In this document: positions 1 through 40,425 of the stretch, one piece after another | Position numbering within the stretch: the first letter of the stretch is position 1 | How the letters are laid out: the number at the start of each line of letters is the position of its first letter | NCBI GenBank assembly: GCA_903911145.1 | Contig: CAIWCD010000047.1 | Location: 1 to 40,425, forward strand | Origin: an uncultured delta proteobacterium | Lineage (GTDB): Bacteria; Myxococcota; Myxococcia; Myxococcales; 40CM-4-68-19 | Reading direction: 5' to 3' | DNA: 40,425 nt | Program-made: the position numbers and the translations under genes | Notes under the pieces: model-generated | Seen by the model: only the letters and a program-made list of their open reading frames with translations | The model's database searches: none | What the model was told of the DNA's origin: nothing

Positions 1-2
1 TC

Positions 3-542
3 AAGTCCACCGTGAGGCTGCCAACAAAGATCGCGGCGGCGATTGATGACGACATCACGGGAACCAAAGTGCAGATTTCGGCCTTTTATCACGCCCTGCT
101 GCAACTCCCGATCAAGATCGCAATTAACGATCTATTTGAAACTGAGGCGAAGAAGGACATCATCGATGCCAACCGCACTGGTGCAGGTACTTTCGCTCGA
201 CGCTTGAAGACGGAGGGATGGCAGGTTCTGCACCAAGAGGCGCTCCACGCGATCTCGACCAACGGGAGAGTCGTTCCAGTTACCCTCAGCCACAGCACGG
301 GACGTGAGTACGTCACCGTAGATGCGATGGCCGCCGTCGCTCAGTATCACTGCCGAACGAACGGCGCGGTCCTTCCCAGCTCGCATGAACTCGCGGCCGC
401 GTTGAAAGAGACGCTTGGTGCTACCAAGGAGCGCAAGCGACTGGGCTCCGGCACCAACGCTGTATACACCTGGGCTGGAATCCCGCTCGTGGTCGAAGAC
501 GACGGGACCGTTTCGCGCCGCTCTGGCGATATTGCTCCCTGA
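3..542 (+). CDS. Hypothetical protein, probably cut by the window edge
   Basis: The reading frame is open to the left edge, so this may be the C-terminal part of a longer protein. A GTG at 12 would give 176 residues, but no Shine-Dalgarno sequence precedes it. The product is soluble, without signal peptide or membrane segment. A middle stretch rich in Lys/Glu (about residues 45-75) is followed by a C-terminal part beginning PSSHELAAALKETLG. That part looks like a small winged-helix domain of the type that ends some phage and plasmid primase-helicases. This is a resemblance seen by eye only. No catalytic motif is visible and no function is assigned. The next gene converges on it from the other strand. 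Confidence 0.5.
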   Translation, partial: KSTVRLPTKIAAAIDDDITGTKVQISAFYHALLQLPIKIAINDLFETEAKKDIIDANRTGAGTFARRLKTEGWQVLHQEALHAISTNGRVVPVTLSHSTGREYVTVDAMAAVAQYHCRTNGAVLPSSHELAAALKETLGATKERKRLGSGTNAVYTWAGIPLVVEDDGTVSRRSGDIAP

Positions 543-627
543 GTGCCACAGTGGTTCGGCCTTCCAGCGAGATGGAAAGTGCGTCTCGCTGGGGCCAGGT
601 ACCGTGCTTTACCTCGAACAGGACATT

Positions 628-1149
628 CTAATCTCTCGTTGCCATCGACACGAGGCATACAACGATCGTTGCGATGACGCCGACAGCCGCCAGGCTCAAC
701 GGCACCCACAGAATTCCTGAGGCAATAGACCAAATAGTAGCGCCACCATTCTTGAGGATTTGTTGAGTTACAACGCGGTCGATCAGCGACAAATGGCCGC
801 TCCGTAGGTCTTCGACAAATCCACGGTTGACGGCCTCGGCCATCCATCCGCAATACACCAACCACACGACGGATCCGAGTACGAAAGGGCTCCACGATGC
901 ACAGATCCAAATCCAGATGGATCGCCTTCGTGGCTCGTTCCGGAGAATATGACTAGGCACATCGCCTGGAGGGGAAAAGCGAGAGGCCGTCCCGCCTGAA
1001 TCAAGCGCCTGCGCCCACCATTGCGGCGCCGTGTCCGATTGTGGTGGAGTGGAACCGGTCTCTTGGCTGCATGGGCTTCCGCAGTGAGGACAAGCTGCTG
1101 CGCGAGACGAGACTTTGCCACTGCACTCCGAACAGGATTTGATGGTCAT
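628..1149 (-). CDS. Zinc-ribbon membrane protein
   Basis: About 173 residues. The N-terminus carries two CxxC-type knuckles (CSEC and CPHCG), a short zinc ribbon of the kind often placed before membrane segments in bacterial proteins. A Pro/Ser/Thr-rich linker follows. Two hydrophobic stretches come next, one near residues 80-110 (rich in Trp, Ile and Val) and one near the C-terminus. The protein is therefore probably an inner-membrane protein with a cytoplasmic ribbon. The start was placed at 1149 because the ribbon begins directly after it; ATGs at 1161 and 1176 are in frame and possible. The partners of the ribbon are unknown. Many proteins of this accessory region carry such ribbons. Confidence 0.6.
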   Translation of the reverse strand: MTIKSCSECSGKVSSRAAACPHCGSPCSQETGSTPPQSDTAPQWWAQALDSGGTASRFSPPGDVPSHILRNEPRRRSIWIWICASWSPFVLGSVVWLVYCGWMAEAVNRGFVEDLRSGHLSLIDRVVTQQILKNGGATIWSIASGILWVPLSLAAVGVIATIVVCLVSMATRD

Positions 1150-1393
1150 TTCGACAACCATCCTGTTCTGACACAACGGATTCGATGGCTATAACGAGCT
1201 GATGACGCGACGGATCCGCCAGGAGTTTTCGAACATGATTCGTCCAATCGGCTGCCCATAGCTAGATTCATCGCGTCCCCACCCTTGTCGTCAATGAGAT
1301 GGCACAATCGCACGCGGGCGTTCCATCTCCCGCGCAATCCCAACGTCAAGTTGGTCTCGTCGGATTCCAAATCCGCGAGAGGCCCGTGTCATA

Positions 1394-2074
1394 CTATTGG
1401 ACCACCAGGGCAAACGGCAGCGCACAACTGTCACCCTTAGTGTCTCGAATGGAAAGCGTAAGTGCGATGCGGGAACCACCTTGGAGACTGTTCGAAACCC
1501 TAACGGAAGGGTAAGGGGTTGGATCGTTAGCCACACATCCGTCGCTGGCTATACCTTGAGCGCCAGGGATACTCGCGCAGCCAAGGTAGTCATAATTGAT
1601 GTCCGGGATGTACAAGTTGGAACCGTTGCCGATAGTTACTCCGGTCGTGGACGGTGTAATTTGCGCCGATGCAATGCTGATAGTCGGATCCGAAAACGTG
1701 CCATTATGGACACCAACTAAGATATAGCCCTCGTCGCCGGCGTGGAGCGGGCAGGGACCATAATTAGTCACCGCATAACATGTCCCTGCGTCGCCGACGG
1801 TTCCATAGATCGTTCCTGGGTACACGGACGATATCGTCAGGGGACACGCCCCTCCCATTGACCCGCCTCCGCCCCCGTTGTTGCCTCCACCCCCAATGCC
1901 GCCGCTGCCACCACCAGCGACATCGTCAGCCTGACATCGTCCATTGGCACAGTAGTATCCTTGACAGTCGCTGTTCGTATTGCACTGTAGCCCTGCGCGG
2001 AAATCAAGGCACCCCAACACCGCAATCGGCAGAATGAGCACCAACCACCGCCAGATCACTTTCCACCTCCGCAA
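1394..2074 (-). CDS. Cys-rich lipoprotein with Gly-rich linker
   Basis: A 226-residue exported lipoprotein. The N-terminus has basic residues, a hydrophobic core and a lipobox ending AVLGC (Cys near residue 22). Just after it comes a small disulfide-type knot with four Cys (pattern CxxxSDCxxxxCxxxxC), then a run of Gly, Ser and Asn acting as a flexible spacer. The C-terminal 150 residues form an unrecognised beta-rich domain with further Cys pairs. This plan of lipobox, Cys knot, Gly linker and globular domain is common among secreted proteins of Myxococcota. The start overlaps the end of the upstream PEGA gene by 19 bases, so the two are probably co-transcribed and may act together at the outer membrane. 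Confidence 0.72.
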   Translation of the reverse strand: MRRWKVIWRWLVLILPIAVLGCLDFRAGLQCNTNSDCQGYYCANGRCQADDVAGGGSGGIGGGGNNGGGGGSMGGACPLTISSVYPGTIYGTVGDAGTCYAVTNYGPCPLHAGDEGYILVGVHNGTFSDPTISIASAQITPSTTGVTIGNGSNLYIPDINYDYLGCASIPGAQGIASDGCVANDPTPYPSVRVSNSLQGGSRIALTLSIRDTKGDSCALPFALVVQ

Positions 2075-3609
2075 TAATCTTGTACTGGAAGCGACAATAA
2101 GAACGTGGTTAAGCCTATTGCGGCCAGCCCCAAACCAATGCCCCCGGCGATATTTAGGGCCTGTCCTGTTGAGATATCCCCGCTAATGCTCGGGTCTCCT
2201 GGCGGGAGTGAATCGACGTTTTGCTTTTCGGCAAAGGCGGCGATGAATCCGGCAACCCCGGCGATACCTGTGGCGAGCCCCCCCCACCCAGACACCTGGT
2301 GAATGGTGTTCTGGGTAGACCTGCAAGACGACATCGCACCACTTTCATATCCGGCGCTTTGAAACCGCGAGGGCACGGCGTCATCTGGGACGGGCGTGCT
2401 CGCACTCACCAGGAGGCGCACTTCACGACTTTCTCCTTCGTGCAGATCGAGGGGAGCAGTGGAAGTGCGACCGCGTGGATCCTTCGCCGTCAACAGGTGA
2501 GTGCAGACAGGCACCGTCAGCGCGAGCGGCGCAACACCCATGACACGTCCACCAACGGTGACCTCCGCATCGACGATGTCGTTTCCAGCGCCGTCCGTTA
2601 CAAAGACGCTCACTTTTGCGAGCCGGGAGCGGGGCGCTAGCCGCAGCCGCTTATGGTCTCCCTCACCTAGGACAATGACATGTCCATCGGGTTGGTAGCA
2701 TGGATCATCGGCGACTAGACGATATTCGCCCGGGTCGAGCCGAAGCTCGGTGGACTTACTCGGCGAGCCATTGATCAGTACGCGCAGCCCGTTAGGAACA
2801 GTCTCAATCAATAAGACGGCGAAGCGGGGTTGTAACACTAAGGAGACGGTCGTCCCTGCGCCAAGGCTAGCTCGCTCGCCCGCAGCGTGAAAGCCCTCCT
2901 TTTCCATCCGTACCATATGCTCGCCTGCAACGATGCTGCGCTGACAAGGCGTTGCCGCACAGAGCAATTCCTCGTCGAGCCGGACGATTGCGCCAGCTGG
3001 CACGCTCTCAAACCGGATCACGGTGCCGAGACTGCGCGCGGATTCGTTGGTTAATTGGGCGGGGGCAATGATTTGTTCAGACCTGTTCTTCGATAAAGTG
3101 CCTATTGAAGTGAGGCCAGCTGCAGAAATGAGAGCATCTGCGGCGGCAGGGAGACTTGCTCGCAACTCTTCTGGGCCTGTACCTGTGATCTCCGTTCGTT
3201 TGATCAACGCACCCGTTCGTGTATCGTGCATTCGGACGACGAGCTTGAGCTGGCCCCCGATGCGGAGCGTCTCGCCAGTAACAATCAGGTCAGCTCCCAG
3301 CCTTCGGCCGGTTTCGACCTCACAGTCGGATTCGCAGTCGGCCAGCGCACCACTCTTCTCTGGGAGCAGAAGTTCGATGTTTTCCTTCGTCAGCATACTA
3401 AGCGAAGGAACTCTGTCGTGAATGTATCCTCGAATGGAATCGGAGAAATAGGATGTGGGTACGAGGAGTGCGTCAGCAGCGACAAGTTGAGATCGTAACT
3501 CAAGAACGGCGATCCGCTGGGGGGCGGCTTGGGGGTCCCCTTTGTTCTCCGGCCTGAGTTTTTGCATCAGTTCGGAGCAAGCGGCCAGTATGACGACGGA
3601 AAGCATCAT
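2056..3609 (-). CDS. CsgG/FlgO-like lipoprotein with PEGA repeats
   Basis: The chosen ATG at 3609 has AAGG eight bases upstream and leads straight into a hydrophobic segment ending in the lipobox LAAC. The frame stays open to an ATG at 3813, but that extension reads poorly as protein. Residues about 30-170 form an alpha/beta domain like the CsgG/FlgO N-terminal fold (IAVLELR, then GRRLGADLIVTG), closely similar to the N-domain of the 9650-10915 protein. Three beta-sandwich repeats of PEGA type follow (for example SVPAGAIVRLDEE and TVPNGLRVLINGS). PEGA domains are surface modules of unsettled role. Two Gly/Ala-rich hydrophobic segments end the protein. A lipidated envelope protein is likely; its ligand is unknown. 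Confidence 0.72.
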   Translation of the reverse strand: MMLSVVILAACSELMQKLRPENKGDPQAAPQRIAVLELRSQLVAADALLVPTSYFSDSIRGYIHDRVPSLSMLTKENIELLLPEKSGALADCESDCEVETGRRLGADLIVTGETLRIGGQLKLVVRMHDTRTGALIKRTEITGTGPEELRASLPAAADALISAAGLTSIGTLSKNRSEQIIAPAQLTNESARSLGTVIRFESVPAGAIVRLDEELLCAATPCQRSIVAGEHMVRMEKEGFHAAGERASLGAGTTVSLVLQPRFAVLLIETVPNGLRVLINGSPSKSTELRLDPGEYRLVADDPCYQPDGHVIVLGEGDHKRLRLAPRSRLAKVSVFVTDGAGNDIVDAEVTVGGRVMGVAPLALTVPVCTHLLTAKDPRGRTSTAPLDLHEGESREVRLLVSASTPVPDDAVPSRFQSAGYESGAMSSCRSTQNTIHQVSGWGGLATGIAGVAGFIAAFAEKQNVDSLPPGDPSISGDISTGQALNIAGGIGLGLAAIGLTTFLLSLPVQDYCGGGK

Positions 3610-3809
3610 CCCTAGGACCTTCGTAATGCGTACCAGAGAAGTCGGCTTCTGCGCCGCCGAGATGCCAGCGGCGAAAAACGTTTGGGGAGTCCGCGGAAGC
3701 ACGGCCACATGACCGTAGGTATCCGCCTCGTCGCCGTGGATGCCCGCGGCACTACTGTGCACGTTGGTCTCACGCCTCTGATTCCAGACACGCGACCGAG
3801 ACCCCGCAC

Positions 3810-3962
3810 TCATTCGCTGCCGCCAGAGAGCAATTTCCGTGGTCGCTTTATACTCGGCCGGATCGTCTCCTTCTGCGTGCGTTCATCATCGTTAAACTTG
3901 AACGTTTTTCCGCAGCTGGGGCAACCGCCAACCGAGCCATCATATAGTGTAACGCGCGTCAT
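3810..3962 (-). CDS. Possible small zinc-finger protein
   Basis: A short frame of 50 residues from an ATG at 3962; it is open further, to 4082. It has a CPSCGKTFKF motif, which is half of a zinc ribbon, and a basic C-terminal tail. Its stop overlaps, as ATGA, the most upstream ATG (3813) of the PEGA frame. That is either translational coupling or chance. No ribosome binding site is visible and the second metal-ligand pair is missing, so this is a weak call. If it is not coding, the 3610-4259 stretch is intergenic and would hold the promoter of the leftward pair. Confidence 0.3.
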   Translation of the reverse strand: MTRVTLYDGSVGGCPSCGKTFKFNDDERTQKETIRPSIKRPRKLLSGGSE

Positions 3963-4259
3963 GGACGCACGAGATGCGCGGTCGTGTCTGCAACGTCTTG
4001 TGTATGTTTCTTTGTCAATCATTCCAAATCTCGGATGCGGTGGAGGCCCCAGTCTTCCCCTTCCAACATGCGCGCTGACCATTCACAACGCAATCGAGGA
4101 AATGCAGACGACGAATTCGGTAGCGTTGATGGCGACACGCTTGCGGCGCAAGTGGCATCGCCACCGGACCTGCTACTGATACATACCCGAGTGAGATCGG
4201 CGATTCGCCAGGTCGTAATAGAATTGCCAGCTCGCGATCTCCATGATTAGCTTTTCCGC

Positions 4260-4700
4260 ATGCTCAACAACCTTGAATCTCATATCCAGAAGATCATCGC
4301 CGACTCCGCGGCATCAATGGCAAAGCAGATCGCCCATGCCGTGCGCGAGACCCTCGCTGCTGAAATCATGGGCAAGGCGCCTGCGGCCAACGTTGGGCCG
4401 TCGTCAGCACCGAAGCGGATCGGACGTCCGCCTGGCTCCAAATCGAAGAAGGCAGCGGACGTGGTCACGGAGAAGCCGAAGCCCTCGAAGAGCAAGAGGA
4501 AGCGTCACCCGATCACGCAGGCAGAGCTCGATGTCATCCTCGGGGTGCTCGCGAAGAAGCCCAACCTCACCAGCGTTCAGATCCAGAAGGCAGCGGGCAT
4601 CGACGGCAAGCAGGCTGCGCGGGTTCTCAGCAAGCTCCGAGAGACCAAGAAGGTGGCCCTGAAGGGTGAGCGATCGAAGGCTACCTATACGGTGGCGTGA
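4260..4700 (+). CDS. AT-hook / winged-helix DNA-binding protein
   Basis: 146 residues in three parts. An N-terminal amphipathic helix (about 1-40) may serve in oligomerisation. A Lys/Pro-rich linker (50-85) contains the AT-hook-like core KRIGRPPGSK. The C-terminal domain (90-146) has a helix, turn and helix followed by a wing; conserved-looking features are TSVQIQKAAGIDGKQAARVLSKL and a final TYTV strand. AT-hooks bind the minor groove of AT-rich DNA, so the AT-rich, repeat-flanked segment directly downstream is an obvious candidate target (inference). Predicted nucleoid-like or regulatory DNA-binding protein; it could also be an accessory replication protein. The ribosome binding site is weak. 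Confidence 0.68.
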   Translation: MLNNLESHIQKIIADSAASMAKQIAHAVRETLAAEIMGKAPAANVGPSSAPKRIGRPPGSKSKKAADVVTEKPKPSKSKRKRHPITQAELDVILGVLAKKPNLTSVQIQKAAGIDGKQAARVLSKLRETKKVALKGERSKATYTVA

Positions 4701-4806
4701 GCAGGGAGTCTGACTCTGCAGCCGGAGGTGCCGGCGAAGAGACCGCTGGGGATCGAATCTTCGGCTGCGGAACATTCGGGATCGCACCTGAGGCGGCCTG
4801 AGCTCG

Positions 4807-5165
4807 CTGTGTCAGAGGCAGTGTCGGCCAGAACCGGCACGCTGACACAGAAAAAAGCTATACAACACAGCATCTTACTTGCTTCTGTGTCAGGTGTCGG
4901 GGGTTTCGGGGAATCTCTATAGGCATAAGCCGGGAAACTATTTTCTATAGGGAGCCCTACCTACCCCATAGCCTCCGTAAAGCAGGCTACTACCCTCTAT
5001 CTCTTCTTTTTTCTGTATAGGATTTTTTTCTGAGTTCTTATTGAACTTAATCAAAAAGAGCTGACACCTGACACAGAAGATAGAAATAGCCACTGTTTGC
5101 AAAGTCTTAGGCCTGTGTCAGACCTCAAGAAGTCGCTGACACAGCGATGCAGAACTCTGACACAG
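4807..5165. repeat. CTGACACAG iteron cluster around an AT-rich core (candidate origin or control region)
   Basis: The 616 bases between the genes ending at 4700 and starting at 5317 hold no convincing gene. They contain seven perfect copies of the 9-mer CTGACACAG. Four are in the plus orientation (4842-4850, 5068-5076, 5136-5144, 5157-5165) and three are inverted (4807-4815, 4885-4893, 5113-5121). A half copy at 5061-5067 directly abuts the copy at 5068. Between the left and right groups lies about 150 bp that is much more AT-rich than anything nearby (about 4915-5060), with T-runs and three TATAGG words. Binding-site arrays beside an AT-rich unwinding segment are the plan of plasmid and phage origins, but a promoter/operator array for a regulator would look similar. 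An eighth copy is at 13608. Confidence 0.7.
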
Positions 5166-5316
5166 GACCTCCCGACGGAGGGTCTGGCGCGGCGGCAGCC
5201 GGTCTTCCGCGAGCATCTTCGACAGTCGGGTCCGTTCCCGTCATCTCGGCGCCATTGCCCCTCCCGTTCCCTGCCGATCTTCAGTGCAGTTCAGGCAATA
5301 AGAGGAGTGGCCAGCG

Positions 5317-5586
5317 ATGCGCTCCATCGCGACGGTCGGCAGTTCCTATCCCGGTCCGACCGGATGGTACTATCCGAACTCTATGACCTGCCCCGATTCA
5401 GAGCAGTTCCGGCACTTTCGTGCTGGTGTGGCTCCGGCCATCGACGCGCATCTGCGCGAGTGCGATGCGTGCGCCGATCTGATCACTGGGCAGCTATCCA
5501 AGCCGACCGCAACCGAGGAAGAGTTGCGCGTGCTGGAACGGCTGGCACCGTTTGATGTCTCGATACGACCATCACCGCGCTGGTGA
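5317..5586 (+). CDS. Small protein with an anti-sigma-type zinc motif
   Basis: 89 residues. The middle reads HLRECDACADLI, the H-x3-C-x2-C signature of zinc-binding anti-sigma (ZAS / zf-HC2) domains, preceded by a helix (PDSEQFRHFRAG) as in that family. No transmembrane segment follows, and no ECF sigma factor is encoded beside it. It could be a soluble anti-sigma-like regulator or a small zinc protein with another role. A GAGGAG sequence lies about 10 bases before the ATG and supports this start. It is the first gene downstream of the iteron cluster, so it may be under control of that region. Confidence 0.55.
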   Translation: MRSIATVGSSYPGPTGWYYPNSMTCPDSEQFRHFRAGVAPAIDAHLRECDACADLITGQLSKPTATEEELRVLERLAPFDVSIRPSPRW

Positions 5587-5621
5587 GGCCGCATCGCGTT
5601 CACCAACCGAGTTGTCCCGAT

Positions 5622-6278
5622 CTATGGCGCTGCCCGTGTGCAAAGCGGGCGAGCCCGCGTCGCCGCTGCTGCTTTGGCATTCCCCGCAGCGTCCAGAGCC
5701 TTCGCGGCAGCATCGCGTTGGCGCGCCGTCAGCTTCGAGCAGTTTGGTGGATCGGCCGGTGCGGTTGCGGCCGTTGGCTCGACCTGAGTTGCTACGTTAA
5801 CTACGGGCTGAGCCACTGTAGCCGCTATGGGTTGAGCTGCCACGGTTGCTACGGGCTGAGTTGGTGCAGCCGCTATGGGCTGAGGTGCTACCACCGCTAC
5901 GGGCTGGACTGCTACGGTTGCCACGGGCTGGGCTGCTACGATCGCTACGGCCTGCTGAGTCTCTCCGGGCCAATTGAGATCCTCCATCTTCCACGAGTAT
6001 TGCGCCATGTAGCATTTGGCTCCCGGCGCCGCTGGCGGACCCCGATAGCAGGCAAACAACCCGTACATGGTCTTGGTGTCGCCATTGGAATCCTTCCCAT
6101 CCGTCGCGCGCACGAACCATATGACATCTGGGTTCTCCTTCTCCGGCACCAGGAATGGAGTTGGAGAGCCAGTCTTGGTCGTGGCGACTGGTGCGGTGGG
6201 GCGTAATGTCTCAAGGGTCGAGCAGCTAGTGGCAAGAGCGACTGTGGCTAGGAATGCAATGGAACCGATCGTTTTCAA
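5622..6278 (-). CDS. Repeat-containing lipoprotein
   Basis: The start is a TTG at 6278, preceded by a perfect AAAGGAG six bases upstream. From there the protein begins MKTIGSIAFLATVALATSC, a textbook lipoprotein signal with the Cys at residue 19. Without the TTG start the frame would have an implausible 42-residue leader. Residues 30-108 form a small domain with three Cys, including the YGLFACYRG stretch. Residues 110-165 are a tandem repeat of units like VAAQPVATV. The last 40 residues are Ala-rich with two Cys. The repeat is probably an extended spacer crossing the periplasm or cell wall. The globular part is not recognised. Confidence 0.68.
   Translation of the reverse strand: MKTIGSIAFLATVALATSCSTLETLRPTAPVATTKTGSPTPFLVPEKENPDVIWFVRATDGKDSNGDTKTMYGLFACYRGPPAAPGAKCYMAQYSWKMEDLNWPGETQQAVAIVAAQPVATVAVQPVAVVAPQPIAAAPTQPVATVAAQPIAATVAQPVVNVATQVEPTAATAPADPPNCSKLTARQRDAAAKALDAAGNAKAAAATRARPLCTRAAP
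5784..5951. repeat. Degenerate tandem repeat coding for Ala/Val-Gln-Pro units
   Basis: On the plus strand the sequence alternates blocks such as GCTACGGGCTG, GCTATGGGCTGAG and CCACGGGCTG, with a period of about 24 bases. In the minus-strand lipoprotein it encodes about seven units of the type xVAAQP(V/I)A. The copies differ by substitutions and small length changes that keep the frame. Length variation between strains is likely. Confidence 0.65.
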
Positions 6279-6477
6279 TGTGTCTCCTTTGTAAGCGTAG
6301 GATACCGGCGAAACCTGCACCTGCTGAATCGTGATGTCTGCTTGGCTTAACGCTTCTTCGATTGGGCCTCCCTCCCCGTCGGCCCAACGCCAGGTCGCAC
6401 GCAACGAGCGAAGGAGGTCAGGAGTTGCGCAGGAAATGGCGCGGCTGGATTAGCTTTGAAGGATGAAGTGACCGACA

Positions 6478-8331
6478 TCACATCACACACCGAAACCCAA
6501 TTTCGTCAGATCGCCGCGATGGGCCCCGGTTATCTCGGCATGATGAGCGGAGGTGTTTCGCGCGACCGTCGCGTCCGCCGCCACGTATTTCCTTCGAGCC
6601 CGAGTCATAATCACTGCCGGTCCATTGCCAGACGTTGCCCTCCAGATCCAGCACTCCCATTTTGCTCGCTCCGCCCGGGTGCCGTCCTATTGATTCGGTT
6701 CCGTCTTGCGACCCGGCCGTATAAACGAGTTGTTGATTCGGCTCTTCGTTTCCCCAGGGATAGATACGGCTCTCTCCTCCCTTGGCCACGTACTCCCACT
6801 CCTCCGCCGTTGGTAGCCGACCACTGGTTCCGCCGCTCCACGCGCAGAATGCTGACGCCTGATTCCAATCGACGCAGTTGACCGGATGGTCGGGCCGCTT
6901 GCCGTAATTACAGTTGTTCGACCACGATCCAGCCTTCGGTTCCGTACAGCCCTTGTCATCTACACATCGTTGGTAGGCAGCTACAGTTACGTCTGTCTTC
7001 CCGACCCACAGAGCGTGAACCGTCGCCGTGCGACCTGGCTTTTCATCGTCGCCGCAACTCCCGTCTTGTGGCTCACAGCCAAAGTGGAATGAGCCAGCGG
7101 GGATATAAACGTATTCAAGACCGCTTTTCTGGCTAGTCTTGATGTCCCCGCCAGCATGCGGCCCATCCGAGGCGGCAATGCTATCGACACCTGTGGGTTG
7201 CGTGGTCCGGACATCCGGGGCCGCAGTTGCAACTTCAACACGCACGCTTGGAAACGTGGAAGCGGGGACGGCGCGGGCGGATAGCGGTATCTCGACCGGC
7301 GCCGAAGCAACGGGCTGCTGCACGCCAGGTGTTTGCGGCTTAACGCCTAGCAGGATCGTTTCATCAGAGCTCGATCCTGTCCTCTTCCCCTTATCCTTGC
7401 CGACTGTGGTCGGTTCCGGGATCACGGGAGTGGGCGCGACAAGTGGCTTCTCTGTTCGGGAAGTTGCAACAACCGGCGGTGCAGACGGCATCGGCTCAGG
7501 AACGGCCGAGCCAGTACCAGATAGGCGGCTCCCGCTCCAAGTTATGGCGCACTGTTGTTGTGCAGCCTTTCCCGACAGCCCGACAAAAAGGGACTGCCCT
7601 ACGGGCACCAGAAGTTGAGCGCCGTTGAGTACAGGTTGGCTGCGTGACACAGTAACGGCCCAACGCGGGGCTCCCATATCTCCGTTGGAATCAGCAGAGA
7701 GAGCAAGAGCAACCTCCGGACACTGGCCGACGAAATAAACGCCGGTAAGCAGCATCGGCCCGGAAGCGACGCGGACACACGAGGCGGCGATACCACCGGC
7801 ACCACATCGCACTGCGGATGGGTTTGCCAAAGGGGTCGCCATGCCGCCGAGGAGGCGGTCCATATCAATGGCCGAGGCCATTGCGCTACGGGATGACGGT
7901 TGATTCCCGGAGTCGTCGGCAACCGCAGACGGCGAAGATGGAGCCCCACCAGCACTTGCCGTGAACGCGAGAAAACGGGCAGCATCCAATACGGGGCCGA
8001 GGTATTTTGCCGTCCCCGGGATATCTCCAATAGCCGTGATCGCCGTCGCAAACGTTTGAACCTGATCGGGCGAGTTCGCCAGGGCTGCCGTCCGCAGATG
8101 CGGCTTGCCATCTTCGGGCTTACCTTCGGCGTAGAGTAACAGCCCCTCCGTGATGTCCTGGCAATTCTTTAGCCCTGCGTCGGTACATTTCTTGTCGATC
8201 GGGTCCTTCAATAGAAGCCGCGCACCGGCCGTTCCGGCTACCTTCACCAGGTTTCCAAATTGCGCAGACGCAGGCGACGTTGGTGCGAAACCAACTGTCG
8301 CACCGACAACAACACAAATAATCCGATTCAT
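6478..8331 (-). CDS. Exported protein with C-terminal FGE-sulfatase (SUMF1-like) domain
   Basis: 617 residues. A signal peptide (about 1-23, ending ASAQ) is followed by a helical segment, a long Pro/Val/Thr-rich linker with a second small domain, and from about residue 410 an FGE-fold domain. FGE landmarks are GLEYVYIPAGSFHFG, HPVNCVDWNQASAFC, GRLPTAEEWEYVAKGG, YPWGNE, GNVWQW and the final IGFRC. In true formylglycine-generating enzymes two Cys follow the late GGS motif and bind copper. Here that part reads GGGRDGRAKHLRSSCR, with only one Cys at a shifted place, so oxidation of sulfatases is doubtful. Most bacterial paralogs of this fold are non-catalytic or have other roles. GGGGG precedes the ATG. 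Confidence 0.78.
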   Translation of the reverse strand: MNRIICVVVGATVGFAPTSPASAQFGNLVKVAGTAGARLLLKDPIDKKCTDAGLKNCQDITEGLLLYAEGKPEDGKPHLRTAALANSPDQVQTFATAITAIGDIPGTAKYLGPVLDAARFLAFTASAGGAPSSPSAVADDSGNQPSSRSAMASAIDMDRLLGGMATPLANPSAVRCGAGGIAASCVRVASGPMLLTGVYFVGQCPEVALALSADSNGDMGAPRWAVTVSRSQPVLNGAQLLVPVGQSLFVGLSGKAAQQQCAITWSGSRLSGTGSAVPEPMPSAPPVVATSRTEKPLVAPTPVIPEPTTVGKDKGKRTGSSSDETILLGVKPQTPGVQQPVASAPVEIPLSARAVPASTFPSVRVEVATAAPDVRTTQPTGVDSIAASDGPHAGGDIKTSQKSGLEYVYIPAGSFHFGCEPQDGSCGDDEKPGRTATVHALWVGKTDVTVAAYQRCVDDKGCTEPKAGSWSNNCNYGKRPDHPVNCVDWNQASAFCAWSGGTSGRLPTAEEWEYVAKGGESRIYPWGNEEPNQQLVYTAGSQDGTESIGRHPGGASKMGVLDLEGNVWQWTGSDYDSGSKEIRGGGRDGRAKHLRSSCRDNRGPSRRSDEIGFRCVM

Positions 8332-8462
8332 GGTGCCCCCAAATTGCAGGTAGTGCCGCCTGCCCTGCGCAGAATGCTTCGCGCGGCACCTGTATCGAGA
8401 CGCAGAACACCTCGCCGGCAGAAACGCAAGCGCGGAGTTGCCGCATATCTAGACAGTTGTCG

Positions 8463-9266
8463 TCATAGTTCCACGGCCTCCGTTTTCAGCGGGTGGATCA
8501 ACGCCAGCCGCGCCGCTTTGCGACCGACGGGTGCGTGCTGGTCACTCGGTCGCCCTTCGCGGAGGATTGTCGCCAGCAACTCAGGTTGCTCGTCACCAAG
8601 TAGAGCTGGACGGCGGCTCAAGGCCGCATACGCAGTCCGTGCTGCCACACGCGCTCGCTCACGGACCGATTCAAAGTCCGTCCACAGTTCCTTTCGGATC
8701 GACGGATCTGCTGTCTCGAAACACACGCGAACGAACTCCTGCCCCGTGGCCGTAGATCCTCGCGGTCCAACGTCTGTCGCAAGAAGGATGGGGACGAGCC
8801 GAAGTGGAGCCAAGTCCAACTCGCGCTCGGCTCCCTTTCGCGAGTGGTAGCAGCTGGCTGCCCAATGCAACCACACCTCCAGCTTCTCGTCCTCCCCCGG
8901 ACCGTCCTTAAACGCGTTTGCCGCATCCATTGCTTCCAGAGCGAGCGCGCGCGCCAAGATTCCGATCCGCGTATTGCGTGCAATCCGGCGGGCACGGTTG
9001 AGATCGAGAAACTCGCAGCCAAGCGCGGCCAGCGAGGGCGATATCCATGACGAGGTCGTCTTCTTGATACCCGGACGTTCAAGCAACCCGAGGAGGGCAT
9101 TGCAAATGGCTCGGGGATGCACGCCCGCGAGCCTGGCCTCGAGTTGTTTCGCGGTCCGCGGCTCGTCTCGTTCCAGAGAGTTGATGAGCGCCGCTACCGT
9201 CGCCTGCTTCAGTCCGACCGCCTTGGTTGATTTCATGGCCCGGAGGCTATCCTGCGGGTCCGACAT
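8463..9266 (-). CDS. Hypothetical protein with possible N-terminal winged helix
   Basis: 267 residues, soluble, no signal peptide. Residues 20-75 look like a winged helix: TAKQLEARLAGVHPRAICNALLGLL would be the helix-turn-helix and KKTTSSW the wing. The rest is alpha-helical, with many Arg/Glu and a WLHWAASCYHSRKGAERELDL stretch that recalls helical repeat proteins, but no family is recognised. ATGs at 9266 and 9236 are both possible and neither has a good ribosome binding site. It may be a regulator or a DNA-associated protein of the accessory region. Confidence 0.5.
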   Translation of the reverse strand: MSDPQDSLRAMKSTKAVGLKQATVAALINSLERDEPRTAKQLEARLAGVHPRAICNALLGLLERPGIKKTTSSWISPSLAALGCEFLDLNRARRIARNTRIGILARALALEAMDAANAFKDGPGEDEKLEVWLHWAASCYHSRKGAERELDLAPLRLVPILLATDVGPRGSTATGQEFVRVCFETADPSIRKELWTDFESVRERARVAARTAYAALSRRPALLGDEQPELLATILREGRPSDQHAPVGRKAARLALIHPLKTEAVEL

Positions 9267-9298
9267 GGACGGTCATCACTGCCGCTACCAGACCTGAC

Positions 9299-9541
9299 TC
9301 AGCGCTTCACGAACCGTACGCGCTCTGCAGTCTGATTAAGGTCGTCGAGGCGATACCCGGCAGCCATCCAGGCGTTCGCCCAGTAGTGCGATCCGTTTCC
9401 CTCGTTCCACCACTCCCGGTACTTTCGCGCCGAAGGAGGAAGCTTCGCCTCGAGGACGGACTCAATTTCGGAAAAGCGCATCGTCAACTCGGTATCCTTG
9501 CAGCGCGCGAAGAAATGCACCAGCGGATCGTATTTGGCCAT
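9299..9541 (-). CDS. DUF7662-like small protein
   Basis: About 80 residues from the ATG at 9541 (MAKYDPLVHFF). The pattern is KYDPL, then LTMRFSEIESVLEAKLPPSAR, then REWWNEGNGSHYWANAWMAAGY, then a final strand AERVRFVKR. As I recall the family, this matches small bacterial proteins (DUF7662) that often sit near nucleases or in mobile regions and whose function is unknown. The frame is open to 9637, but the extra N-terminus is not part of the family pattern. It lies 109 bases downstream of the FGE-fold gene that starts at 10915 and could belong to the same transcript. Confidence 0.65.
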   Translation of the reverse strand: MAKYDPLVHFFARCKDTELTMRFSEIESVLEAKLPPSARKYREWWNEGNGSHYWANAWMAAGYRLDDLNQTAERVRFVKR

Positions 9542-9649
9542 GCGGAGATGATCGCGCCGCGACAACCACGTTGTCGAATGATTTTGTGATGCTCCGAACA
9601 TGTTCACGTTGAACTGGAAAGATGTTCTGGTCGTCAAACAGTATGAAAC

Positions 9650-10915
9650 CTACATTGCGCAGCGAAACCCAATCGATTGCGGGCTCAGCGATGGCTCGTC
9701 CGCCTCCATGCTGAAGAATTGCGCCCAGAGGTGCGATGGGTCGTATTCATTCCACGAGCCGCCGCCAAGGACCTCGTTACTCGGATATTGGTGGCTGCTG
9801 ACCCACTCCCAAACGTTCCCCGCGAGATCGTGTATTCCCCACTTCGAATCTCCCGCGGAGTGCGAACCCACGGGACACGTTGTTGCTTGTCCGCGTTTGC
9901 CGGAATCATTTCCTTGTCCGCTCCAGCAGACGCGTGCCCCCGGCTCATCTTCCATCTTCCCCGCACCCATACGCCCCCCCCACGGATACAATCGTCCTTC
10001 GGTCCCGCCAGACGCGACGTACGCCCGTTCCTCCTTCGTGGGCATTCTCCCACCGATCCATTTGCAGAACGCCGTCGCGTGGTTCCAATCCACACAGTTC
10101 ATCGGGTGGTTTGTTCGGTCCGTTCCTAAGTTGCAACCGGCATGATCGGCTGCCGTGGCTGCCTTGGCGCATGGGCCAGCTTGGACGCAACGCGCATACG
10201 CCTCCACGGTCACCGCTGTCGTGCCGAGAGAGAAGGCTTTCAGCGAAACGATCATGCCCCCCTTGAAGTAGAACGTCCCACCTGGGATCGCGACGAACTC
10301 CAAGCCACTCTTCGGATCAATCTTGGTCTGGCCCGGGTGAAGAACTGAAGGGCGCGCCTGAGATTCAGCGGCGTTGGTTGCCGCCGCTTCCGTCAAGGCG
10401 GCTTCAACGGGAGCAACCTTCGCCGTAGGCGTGATCACTTCGGCCGTCAGCGATTTGATCAACCGGCCCATCGCAGCCTTCGATTCATCAAAGAGCTGGT
10501 CCTGCGATTTTCCGCTCGCTTCCTCGTCAGCCATCAGGGCGCCGTCGGCAGTGGAGAACAGCCGCAGCGTCAAGACTTGCCGCGTGCCGATCTGCGTGAT
10601 GCGCCCGCTGATGATGTAGTCCGCTCCCAGCTTGCGGCCAATCTCGACTTCGCACTCGCCGGTGCAATCGGCCAAAGTCTTGCCGTTCGCTTGGAGCAAC
10701 ACCTCGGTGCTCTCTCGCGTCATCACGAAAAGCTGCGGCGCCTGCTTCTTCACCGCGCCGCGGGCGAGATCGCTAAAGTAAGTGCGATCGATCTTCACAC
10801 CCTGCGCCACCTCGAACTCGAGCACAGCAAGACGCTTCTGGCCGTCGGCATGTGCGGAAAGGACAGCGATCACGGTGAACAGCGCGACAAGGAGAGCTGG
10901 TCTCACGTTGATCAT
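9650..10915 (-). CDS. Exported fusion of CsgG/FlgO-like domain and FGE-fold domain
   Basis: 421 residues from the ATG at 10915, which begins a clear signal peptide (INVRPALLVALFTVIAVLSAHA). Residues about 25-160 are the same alpha/beta domain as in the 2056-3609 protein; the pairs LAVLEFE and LADCTGECEVEIGRKLGADYIISG line up with IAVLELR and LADCESDCEVETGRRLGADLIVTG. After a Thr/Ala-rich linker, an FGE-fold domain starts near residue 205 (SGLEFVAIPGGTFYF, NHPMNCVDWNHATAFC, GRMPTKEERAYVASGG, GNVWEW, IGFRCAM). The segment after GGGSW has no Cys at all, so the copper-dependent chemistry of FGE is excluded as far as can be seen. A periplasmic sensor, binding or assembly role is more likely. Confidence 0.78.
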   Translation of the reverse strand: MINVRPALLVALFTVIAVLSAHADGQKRLAVLEFEVAQGVKIDRTYFSDLARGAVKKQAPQLFVMTRESTEVLLQANGKTLADCTGECEVEIGRKLGADYIISGRITQIGTRQVLTLRLFSTADGALMADEEASGKSQDQLFDESKAAMGRLIKSLTAEVITPTAKVAPVEAALTEAAATNAAESQARPSVLHPGQTKIDPKSGLEFVAIPGGTFYFKGGMIVSLKAFSLGTTAVTVEAYARCVQAGPCAKAATAADHAGCNLGTDRTNHPMNCVDWNHATAFCKWIGGRMPTKEERAYVASGGTEGRLYPWGGRMGAGKMEDEPGARVCWSGQGNDSGKRGQATTCPVGSHSAGDSKWGIHDLAGNVWEWVSSHQYPSNEVLGGGSWNEYDPSHLWAQFFSMEADEPSLSPQSIGFRCAM

Positions 10916-10996
10916 CCCCACAGTCCGAGGAGCGACGAGGTCCGCACCATAGCAGCTCGGCGTCGTCACGACCGCGATGACAGGAGAGCCATCGGC

Positions 10997-11821
10997 TCAC
11001 ATCAGCACGGGGCGAGACAACTGAGCTCGCACCATGTCCGCCTGCTGGATCTTCATCGTTCCCTGCCAAGTCGTCGAGTACCGATTGTCCGTGCCGCGAA
11101 ATGCTGCCCAATCGAGATCACTGCCCAATAGGAGAAACCAAGCAGACATCCAATCCTCCTGCGCGATGTATTCAGCGCTAGCGGCCGCCGCGAGAGGACG
11201 TCGCCAGGCACCAACACTAATGCTTGTCCAGTCAGCCTCGACCGCTGCGCGCATAGTCTTCAGATCAACTCTCCCCGCTGCCCATTGCCGCGTCAGATGC
11301 ACAGCAAAAAGCCTTGCGGTGCGTGGCTCTCCTCTCCATCTGAATTCAGTATCGTTGCGACTCTTCTCTATCGGCCACGCTGTTTCGTCGGGACGAGGAC
11401 CAAGGTACGGCCAAAGACGTTCTTGGCAATCGCAGGCAATGCGAGCCACGACGCGAAGGTCGTTTCCCTTTGTCTGAGCCGCCAACCACAGCATCCATCC
11501 AGCGTGGCGACATTGCTCCCAAGCTGTTGCAAAATCTGGTTGGGTTAGCGCCCATTTTCGTGCGGCGTCATCGCAGACGTTGAGTAGTCCAAGCGCGTTG
11601 CTCCAATGCGGCTTCTCCACGCCACGAACGCTCAGGCCGGAGCCACAATCGTCGCACTTCACCAAGCGATCCGCTTGCCACACTGCGCTCGTGGTTAGGT
11701 CCGCCTGGCAGTTGGCGCAGACGATCTCATCGTCGCGGGAGTTCAGGTACACACGAGCTCCCGGCACCCTTGACTGACCGGGACGAAGACGGATGAGCTT
11801 GTTCGCTGTCCTGACGTGCAT
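10997..11821 (-). CDS. Zinc-ribbon hypothetical protein
   Basis: 274 residues. Near the N-terminus two CxxC pairs (CANCQ and CDDCG) about 20 residues apart form a zinc ribbon. The rest is helical and Trp-rich, ending in a domain with WMSAWFLLLGSDLDWAAF. No signal peptide. AAGGGGGC eight bases before the ATG supports the start at 11821. Its stop is 81 bases from the FGE-fold gene, and the caspase-like gene lies 31 bases upstream in the same direction, so an operon of protease, ribbon protein and exported FGE protein is possible. Function unknown. Confidence 0.58.
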   Translation of the reverse strand: MHVRTANKLIRLRPGQSRVPGARVYLNSRDDEIVCANCQADLTTSAVWQADRLVKCDDCGSGLSVRGVEKPHWSNALGLLNVCDDAARKWALTQPDFATAWEQCRHAGWMLWLAAQTKGNDLRVVARIACDCQERLWPYLGPRPDETAWPIEKSRNDTEFRWRGEPRTARLFAVHLTRQWAAGRVDLKTMRAAVEADWTSISVGAWRRPLAAAASAEYIAQEDWMSAWFLLLGSDLDWAAFRGTDNRYSTTWQGTMKIQQADMVRAQLSRPVLM

Positions 11822-11852
11822 GGGTCTGCCCCCTTCGATTCATTGCTAGCCG

Positions 11853-12503
11853 TTATCGCACCGCGATGTTGAACCCCATCGCCTTAGCGAGAGGGAAGTC
11901 CCGAATCATGGCGCTTGCCGCGCTCATTGGGCTCATCGGCCCTGTCCCTCCCCCCGAATACTCGGCTACACCACCCACTGCACGGGCCTTAGGGCTTCCC
12001 TCAAACAGGTAGGTCAGCAGGAGAAGATCCGCCATAGTCGATTCGAACCACCAAGTATCGCCGTGATAGGCGGCGAACCAACCGAGGTTCATGTTGGTTA
12101 CTGCGAGAACCCTCTCCAACTCGCTCTCAGACCAGCTTCCGCATGCGCCAACCAGTACTCCCTTCTGCACGGCACCGATCTTAGGGATTCGACCTCGGCG
12201 ACGTGGAAAGGCATTCTGGATTTGCGCACCGAGGTTGATATCGTTCTTGGCGAAACCCGCGAGGCGCTTACCGACTCCATGCCCAGCGATGTAACACACG
12301 GAGGGGGAGCCCTTTGTCGCTGCGAACATTTCGAGCCAAGCGTGCAGTTGTTCGCTGTTGCCGAACGGCTTGTACGCCACGTCGATGCCCATCGAACGAG
12401 ACCAGCCCTCGAAGAGTGGGCGCACGCTGCGGTCCTCCTCCCATTCCACGTCCCAGATATTTTCGAGCACAACGAGCTTTGGTGTCGCCATCGTGAGATC
12501 CAT
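11853..12503 (-). CDS. Caspase-like (clan CD) cysteine protease, putative
   Basis: About 216 residues. The pattern VCYIAGHGVG followed some 50 residues later by VLVGACGSWSESEL fits the caspase/CHAT dyad, with His in a GHG turn after a beta-strand and Cys after a second hydrophobic strand. Upstream, KLVVLENIWDVEW and a charged region fit the first strand and helix of that fold. In bacteria such domains are executioners in conflict systems or signalling proteases. Here no repeat or effector domain is fused to it, and the zinc-ribbon gene downstream may supply specificity (inference). The start is uncertain: ATG at 12503 or 12491. The frame extends to 12608, but that leader looks non-coding. Confidence 0.55.
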   Translation of the reverse strand: MDLTMATPKLVVLENIWDVEWEEDRSVRPLFEGWSRSMGIDVAYKPFGNSEQLHAWLEMFAATKGSPSVCYIAGHGVGKRLAGFAKNDINLGAQIQNAFPRRRGRIPKIGAVQKGVLVGACGSWSESELERVLAVTNMNLGWFAAYHGDTWWFESTMADLLLLTYLFEGSPKARAVGGVAEYSGGGTGPMSPMSAASAMIRDFPLAKAMGFNIAVR

Positions 12504-12734
12504 CCTAGCGGCCAGAGGACACTTCGTACGATGACTGTAGCTGATCCCTCCGACGCGGGACCGTAGATGATTTGGCGTCGGCCGGTCGCCATCCTGCGCA
12601 CACCGCACTAATCATGGGCGAGTCCGCGATTGCCATCGCGACCGCGGCCTGAGTTCTCATCGTGAGACATTTCACGCGCGCAGCAGCTCCGCCCCCTCCC
12701 CTTGCGCCTCCGCCGCCCTGACCTATGCTTCTGC

Positions 12735-13220
12735 ATGGTCCCATCTCCCGCGGCACAGATCGCCATTTCCGAGACCAACAGCAGCGAACCACGCATGCGC
12801 CCCGTCATCACGCGCATATCGCGGTCAACGCACGTCCCCAATCACATCGGCCTCAGTTGGCTCGATTCGAAGGCTGCCGTCTCGTTCGTCTCCGGTGATC
12901 CCAAGGCGCTCCTCGACGAGATCAGAGATCGCGCTCAGTCCCTCATTGGCCCAGACGCAACCTCCGCTCGGAGACGCAATATCGCGCGCGCGCTGGCGAT
13001 GACGAACTCGCAACTCTCCGTGCTGCAGATGCTCCAGGGCCAGGCTCTGGCTGCTCAGAACTGGAAGGCCGTCGAGCAACTGGATCGCATGCTTGATCGT
13101 CTCACGCGCCGGTATGGCGATCTCATCCTCGTGCATCGCCAAGAATACTCGTCGCAGCCGACGGTGCAGGTGACCACCCAGCACGCGAGCATCTACGCGA
13201 CCAATGGAGACGGGAAATGA
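12735..13220 (+). CDS. Hypothetical helical protein
   Basis: About 161 residues. The C-terminal two thirds are helical with a coiled-coil look (NSQLSVLQMLQGQALAAQNW, then a Leu/Arg-rich helix), ending in a polar tail. The start is not fixed: ATGs at 12735 and 12795 and a TTG at 12702 are in frame and none has a clear ribosome binding site. The stop overlaps the next start (ATGA), so it is translationally coupled to the zinc-finger gene at 13217. Small coupled pairs of this sort are typical of phage-derived regions. No family recognised. Confidence 0.5.
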   Translation: MVPSPAAQIAISETNSSEPRMRPVITRISRSTHVPNHIGLSWLDSKAAVSFVSGDPKALLDEIRDRAQSLIGPDATSARRRNIARALAMTNSQLSVLQMLQGQALAAQNWKAVEQLDRMLDRLTRRYGDLILVHRQEYSSQPTVQVTTQHASIYATNGDGK

Positions 13221-13558
13221 CGATCTACCGCGAGGACGTCCTGCGCGTTGGCCTGAGATCGATCCGGGCGCAATTCAAGCCGAGCGTATTTAAGCAGCTC
13301 GATCACGTGATCGTCGAGGCGGCATTTAATCCCGTTCGAGTGAACCTGCTGCGTGAGGCGTTTGCGTCGTGCAAGGGTGGAATGCGCACCTGGCTGGAAT
13401 GCCCTGGCTGCAAGCTGCGCACAGGAACCATAGGCTTCGCTAATGGTGCTTGGGGCTGTAATCGTTGCCAGAAGTGGCACGGGAGGCATAACCCGTGGAC
13501 TCAGCGCAGCGGGAAGCGGGTATCGGCACCGCTGCCCGTGCCCATGGTGAGCGTGTAG
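13217..13558 (+). CDS. Small zinc-ribbon protein
   Basis: 113 residues. An N-terminal helical part (to about residue 55) is followed by a ribbon with ligands CPGC and CNRC separated by about 18 residues, then WHGRHNPWTQR. The CxxC-x-R and CxxC-x-x-WHG spacing is typical of zinc ribbons in phage and transposon DNA-binding proteins. It overlaps the preceding gene by four bases. A strong terminator follows, so the pair forms one transcription unit. Confidence 0.62.
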   Translation: MTIYREDVLRVGLRSIRAQFKPSVFKQLDHVIVEAAFNPVRVNLLREAFASCKGGMRTWLECPGCKLRTGTIGFANGAWGCNRCQKWHGRHNPWTQRSGKRVSAPLPVPMVSV

Positions 13559-13600
13559 GGCCATGCGTTTCGATCTAGCCCTTACGGTTAATTTGTTCTC

Positions 13601-13631
13601 GCCAGCCCTGACACAGAAAGCTGGCTTTTTT
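13601..13631 (+). terminator. Rho-independent terminator with an iteron in its loop
   Basis: A perfect 6-bp stem, GCCAGC at 13601-13606 and GCTGGC at 13620-13625, is followed by six T residues. The 13-base loop contains one full CTGACACAG (13608-13616), the same 9-mer that is clustered at 4.8-5.2 kb. The stem ends the 12735-13558 unit. Confidence 0.8.
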
Positions 13632-13648
13632 AATGCGCGGTCGCTTGC

Positions 13649-13672
13649 CATTAACAGGTTAATGCGTTAATG
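13649..13672. promoter_or_regulatory. Operator-like inverted repeat CATTAAC / GTTAATG
   Basis: CATTAAC at 13649-13655 and GTTAATG at 13658-13664 form a perfect inverted repeat with a 2-base centre. A second GTTAATG follows at 13666-13672, so there are three half-sites. It lies between the terminator and the gene at 13797 and is more AT-rich than its surroundings. A binding site for a dimeric regulator is likely; the regulator is unknown. Confidence 0.55.
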
Positions 13673-13796
13673 TGGCTACACCCTTCAACGAGCATCCATG
13701 GGGTGCCGCCGTTGGGGTAGCAGCCCAGTGCAGTGAACAACAACAATCAGGCAGCGAGCGGCAGTAGACAAGGAGAAGTATCGCGGACGGTGCAGC

Positions 13797-14231
13797 ATGA
13801 ACGGTCACTCAGCAAAGAAGATTGCGATCAAGGCAGCGAAGGAAAAGTACAACCAACTGACCGATAAGGTTCGAGACGTTTGGAGTGAAGGGGACGATCT
13901 CGTCTTCTTCTGGGATGGCTGTAAGTATCGGGATCTTCGAGACGGGCACAGCGTGATGCGAGACCTCCAGCACAAGGTTCTGCGCAAGATGCTCGAGGGA
14001 AAAGGCGCCAGTCAGGAATTGCGTGTGACGTATCCGCCTCCACATTGGGGGCGGGCGAAATCTGGTCGATCGGTCGTCTTGGCGTTCCGAGGAATAACCG
14101 TAGCAGACGTGGTCTATGCATTCAGTTCGATCCTCGAGGCAGTACATGAGAACAGTGGAAAGCGTTGTAGCGGTTGCGGATCGCCCGTCAATAATCACGA
14201 GCATCTGCAGCCCTTATCAGCACCCGTATAA
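13797..14231 (+). CDS. Hypothetical protein sharing a domain with the next gene
   Basis: 144 residues. A basic N-terminal helix precedes a compact domain containing RDGHSVMRDL, YPPPHWG and VVLAFRGI. The same order of motifs (KDGHSASRNL, YPPGGKVW, VVAHLFRGI) ends the 14362-15399 protein, so the two share a homologous domain. The C-terminus has a CSGCGSP pair near the end, perhaps half of a zinc site. The gene follows the operator-like repeat. AAGGAG lies 21 bases before the ATG, too far to be ideal, so the true start may differ. Function unknown. Confidence 0.55.
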   Translation: MNGHSAKKIAIKAAKEKYNQLTDKVRDVWSEGDDLVFFWDGCKYRDLRDGHSVMRDLQHKVLRKMLEGKGASQELRVTYPPPHWGRAKSGRSVVLAFRGITVADVVYAFSSILEAVHENSGKRCSGCGSPVNNHEHLQPLSAPV

Positions 14232-14361
14232 GGTTGTTATCGGCCCCCGCAATCCATCGCGGACGCAGCCATTTTCAATGCCAGCCGGCTCTGCGCCGCA
14301 CCTCCAGGAAATGAGTTCTGGCGGCGCAGGGCTGGCAAACACTAACCGAGGTTATCAACAC

Positions 14362-15399
14362 ATGACGACGAATAAGAATTTATCGCGGCCGTTCGGAATC
14401 AAGACATTGACCGCAGTGGCGCTTGCGAAGATGAAGTGGAAGCGGATCAAGAACGACACCAAGACGATGCTCGCGGCAGAAGTCTCTGTATTGTCCGCAT
14501 TCAATCCTGCCTACAACGACGCGCGGGCCCTGCTCCTCGCGATTGGAGGAATCGACGCCCGGTTCGCTCCCGATGACGACATCGTTAAGATCGCGTCCAG
14601 GAGCCAGTCGTTCTTCGACGTGCCGATCCAAATGATCCTCGGCGATCCGAGTCGGTGCCATTGGAACGCGGCAAAGCTGTGGAATGAAGACAAGAGCAAT
14701 CGGCAGATCGTCACCGGATTCGCCATTTCCGACGACGGACTATGGCGGCTGCATAGCTGGGCCTGGGACGGGTCTAAGGTCATTGAAACGACCGAAGCGA
14801 GACTCGCCTATTGGGGCTGCGTCCTGACGCCTGCCGAGTGCGAGGAGTTCACATTGAACCTCCGGAACGTCGATATCGCCCATCGGGCGCCGCATCAGAG
14901 CCCACCGCCAACGGGCCCGTCGAGTGTCGCTGCTAACGTGGCGAAGATGGAGAAGTCGATGGCGGAGAACCTGAATGGCGCGATGTCACTGGGCGGGGTT
15001 GTCGCACTCAGTGCGTATCGCGCGGGAAAAGACCATCCTCGCTTGCTATGCCCGATCGGCAATGGCGACATCGGTGTCGTCGATCTTGTACCGGGCGCAG
15101 ACTTCAAAGACGGCCACAGCGCGAGCAGGAATCTCGCCTATGGAGAACTGTGCAAACTCGTCGAGGACGATGGCGGTGCCTATGTAGAAAGCGGCGTCTA
15201 CCCGCCCGGAGGAAAGGTCTGGAATGCGCGTGGGCCATGGGAAGACGTCGCGCCTGGCCACGTTGTCGCCCATCTGTTCCGCGGGATCTCCTACGAGGCG
15301 TTGAGCGCTGCAGTGCGCGAGATCTTTGGGGCGCAGGACGACATTGATGACTCAGACGATGACGTAATGGAGGAGAGCGAAGCTCAGTCAGCAGCCTAA
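14362..15399 (+). CDS. Hypothetical two-domain protein, possible Cys/His hydrolase fold
   Basis: 345 residues from the ATG at 14362, preceded by GAGG. The frame is open from 14116, but that part overlaps the upstream gene and reads poorly. The N-terminal domain (about 1-190) has SRCHWNAAKLW, then ISDDGLWRLHSWAWDG and VIETTEARLAYWG. The order Cys, His in HSWAW, then an acidic strand is like permuted papain-fold (NlpC/P60-type) phage proteins; this is only a pattern match. The C-terminal domain (about 225-320) is homologous to the 13797 protein. The last 25 residues are acidic. It converges with the leftward operon that ends near 15.5 kb. Confidence 0.58.
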   Translation: MTTNKNLSRPFGIKTLTAVALAKMKWKRIKNDTKTMLAAEVSVLSAFNPAYNDARALLLAIGGIDARFAPDDDIVKIASRSQSFFDVPIQMILGDPSRCHWNAAKLWNEDKSNRQIVTGFAISDDGLWRLHSWAWDGSKVIETTEARLAYWGCVLTPAECEEFTLNLRNVDIAHRAPHQSPPPTGPSSVAANVAKMEKSMAENLNGAMSLGGVVALSAYRAGKDHPRLLCPIGNGDIGVVDLVPGADFKDGHSASRNLAYGELCKLVEDDGGAYVESGVYPPGGKVWNARGPWEDVAPGHVVAHLFRGISYEALSAAVREIFGAQDDIDDSDDDVMEESEAQSAA

Positions 15400-15520
15400 C
15401 GCTGTCAGCCTTCTGCCCGACGACCGCATCGCATCTGCACGGCGCGGCCGTCGGGGTTGTTGAGGGCAATGTTCTCAGCGGTGAGAAGATCGTCTGGGCG
15501 TCCAAACAATCCGGCTCCGT

Positions 15521-15697
15521 TTATTCGCGATCCGCCAGCGCCTTCAATTTCCCGTGCACGTCGGCGTAGGGCGCCTCGACGAGATCCAGCACGATGCCGA
15601 TCATGAGCCTGCGGAACCCGGCCCGGTGCGACGATTCCTTCACCGGCGCCGCCTCCCCCTGGCGAATGGCAACAACTTCGCCCCATCGGTGAAACAT
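15521..15697 (-). CDS. Possible 58-residue protein at the end of the C39 operon
   Basis: This small frame starts with an ATG 18 bases after the stop of the C39-like peptidase gene, in the same frame, and ends in TAA at 15521. The peptide starts MFHRWGEVVAIRQGE and contains an amphipathic helix (FRRLMIGIVLDLVEA) and an ADVHGKLKALADRE tail, which reads like a real protein. No good ribosome binding site is visible. The next 120 bases (15400-15520) hold only a further short frame (TTG at about 15508, 34 residues) that I do not call. Alternatively the whole 15400-15700 stretch is a decayed gene. Confidence 0.38.
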   Translation of the reverse strand: MFHRWGEVVAIRQGEAAPVKESSHRAGFRRLMIGIVLDLVEAPYADVHGKLKALADRE

Positions 15698-15715
15698 GGC
15701 GCGAAAGACATCAAA

Positions 15716-16384
15716 TTACTGCTCTTCCCCGCAATAAGCGCAAAAGCCCCACTCGCTGCTTATCGTGCTCTCGCAGGAGTCATCAGCGTTATCAACTGGC
15801 TTGCAGGTGCGGCTCGCCTTCGCGTAATGACTCCAATCCCGCTCCGCGCCACAATCGGGGCAGAAGCTCATCCAAGGCACGCACTGTTCGTGCGCACAGA
15901 CTACGATGCGAATTCCCCAGCAATCCGAGCGCTCCTTGAACGCTTCGTGCGTCTGTCTTCTTGGGCACGCGGCCTCCGAGGGATCGGCCACGTGTACGCT
16001 TTCCGAATCGATTCCATGGACGACCAGCCAATGGTCTTCTTCGTCCACCAGCGCGATGACGAGTTCCTCCGCTTTTAGGCAATCTCGGAGTTCCTTGAAT
16101 GAGATGTCCTCAGGCCCATAGACCTGCAGTCCAAGCCCACGGAGAGCGTCAGCCATGCTCTCGCCACCGGCGCCGTGTCCCTTCTTGGTCTTCGTCAGCT
16201 TCAGTATTTCCGCGAACGGCGGGCATTGCTTCGACAGGACGTGATTCGCCGCCATCCAGACGCTGTTGGCACCGCAACTATAGTCGTCGTCTTGTACGCG
16301 ACGATTGAAGCGGCTGGCCGGAACACCAACAAACCCATGAGCGATAGTCGTTTTGCGGTTCCACTTCGAGTGCCGACGTTTCAT
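15716..16384 (-). CDS. C39-like cysteine peptidase with C-terminal zinc ribbons
   Basis: 222 residues. All four landmarks of the peptidase C39 fold are present. The oxyanion Gln sits six before the nucleophile in VQDDDYSCGANSVWMAANHV, the catalytic His is in DHWLVVHGI and the Asp is in VHVADPS, at the usual spacing. After about residue 165 come two zinc knuckles, FCPDCG and the final WGFCAYCGEEQ, so this is a peptidase fused to ribbons rather than to an ABC transporter as in bacteriocin export. No signal peptide, hence cytoplasmic. The start overlaps the small ribbon gene upstream (ATGA). The final ribbon is nearly the same as the one ending the 16560-17204 protein, which suggests a common partner. 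It could act as protease, transglutaminase-like enzyme or toxin. Confidence 0.75.
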   Translation of the reverse strand: MKRRHSKWNRKTTIAHGFVGVPASRFNRRVQDDDYSCGANSVWMAANHVLSKQCPPFAEILKLTKTKKGHGAGGESMADALRGLGLQVYGPEDISFKELRDCLKAEELVIALVDEEDHWLVVHGIDSESVHVADPSEAACPRRQTHEAFKERSDCWGIRIVVCAHEQCVPWMSFCPDCGAERDWSHYAKASRTCKPVDNADDSCESTISSEWGFCAYCGEEQ

Positions 16385-16560
16385 TTTGACCTCCGCTTCG
16401 CCTTCACTTCAGCAATCCGCCGCTTACGCTCCTCGTGCGAATGCTGGAGGCCGCAGCTGCCGCACACGACATCCACTGGCGGCGACTCGCCCGTCAGCGC
16501 CGAGAACGAGTCGCCGCACAAGATGCAGGTAAATCTCTTCTCGACGAAGTCGGAGCGCAT
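16381..16560 (-). CDS. Small zinc-ribbon protein
   Basis: 59 residues from an ATG at 16560 that overlaps the stop of the upstream gene (TAATG). Four Cys in two pairs, CILCG and CGSCG, about 25 residues apart, make a classic zinc ribbon. A Lys/Arg-rich tail (EERKRRIAEVKAKRRSK) suggests nucleic-acid binding. Its own stop overlaps the start of the C39-like gene, so all three genes are translationally coupled. The frame reaches 16629, but the overlap start is preferred. Confidence 0.65.
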   Translation of the reverse strand: MRSDFVEKRFTCILCGDSFSALTGESPPVDVVCGSCGLQHSHEERKRRIAEVKAKRRSK

Positions 16561-17204
16561 TACGGCTCCGCGCCGCAGAACGCGCAGTAACTCCAGTCGG
16601 CAGATATAGTGCAGTCGCATCCGCTGCATTCGGCTTCGTCATCGAAGGACCACGCCAACTGCTCCTCGCTACACCAAGGGCAGTACGCCATCCAAGCTGC
16701 GATCTTTCCATCGCAGTCGTCGTTGTCGCAGTCCAACTCCAGCTTGTATCCCTTAGCCTTCGCCCGCGGCGTGTTCTCCAGACCGAAGTCCTGTTGGCAC
16801 GCCCAACAGTAGTTGAAGGCGTCGTGAGACGGCGCAGCACAGTTTGGGCACGGCGGGTTCTTGCCCGCCTCCCACTGCAGGCCTACGCCGCAGTCGGGGC
16901 AATAGTTCATCCATTTCTCTGCGGTCGGGTGATCGCAGTCCCCCTCCATATGGTATTTGATTCGCACTCGACCGTTGCCAGAAATAGAGATCGTTAGATC
17001 CTCGATATCGCCAAGCAACGACGAAAGGAACGGGCTAAGAAGGCGAACAACGACACTGCCCGCTCCGCCACCAACGGCATCGCCAATCCACGGCAGGATC
17101 GCCTCGGCACCGCCGGCGACGATTGCTGTCGGCACTGGGAGCTTGAAACCGCCGAAGGGCCAGACGGGTAAGTCGAAAGTTGATTCGTAAAGCTCGGTAG
17201 CCAA
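16560..17204 (-). CDS. Multi-zinc-ribbon protein
   Basis: About 214 residues. The start is a TTG at 17204 with GGGGAG five bases upstream. An upstream ATG (17303) would lie inside the divergent regulator gene and would translate its control region. The 83-base gap to the regulator then equals that of the sister module at 20143. The N-terminal 95 residues are hydrophobic to amphipathic, with Gly/Val-rich stretches that could insert in or lie on a membrane. A beta segment with SISGNGRVRIKYH follows. The rest has many CxxC pairs (CPDCG, CPNC, CWAC, CPWC, CSGC, CAFCG), that is about three ribbons. No enzyme motif is seen. Probably an adaptor or membrane-associated partner of the C39-like peptidase. 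Confidence 0.65.
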   Translation of the reverse strand: MATELYESTFDLPVWPFGGFKLPVPTAIVAGGAEAILPWIGDAVGGGAGSVVVRLLSPFLSSLLGDIEDLTISISGNGRVRIKYHMEGDCDHPTAEKWMNYCPDCGVGLQWEAGKNPPCPNCAAPSHDAFNYCWACQQDFGLENTPRAKAKGYKLELDCDNDDCDGKIAAWMAYCPWCSEEQLAWSFDDEAECSGCDCTISADWSYCAFCGAEP

Positions 17205-17234
17205 GTGCGCTCCCCACTCTCTGTTTTCTTTGCA

Positions 17235-17287
17235 GGGGGTACTATAGGCAGGTGGTCCGACACTGATCAATCGGTTCCTCTGGGCCT
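17235..17287. promoter_or_regulatory. Conserved divergent control region, copy 1
   Basis: This 53-base block between the divergent starts at 17204 and 17288 matches 20174-20226 at 45 of 53 positions without gaps. Constant parts include GGGGTACT, CAGGTGGTCCGAC and the stretch GTTCCTCTGGGCC that runs up to the GTG start. The part nearer the leftward gene is not conserved. It is therefore the likely operator/promoter of the XRE regulator and of the divergent operon. Confidence 0.68.
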
Positions 17288-17521
17288 GTGTCCAGGCAGC
17301 CATCGCTCAAGCAGGTCCAGAAAGAGATCGGCCGTCGCCTGAAAGCGGCACGCCTCGTCGCTGGCCCGACTCAGGAGAAGGTCGCTGCCGCAGCGTCCGT
17401 GGACTCCAAGCGCTACCAACGCCTCGAAAACGGCGGCGTGAATCCGACCATTCGCACGCTGCTGCGCTTGGCCACCGCCATGAAGACCGACTTCTGGTCG
17501 CTGCTGCGGGACGTACGATAA
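17288..17521 (+). CDS. XRE-family regulator, copy 1
   Basis: 77 residues, a single HTH_3 domain. Helix 1 is QKEIGRRLKAARL, helices 2-3 are TQEKVAAAASVDSKRYQRLE and helices 4-5 are NPTIRTLLRLATAMKTDFW. The GTG start matches that of the paralog at 20227. The TQEKVAAAA segment carries Pro where most relatives have Met (GPTQ instead of GMTQ). Probably a dimeric repressor of the divergent operon and of itself, with no separate signal-sensing domain. It may also read the operator of the sister module, because both recognition helices and operators are similar. Confidence 0.8.
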   Translation: MSRQPSLKQVQKEIGRRLKAARLVAGPTQEKVAAAASVDSKRYQRLENGGVNPTIRTLLRLATAMKTDFWSLLRDVR

Positions 17522-17530
17522 CCAGTCGCC

Positions 17531-18397
17531 CTACAGCTCGATCTCCTTCCATCTCGTCGAGCCATCTGCCAGCGCGGTGAGAATTCCAATCACGGGCTCG
17601 GATTCGTGAACGCCGCCGGTTCGGCCCATCAGATAGGCGGTGGCTTGTTTGCCGACCGTCCATTCCCAAGGGTCATCCTCTCCCATCGCGTGGATATGCC
17701 CGCAGACGATGGTGTCGAGCTTGCGCTTATCGGCGAAACGCTCAAGCCGGCGAAAATCCGCCGCAGGAAATCCAGCCACATCCTCACCGCCAATCCAGTC
17801 GTTGATGCTGAACAGGCTGCTCTGGAAAGGCGCGTTGTGGATGGCCAGCACGGATGACTGGCCTCGTCTGATACGCACGGCGTGAAGTCGCGCATCATCT
17901 TTCTTCCGCCAGAACCCATTGGCGGAATGCCCGGTCGTTGCCGAGGTTGTATCCGCAGCAAGGAGCATCGTGTCGCCGAGGTCTTTCGCCAGGGGGAAGA
18001 GATCGTCGTCACCAGCCAGGAGGTGTTCCGCTCTCGCCAGTTGCCCGGCCCAGTCGCAGAAGGTGTCGTAACTCTCCTGCGCGTCCGCCGTTGCCGCCTT
18101 TGCAAATTCAAGCGCGCGACGCACCAGACCTCCACGATGTGGAGTGTGGAAGATGTCGTGATTGCCAACGACAACCGTGAGCCTGTCGGCGCTCCAGAGG
18201 CCAATCTTGCGCAGGTATTTCTCAACGCGTTCTCGGTCGCGCTCCATGGCGGAAGCGCAGTCGAACGTGTCGCCAACCAGCACCACGTGATCGGCCTTCG
18301 CCTTCACCGCGGCCTTGAATGCCTCGCGGGCGAGGTCCCAGGACGCTGGCTCGGCCTCGCAGTCGATATGCTGGTCAGATAGGACGGCAATCTTCAT
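17531..18397 (-). CDS. Calcineurin-like metallophosphoesterase
   Basis: 288 residues with the full motif set of the family: SDQHID (D-x-H), VGDTFD (GDxxD), VGNHD (GNHD), the His of LAIHNAP and CGHIH (GHxH). Together these bind two metal ions and hydrolyse phosphoesters. It is longer than a minimal Ysh1/YfcE-type enzyme, with an insert around residues 85-160. The substrate cannot be told: nucleotides, nucleic acid or phosphoprotein. GAGG precedes the ATG. It starts 13 bases after the stop of the Ntn-hydrolase gene, so it is the last gene of the second XRE-controlled operon. Its end nearly touches the end of the first XRE gene (convergent, 9 bases apart). Confidence 0.85.
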   Translation of the reverse strand: MKIAVLSDQHIDCEAEPASWDLAREAFKAAVKAKADHVVLVGDTFDCASAMERDRERVEKYLRKIGLWSADRLTVVVGNHDIFHTPHRGGLVRRALEFAKAATADAQESYDTFCDWAGQLARAEHLLAGDDDLFPLAKDLGDTMLLAADTTSATTGHSANGFWRKKDDARLHAVRIRRGQSSVLAIHNAPFQSSLFSINDWIGGEDVAGFPAADFRRLERFADKRKLDTIVCGHIHAMGEDDPWEWTVGKQATAYLMGRTGGVHESEPVIGILTALADGSTRWKEIEL

Positions 18398-18410
18398 CGG
18401 GGAGCCTCGC

Positions 18411-19445
18411 TCAGAGTTGCAGGTCGAGGGTAGCGCCGCCTGGCACGCGGACGATCATTTGCCCGGTCTTCGGCTGCATCACAACCTGGTGCTGCGTGTC
18501 GTCTGCGAAGATGGCCGAGGACGAGAGCACCTTGAACGCGCTGTCCACCGTCACCTGCTTATCCGCGGTCTTCCGCTCAAGCGCCTCAAGGCGCTCGCAG
18601 GTATCCCAATCTTCGAGATCGACGTTATCGTCGGAGAGCTTCCCGCTGACGTAGTGGTTGGTCACCAGCAGCGGCTCACCGCCAGTCGCTTTGCGCAGAG
18701 CATTGCGATCGCAGCCGCGCTCGATCACGACACGCTCGTCGTTCTTCGTGCCGACGACCGTCAAGAGCACCGGGCTGAGCAGAAACTCGCTCTTCAACAA
18801 CTTCACCGCGGCGTTGAAGTCCTTGGCCTCGTCGAATGCGCGGCGAACGGCCCACGAAACCGGCCAATACCCAAGCGCAGCTCGCTTCGGCAATCCGAGA
18901 TATCCGCTTTCCTCTTCGCTCCGCACGAAGTTGACGGTGATGCTGAACCGGCCAGGCGCGACGCCAGTGATCACACCGAAGAGCCCCGGCCAGGTCACGG
19001 CAGCGTAGTCACCGCATGGTCCATTCTTCATTCGTGCGACGACCAGGTGCTTCTTGAGGAGCGATCGCGGGAACTCCCAATCAAGGTTTCGCGCGTGCAA
19101 TGGACCATTCGGCGTCGCAGCGGCGATGGTCGAGCAACCTACGTTCGAGATGTCATAGGCAGCATTCGCGAGCAGGACGTCTCGCGCAGGCATATTGAAA
19201 TGGTCCGCGAGGTCGTTGATCTCTTCCTCGTAGTGGCTGCCCAGAAGTGAATGCAACGCACCGGCGCTGAGCTTGAGCAACGACCAGCGCATTGAACCGA
19301 TAACGCCCTCGCCCTGCTTGTTGAACGCCGTGAGGAGCTTCGACCCGTTGCAGGGCGATAGCCTCAACGCCGAGGACCAGGAGGTATCGCTGGACAGATC
19401 GACGTCGATTACGGGAATTGACGGGCGTTGCTTGAATGCTGCCAT
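18411..19445 (-). CDS. Ntn hydrolase of the acid amidase / choloylglycine hydrolase type
   Basis: 344 residues from the ATG at 19445, preceded by GAGGCGGGGG. Around residue 103 the sequence is NVGCSTIAAATPNGPLHARN, continuing LDW. This is the hallmark of the NAAA/acid ceramidase-like branch of the Ntn hydrolases, where the chain is cut before the Cys and the new N-terminal Cys attacks linear amide bonds; the Arg and Asp of ARNLDW bind the substrate. The preceding 100 residues would be the alpha-subunit or propeptide. No signal peptide, so it would act in the cytoplasm, unlike its lysosomal relatives. Possible substrates are N-acyl amines, N-acyl homoserine lactones or peptide amides. It is followed closely by the phosphoesterase gene. 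Confidence 0.72.
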   Translation of the reverse strand: MAAFKQRPSIPVIDVDLSSDTSWSSALRLSPCNGSKLLTAFNKQGEGVIGSMRWSLLKLSAGALHSLLGSHYEEEINDLADHFNMPARDVLLANAAYDISNVGCSTIAAATPNGPLHARNLDWEFPRSLLKKHLVVARMKNGPCGDYAAVTWPGLFGVITGVAPGRFSITVNFVRSEEESGYLGLPKRAALGYWPVSWAVRRAFDEAKDFNAAVKLLKSEFLLSPVLLTVVGTKNDERVVIERGCDRNALRKATGGEPLLVTNHYVSGKLSDDNVDLEDWDTCERLEALERKTADKQVTVDSAFKVLSSSAIFADDTQHQVVMQPKTGQMIVRVPGGATLDLQL

Positions 19446-19544
19446 CAGTTGCCCCCGCCTCGTGAGTGTTCGCGCATCATCCTCCTCGCTGGGCCCGGTC
19501 CTTGGAGCCTCCCGGCTGATCGCCGGCGCGGCGTGCGCCACCAC

Positions 19545-19934
19545 TCAACCCCAATCGACCTCGAATCCATCCCGTCCCCCCTTCACGTTCGGTGGTTTGT
19601 CCCTCGTCAGGATACGTATCGCAGCGAAGCCGCCGGTGAACGCTAGGAAGGCACCACTCGCGATTAAGATGCCCAGCTTGCTGGTTGGGTCGGGGTCGAG
19701 AATCGCAGCCACGACCATCACCGCGCCTGCCAGCCCCATCCCGCACGCGACGCAGACCCCAACGATCTCCCTGGCCGTCAGACTCGCGGATCTGCCCATG
19801 TCGAAGAGCGTCTGATGCAGTGGATCAATTCCCGTATGGGCATCGTCGATAATCGTGACCGGCACTCGGTCTTTATAAGAAGCAGCAAGACGCGCAAGCC
19901 AGCCGGGCTCCGAGGTCTTGATGGTCTCGCTCAT
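19545..19934 (-). CDS. Small membrane protein, two predicted TM helices
   Basis: 129 residues from an ATG at 19934 that overlaps the stop of the upstream gene (ATGA). The first 55 residues are polar, with GIDPLHQTLFDMGRSASL. Then come two hydrophobic segments (IVGVCVACGMGLAGAVMVVA and LGILIASGAFLAFTGGFAAI) and a short basic tail. The longer frame to 20099 is a shadow of the neighbouring gene. Second gene of the operon controlled by the XRE regulator at 20227. Probably an inner-membrane partner of the Ntn hydrolase; no family recognised. Confidence 0.65.
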   Translation of the reverse strand: MSETIKTSEPGWLARLAASYKDRVPVTIIDDAHTGIDPLHQTLFDMGRSASLTAREIVGVCVACGMGLAGAVMVVAAILDPDPTSKLGILIASGAFLAFTGGFAAIRILTRDKPPNVKGGRDGFEVDWG

Positions 19935-20143
19935 GACCGAAATCCTCGCCGCAGGAACCATCCGCCCGCAGCCGCCAAACCGCCGCCCACCGTCGCGCTT
20001 GCCAACTCTGGAGCAACGGCAACGGCGGTGAGGATCGCGGCACCTGCGGCCAGTGCGCCAACGCCAACCTTCTCCAGTGTCGTGCGCGCTGCCCACCACT
20101 CAGTGACGTCCCACTCTTCCAGCAGCTTCGATTCGTCCGCCAT
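19931..20143 (-). CDS. Small membrane protein, first gene of the second XRE-controlled operon
   Basis: 70 residues. The ATG at 20143 has a very strong Shine-Dalgarno sequence (AGGAGGGG, seven bases away). A short acidic, Trp-containing N-terminus (EEWDVTEWWAARTTLEKVG) is followed by one long Ala/Val/Gly-rich segment (VGALAAGAAILTAVAVAPEL and more) and a basic end. One or two membrane passes are likely. Its start is 83 bases from the divergent XRE gene, the same distance as in the sister module. Confidence 0.65.
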   Translation of the reverse strand: MADESKLLEEWDVTEWWAARTTLEKVGVGALAAGAAILTAVAVAPELASATVGGGLAAAGGWFLRRGFRS

Positions 20144-20173
20144 GTGCGCCCCTCCTCGCGATGTTTGACGACG

Positions 20174-20226
20174 AGGGGTACTCTACACAGGTGGTCCGAC
20201 GCTGACCAATCCGTTCCTCTGGGCCC
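20174..20226. promoter_or_regulatory. Conserved divergent control region, copy 2
   Basis: Gap-free match to 17235-17287 (45 of 53 positions). It lies at the same place, between the start of a leftward operon (20143) and a GTG-started XRE gene (20227). The CAGGTGGTCCGAC core and the GTTCCTCTGGGCC end are identical in both copies. Confidence 0.68.
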
Positions 20227-20457
20227 GTGCTCAGGCAGCCGACGCAGAAACAGGTTCAGAGGGAGATCGGCCGTCGCCTGAAAGCGGCCCGTCTCACTGC
20301 AGGCATGACGCAACAGGGCGTCGCAGAGGCTGCTGAGGTCGATTACAAGCGATATCAGGATTTGGAGGGCGGACGGGTCAACCCGACCGTGAAAACGCTG
20401 CTGCGCCTGGCTGGCGCCCTTGGGATCGACTTCTGGTCGCTGCTGCAGAACGGGTGA
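20227..20457 (+). CDS. XRE-family regulator, copy 2
   Basis: 76 residues, GTG start. A single HTH_3 domain as in copy 1, with the same ends (RQPxxKQVQxEIGRRLKAAR and DFWSLL). The middle is more typical of the family (AGMTQQGVAEAAEVDYKRYQ). The two proteins differ in the turn and at the front of the recognition helix, so operator preferences may overlap but need not be identical. A 6-bp hairpin (AGCACT / AGTGCT at 20479-20497) follows the gene and could help termination, though it has no T-run. Confidence 0.8.
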   Translation: MLRQPTQKQVQREIGRRLKAARLTAGMTQQGVAEAAEVDYKRYQDLEGGRVNPTVKTLLRLAGALGIDFWSLLQNG

Positions 20458-20596
20458 CCGCCGCGCGAGAGACTTGCCAGCACTCGCGCGCAGTGCTCTG
20501 GTCCATCGGCTCTCTCGCTGGCACGCAGTGGTGACGATAGTCGCAGCGCGAATGAGGGAGCGCGGCTGTCATTCATAGCAACGGAAGGAGATGAGC

Positions 20597-20788
20597 ATGT
20601 CGCTCTTTGACCTACTGACTCTTGTCTTGAGCGGGCCCGACGACCCCATTGACAAGGCAAACCGGCGGTTCGCGGCGAGGGCTCAGGCCCAGCGGGCGGC
20701 AATCGAGAAGGATTACGTGGATGGAACAATCACCAAGAAGGAACGCGATAGCAGACTCAAGAACGTGCGCGCCCGGAGGGTGAAATAG
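20597..20788 (+). CDS. Small hypothetical protein (SHOCT-like tail)
   Basis: 63 residues from the ATG at 20597, which has GGAAGGAG six bases upstream; an ATG at 20591 is inside that site. A short hydrophobic start (MSLFDLLTLVLSG) is followed by a basic helical part, RAQAQRAAIEKDYVDGTITKKERDSRL. The segment KDYVDGTITKKERDSRL resembles the short SHOCT motif (a helix, DGxIT, then a helix) found at the ends of many small bacterial proteins, but no more is visible. Function unknown. Confidence 0.55.
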   Translation: MSLFDLLTLVLSGPDDPIDKANRRFAARAQAQRAAIEKDYVDGTITKKERDSRLKNVRARRVK

Positions 20789-20945
20789 ACCCCCGAGTCC
20801 ATTTCGGGCCAGTCTGTGTTTAATCACGCGCTGGCTTCATTGGTCCCGCCTCGATAATTGGTGGCGATGGCGACCACGTTCGCTGTGGATAGCGCGGGCG
20901 AGATGGATTGTTGACGGCCATCCACCCGCGTGCCCCTCTGGAGGC

Positions 20946-21818
20946 ATGGTTCAAACCAATGAAGATCTTGTTCGTCGCGTTGAGCAGCTCGAGAAGGACA
21001 GCCGCCTGTGGAAGCGGGTCTCTGCTGGGGCGCTGTGCTTATGGCTCCTCGTTGGTGGCGCGCGTAGTGCTGTCGCGCAGCATGCCGCTCAGGTCTTCAG
21101 CGGCTTTGCAGTGAACGCCGATCAGGTCACGGCGCTGGAGCTTGCGGTCGTACATAAGATGCACGTGGATGGCCCGGCAGTTTTCGACAACACGATCGAG
21201 GCCGGTACGATCTACGCGAGCTCTATCGTCATCCGGGATCGGGAGGGAAAAACAACTGCAATACTTGGGGGTCTCTCCGGCGGCGAACGATCACTCGCAT
21301 TCTACGGAAAACAACCGAACGACAAGCCACAGGTCGAACTGGAGGCGTCTGATAACGGCGCAAGCCTCTCGCTCCGCAACGCCAATGCCCCCAACGTTTC
21401 GCTACGATCCGGCGCCTGGCTGTCTGGACTCTCAGTGTTGGACGTGAACGGCAAGATGCGGCTGACCGCATCATTGTCCAACGCCGCCGCCCCAGGAGGG
21501 GCGGAAGGCGAATTCAAGCTCGACGACGGCGCAGGGAAACACACCGGCGTACTCTCACAAAACAAGGACGGGGCTTCACTCCATCTCTACGGCGAGAATG
21601 GGAGTGCGTCGCTCAACACCGCCGACGGATTCTACCCGGGCCCGGGGCTTGCGCTCGAGGCAACGGATCCCGTGCAAGCCATAACGGTAGGGTTCGCCAA
21701 CGGCGCGGGGCCCTATTCTTTCTCACCGGCCCCCAAGCGTCCGTTGGTGACGGCACTCGGCGCGGACCACAAGCCACTGTGGCAGCTCCCCGAAAGCACG
21801 CCGAAGAAGAAACACTAA
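20946..21818 (+). CDS. Membrane-anchored beta-repeat protein
   Basis: 290 residues. A short polar helix with a Leu/Val heptad feel (DLVRRVEQLEKDSRLWKRV) precedes one hydrophobic segment (AGALCLWLLVGGARSAVA). The rest, about 240 residues, is outside the membrane. It is made of short beta-strands with repeated phrases such as RDREGKTTAILGG, LDVNGKMRLTASLS and LDDGAGKHTGVLSQNKDGASLHLYG, the style of a solenoid of hairpins seen in phage tail-fibre-like and surface proteins. GGAGG is very close to the ATG. No enzyme motif. Possibly a surface-exposed or periplasmic filament. Confidence 0.6.
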   Translation: MVQTNEDLVRRVEQLEKDSRLWKRVSAGALCLWLLVGGARSAVAQHAAQVFSGFAVNADQVTALELAVVHKMHVDGPAVFDNTIEAGTIYASSIVIRDREGKTTAILGGLSGGERSLAFYGKQPNDKPQVELEASDNGASLSLRNANAPNVSLRSGAWLSGLSVLDVNGKMRLTASLSNAAAPGGAEGEFKLDDGAGKHTGVLSQNKDGASLHLYGENGSASLNTADGFYPGPGLALEATDPVQAITVGFANGAGPYSFSPAPKRPLVTALGADHKPLWQLPESTPKKKH

Positions 21819-21962
21819 GGCGACTGCGCGTTCCACGAGCGTCTTGGGGCGGACAACATCGCTTCCGGCAACTCGGATCACGGCGCCCCTGCGCCCGCAG
21901 GCCAAGACAATCCATAGGCGCAGCCGGCCCGGTTCACCCTCAGTAATCCAGCCCCCATCGTT

Positions 21963-22014
21963 GGTATCAGCCTATATCGGGGACATATCGCATCGATATC
22001 GCGCTCCCGATACC
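21963..22014. promoter_or_regulatory. Long palindromic operator candidate upstream of the DUF6744-like gene
   Basis: TATCGGG at 21975-21981 pairs with CCCGATA at 22006-22012. Inside lies the smaller near-palindrome ATATCG CA TCGATAT. GGTATC (21963-21968) and GATACC (22009-22014) give a further, overlapping pair. The site sits 20 bases before the Shine-Dalgarno sequence of the gene at 22033. It is a good candidate for a regulator binding site or a 5'-leader hairpin. Confidence 0.5.
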
Positions 22015-22032
22015 ACCTCATTGGAGGCTGAT

Positions 22033-22905
22033 ATGATCGATGAAATCAAACACGCTTTGAATCAGGGAGGTGCTCACCTCGGAGATCTTCTCTGGTGGAG
22101 CCTCTCCGACGCTGCAATTGATCGCGTCTCACTGGAGTGGCATTGGGCCGCGGCGGGACTCGCGCCGGGATTACTTCCCGAACCTCCGACGTCCGAGAAG
22201 GCATTCAAGCTGGCCGCGAGAGAAGCGGCGCTGGGACAGCACGACAGGCTGATCCGGTTATCTCTGGAGAACCAGTCGCAGATCGTGTTCGCGGTTGTCG
22301 AGGAGCGAAAGCACCTCGAAGGCAGCGTCAGCTACTTCCAGGAGACGAGGATTCTTCTCGACCGAGCTACGGAGAAGGTATCCGCGGACGATAGCAACCA
22401 CGATATCGCCAAGTCCGTATCGCTCTCGTATGAGCGGCTTCGCACGACGCATACGTCAGACGATGTTCGCCGCGCCGTTGTCAGGACGATTAACTCATTC
22501 GCTGCGGTAGCTCTCCGCGAGAGTGGCGGCGTCTATTGGATTCCAACGGTCTACGCGCAGCAACTCAGGCAGTTGCAATCGGCCGTCGAGAAGATTGGCC
22601 AGAGCAAGATGTATCTCCTGCCCGTGCACGACTCAGCCGATGCCGCTCGCACGCTGGGAGATGCCGCTCTGGGCTCGATTCAGGCAGAGCTTGAGCAACT
22701 GAAGGCAGAGGTCGATGGCTTCGTTGCAGCGCCACCGGAGAGGCCTTCAACGCTGGCTCGTCGGTTCGATGCGTATGAAGCCCTGCGGTCTCGGGCACAG
22801 CTCTATCGGGACGTCCTGCAGGTGCAGGTTGCAGATCTCGATCAGCAGCTCGACGGAATGACGGCGTCGGTGGAGCAACTGCTCCAGCAGAAGCAGGCGG
22901 CTTGA
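22033..22905 (+). CDS. DUF6744-like phage-type protein
   Basis: 290 residues from an ATG at 22033 with GGAGG five bases upstream; the frame is open from 21844, but that part is the leader. The protein is helical. It contains GGVYWIPTVYAQQLRQL and KMYLLPVHDSADA, the centre of a family I know from large phages and plasmids (DUF6744). A Leu/Gln-rich coiled coil near the C-terminus (VQVADLDQQLDGMTASVEQL) is also typical. Its function is not known. In phages it often lies near MoxR-type ATPases and VWA proteins, as here. It opens the plus-strand series that runs to 29.4 kb. Confidence 0.62.
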   Translation: MIDEIKHALNQGGAHLGDLLWWSLSDAAIDRVSLEWHWAAAGLAPGLLPEPPTSEKAFKLAAREAALGQHDRLIRLSLENQSQIVFAVVEERKHLEGSVSYFQETRILLDRATEKVSADDSNHDIAKSVSLSYERLRTTHTSDDVRRAVVRTINSFAAVALRESGGVYWIPTVYAQQLRQLQSAVEKIGQSKMYLLPVHDSADAARTLGDAALGSIQAELEQLKAEVDGFVAAPPERPSTLARRFDAYEALRSRAQLYRDVLQVQVADLDQQLDGMTASVEQLLQQKQAA

Positions 22906-22961
22906 CGGGCCGTCTCGACGAAGCCTATCCTCAGATCCTCCTCACTTCTGAGGTAACACCG

Positions 22962-23312
22962 ATGAGCACTCGTCTCGAAGCCACTCTTCCTGCCCCTCGC
23001 GTGTTGCAGCTCCAACGGCTCGCGACCGAGCTGCACATGTCGAAAAGCGATCTTGTCGGCGAGGCCGTGACGATTCTCCTGGAGGCTGCCCAGGAAACCA
23101 GGCGCGGGCATCGGCTCGCGTTCGTTGATGCTGCGCGCGAAAACGTCCGGGAGATTGCGTTGCCGTCTCTGTCACAGCTCGGATGGACCGCTCACGAGGC
23201 CGCTGCGGAGCTGACCCCGGTTGCACGCAAGCGAGCGCGCAAAGCATTGGCAAAGCCAGCCGCGCCAACGGCGGCGCTTCGTAAGGCGTTTGCTCGGCGC
23301 ACTCCGCGGTAG
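22962..23312 (+). CDS. RHH-type antitoxin of a GNAT toxin-antitoxin pair, putative
   Basis: 116 residues. Residues 1-45 form a ribbon-helix-helix: the strand TRLEATLPAP, then VLQLQRLATELHMSKSDLVGEAVTIL. A long tail that could block the toxin follows, ending in a Lys/Arg/Ala-rich stretch. GAGG lies eight bases before the ATG at 22962; the frame is open from 22902. The GNAT gene starts 10 bases after its stop. The order antitoxin then toxin, with the DNA-binding domain first, fits TacA/AtaR-type systems, but the tail is longer than in a typical DUF1778 antitoxin. Confidence 0.66.
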   Translation: MSTRLEATLPAPRVLQLQRLATELHMSKSDLVGEAVTILLEAAQETRRGHRLAFVDAARENVREIALPSLSQLGWTAHEAAAELTPVARKRARKALAKPAAPTAALRKAFARRTPR

Positions 23313-23322
23313 CCGGTCCGCG

Positions 23323-23847
23323 ATGACCGGGCTCATCACGGAAGAGATTCAGGCGCACGACTCTTCCGCGGGGTTCACCTGTGGGAAGGCGGAGCTCGAC
23401 GAATTCTTCTCGCAGCGCGCTCACAGCAACCACGAGCGCGGTCTCGGCAAGACGTTCGTGCTCCACGCCAACGAAGCCAGTCTGCCGACGGTCATCGGCT
23501 TCTACACGCTCTGCATGAGCAGTATCGCTCGCGAAGGACTGGCGCGAGCGCCGCGGAAGGTTCGTTCAAACGTGCCCCGCGATATCCCTGTCGCGCTGAT
23601 TGGCCGTCTCGCAGTTGACCAACGCGCGCAGGGTCGTAGGCTCGGAGAGGCGCTGCTCATCGACGCGTTTCGCCGCATTCTCTCCGCTGCGAATGCTGTC
23701 GGGTGCGCGGGAGTTCTCGTCCACGCCAAAGACGATTCGGCGGTGGCGTTCTACGCGAAGTACGGATTCATCGACCTCGACCCAGCTGCTCCGCATCCTC
23801 GCTCGATGCTGCTCGCACTGGATACCGTCGTTGCCGCTGTGAAGTAG
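23323..23847 (+). CDS. GNAT acetyltransferase toxin (TacT/AtaT-like)
   Basis: 174 residues. The N-terminus has the phrase typical of this toxin group, GFTCGKAELDEFFSQRAHSN followed by TFVL. The acetyl-CoA site is in VALIGRLAVDQRAQGRRLGE (motif A with the Q/RxxGxx turn), and the last strand region is FYAKYGFIDLD. TacT and AtaT toxins acetylate the amino group of charged tRNAs and stop translation. The RHH protein just upstream is the expected antitoxin and autorepressor. The start at 23323 was chosen because it begins the domain and follows the antitoxin stop by 10 bases. A terminator hairpin follows. Confidence 0.82.
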   Translation: MTGLITEEIQAHDSSAGFTCGKAELDEFFSQRAHSNHERGLGKTFVLHANEASLPTVIGFYTLCMSSIAREGLARAPRKVRSNVPRDIPVALIGRLAVDQRAQGRRLGEALLIDAFRRILSAANAVGCAGVLVHAKDDSAVAFYAKYGFIDLDPAAPHPRSMLLALDTVVAAVK

Positions 23848-23878
23848 CCGCCAGCGATCCATCCCCATCACCAACTCG

Positions 23879-23913
23879 AGGGCAGTCCTGGTCAACGCCG
23901 GGGCTGCCCTTTT
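23879..23913 (+). terminator. Terminator hairpin between the toxin and MoxR genes
   Basis: AGGGCAG at 23879-23885 pairs with CTGCCCT at 23904-23910 over an 18-base loop, ending in TTTT. It separates the toxin-antitoxin unit from the MoxR/VWA unit, whose ATG follows 19 bases later. Any promoter for MoxR must therefore overlap the hairpin, or transcription reads through it. Confidence 0.65.
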
Positions 23914-23932
23914 CACGTTCAGAGGCACGCTT

Positions 23933-25069
23933 ATGGTCAATCCCATCCAGCAGCTCCGCGCAGATCTCGCTTCCCGTTTCCCCGAACGCAAATCCGTCAT
24001 CGACGGCGCTCTCTCTGCAATCCTCGCTGGCGAGCACGTCCTGCTCATTGGCCCTCCGGGTACGGCCAAGTCCGCGCTCGTCAGGGCAATCGCGCAGGCG
24101 TTCTCCGGCATCTACTTCGAGCGGCTGCTCACCAAGTTCTCCACGCCCGAGGAGTTGTTCGGTCCGATCAGCTTGAAAGCCCTCGAGCAGGATCGCTTCG
24201 CCCGCGTTCTCACCGGAAAGCTGCCCGAAGCCGAGTTCGCATTCGTCGATGAGATCTTCAAGGCCAACAGCGCGATCTTGAACTCGCTGCTGACGCTCGT
24301 GAACGAACGCGTCTTTCATAACGACGGAGCGCCGATCCCCTGCCCGCTCGTCAGTCTCTTCGGCGCGAGCAATGAACTTCCTGACGGCAAGGAGCTCGAG
24401 GCGCTGTTCGATCGATTCATGCTCCGCTTCGACGTGGGCTACCTGCTGCGTCCGGCGAATCTGCGTGCCGTCATGCTCGCGCCCGAGCCTGTCCTGACGA
24501 CGGCGCTATCGATGGCAGATCTGCGCAAGGCTCAGCGAGATTCCGCTGCGGTGAAGCTCACGGACGCCACTGTGGATGCCGTGATCTCCATTCGCGAGGC
24601 GTGCGCAGCAGAGGGAATCATCGCCAGTGATCGGCGCTGGAAGAAGAGTCTGAAGATCCTCCAGAGCGCGGCGTATCTCGCTGGTGCAAAGGAGACCAGT
24701 CCCGAGGATGCGGCGCTGCTCACGGACTCGCTGTGGCGCGAGCCGAAGGAGCGGGCGAAGGTTGCTCGCCTGGTTGGGAAGCTCGCCGATCCCGTGAGCT
24801 CGCAGGCCACGGAGATCCTGGACGCTGCACGAGAGACGTCGCAGAAAGTCGCGGCGCTCAAGAGCGGTGATCGCAAGAGCTACATCGCTCAGGCCGCGCA
24901 GGCGTTGGAGCAGTTCGGCCAACAGAAGACCGCGCTGACGAAGCTGGCTCGCTCCGCAGGCAGGCGCGCGAAGGAAGTCATCTCCGACGCGACCAGCGAC
25001 ATCGAATCGCTGCACGCAGATCTCGCTCGCAGCGTGAGTGCCGGGCTGGGGCTCCGGAGCGCGTCGTGA
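23933..25069 (+). CDS. MoxR-family AAA+ ATPase (RavA-like)
   Basis: 378 residues. Walker A is LLIGPPGTAKSALVRA, Walker B is FAFVDEIFKANS and sensor 1 is FGASNELP. A DRFMLRFDVGYL stretch with the Arg finger follows. The pattern LLTKFSTPEELFGP is characteristic of MoxR/RavA. The AAA core ends near residue 230; the last 130 residues are helical with a coiled-coil character. MoxR proteins work with a VWA partner to remodel or load metals into client proteins, and the partner gene follows with a 4-base overlap. AGAGG precedes the ATG. Confidence 0.86.
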   Translation: MVNPIQQLRADLASRFPERKSVIDGALSAILAGEHVLLIGPPGTAKSALVRAIAQAFSGIYFERLLTKFSTPEELFGPISLKALEQDRFARVLTGKLPEAEFAFVDEIFKANSAILNSLLTLVNERVFHNDGAPIPCPLVSLFGASNELPDGKELEALFDRFMLRFDVGYLLRPANLRAVMLAPEPVLTTALSMADLRKAQRDSAAVKLTDATVDAVISIREACAAEGIIASDRRWKKSLKILQSAAYLAGAKETSPEDAALLTDSLWREPKERAKVARLVGKLADPVSSQATEILDAARETSQKVAALKSGDRKSYIAQAAQALEQFGQQKTALTKLARSAGRRAKEVISDATSDIESLHADLARSVSAGLGLRSAS

Positions 25070-26328
25070 AGCGGATCATCTATGACGTTCCGAAATGGCA
25101 CGTGCTCATGCACCGGACTTCACGAGGTCTGCCGCTGGCCGAGACCAGTGACGACGCGAGAGTGCGCTTTGAAGATGAGCTGTTCGAGAGGTTGTACTCG
25201 GGAGAGCCCGATCTGCTTCCGGAGAAGCAGCGCTCTGCAGAGCTGCGAGAGTGGGCGGAGAAGATCCACGGCGTCTGCGATCAGCTGCCGGAATTCCAGC
25301 GGCTGACCTCGTACTGCCGTGGCGATGCCGATGTCGCCGGAATGGCCGTCGAAGAGCTGATGGATCTGCTCGAACCACATCTGCAGAAGCCGCCTGACGA
25401 AGCATCAGCGCCACTGCTACGCCGGGCCATCAACGCCGGATGCAGCAAGGCAGTGGCTGCCATCGATGCGCAGAGCGAAGCCGTTGATGCTCTCGAGCAG
25501 GTGGGCTTCAGCAGCAAGCTCGGCAATGCGACCGGGTCTCGGAATCCGATCTCATCTCGCGCGTTGGCCAAGCGGCTCAAAGATGATCCCCGCCTGCGGG
25601 ACATCGCCAAGCTCGCTGGCAGGTTCAAGCGCATCGCGGCGAACAAACAGCGGAGCAAAGTGAAGCACGGCGCTGACGAGATCGCCGACGTTGAGATGGG
25701 CGCTGACATCGGGAGGCTGTTGCCGTCGGAGCTCTGCCGTTTGAATCAGCCAGCGCAGCGGCTGTCGTTCCTGCGAGACCTGACCGAGCGGCAGTGCATG
25801 CAGTATCGGCTCAGCGGGAAAGAGCCGCTGGGCAAGGGTCCGCTGGTTCTGCTCTTGGATAAGAGCGGCAGCATGGATGGCGCGAAGGACGTCTGGGGAA
25901 CGGCGATCGCACTGGCGCTCCTGGACATCGCGCAGAAGCAGCGGCGCATCTTCCATCTCATCTGTTTCGAGTCCGTGTTGCGCTACGAGGCCACTGTGCT
26001 GCCGGGGGATCCGCTGCCTGAAGAAGGGTTGTTCGTGAAGCCGAGTGGCGGCACTGAAATCGGCGACGCAATGAAACGGGCGCTGGATCTGATCGAGACG
26101 ACGCCGGCGCAGTTGAAGAAGGCCGACGTCGTTCTCATCACCGATGGATGGAGCGAGCCCAGCAGTGCTCCTGCTCTGCGCGCACTGGCGAAGGAGCTTG
26201 GCGTCACCGTGCTGGGATTCGGCATCGGTGTTGGCGAGGAGATCATCCAGCCTTGGTGCGATCAGCTTCGCGTTGTTCAGAAGCTCGAGATGGATGACGC
26301 AGCCGCCACGATGCTGTTCGGGCTGTAG
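25066..26328 (+). CDS. VWA-domain partner of the MoxR ATPase (ViaA-like)
   Basis: 420 residues from a GTG that overlaps the stop of the ATPase gene (GTGA). The N-terminal 240 residues are helical. The VWA domain follows, with an intact MIDAS: LLLDKSGSMDG (DxSxS), the Thr in PSGGTEIGDAM and the Asp in VVLITDGWSEP. This plan (helical N-part, VWA at the C-end, encoded next to a RavA-like ATPase) is that of ViaA/CoxE-type adaptors. The pair probably forms one chaperone complex. What it acts on is unknown; the LON-domain gene downstream is a possible third component. Confidence 0.84.
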   Translation: MKRIIYDVPKWHVLMHRTSRGLPLAETSDDARVRFEDELFERLYSGEPDLLPEKQRSAELREWAEKIHGVCDQLPEFQRLTSYCRGDADVAGMAVEELMDLLEPHLQKPPDEASAPLLRRAINAGCSKAVAAIDAQSEAVDALEQVGFSSKLGNATGSRNPISSRALAKRLKDDPRLRDIAKLAGRFKRIAANKQRSKVKHGADEIADVEMGADIGRLLPSELCRLNQPAQRLSFLRDLTERQCMQYRLSGKEPLGKGPLVLLLDKSGSMDGAKDVWGTAIALALLDIAQKQRRIFHLICFESVLRYEATVLPGDPLPEEGLFVKPSGGTEIGDAMKRALDLIETTPAQLKKADVVLITDGWSEPSSAPALRALAKELGVTVLGFGIGVGEEIIQPWCDQLRVVQKLEMDDAAATMLFGL

Positions 26329-26406
26329 CCGGACTTTCGGCCGCCGCCTGCATCAGCTCCTCGCAACTCACCCCTCTTCGCGGCGCCGCGGAGTGAGGAG
26401 TTGATC

Positions 26407-26523
26407 GTGGCAAACACGGCGCTGAAGACCTTCCAGCGATTGCTCACCAGCAGGCAGGCGCGAATGCTTGCGGCTGCATTGCTGATGGCGATCGCGGGAA
26501 ACATCAGAGGCGACAGGCGGTAG
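26407..26523 (+). CDS. Possible 38-residue peptide
   Basis: GTG start with GAGGAG six bases upstream. The peptide is basic and amphipathic in its first half (ALKTFQRLLTSRQARM) and then hydrophobic (LAAALLMAIAGNI), ending GDRR. It could sit in or on the membrane. It lies in the 366-base gap between the VWA and LON genes, followed by a strong hairpin. The good ribosome binding site and position support it, but so short a frame could occur by chance. Confidence 0.4.
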   Translation: MANTALKTFQRLLTSRQARMLAAALLMAIAGNIRGDRR

Positions 26524-26587
26524 CCGGAAGAGCTGCGAGTCCGCAACGTGCGCTCTCTCGCGGTGACTTCAACCAGCACGAGATCGG

Positions 26588-26623
26588 CAGGGGCTCGGGG
26601 GAGATCTCGTCTCCCGGCCCCTG
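26588..26623 (+). terminator. Long hairpin upstream of the LON-domain gene
   Basis: CAGGGGC at 26588-26594 pairs with GCCCCTG at 26617-26623. An inner stem of CGGG(G)GAGA with TCTCCCG lies inside, with a 5-base loop. About 15 bp are paired in all. Only CTTT follows, so it is a weak intrinsic terminator or a transcript-end stabiliser. Confidence 0.55.
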
Positions 26624-26694
26624 GCTTTCCTGCGCTCTTCGCCAGCCGTTGTCGCTAATCACGGTCACGCAACACGGTGATAGAAGGTGCCGCC

Positions 26695-27435
26695 ATGATC
26701 GCAGCCCTCACTTCTCTTCTGCTGGCAGCCCAACTTGCCGTCGATGGAGGGTCCGTGTCGAACGAGGCATATCAGAAGCAGGTGGACTCAGGACGGCATG
26801 CGGCAGTCACCGTTCCGTTGACGCCAATGGAAGCTCTTCCGCGACGGTTGCCGGTGTTCGCGATGCGTGGTGCGGTCCTCTTCCCGACCGCTTCTGCTCC
26901 ACTTCTTGTCGGGCGTCCGGAGACCGTTAAGTTGATCGGCGCGGTTGGCAAAGGTGGACTGCTGCTCGCGCTGACGACTCGAGATCCTGCGCAGCCAGGG
27001 CCGATCGCACCTGCGAATCTCTATTCCATTGGATGCCTCGCGCGCATCGTCGTGATCGAGCAGCAGCCAGACGGAAGCCTGATGGTCGTTCTGCAGGGGA
27101 TTCGCCGAGTGAGAGCAGGCGCGATTCAGCAGGAGGCCGACTGGTTGACCAGCGCGCCGGCAGAAATGGCCGATACGGTCGCATTGCCAGCGCACGGCCC
27201 GAGCGACTTGCTGAAGCTGTATCGCAACGCGATGCCGATGCCGCCGACAGCGACTGTGGCGACCTGGAATGACTGGTTGAACCGAGTTGAAGCGTCCCCG
27301 CTCAGTGATCAGACCTGGGCGATCGGAGGCAACCTCGGAGATGAATTCCCAGAGCAGCAGAAGTTGCTTGAAATGACTGACGCCTCTGCACGCGTGCGGT
27401 TGCTCGCCGACAAGCTGAACCATCTGCCCCGTTAA
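26695..27435 (+). CDS. Stand-alone LON substrate-binding domain protein
   Basis: 246 residues from the ATG at 26695, with AAGG eight bases upstream. A GTG at 26755 with GGAGGG just before it is an equally good start and would remove a hydrophobic N-terminus. From about residue 52 the sequence follows the N-terminal domain of Lon protease: LPVFAMRGAVLFPTASAPLL, LLLALTTRDP, LYSIGCLARIV and LMVVLQGIRRVRA. Neither the AAA+ nor the Ser-Lys protease part of Lon is present. Such single domains bind unfolded substrates or act as adaptors. Placed after a MoxR/VWA pair, it may deliver substrates to that ATPase (inference). Confidence 0.76.
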   Translation: MIAALTSLLLAAQLAVDGGSVSNEAYQKQVDSGRHAAVTVPLTPMEALPRRLPVFAMRGAVLFPTASAPLLVGRPETVKLIGAVGKGGLLLALTTRDPAQPGPIAPANLYSIGCLARIVVIEQQPDGSLMVVLQGIRRVRAGAIQQEADWLTSAPAEMADTVALPAHGPSDLLKLYRNAMPMPPTATVATWNDWLNRVEASPLSDQTWAIGGNLGDEFPEQQKLLEMTDASARVRLLADKLNHLPR

Positions 27436-27630
27436 GCGGCACGACAGACTCCGCTCCGTCCCGAGAATGTAGCGGGGACGTGACCACTGGCCTGACGTTC
27501 GTGCGCAGGTCCGAATTGCCACGCGCCGGAGAGAACCTCTAGCCCGCGGCCTTGCGCCGTCCGTTCCAAATTCCGAATTTCAACCGCTGCGCCTCTTCGC
27601 TCTCACGAGCGCGGGGGCGTTGCCGCTTCG

Positions 27631-27647
27631 AGGGCAGCGCATGCCCT
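27631..27647 (+). promoter_or_regulatory. Hairpin next to the ribosome binding site of the Rad52-like gene
   Basis: AGGGCA and TGCCCT form a 6-bp stem with a 5-base loop, only two bases before the AGGAG of the gene at 27660. It could modulate translation or be the remains of a terminator; the stem resembles that at 23879. The rest of the 27436-27659 gap shows one more small GC-rich stem (GTCCC / GGGAC near 27462-27480) and no gene. Confidence 0.4.
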
Positions 27648-27659
27648 TCAGGAGTCGAT

Positions 27660-28460
27660 ATGACCGCCAATGAGAAGAAGGCTCTGTACGCCGCGCTGTC
27701 TGCACCGTTCCCCGAGGACGCGATTGAGCGCACTGATGGCCGCGTCACCGGCCGCGGATATTCCACGACCGGCATCAAGTACCAGTACGTCGTCAACCGC
27801 CTCAACGAGGTGCTGGGCATCGGCAGCTACCGTGCTCACCGCACCGTGACCGTGAAGGAGATGCAGACCGCGAAGGGTCGTCCTGCCTTCGAGGCCATCT
27901 GCGACCTGACACTGGAGCTCGGCGAGTGGATCAACGGCGAGTTCGTCTGCTTCGCGGAGTCGCTCAGTGATGGCGCTCACCAGTCCATGTCCGAGGGCGA
28001 TGCGCGCAAGGGCGCCTACACCAATGCCTTCAAGAAGGCGGCTGCGTTCTTCGGCGTGGGCAGGCAGGCCTACGAGGGCAGCATCGATGACGATGCGGTG
28101 CCTGCAGAGGCTGAGGGCGAGAACGTGATTCGCATCCCGTCTGCTCCTGCACCCGCAGCGCCGACGCAGCAGCAGTCCGCACCACCGCCGCGTGCAACCC
28201 CAACACCCACGCCGCTCCCGATGCAGACGCCGAGTCGCAATCGCCTCACCAGCAAGCAGCTCGCAGCGCTGTGGGCCTTGGCCCGCAAGCTCGGGCACGA
28301 TCAGAGCCAGTTCCGGCAGAGCATCCGTCAACGCGAAGGAGTGCAGCCGGAATTTCTCTCGCGCGAGATCGCCTCGAAGCTCATCGGCGAGATGTCTGCT
28401 CAGCTCGGCAACGGACACGCTGCGCAGTACGAGGAGCGCCAGGTCGGGCAAGAGGGCTGA
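27660..28460 (+). CDS. Rad52/Rad22-type single-strand annealing protein
   Basis: 266 residues from the ATG at 27660, with AGGAG five bases upstream. The N-terminal 150 residues follow the Rad52 core: YQYVVNRLNEVLGIGSYRAH, a beta-sheet with a FEAICDLTLEL strand, and the hallmark RKGAYTNAFKKAAAFFGVGR that binds single-stranded DNA. A Pro/Gln-rich linker (about 165-195) and a small helical C-domain (SKQLAALWALARKLG, like the tail of other phage SSAPs that recruit SSB) follow. It would anneal complementary strands during phage-type recombination or replication. The nuclease gene begins one base after its stop. Confidence 0.8.
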   Translation: MTANEKKALYAALSAPFPEDAIERTDGRVTGRGYSTTGIKYQYVVNRLNEVLGIGSYRAHRTVTVKEMQTAKGRPAFEAICDLTLELGEWINGEFVCFAESLSDGAHQSMSEGDARKGAYTNAFKKAAAFFGVGRQAYEGSIDDDAVPAEAEGENVIRIPSAPAPAAPTQQQSAPPPRATPTPTPLPMQTPSRNRLTSKQLAALWALARKLGHDQSQFRQSIRQREGVQPEFLSREIASKLIGEMSAQLGNGHAAQYEERQVGQEG

Positions 28461-28461
28461 G

Positions 28462-29271
28462 ATGGGCGCGTTGCCCATCGTCGAGTACGGGACGCTGTAC
28501 GCCAGCGTCTCTCAGCTCAAGACGTTCCTGATGTGCCCGAGGAAGTTTGACCTCCGCTACGTGCGTGGAGCGTCACCGGCGTTCATCCCTGCTGCGCTGG
28601 CGTTCGGCACGGCAGTTCATTCGGCACTCGCGCGCTTCTATCTGGGGCATCAGCTCAACGGCACAGCACCGCCGCTGGAGTTGATCACGCAGACGTTCAG
28701 AGACGCGTGGGCCGCAGCGACAGCAGGTCCAGTGCCGTTGCAGGTGGACGATGACGAGGACATCACCAAGCTCATCGATCTCGGCGTGCGGATGCTCACC
28801 GTCTTCCATGCGCACGCGGCCGACAAGCCCGTGCTCGTGGAGGCCATCGAGTCGCCGTTCGCAGTACCGCTGCACGATCCCTCCACGGGCGAAGTGCTGG
28901 AGGAGATGCTCATCGGCGTGTTCGACCTGGTTGTTCGCGAGGGCGAGCGCCGGGTGATCGTGGAGCACAAGACGTCTGCGAAGAAGTACGCGCAGGATCA
29001 GCTGGAGCACGACCTGCAGATGAGCGGCTACAAGTTCGCGGCGAATGAACTTGGCTGGAGCGAAACAGGTCTGCGCTTCCAGGTCCTGACGAAGACGAAG
29101 ACACCAGCGGTGCAGTTGGACGATATCGTTCGCGGCCCGCTGGCCAATGACGATTTTCTCCGCACGGCAGTTGGAGTCCTGCGTGGCATCGACGCCGGTG
29201 TCAGCTACCCGGTGCGCGGCTGGCAGTGCAGAGGCTGTCCGTTTCGTGCGCCGTGCGAGACGCTGCCGTGA
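28462..29271 (+). CDS. PD-(D/E)XK nuclease with Fe-S-type Cys cluster (Cas4/RecB-like)
   Basis: 269 residues. Visible motifs are SQLKTFLMCPRKFDLRY (first Cys), ALAFGTAVHSAL (motif His), GVFDLVV (catalytic Asp), VIVEHKTSAKKY (ExK), QLEHDLQMSGY (QxxxY) and a C-terminal CRGCPFRAPC. One early and three late Cys are the 4Fe-4S pattern of Cas4, AddB and related exonucleases. It most likely resects DNA ends for the annealing protein encoded just upstream, like exonuclease and Red-beta of phage lambda. No cas1 or CRISPR array is present, so a CRISPR role is unlikely. AGAGG precedes the ATG. Confidence 0.84.
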   Translation: MGALPIVEYGTLYASVSQLKTFLMCPRKFDLRYVRGASPAFIPAALAFGTAVHSALARFYLGHQLNGTAPPLELITQTFRDAWAAATAGPVPLQVDDDEDITKLIDLGVRMLTVFHAHAADKPVLVEAIESPFAVPLHDPSTGEVLEEMLIGVFDLVVREGERRVIVEHKTSAKKYAQDQLEHDLQMSGYKFAANELGWSETGLRFQVLTKTKTPAVQLDDIVRGPLANDDFLRTAVGVLRGIDAGVSYPVRGWQCRGCPFRAPCETLP

Positions 29272-29444
29272 GCCGCCAACAGGAGCTCGCGCGCATCACG
29301 TCTCTCGTGAAAGCTGCTCGGCTTCTCGTCGATGCGTACGTCGTTGAGGGCCTCGGCACGGAGGAAGAGACGCGAGAAGCGCCGCTGGTGATCGCAGCGT
29401 TGCTCATGCTCCTGCTCGAGGAGTTGGGCAGGCTGAAGAAGTGA
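29268..29444 (+). CDS. Small helical protein coupled to the nuclease
   Basis: 58 residues from a GTG overlapping the nuclease stop (GTGA). It is helical, with ITSLVKAARLLVDAYV and a Leu-rich C-terminal helix (LVIAALLMLLLEELGRLKK) that may be amphipathic or membrane-bound. The coupling suggests equal production with the nuclease. Function unknown. Confidence 0.5.
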   Translation: MSRQQELARITSLVKAARLLVDAYVVEGLGTEEETREAPLVIAALLMLLLEELGRLKK

Positions 29445-29550
29445 AGGGAGAGAGGCTGGGCGTGATGCCTGCGCCGCTCTTCTTTTGACTCGACGAAGAG
29501 CACGCTGGCGCTGCGAATTCGCGCGCTGAAAAAGAGTGCGCATCGGAGAG

Positions 29551-29578
29551 TTGACTCGGCCGATCCAATGCTCATTTT
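29551..29578 (+). promoter_or_regulatory. Weak promoter candidate before the structured element
   Basis: TTGACT at 29551-29556 is a good -35 box. CATTTT at 29573-29578 is a poor -10 box at 16-base spacing. Transcription from here would pass into the structured element at 29645. The rest of 29445-29644 shows no gene. Confidence 0.3.
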
Positions 29579-29644
29579 GGAGCAACGAAACACCGCGCGC
29601 CCATGCAGGCACTGCATTGGCCGCATTCCGAGCCTTGAGCTCGC

Positions 29645-29800
29645 AAGCACGAAGTCCCGCCGTCGCGGGGGAGTGCTTCACGCCGAAGCAAGGCGTGCCC
29701 CCGCAACGATCAGTGTGTGAACCCTGGTGGCGTAACGCCACCGCGCGAGGTCACACGGCAGTTGGACACAAGGAGCCGGGGTGCCACCCGGCCCGTGTGA
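29645..29800 (+). ncRNA. Structured element with competing stems (possible leader RNA or ncRNA)
   Basis: Four consecutive hairpins fill 156 bases. P1: AAGCAC 29645-29650 / GTGCTT 29673-29678, with inner CCCGC 29656-29660 / GCGGG 29665-29669. P2: CACGCC 29679-29684 / GGCGTG 29692-29697. P3: GTGTGA 29715-29720 / TCACAC 29751-29756, with inner GGTGGCG 29726-29732 / CGCCACC 29736-29742. P4: GCCGGG 29775-29780 / CCCGGC 29787-29792. Two alternatives compete. GCGGGGG 29665-29671 can pair with CCCCCGC 29698-29704 instead of forming P1. TCACACGG 29751-29758 can pair with CCGTGTGA 29793-29800 instead of forming P3. No known riboswitch or ribozyme core was recognised. The strand is not certain, because stems form on both. 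Confidence 0.5.
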
Positions 29801-30013
29801 GTTGTGCAGGACTTCAAGACGGTGGCCCTCGAGGCTGTCGCGGTTGGTGCTGGCGAAGTTGCGGATGCGGTTGAAAATGAGGCGAGGGATCGTGGGGCGG
29901 CTGCTGAAGCCGTGTCTTCGCCCAGTGGCGGCGTGCTGCCTCGCCAACCCGCCGTTGGATCGATTGCCGCTCGTCACTCCCGCCAGCCTGTCGTGGCAGG
30001 CGTCTCTCGCGAG

Positions 30014-30418
30014 ATGCAGGCTGACGTGCTGTCCCGTCTCGTCGCCGCGGCAATTCTCGGCGCCGAAACCTCGGCGTTTGAAGATCAGGTTCGCCAAGCC
30101 GTCGCTGTACTCGAGTCAGCGCGCGTTCCTCCCTCCGGGACTCCACTCTCAATCGCACAGGCCGCGAAACGACTCGGCGTGAGCACGAGCCGCACGCTGA
30201 TGCCCGCCATCGCCGCCAAGTTGGTCGCAACGATCCCCTGGGGCCGAAGCCGCCGTCGCATTTCGGTCGAGGAGATTGAGCGCCTTGAACGCGATGGGTT
30301 CGGCGGAAAGAAGCGCCGCAGCAAACCAGCGAAGGGTTTGCGAGCGAAGGAGCCACAGCACACCGAGACGAAATCTCGCGCTCGGCTCTCCTACGCAGAC
30401 GCCCTCGCAGGGAAGTGA
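30014..30418 (+). CDS. Excisionase/MerR-like HTH protein
   Basis: 134 residues from the ATG at 30014. The frame is open from a GTG at 29804, directly after the structured element, but the extra 70 residues read poorly. An N-terminal helix pair (DVLSRLVAAAILG and AFEDQVRQAVAVLES) precedes a winged HTH domain (about 45-95): LSIAQAAKRLGVSTSRTLMP, then IPWGRSRRRISVEEIERL. This strand-helix-helix-wing pattern is that of phage excisionases and helix_turn_helix_17 proteins. The Lys/Arg-rich tail would add DNA contacts. As the last gene before the repeats and the tRNA, it is well placed to act on an attachment site (inference). Confidence 0.55.
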   Translation: MQADVLSRLVAAAILGAETSAFEDQVRQAVAVLESARVPPSGTPLSIAQAAKRLGVSTSRTLMPAIAAKLVATIPWGRSRRRISVEEIERLERDGFGGKKRRSKPAKGLRAKEPQHTETKSRARLSYADALAGK

Positions 30419-30472
30419 GTTCGGCGTCCTGTGGGTCGCCGCATCGTCCACGTGATGCGTTCTCGCAGGGGG

Positions 30473-30625
30473 CGAGTGGATGGAAAAGTGGTTTTCTCAG
30501 AGGAGAACACGCGGGGCCGAGTGGATGGCGAGTGGACGCCGAGTGGATGCCCGAACGGAGTCCTCAGAGGAGAACAACTGGAGGCCGAGTGGATGGACCG
30601 GATTCATCCACTCGCTATCCACTCG
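30473..30625. repeat. 67-bp tandem repeat with 11-bp iterons beside tRNA-Cys
   Basis: The 11-mer CGAGTGGATGG and close variants occur seven times. Five are direct: 30473-30483, 30518-30528, 30529-30539, 30540-30550 and 30586-30596. Two are inverted: 30604-30614 and 30615-30625. Three direct copies and the two inverted ones are exactly head-to-tail, 11 bases apart, about one helical turn. The word CTCAGAGGAGAACA recurs at 30496 and 30563. Together this makes two units of about 67 bp starting at 30473 and 30540. A short repeat ATTCGGGCAAA follows at about 30636-30658. The 290-base gap between the HTH gene and the tRNA thus consists mostly of protein-binding-like repeats. Confidence 0.75.
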
Positions 30626-30708
30626 TTTTGGGCCGATTCGGGCAAATTCGGGCAAAGCCGCCCGAAGGCGACTTGCTGCGAAACTGCCGGATTTTACGGG
30701 AGAAAGAG

Positions 30709-30784
30709 TGGAGGCACCGATCGGAGTCGAACCGATGTATGAGGGATTTGCAGTCCCTTGCCTTACCAACTTGGCTACGGTGCC
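30709..30784 (-). tRNA. tRNA-Cys (GCA) with encoded CCA
   Basis: Read on the minus strand: a 7-bp acceptor stem GGCACCG / CGGTGCC, discriminator U and CCA in the gene. The D-arm contains AAGTTGGTAA. The anticodon stem AGGGA / TCCCT encloses the loop CTGCAAA with anticodon GCA. The T-arm ATCGG-TTCGACT-CCGAT is standard. Length 76 bases with CCA. The 3' end points left to the accessory region, the usual side for integration of mobile elements. Confidence 0.96.
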
Positions 30785-30855
30785 CTTTAGAAAGCGCGGC
30801 GGGTCAGGTATCGCGGCAGCGACGCTACGTCAAGCAATCGCGAGTCGATCTGCTG

Positions 30856-32157
30856 CTAGTGGCTGCGCAGCGCGAGCGCGAGAGCGACCAGCGCGATCAC
30901 CAGCGCGACGGCGAGCACGGTGCGCGAACGCAGCGGCGGCTCGCGCGGCTCCTCTGCGGCCGAGAACCAGTCCTGCTGCTGCCGGCGCGCGCGACGTGCA
31001 GCGGGAAGCTCGTCGCTCGAGCCCGCGGCGGCCGAGAGATCGATCATCGGAGGCGGCGCCTCCTGCTCGGCAGACGCGGATGCTGCGCGGACAGGCTCTG
31101 AGTGAATCGGAGACGGCGCCGCGTCGGGTCGGGCAGCGTCAGTGCCGGACGGCGCGGCCTCGGATGGATACGCTTCCGAATCGCGCTCGACCGCGCCAGG
31201 AGCGGATTCGCGCGCACCATGCAGCGCGACGACCTGCGCGGGTTCCGAGGACGGCGGGAGTTCAGCGGCGGCGTCCGGGGCGCCACGTGCCTGCGCGAAG
31301 ACCGACGAGGCCGCGTCCTCAAGCGACATCGCGTCGGCGTGCGGAAGCGAAGGCGGCGCGCGGACCTCGAGCGGCTGGGCCGCGCTGGGAGCGGCCGGGA
31401 GCGATTCCTCGAGGCGCGCAGACTCTTCGAGCGGCACAGCGGCAGCGTCGGACGCGCCGTCGCGGAGACTCTCTGCCGTCGGGTTCGCGGTCGCCGGATT
31501 TTCCTCCGGCGTGGAGGAGGGCGCCGACTCGGATTCAGCGGGCGCCGCTGGAAGATCGGACTGGGTTGCGAACGGAGCGGGAGGCAAGTGGGCTGCCGGA
31601 TCGGTCTTCTCGCCAAGCGCAGCAAGCGCCTGCTCGAGCAGATCGTCCGAAGGCGGAGCATGAGCTGCAGCGTAGGTCGAATCGATCGGCGGCGGCGCGG
31701 GCGCGGCTGGCCGCACCGGGAACGGCTGGCCGAGCTTCTCCTCGGGAAGCCCGAGGATCGTTCTCAACTCCTCGACCGCCTCGGCCGCGACCCACGCGGA
31801 CCACCCTTCGCGCCAGACGAGCGACGCCGCCGAGAGCTGCCCGCGCGCGCGCAGACCCGCGATGCCAGCGGCCGAGAGTGGCCCGACCTGCCGACCCTGA
31901 ACCGCGGCGAACCAGACCTGATCCGGACTGCGCGGCGCGACGCGCGTCTTGGCCGCCTCTTCCTTCTCGTGCGTGAGGCGAGCGCGCAGATCGTCGAGGT
32001 CGTAGCGGCGCGTCGGGATGCGGTCCTGCCAGAGGTCGACGACTTCGGCGACCGCGGCCATCTCGCCATTACACGACGGGCAACGGAACGTCACGACGGC
32101 CGGCGCGCCGGTCGCGGTCTGGAACGTGGCCAGGCAGCTCTTGCAGGAGAAGCGCAT
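30856..32157 (-). CDS. Zinc-ribbon and GYF-like (DUF4339) domain protein with C-terminal TM
   Basis: About 433 residues from the ATG at 32157 (MRFSCKSCLATFQ); the frame is open to 32190. The start forms an MJ0042-type zinc ribbon (CKSC and, 17 residues on, CPSC). A GYF_2/DUF4339 domain follows near residues 80-130: DQVWFAAVQGRQVGPLSAAG and SLVWREGWSAWVAA. About 220 residues rich in Ala, Pro, Ser and Glu follow, then a basic stretch and one C-terminal transmembrane helix (TVLAVALVIALVALALAL). This layout is common in Myxococcota and is thought to place signal-reading domains in the cytoplasm on a tail anchor. Exact role unknown. Confidence 0.75.
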   Translation of the reverse strand: MRFSCKSCLATFQTATGAPAVVTFRCPSCNGEMAAVAEVVDLWQDRIPTRRYDLDDLRARLTHEKEEAAKTRVAPRSPDQVWFAAVQGRQVGPLSAAGIAGLRARGQLSAASLVWREGWSAWVAAEAVEELRTILGLPEEKLGQPFPVRPAAPAPPPIDSTYAAAHAPPSDDLLEQALAALGEKTDPAAHLPPAPFATQSDLPAAPAESESAPSSTPEENPATANPTAESLRDGASDAAAVPLEESARLEESLPAAPSAAQPLEVRAPPSLPHADAMSLEDAASSVFAQARGAPDAAAELPPSSEPAQVVALHGARESAPGAVERDSEAYPSEAAPSGTDAARPDAAPSPIHSEPVRAASASAEQEAPPPMIDLSAAAGSSDELPAARRARRQQQDWFSAAEEPREPPLRSRTVLAVALVIALVALALALRSH

Positions 32158-32210
32158 GTGCGTGCGGACGAGCCCCGCAGCATACGCCAAAGTTGGAGTA
32201 GCGTAGCCCT

Positions 32211-32777
32211 GTGTTGATCACGAATCGCGATCCCTCCGCGGCCGCGCCCTCTTCTGTTCGCGCGCTCTCGCTGCTGCTCCTCATTGGCGCCGCCAGTTGC
32301 CACGCAGCGGGCGACGCGCGCACACCAAGAGCGGATGCGAAGGCGGCCACCTCCACGGCAGAAGAGAGCACCGCGCGCGCGGCCGACAGCTCGCCGATGA
32401 AGCACGGCACCGTCCGCTTCGCGACGGCGAATGGAGATTGGCTCGTCGACGCTGAACTCGCGCACTCCCCCGAGGAACACGCGCGCGGCCTGATGTTCCG
32501 CAGAGAGCTCGCGCCGGATCACGGCATGCTCTTCGTCTTCGACGAGACGCGCGAGCAGCGCTTCTGGATGCACAACACTCTCCTGCGCCTCGACATGATC
32601 TTCCTCGGCGAGGATCGCAGCGTCGTCGGCGTGGTCGCGAACGCCGAGCCGCAGACCGACACAGGGCGCGAAGTGGGCAGGCCAGCGCGCTATGTGCTCG
32701 AGGTCTCGGGCGGCGAAGCGGCGACGCACGGAGTGGGCCCGGGCGTGCGCGCGCAGTTCGTCGGCGTCGATGAGTAG
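32211..32777 (+). CDS. DUF192-family lipoprotein
   Basis: 188 residues, GTG start. The signal peptide ends in the lipobox IGAASC (Cys near residue 30). A low-complexity spacer follows, and from about residue 65 a DUF192 domain: VDAELAHSPEEHARGLMFRR, DHGMLFVFDETREQRFWMHN, LRLDMIFLGED and a final strand RYVLEVSGGEA. These domains are exported, small beta-barrel proteins found throughout bacteria; the biochemical role is not settled. Divergent from the GYF gene, with 53 bases between the starts. Confidence 0.82.
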   Translation: MLITNRDPSAAAPSSVRALSLLLLIGAASCHAAGDARTPRADAKAATSTAEESTARAADSSPMKHGTVRFATANGDWLVDAELAHSPEEHARGLMFRRELAPDHGMLFVFDETREQRFWMHNTLLRLDMIFLGEDRSVVGVVANAEPQTDTGREVGRPARYVLEVSGGEAATHGVGPGVRAQFVGVDE

Positions 32778-32821
32778 AGGAGCGCAGATCCGCGCCCAGT
32801 GCGGACGGGCGCGATTTTCGA

Positions 32822-33235
32822 TCAGTCCTTCTTGAGCAGATTGCGCGTCACTTCGGCGCCGAAACTCTCCTCCATCATCCGCTCGACAAGCGCCTCAAAT
32901 TCGCGCTGCGCCTGCTCGTCGGCGAAGATGAAGCGGATGCCCATCCCCGGCTCTTCCTGGCGCTCGGCCGCCTGCTCGTTCGTCAGCGCCCACGTCACCT
33001 CGCCGACCAGCGAAACCGCTTCGGAGAGTGCGGGAACAGAGAGTGCAAACGTGAAGCGCGTGCCAATCGGAAGCGGACGGCCAGTCTTGATGAACGTGCC
33101 GCCCTTGGAGATGTTCTTGGTGTAGTCGGCGAAGAACGAGTTCATCCGTTCGTAGTCGACGCGCAGCTTGATCGGTGCGCGAGTAGAGGTGCGCAGGTCG
33201 GCCGGATTGGGCTTGGTCTGTGGCTCGTTCGACAT
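32822..33235 (-). CDS. PilZ-domain protein (TIGR02266-like)
   Basis: 137 residues from the ATG at 33235 (MSNEPQTK); an ATG at 33247 is also possible. The pattern is that of the small PilZ proteins amplified in myxobacteria: RAPIKLRVDYERMNSFFADY, TKNISKGGTFIKTGRPLPIG, VSLVGEVTWA and PGMGIRFIFADE. PilZ domains bind cyclic di-GMP through an RxxxR and a (D/N)xSxxG motif. Here NISKGG is present and Arg residues precede it, so binding is possible. Probable role: motility or surface control. The frame stays open for another 2.2 kb upstream opposite the next gene; that part is a shadow. Confidence 0.82.
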   Translation of the reverse strand: MSNEPQTKPNPADLRTSTRAPIKLRVDYERMNSFFADYTKNISKGGTFIKTGRPLPIGTRFTFALSVPALSEAVSLVGEVTWALTNEQAAERQEEPGMGIRFIFADEQAQREFEALVERMMEESFGAEVTRNLLKKD

Positions 33236-33256
33236 TCTTGGGAGCATGACAGGACG

Positions 33257-35548
33257 ATGGCGGAGATCGCAAGAGCTGTTCGATGGGAGACGACGGGCGG
33301 CGAGCTGGTCGCGCTGCTCGAGCGGCGCGGTGTTCAACTCTACGTCGCGATGCTGGCGGTGCTGTCGCTGCTTGGCTGGGCGTTTCCGCTCACCGATCAC
33401 GTCGGCTACGAACTGTCCGAGCTGATCGCGCTCGGTGCTGGCGCGTTCGGCGTGGCAGTCGGCGTCGGCGCGGCGCGAAGGGCGCGGCCGATCGGCGGAC
33501 TCTATGCTTCGGTGCGCGCACTTGGCGCGGCCGTGCTCATCTCGCAAGTCGCGCTGCTGGTGCCTCTGTCGCTCACACTGCTCGATGCCGTGCGCCGCCC
33601 CGTCTGCGAGCCGCTCTCGGGCCTCGCGATGTTCGCGCTCCTCGCGTGCCCGTCGGCGCTGCTCTCCTGCATCGTCGGATTTCTCTGCACGCAGCTCGAG
33701 CCCAAGCTGACCGCGGCTCTCCTCTGGCCGATCTTCCTCGGCACGCTCGCCTACTCGCTCTGGCCTCTCTGGCACGGGCCACAGGTCTTCGTCTTCCATC
33801 ACCTCGGCGGCATGTATCCAGGGCCCATCTATGATCAGGCGATCGGCATCACGCCCGCGCTGATCTCGTTTCGCGAGACGACGCTGGTCTATGCGCTCGC
33901 TGGCGCCGCTCTCGCGCTGCTGCTCGCGCCTCGCCTCGCCAACGAGACGTTGGCGCCGCGTCTGGTGCTCGGATTGATCGCTCTGGTGGCGGGCCTCAGC
34001 GCGATCTCGCTCTCGCGCCGCGGAGAGGAATTGCATTTCGACAGCTCGGTGGCGCAGCTCGACGCGGTGCTCGGCGCACGGATTGAGACCGCGCATCTGG
34101 TGCTGCACGTGCCGAAGGAGAAGTCTGAGCTCGAGCGCAAATTGCTCGCGCGCGACGCGGAGGCTTCGGTCGATGAGGTGCTCGAGTTCTTCGAGGCGCC
34201 CGGCACTGCGCACGCGCGCATCGACGTGTTCCTCTATCGCTCGGCCGAGGAGAAACGGCGGCTGATCGGCGCGGCCGATACGAGCTTCACGAAACCGTGG
34301 CTGCGGCAGATCCACACGAATGATGGGCCGGCGCCGCATCGGATTCTCCGGCATGAGCTCGCGCACGCGCTGGGCGCGGACTTCGCGAAGGGTCCGTTCG
34401 GCGTGCCTGGTCGACTCGGCGGTCTGCTCCCCGACATGGCCTTCATCGAGGGCCTCGCGGTGGCCGCGGACTGGCCGGTGCAGGAAGGCACGATCGACGA
34501 GGAGGCGGCCGCGCTCAAACAGCTCGGCAAGCTCCCCGATCTCCCGACGCTCTTCGCGCCGGGCCGCTTCTACGGCGAGGCCGGACCCAATGCGTACACT
34601 GCTGCTGGTTCGTTCGTGCGCTACGTCTGGAGAGAGCGAGGAGGAGCGGCGCTGCGCACGGCGTACGGACTTCCGCAGGGCTTCGCGTCGTTCGGCGAGG
34701 TCCCGGTGCTGGCGACGACCTACCTCAAATACCTCGACACGATCACGGTGCCTCCTCGAGTGCTGGCACTGGCGCAGCTGCAGTTCTCGGCGCCCGCGAT
34801 CATCCGGCAGCGCTGCGCGCACGAGGTGGCGGAGCTGGAGCACGAGGCGGAGCAGGCCGCGAGCAGCGGAGACAGCGCGCGTTCGGTGGAACTCTGGGGC
34901 AGCTGCGTTTCCCTCGAGCCGGACGATCCCTCGTTGCTGATCCAGGAGCGACGCGCGCTGCTCAACCAGGGGCTCGCCGACAAGGCCCACGTCGTCGAGG
35001 AGGAGCTGCTCGCGCATCCCAAACTGTCCCAGCCGCAGAGGGCGCAACTGCTCAGCGAACTCGGAGACACAGCCTGGCGCGCGGACGATACGGCGCTCGC
35101 CGCGCAGCACTACGCGGAGGCCGCGGCGTTGCCTCAGCCAGAAGGGCAGAGCCGCGCTCTCGAAGCGCGCCAATACGCGATGGGCGAGCGTGCGCGCTGG
35201 GCGGCGACGCGGCGACTTCTGGCGAACAACGACGCGGGCGCCGAGACGTGGCTGCTGCTGCGCGATCTCGACGTCGCCCGCCCGCAAGAAGGGTTCGCGG
35301 CCTATCTGCTCGCCAAGCAGGCGCAGAACATCAGCGCCTGGGACAGCTGCCTGCGCTTCAGCGCCAGTGCGCTCACGAGAGAGTTGCCGGGACCGCTCTT
35401 CGTGACCGAGGCACTGCGCATGCGCGCACTCTGCGGCTGGCGCGGCGGCGACGATGCAGCAGCGCGGCGCGCACTCGAGCAACTCGCCCGCGATCCCTCC
35501 GAGGCACGCCACATCGAGGCGATGCGGATGCTGCGACGCACGCCTTGA
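33257..35548 (+). CDS. Large membrane protein with HExxH motif and C-terminal TPR-like region
   Basis: 763 residues. The first 260 contain six to eight hydrophobic segments (for example LYVAMLAVLSLLGWAFP and MFALLACPSALLSCIVGFLC). A domain outside or at the membrane follows, with the zinc-peptidase signature RHELAHALGADF near residue 370. Another acidic stretch (DMAFIEGLAVAADWP) about 30 residues on could give the third ligand Glu, as in gluzincins. The last 250 residues are helical repeats (EVAELEHEAEQAASSGDSAR, LSELGDTAWRADDTALAAQH) like TPRs. A membrane-bound metallopeptidase with protein-binding repeats is plausible; no named family is recognised. It diverges from the PilZ gene, 21 bases apart. 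Confidence 0.7.
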   Translation: MAEIARAVRWETTGGELVALLERRGVQLYVAMLAVLSLLGWAFPLTDHVGYELSELIALGAGAFGVAVGVGAARRARPIGGLYASVRALGAAVLISQVALLVPLSLTLLDAVRRPVCEPLSGLAMFALLACPSALLSCIVGFLCTQLEPKLTAALLWPIFLGTLAYSLWPLWHGPQVFVFHHLGGMYPGPIYDQAIGITPALISFRETTLVYALAGAALALLLAPRLANETLAPRLVLGLIALVAGLSAISLSRRGEELHFDSSVAQLDAVLGARIETAHLVLHVPKEKSELERKLLARDAEASVDEVLEFFEAPGTAHARIDVFLYRSAEEKRRLIGAADTSFTKPWLRQIHTNDGPAPHRILRHELAHALGADFAKGPFGVPGRLGGLLPDMAFIEGLAVAADWPVQEGTIDEEAAALKQLGKLPDLPTLFAPGRFYGEAGPNAYTAAGSFVRYVWRERGGAALRTAYGLPQGFASFGEVPVLATTYLKYLDTITVPPRVLALAQLQFSAPAIIRQRCAHEVAELEHEAEQAASSGDSARSVELWGSCVSLEPDDPSLLIQERRALLNQGLADKAHVVEEELLAHPKLSQPQRAQLLSELGDTAWRADDTALAAQHYAEAAALPQPEGQSRALEARQYAMGERARWAATRRLLANNDAGAETWLLLRDLDVARPQEGFAAYLLAKQAQNISAWDSCLRFSASALTRELPGPLFVTEALRMRALCGWRGGDDAAARRALEQLARDPSEARHIEAMRMLRRTP

Positions 35549-35579
35549 TGATCATCCACGACGCGCGTGCTCTCGCGAG

Positions 35580-36305
35580 CTAGGCGCAGCCCGCGGGTCC
35601 GCACGTCGCGCCCTCGAGCACCGCCGGTTCGGGCAGCTCACTCCACGCCTTCTCCAGCACCTCGAGCAGCACGTCCACGCTCTGCGCGCCCGAGACGCCG
35701 TAGCGCCCCGCGAAGACAAAGAACGGCACGCCGTTGATGCCAAGTTCGCGCGCGGTCGCTTCATCGCTGCGCACTTCCTTCGTCTCTGCATCGCTCGCCA
35801 ACATCGCGCGCACGGCCTCCGCGTCGAGTCCGACTTCGCTCGCCAGGCGCACGAGAACTGCGCGCTCACCGAGCGCTTCCCCCTCGGAGAAGTAGGCGCG
35901 GAAGAGGCGCTCCTTGAGTTGCGTCTGCACCCCGTGTCGCTGCGCGAAGTGGAGCACGCGGTGCGCGTCGAAGGTGTTGCCCGAGCGCGCGACGTCGAGC
36001 CGCATGGTGATCCCGTCGGCCTTCGCTGTCTCGGTCATGCTGTCGATCATCTTCTGCGCCTGCTCGACCGGCATGCGGTACTTCGCGGCGATGCGCGCCG
36101 CGTGCGAGATGTCGCTCGCGATCACAGCAGGCGCAGAGGGGTCGAGCTCGAACGAGCGCCACGTCACGTCGACCGCATCGCGATTCGCAAAGCGCGCGAG
36201 AGCCGCATCGAAACGCCGCTTGCCCACGTAGCACCACGGGCAGGCCACGTCGGACCAGATGTCGAGCTGCAACCGATTCGCCGTCGAGGCCTTCGCCGTT
36301 TCCAT
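35580..36305 (-). CDS. DsbA-family oxidoreductase (FrnE type)
   Basis: 241 residues from the ATG at 36305, with AGGA eight bases upstream. The thioredoxin fold starts LQLDIWSDVACPWCYVGKRR, with the redox pair CPWC. The helical insert (KYRMPVEQAQKMIDSMTE and following) and the cis-Pro loop GINGVPFFVF are those of FrnE/2-hydroxychromene isomerase-like DsbA proteins. No signal peptide, so cytoplasmic. A CGPAGC pair at the very C-terminus is an extra Cys motif also seen in some FrnE proteins. Role: thiol-disulfide exchange, perhaps in oxidative stress. Confidence 0.85.
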   Translation of the reverse strand: METAKASTANRLQLDIWSDVACPWCYVGKRRFDAALARFANRDAVDVTWRSFELDPSAPAVIASDISHAARIAAKYRMPVEQAQKMIDSMTETAKADGITMRLDVARSGNTFDAHRVLHFAQRHGVQTQLKERLFRAYFSEGEALGERAVLVRLASEVGLDAEAVRAMLASDAETKEVRSDEATARELGINGVPFFVFAGRYGVSGAQSVDVLLEVLEKAWSELPEPAVLEGATCGPAGCA

Positions 36306-36409
36306 GCGCGGCATCCTAACAGGACCGTCGCTCGCATGCTCCCACCGCGGAGTCTCCCGATCGCGCGCGACCTTGGCCCGCGCGGTCGAGCGGCAATACT
36401 GTGCTCTGG

Positions 36410-37591
36410 CTATCTGCGCGCGCCGCCCTTCATCAAATCGGCGACCGCGGCCGTCAAACCATCGAGCGAGAGGCGATACATGGGAAACGCGCGGCGGATC
36501 ACTGCGGCGGTTCCCTGCCACGCGACCTCGGGCTCGGGGTTGAGCCAGGCCGAATGCACGAAGTGCTCCCGCAGCGCGACCAGCCACGCCAGCCCCGACG
36601 AGCCGCTCTCATCGCCGCCCCAGCGACTGCCCGACGCCTGCAGCTCCCACGGACTCATCAGCGCATCCCCGACGACGATGAGCCGCCACGTCGGATCGCA
36701 CTTCTGCAGAAGATCGGTGACCAATTCGCTGCGCGAAAGGTGATGCGATTCGTAGAGGCGGCCATAGACGCAGTTGTGGAAGTAGAGCGTGCGCAGCTCC
36801 TTGAAATGGGTCGCGCGCTTCGCCGCAGAGAAGAGCCGTTCGCAAGCATCGGCGTAGGGATCCATCGAGCCGCCGACGTCGAGCAATAAGAGCACCCGCA
36901 GATCCGGCTTGCGAGGAGCGCGAAGCCGAATCTCAAGCTCGCCCGCGTTCTTCGCGGTCGCGTCGATCGTGCCATTGATATCGAGTTCCTCCTCTGCGCC
37001 CGTGCGTGCGAAGGCCCGCAGCGCGCGCAGGGCGGTCGAGATCTGCCTGGTATCGAGCGTGACATCCGAGCGAAGCGCGCGAAAGCGGCGCTCCTCGGCC
37101 ATCGCCAGCGCGCCACGACCACCGCGCGGGCCTCCCCCGATGCGCAGTCCGCGCTCGCCCTTCCCTCCTCGACCAAACGGAGAGGCTCCACCCGTTCCGA
37201 CCCACTTGCTGCCGCCGTCGTGACGCTCGCGCTGCTCGGCGAGCCGCTCGCGCAGCAGCTTGCGAACCTCGTCAAGATCGAGCGAGCGCAGAACCTCTTT
37301 CTCCTCCTCGGTCAGATCTCGCCCGGGCTTCTCGTCATCGAGCCAGCGCAGCATCTCCTCGGTCAGCGAGAGCGCATCGTCAGTGACGCCGCGGAACGTA
37401 TGCGCAAACGCCCGATCGAAGGCATCGAGATCCTGCTCGCGATGCACGCAGAGCGCGCGGGCAACTTCATAGAATCCGTCGAGCCGCGAATCGTGCAGGC
37501 CCAGCGCGACCGCGCGCGCGAGTTGCAGCGCCTCGTGGGAGCCGACCCGCAGTCCGCGCTCGCGCAGATCATAGAGGAAGTCGATGAACAT
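36410..37591 (-). CDS. CoxE-like VWA protein
   Basis: 393 residues. The N-terminal 110 are helical, starting MFIDFLYDLRERGLRVGSHE, as in CoxE/YehP-type proteins. A Gly-rich stretch follows, then the VWA domain with LRVLLLLDVGGSMDPYADAC, LRTLYFHNCVYGRLYE and WRLIVVGDALMSP. The MIDAS reads DVGGS where most have DxSxS: the first Ser is Gly, so metal binding may be weakened. The MoxR gene lies just upstream on the same strand (42 bases apart). Together they form the chromosomal counterpart of the accessory pair at 23.9-26.3 kb. Confidence 0.83.
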   Translation of the reverse strand: MFIDFLYDLRERGLRVGSHEALQLARAVALGLHDSRLDGFYEVARALCVHREQDLDAFDRAFAHTFRGVTDDALSLTEEMLRWLDDEKPGRDLTEEEKEVLRSLDLDEVRKLLRERLAEQRERHDGGSKWVGTGGASPFGRGGKGERGLRIGGGPRGGRGALAMAEERRFRALRSDVTLDTRQISTALRALRAFARTGAEEELDINGTIDATAKNAGELEIRLRAPRKPDLRVLLLLDVGGSMDPYADACERLFSAAKRATHFKELRTLYFHNCVYGRLYESHHLSRSELVTDLLQKCDPTWRLIVVGDALMSPWELQASGSRWGGDESGSSGLAWLVALREHFVHSAWLNPEPEVAWQGTAAVIRRAFPMYRLSLDGLTAAVADLMKGGARR

Positions 37592-37633
37592 GGAATCGTC
37601 GCGCGCGAGGTTAACTTAACGTCGCATGGCTCA

Positions 37634-38467
37634 TTAAGCGCGCACGCGCCGGCCGCGCTGCATTGCCTCGCCGAAGGCGATCAAGTCCTGCTCTCGCTTA
37701 ATCAATGCACCAAGAAACGGGAGCGACGCATCGAGCTCGACCGAGCCAATCCCGGCCTTCTTCAAGACGGCGATCCAATCAATCAGCTCGCTCGTCGAGG
37801 GCCGCTTGCGCAGACCCGGCAACTCGCGCAGCGCATAGAAGGTCTTCATCGCCTGCTCGAGCAGCTTCTCCTCGAGCTCCGGGTGATGCACACGCACGAT
37901 GCGCGTCATTAGATCCCGCTCGGGAAACTCGATGAAGTGAAAGACGCAGCGGCGCAGGAACGCGTCGGGCAGCTCCTTCTCTGCGTTGCTGGTAATGACG
38001 ACCACGGGCCGCACGGAGGCGATGATCTCGTCGCCGGTCTCCGCAACCGTGAAGCGCATCTTGTCGAGTTCGTGGAGAAGGTCGTTGGGAAATTCGAGAT
38101 CTGCCTTATCGATCTCGTCGATTAACAGGCAGGCATTGCCTTGCTGAAACGCGCGCCCGAGCGGGCCCATCTTGATGTAGCGGCGGATGTCCTTCACGTC
38201 TCCGTCGCCGAAGCGCGAATCGTAGAGCCTCTGCACGGTGTCGTAGACGTAGAGACCGTCCTGCGCCTTCGTCGTGCTCTTGACCGGCCAGTGCAAGAGC
38301 GGCATCGACAGCGAAGCTGCGAGCGCCTCGGCCAACTGCGTCTTGCCCGTGCCAGGCTCACCGCGCACGAGAAGCGGCCGCTGCAGCGCGAGCGCGCAGT
38401 TCACCGCGGACTCAAGAGACGAGGAGGTCAGGTAGTTCGAGGTCCCGCGGAAACTCGGCAGTGGCAT
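37634..38467 (-). CDS. MoxR-family AAA+ ATPase (CoxD-like)
   Basis: 277 residues. Walker A is LLVRGEPGTGKTQLAEALA, Walker B is ACLLIDEIDKADLEFPNDLL, sensor 1 is VVITSNAEKELPDAFLRRCV and FHFIEFP follows. It is short, with little beyond the AAA core, unlike the RavA-like protein at 23933. Only about 20% of residues appear shared with that one outside the motifs, so the two pairs are of different MoxR branches. Functions with the VWA protein encoded next to it, probably in protein remodelling or cofactor insertion. Confidence 0.87.
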   Translation of the reverse strand: MPLPSFRGTSNYLTSSSLESAVNCALALQRPLLVRGEPGTGKTQLAEALAASLSMPLLHWPVKSTTKAQDGLYVYDTVQRLYDSRFGDGDVKDIRRYIKMGPLGRAFQQGNACLLIDEIDKADLEFPNDLLHELDKMRFTVAETGDEIIASVRPVVVITSNAEKELPDAFLRRCVFHFIEFPERDLMTRIVRVHHPELEEKLLEQAMKTFYALRELPGLRKRPSTSELIDWIAVLKKAGIGSVELDASLPFLGALIKREQDLIAFGEAMQRGRRVRA

Positions 38468-38504
38468 GACAGCGATATACCACTGGAGGTTCCTCGGATC
38501 GCGA

Positions 38505-40425
38505 CTACCGATGCTGCAATGCCCCGACGTCCGGTGGAGACGTCAACGGCAGACCGATGGCGTCGGTCGTAAATCCCAGCGACTGGCCCATCCCGATGGC
38601 AGGCGAACCCACCGGCAGCGCGACGTTCCACTGGGTCGCGTCAGCGGAAGCGCTGTTCGCGAAGATGCTATTCGTCGTCACAACCTCGCCGCTCGCGAGC
38701 GTCAGATTCGTCGCGCTGCTGTTGAGCAATCGAAAGAGGTTGTTCTGGTGCAGCACCTGTGTGGACGCCGCGCCGTTCTGCCAGACGTTAATTCCGGAAC
38801 TCAGATAGAAAATATTATTCTTGAGGTTAAACACGACGCTCGCATTGCCCGTCCCGCTGAAGCCAAACATGTAGGGCGTTGCGCCGGTATTCACGCCGTT
38901 ATCAGAGCGCCCAACGACAAACCGATCAGACGGCGTCGAGATGATCGTGTTGTTGAAATACTCCACGTTGGATACCTGGATCGCGAAGACGCCGCTCATA
39001 TTCAGCCAGGTCAGCATGCCGTTGTTGACCAGGAGGTTGTAGGCGAAGAGGTTATCGTTGGCCGTGCCGTTGTCGCTGCTGCCGAACTCGGCCATGCCCC
39101 CGCCGTCAATCACCGTGTTGTAGAGAAACTGGTTTCCACTCGACGTATGGAACACCTCAAACGCACCACCGCTGTAGCCAAAGTCGAGACTGTTGCACCA
39201 GGTGCCATTAAAGTAGTTGTGGATGAATAGATTGTTGTTGCCTGTCAGCGTGATCCCGTTGGCTCCGAAATCATCATAGGTAGGCGTCGCGGTATTCACC
39301 ACGTTCTTGAGATTCGTAAAGCTGCTGTTTTCGACCGTGTTGTTGTTGCCGTACTCGATGACAACCCCAAGACCGATTAACGACATCGAACAATTGCGAA
39401 TGACGTTGTCATGCACGGGAGCCGCGGAGGTCCCGACGAGATCGATGCCCGCGCTTAAATAGGCAAACATATTCTTATCCGCCACCTGGGTGGGGTTGGC
39501 TGCAATCACCCGATCGGTAATCGTCAAGCCGTCGAACACGAGGTAACTCGCCCCGTCACAATAAAATGCACTCCGCGCCGTTAACGCATTGGTCGCCCCG
39601 GGCGGATACTCGAACGTCGGGTTGGCGCCCGTCCCGTAGTTGCCGAACGTGATCGGCGCTCCAGTGCTGCCGGAACTCGTCCAATAGATATTTCCGTAGA
39701 AGTGATCGCCGCGCTTGAAGAGCACGTTATCGCCAGGATGAATCTTGCTCTGCGAACCGTAGACCTTCGACATCGTCAACCACGGCGCAGAAGGAGAGGT
39801 CCCGGCGTTCGAATCGCTCCCCGAGTTCGAAACGTAATAGTTCACGCAATTCGACGCGCTGCAGAGCGGAGTCACTGGCCCGGAACCCGCGTCGAGGTTC
39901 CAGGCATCCCCGCTGGTATCGACCGTGCCGCCATCACTCGACCCACCGTCCGTCGTCCCTCCATCGGTTCCGCCGGCGGCAGAAACATTGAACAGGCCGC
40001 TCGTCGCCGAGGTGAGTCCGTTGCTGGTGGCAGACAACGAAAAGCCTGTCCCGGCGGCGGCCGACAGGGAAAGCCCGGTCAAAGTCGCGATTCCGCTCGA
40101 CGCGGTCGCCGAGGCGTTCGCAAGCGTGCCCGCACCGGTCGCCAGGCCAACCGTCACCAGCGCGGACGAACCGCTCGCAACATTGCCGGCACCATCTTCG
40201 ACCTTGACCACCACGACGGGCGCAAACGCGGCACCGGAGGCAACGTTCGACGGCTGAGTCGTAAACGCGAGTTTCGACGCCGCACCAGCAGAAACATTAA
40301 ACGTGCCGCTTGTTGCTTGCGTTAATCCGTTGCTCGAGGCGGTCAGCGAGAACCCATTCGCTGCGGTTGCCGTCACAGCAAGACCAGTCAACGTCGCAAC
40401 GCCGACCGATGCCGTCGCGCCGGCA
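38505..40425 (-). CDS. Parallel beta-helix surface protein with Ig-like repeats, N-terminus outside the window
   Basis: The frame is open to the right edge, so at least 640 residues are seen and the start is missing. The visible N-part has Ig-like repeats with a period of about 104 residues: the words LTGL, GFSL, SNGLT, ATSG and FNVSAG recur. A Gly/Asp/Ser-rich linker (DGGTTDGGSSDGG) follows. The last 450 residues start CVNYYVSNSGSDSNAGTSPS, the usual entry of right-handed beta-helix (DUF1565/NosD-like) proteins, with many Asn-rich turns (VIRNCSMSLI, NNTVENSSF, NNLFIHNYFNG). Such proteins are secreted and many bind or cleave polysaccharides. No lyase residues could be identified. The gene ends 37 bases before the MoxR gene. 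Confidence 0.8.
   Translation of the reverse strand, partial: AGATASVGVATLTGLAVTATAANGFSLTASSNGLTQATSGTFNVSAGAASKLAFTTQPSNVASGAAFAPVVVVKVEDGAGNVASGSSALVTVGLATGAGTLANASATASSGIATLTGLSLSAAAGTGFSLSATSNGLTSATSGLFNVSAAGGTDGGTTDGGSSDGGTVDTSGDAWNLDAGSGPVTPLCSASNCVNYYVSNSGSDSNAGTSPSAPWLTMSKVYGSQSKIHPGDNVLFKRGDHFYGNIYWTSSGSTGAPITFGNYGTGANPTFEYPPGATNALTARSAFYCDGASYLVFDGLTITDRVIAANPTQVADKNMFAYLSAGIDLVGTSAAPVHDNVIRNCSMSLIGLGVVIEYGNNNTVENSSFTNLKNVVNTATPTYDDFGANGITLTGNNNLFIHNYFNGTWCNSLDFGYSGGAFEVFHTSSGNQFLYNTVIDGGGMAEFGSSDNGTANDNLFAYNLLVNNGMLTWLNMSGVFAIQVSNVEYFNNTIISTPSDRFVVGRSDNGVNTGATPYMFGFSGTGNASVVFNLKNNIFYLSSGINVWQNGAASTQVLHQNNLFRLLNSSATNLTLASGEVVTTNSIFANSASADATQWNVALPVGSPAIGMGQSLGFTTDAIGLPLTSPPDVGALQHR

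Follow-up and report, generated by a model that had tools for sequence, protein, structure and literature searches.

Regulators encoded beside many immune operons, among them CapW, CapH with CapP and CapK with CapS (PMC13373217) and RptR, whose site overlaps the -10 box (PMC12255303), are a recent route to new defence systems, and variable effectors are a theme of the bpMoxR-vWA ternary conflict systems (Kaur et al. 2020, PMC7159879). Here, we report two regulator-operon modules in the window, the whole 40,425-nucleotide stretch that was analysed, from an uncultured delta proteobacterium that clusters with myxobacteria-like genomes (features in Table 1). Coordinates confirm the layout given in a preliminary description, with two GTG-started, single-domain XRE genes (XRE1 and XRE2), each facing a divergent operon and separated from it by the same start-to-start gap of 83 bp (divergent starts TTG 17204 and ATG 20143). 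Profile searches also bore out the enzymes described, a C39-like peptidase with zinc ribbons in operon 1 and an NAAA-like Ntn hydrolase, a metallophosphoesterase and small membrane proteins in operon 2, while three details changed: the small ribbon has refined boundaries, the NAAA-like gene probably starts at ATG 19445, and no strong transmembrane segment was found in the operon 1 zinc-ribbon protein. We consider it fairly probable that the modules are C-protein/Cro-like autoregulatory XRE repressor cassettes with a bidirectional control region and swapped divergent cargo.

Table 1. Features of the two modules and of the surrounding island (window coordinates).
Feature	Position	Strand	Remarks
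Operon 1 gene 3, C39-like cysteine peptidase	15716..16384	-	C-terminal zinc ribbons
Operon 1 gene 2, small zinc ribbon	16381..16560	-	59 aa; TAATG-coupled to gene 1
Operon 1 gene 1, protein with several zinc ribbons	16560..17204	-	214 aa; TTG start
Conserved control block, copy 1	17236..17288		46/53 identical to copy 2
Promoter-like TTGATC-N18-TATAGT of operon 1, inside block	17241..17270	-	Promoter scan
XRE1, single-domain HTH regulator	17288..17521	+	77 aa; GTG start
Calcineurin-like metallophosphoesterase	17531..18397	-	Same strand as hydrolase and 3' of it
Operon 2 gene 3, C45/NAAA-like Ntn hydrolase	18411..19445	-	Nucleophile Cys (GCST) and RNLDW motif intact
Operon 2 gene 2	19545..19934	-	129 aa; two transmembrane segments
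Operon 2 gene 1, membrane protein	19931..20143	-	70 aa
Conserved control block, copy 2	20175..20227		46/53 identical to copy 1
Copy-2 counterpart TTGGTC-N18-TAGAGT	20180..20209	-	Direct reading; promoter scan of copy 2 gave none above threshold
XRE2, single-domain HTH regulator	20227..20457	+	76 aa; GTG start
Island core, DUF6744 protein	22033..22905	+	
Island core, MoxR-type AAA+ ATPase (bpMoxR)	23933..25069	+	PF20030, E 1.3e-55
Island core, vWA/CoxE (ViaA-like) protein	25066..26328	+	
Island core, Rad52-like single-strand annealing protein	27660..28460	+	
Island core, PD-(D/E)XK (RecB/Cas4-like) nuclease	28462..29271	+	
48-bp att repeat at 3' end of tRNA-Cys	30706..30753		tRNA-Cys 30709..30784, -

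XRE1 and XRE2 are 71% identical across 75 aa (pairwise alignment), lack an extra C-terminal domain, and match HTH families only in domain searches. DNA likeness between the modules covers 278 bp (17236-17513 and 20175-20452), which is the control block plus the XRE gene; it ends 3' of the XRE stop (24/100 nt identical), the divergent genes agree at only 30 of their opening 100 nt, and operon 1 as a whole is unrelated to operon 2. Divergence between the XRE genes amounts to a dS of about 0.9-1.2 with a dN/dS of about 0.2-0.3, showing that both are under purifying selection. A recent tandem duplication of the modules was ruled out by the dS of about 1, and a housekeeping duplication by the island location, the att repeat and the swapped partners.

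The 53-bp block is conserved as the preliminary description held, with 46 rather than 45 identical positions, compared with 18/32 at four-fold sites of the XRE genes (Fisher p = 0.0035) and 12/30 in the 30 bp flanking the block (Fisher p = 1.4e-5). Because it is better conserved than silent codon positions, the block is probably functional. The operon 1 -35 and -10 elements fall inside it (mean 0.0 in shuffles); it shows little palindromic symmetry in the window, and the position of an operator within it is a candidate only. Sequence searches found the exact block nowhere but in these two copies, an outcome that the preliminary description, which proposed a search of genomes for the XRE and block, had named beforehand as the first half of what would count against its proposal.

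The XRE profile matches the solved controller proteins C.BclI, C.AhdI, the R-M controller 3clc and Csp231I C (structure entries matched: 2b5a, 1y7y, 3clc, 3lfp), as well as 434 Cro and DdrO, and the recognition-helix residues D-S/Y-K-R-Y-Q are common to XRE1 and XRE2. Matches in PHROG and NCBIfam to phage repressors, RstR and DicA would also suit leftover maintenance or immunity repressors of a mobile element (phage/ICE type), duplicated with their promoter beside passenger or lifestyle genes that form no conflict system. This origin would agree with related XRE genes that lie directly after the PDDEXK nuclease in sister islands, a plausible place for an element regulator, and with one (G181:C564) that adjoins a primase-like and an excisionase-like gene (sequence reading). 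We nevertheless think it unlikely, given that both copies are under selection with conserved blocks before different operons, and that the genes opposite the XRE in the wider family are R-M and zinc-ribbon genes rather than genes for element maintenance.

Sequence features place both modules in an island integrated at tRNA-Cys. A second 48-bp att copy (G000:C13:488004-488051) adjoins a tyrosine integrase (PF00589), giving the att at a tRNA 3' end and the integrase of a tRNA-integrated island on contigs (C47 and C13) that are not physically joined. GC content is 0.607 in the island and 0.651 in the flanking part of the contig. The Rad52/PDDEXK/MoxR/vWA/DUF6744 core has relatives in 22 other genomes, and its PDDEXK nuclease accounts for the PADLOC Cas4 matches. 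Toxin-antitoxin pairs are common in the island, and no conjugation or capsid genes were recognised in the island parts scanned.

The C39-like peptidase scores 29 bits with PF03412 (cut-off 22) and carries a Cys-His-Asp triad (Cys in YSCGAN, His in DHWLVVHG, Asp in VADP; sequence reading and a weak ComA alignment), with one weak relative only among 192 other genomes. Residues 78-212 of the first operon 1 protein are 40-50% identical to ribbons found in a conserved protein, one end of which is J-domain-like; its structure prediction (pLDDT 37.8) was set aside, and no conclusion rests on the model. In operon 2, the Ntn hydrolase scores 117.6 bits with NF040521 (NCBIfam C45; cut-off 85), and its nucleophile Cys aligns with the residue that opens the NAAA beta chain (residue 1). 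Because the metallophosphoesterase is a core gene of related G164 islands, placed there between DUF6744 and MoxR, it is probably not an exchangeable effector, and it was rejected as a free effector on that ground.

Enzymes of the C45 family hydrolyse N-acyl amides. This known biology, with the NAAA/acid ceramidase likeness and the intact nucleophile, would fit a metabolic or social function in which the amidase and phosphoesterase break down N-acyl lipids or signals (prey lipids, quorum quenching), the C39 unit processes a peptide and the XRE senses a nutrient or signal. We give such a function little credence, as the integrative island around the modules has toxin-antitoxin pairs and a recombination core, amidase relatives in G137 and G051 share contigs with an integrase and the island core, and the phosphoesterase belongs to the core in G164. 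Convincing matches to PADLOC defence families were lacking in both operons (phosphoesterase E 0.0084 only), and domain and defence profile searches detected no toxin family in either. The modules are thus very improbable as toxin-antitoxin-like units with the XRE as antitoxin (HipB/HigA-like) and the first small divergent gene as toxin: the XREs have a weak TIGR03070 (Y4mF/HipB-type antitoxin) likeness, operon 2 opens with a 70-aa membrane peptide and such pairs abound nearby, but no adjacent cognate toxin was found, the genes are divergent rather than overlapping, and each operon begins with a gene that has no relation to the first gene of the other.

For the autoregulatory cassettes that we favour, comparison with other genomes supports a plan of constant regulator and exchangeable operon, as the preliminary description proposed for all the enzymes, though it probably does not extend to the metallophosphoesterase. 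Four sister islands (G051, G090, G012, G052) carry a related XRE at the same site, each with a different divergent operon, and two paralogous islands in G164 are 95% identical over 152 bp at the start of the XRE and its promoter, yet have a different divergent gene. The genome search with the XRE returned related regulators that face varied genes, including HsdM, an N6/N4 DNA methylase and zinc-ribbon proteins, and R-M genes adjoin the XRE relatives L153 and L148; a divergent neighbour was present for 36/45 XRE relatives versus 60/215 other nearby genes. R-M genes adjoin the island core in G137, G090 and G018 (sequence reading). Close relatives in G189 and G181:C564 have the recognition helix D-A/Y-K-R-W-Q and a related TATAGT/TATAAT-centred partial palindrome, whereas G181:C690 has H-L-R-Q-Y-Q and a different palindrome; conserved palindromes accompany several relatives (e.g. 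CACGTCGCTAGCGACGTG), and ACGACGCTAGCGTCGT precedes hsdM in G150. Since sister-island XREs are only about 32-38% identical to those of the window, where BLAST matches at all, the cassettes of the different islands may each have been put together separately. XRE matches in Genome_contigs reached only 32-42%, in unrelated taxa, and all those in plasmids and phages were below 60%, with DUF6744 in neither set; plasmids yielded no phosphoesterase, no C39 and two distant C45 proteins, and in viral contigs neither the XRE profile nor the C39 protein had a relative.

From this anatomy, an XRE dimer would most likely bind the conserved block, which covers the divergent -35/-10 and lies immediately before the XRE start. 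Bound there, it would hold cargo expression at nil or a low level and also restrain production of the XRE itself. The XRE and promoter would form the constant part and the divergent genes the exchanged part of a cassette duplicated long ago within the tRNA-Cys island. Its two copies would now control cargoes that have no relation to each other, in operon 1 a C39-like peptidase and a zinc-ribbon protein, in operon 2 a C45/NAAA-like amidase and small membrane proteins. Zinc ribbons in common would probably let the peptidase recognise the partner on which it acts, and the amidase would probably act at the membrane, on N-acyl amides. Because their blocks and recognition helices are nearly the same, XRE1 and XRE2 probably cross-regulate, and from the shared block and similar helices we infer that both operons would answer to a common signal; with cross-regulation, a drop in repressor, as might follow transfer to another cell or exposure to phage or DNA stress, would release both cargoes at once. 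Since sister islands carry R-M genes and the window's island carries toxin-antitoxin pairs, the cargo probably has an accessory defence or stabilisation function. A bolder reading, which we consider doubtful, is that integrative islands of this phylum carry a transferable XRE-promoter "docking cassette" able to take up operons of any kind. In the window it would have brought two unrelated enzymes, a C39 protease guided by ribbons and a C45 amidase linked to the membrane, into a single regulon released as a unit, and the whole would be a new modular conflict system whose effectors belong to new classes. The XRE-promoter unit looks like plug-in control for accessory genes rather than ordinary housekeeping; if it is the fixed part of exchangeable island modules, the XRE could serve as bait for new cargo enzymes, and two natural paralogue pairs (the window island and the G164 twin islands) offer a direct way to test both cross-regulation and the swapping of cargo.

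Among known systems, C proteins of type II R-M (C.BclI, C.AhdI, 3clc) share the fold and size of the window XREs (small single-domain HTH_3 proteins of about 75-100 aa) and likewise adjoin the cargo that they control, a control that is predicted for the window. They differ in their adjacent endonuclease/methyltransferase genes, where the window has C39-like or C45 enzymes, and in orientation, the window XREs being divergent from their cargo. C proteins have paired palindromic C-boxes upstream of their gene, and they first activate and later repress their own promoter; the window block is conserved and has no strong palindrome, and relatives have clear ones. CapH+CapP, CapW/BrxR and CapK+CapS (PMC13373217) and RptR (PMC12255303) resemble the modules as constant regulators by the promoters of varied operons, and the RptR site, bound in a mode of its own, lies over the -10 as the window block does. 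CapW/BrxR is a WYL protein, CapS a STAS-wHTH protein with a kinase, and CapH works with the peptidase CapP (PMC13373217), whereas the window has a lone XRE, and profile searches found no metallopeptidase among the module genes; these regulators control immune operons, while in the window no sensor partner was found and the cargo matches no known defence family. As in the bpMoxR-vWA ternary systems (PMC7159879), a bpMoxR ATPase adjoins a vWA protein in the island core, but the vWA protein there has vWA/CoxE-type matches only in 420 aa rather than a C-terminal beta-propeller, the pair goes with DUF6744, Rad52 and PDDEXK, and no third ternary component was found. The hydrolase differs from C45/N-acylethanolamine acid amidase enzymes in being encoded after two small membrane proteins and in having no apparent signal peptide after start correction, and shares with them a score above the C45 cut-off, the catalytic Cys motif and RNLDW. 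With tRNA-gene islands (ICE/phage-like), the locus has in common a tRNA 3' end duplicated as att, a tyrosine integrase, recombination genes, toxin-antitoxin pairs and swapped cargo.

The two XRE genes facing divergent operons, the 83 bp from the TTG (operon 1) or ATG (operon 2) start to each XRE GTG codon, and the conserved 53-bp control block are all present as the preliminary description had them; the best 53-bp stretch has identities at 46/53 positions, where that description gave 45/53. XRE1 and XRE2 share 71% identity, and the likeness of the modules at the DNA level covers 278 bp, the block and XRE gene only, with background identity (24-30%) on either side. Because dS between the XRE genes is about 0.9-1.2 (dN/dS about 0.2-0.3) and the block is better conserved than four-fold degenerate sites (18/32 identical; p = 0.0035) and the 30 bp separating it from the divergent gene (12/30; p = 1.4e-5), the duplication is old and the block has been retained since. 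The preliminary description had held that a block limited to two copies of one recent duplication, together with unrelated housekeeping neighbours elsewhere, would refute modularity; block DNA is confined to these two copies, with none further found in the host genome or, at the DNA level, among 192 other genomes, but the duplication is not recent. Block 1 contains a promoter-like TTGATC-N18-TATAGT for operon 1 (shuffles, mean 0.0), and the block 2 counterpart, TTGGTC-N18-TAGAGT, scores under the promoter scan's threshold.

Features of the modules, their island and related loci
Feature	Position	Description
XRE1	17288-17521	GTG start
XRE2	20227-20457	GTG start
Block, best stretch	17236-17288	
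Operon 1 gene 1	TTG 17204	divergent from XRE1; several zinc ribbons
Zinc-ribbon array of operon 1	16560-16970	matched to L173/L176
Operon 1 gene 2		59-aa zinc ribbon; TAATG coupling
Operon 1 gene 3		C39-like peptidase, C-terminal ribbons; PF03412 above cut-off
Operon 2 first genes	ATG 20143	two small membrane proteins
Operon 2 hydrolase		C45/NAAA-like Ntn; NF040521 117.6 bits (cut-off 85); PDB 6dxw, E 3.6e-18
Metallophosphoesterase		after Ntn hydrolase, same strand
Island core	22033-29271	DUF6744-MoxR-vWA-Rad52-PDDEXK
tRNA-Cys	30709-30784	
att repeat, 48 bp	30706-30753; G000:C13:488004-488051	
FGE-sulfatase/PEGA genes	2056-10969	two FGE-sulfatase-domain proteins, one PEGA-domain protein
Two-gene pair	12795-13558	zinc ribbon in second product
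Neighbouring genes	13797-15399	C-terminal parts alike (YPP...FRGI motif)
RHH/GNAT pair	23001-23847	ribbon-helix-helix-like, GNAT acetyltransferase; between DUF6744 and MoxR
G164 twin islands	L187 18299-19501; L188 15485-16295	
f4 recurrent pair	L115, L117, L122, L124-L126, L129, L131, L134	

Both modules lie on an island integrated at tRNA-Cys. The window is a complete contig (40,425 bp), and the tRNA 3' end is exactly duplicated on contig C13 of the host genome, where no full tRNA was found at the repeat copy and a tyrosine integrase (PF00589) follows immediately, with YhaV/PrlF and PIN/Phd toxin-antitoxin pairs past it to the contig end. The orientation fits a single island spanning the end of C13 and the first 30.7 kb of the window, which would join the two contigs; the island part has a GC content of 0.607 and the flank one of 0.651. 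DUF6744 has matches in 22 other genomes, MoxR and vWA come after it in the 17 islands first read, and among these Rad52 is retained in eight and PDDEXK in seven. The RHH/GNAT pair might be a TacT-like toxin-antitoxin system. Two of the three FGE-sulfatase/PEGA proteins match DUF3280 weakly; diversity-generating retroelements often target the FGE fold. The two-gene pair also occurs in the G032 island (35-38%), which by sequence reading encodes a C39-like protein as well, and the neighbouring genes with the shared motif matched no known family.

In four sister islands, which have relatives of this core (G051, G090, G012 and G052), an XRE of the same profile follows PDDEXK and points away, and it faces different genes in each: a glycine-rich membrane-like protein; a membrane protein and lipoprotein; a GTPase and zinc-ribbon membrane protein; and a repeat lipoprotein (names assigned by sequence reading). 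The equivalent place in G018 holds an XRE domain fused to an HsdM-like protein, and in G137 and G090 the core is flanked by type I R-M-like genes (by sequence reading). Two paralogous islands of G164 have XRE genes 90% identical, with 95% identity over 152 bp that spans the XRE start and stops short of the divergent genes, which differ; these islands are an independent instance of the pattern and a second natural cargo swap. The earlier interpretation stands in part, as a recurring regulator with swapped divergent genes, and probably fails for the phosphoesterase, which it had counted among the exchangeable effectors. Close relatives of that gene (49%) were found in G164 only, where the core additionally has a phosphoesterase and a DnaN-like gene (the latter by sequence reading). 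Since both G164 copies occupy the core, flanked by DUF6744 and MoxR, the window phosphoesterase probably belongs to the core as a nuclease-type gene and is less likely to be a swapped effector, yet it trails the hydrolase. The ribbons of operon 1 gene 1 (residues 78-212) have 40-50% identity to the zinc-ribbon array of a conserved protein found in 37 other genomes, all of family f4, and bearing a J-domain-like C terminus in the two loci read (L173 and L176; by sequence reading); the operon 1 array could be the captured client-binding part of a chaperone.

Judging by the genome sizes and protein content of its relatives, the host may belong among myxobacteria-like genomes (Myxococcota). An XRE profile built from five seeds (the window pair, G189:C133, G181:C564 and G181:C690) matches 117/195 genomes of the phylum (E <= 1e-10), and the close group comprises the five seed places only, the next match falling from 114 to 66 bits. 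The G181:C564 gene lies opposite a zinc-ribbon/membrane protein, and, at the -10 position, a TATAGT/TATAAT-centred partial palindrome common to it and G189 is similar to the window block (GGGGTACTATAGGCAGGTGG). Some distant relatives lie opposite zinc-ribbon/OB-fold proteins with a conserved palindrome (CACGTCGCTAGCGACGTG), some opposite HsdM with another (ACGACGCTAGCGTCGT), and some opposite an N6/N4 DNA methylase. A recurrent pair in family f4 places a small XRE opposite a protein that combines a zinc ribbon, a membrane segment and an OB fold (tRNA_anti-like); CACGTCGCTAGCGACGTG occurs there, as does another conserved motif, GTAGGCGCTCCTAC. A divergent upstream neighbour was found for 36/45 of these XRE relatives, compared with 60/215 for the remaining genes of those loci (p = 1.7e-10, a generous value because best-scoring loci were used and related genomes counted separately).

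Alongside the directly observed anatomy, conservation, island context and recurrence of the modules, a mechanism can be proposed in which XRE would bind the block and repress the divergent operon and its own gene, and low repressor would release the cargo. XRE1 and XRE2 may cross-regulate, as the blocks are nearly identical and the recognition-helix positions differ only by S/Y. R-M controller proteins, DdrO and 434 Cro are among the nearest solved relatives of the XREs. RptR is another close functional parallel: at a defence-island promoter, its sites overlap the -10 box (PMC12255303). The modules are of a known type, a regulator with cargo on integrative islands, and what is unusual is the cargo.
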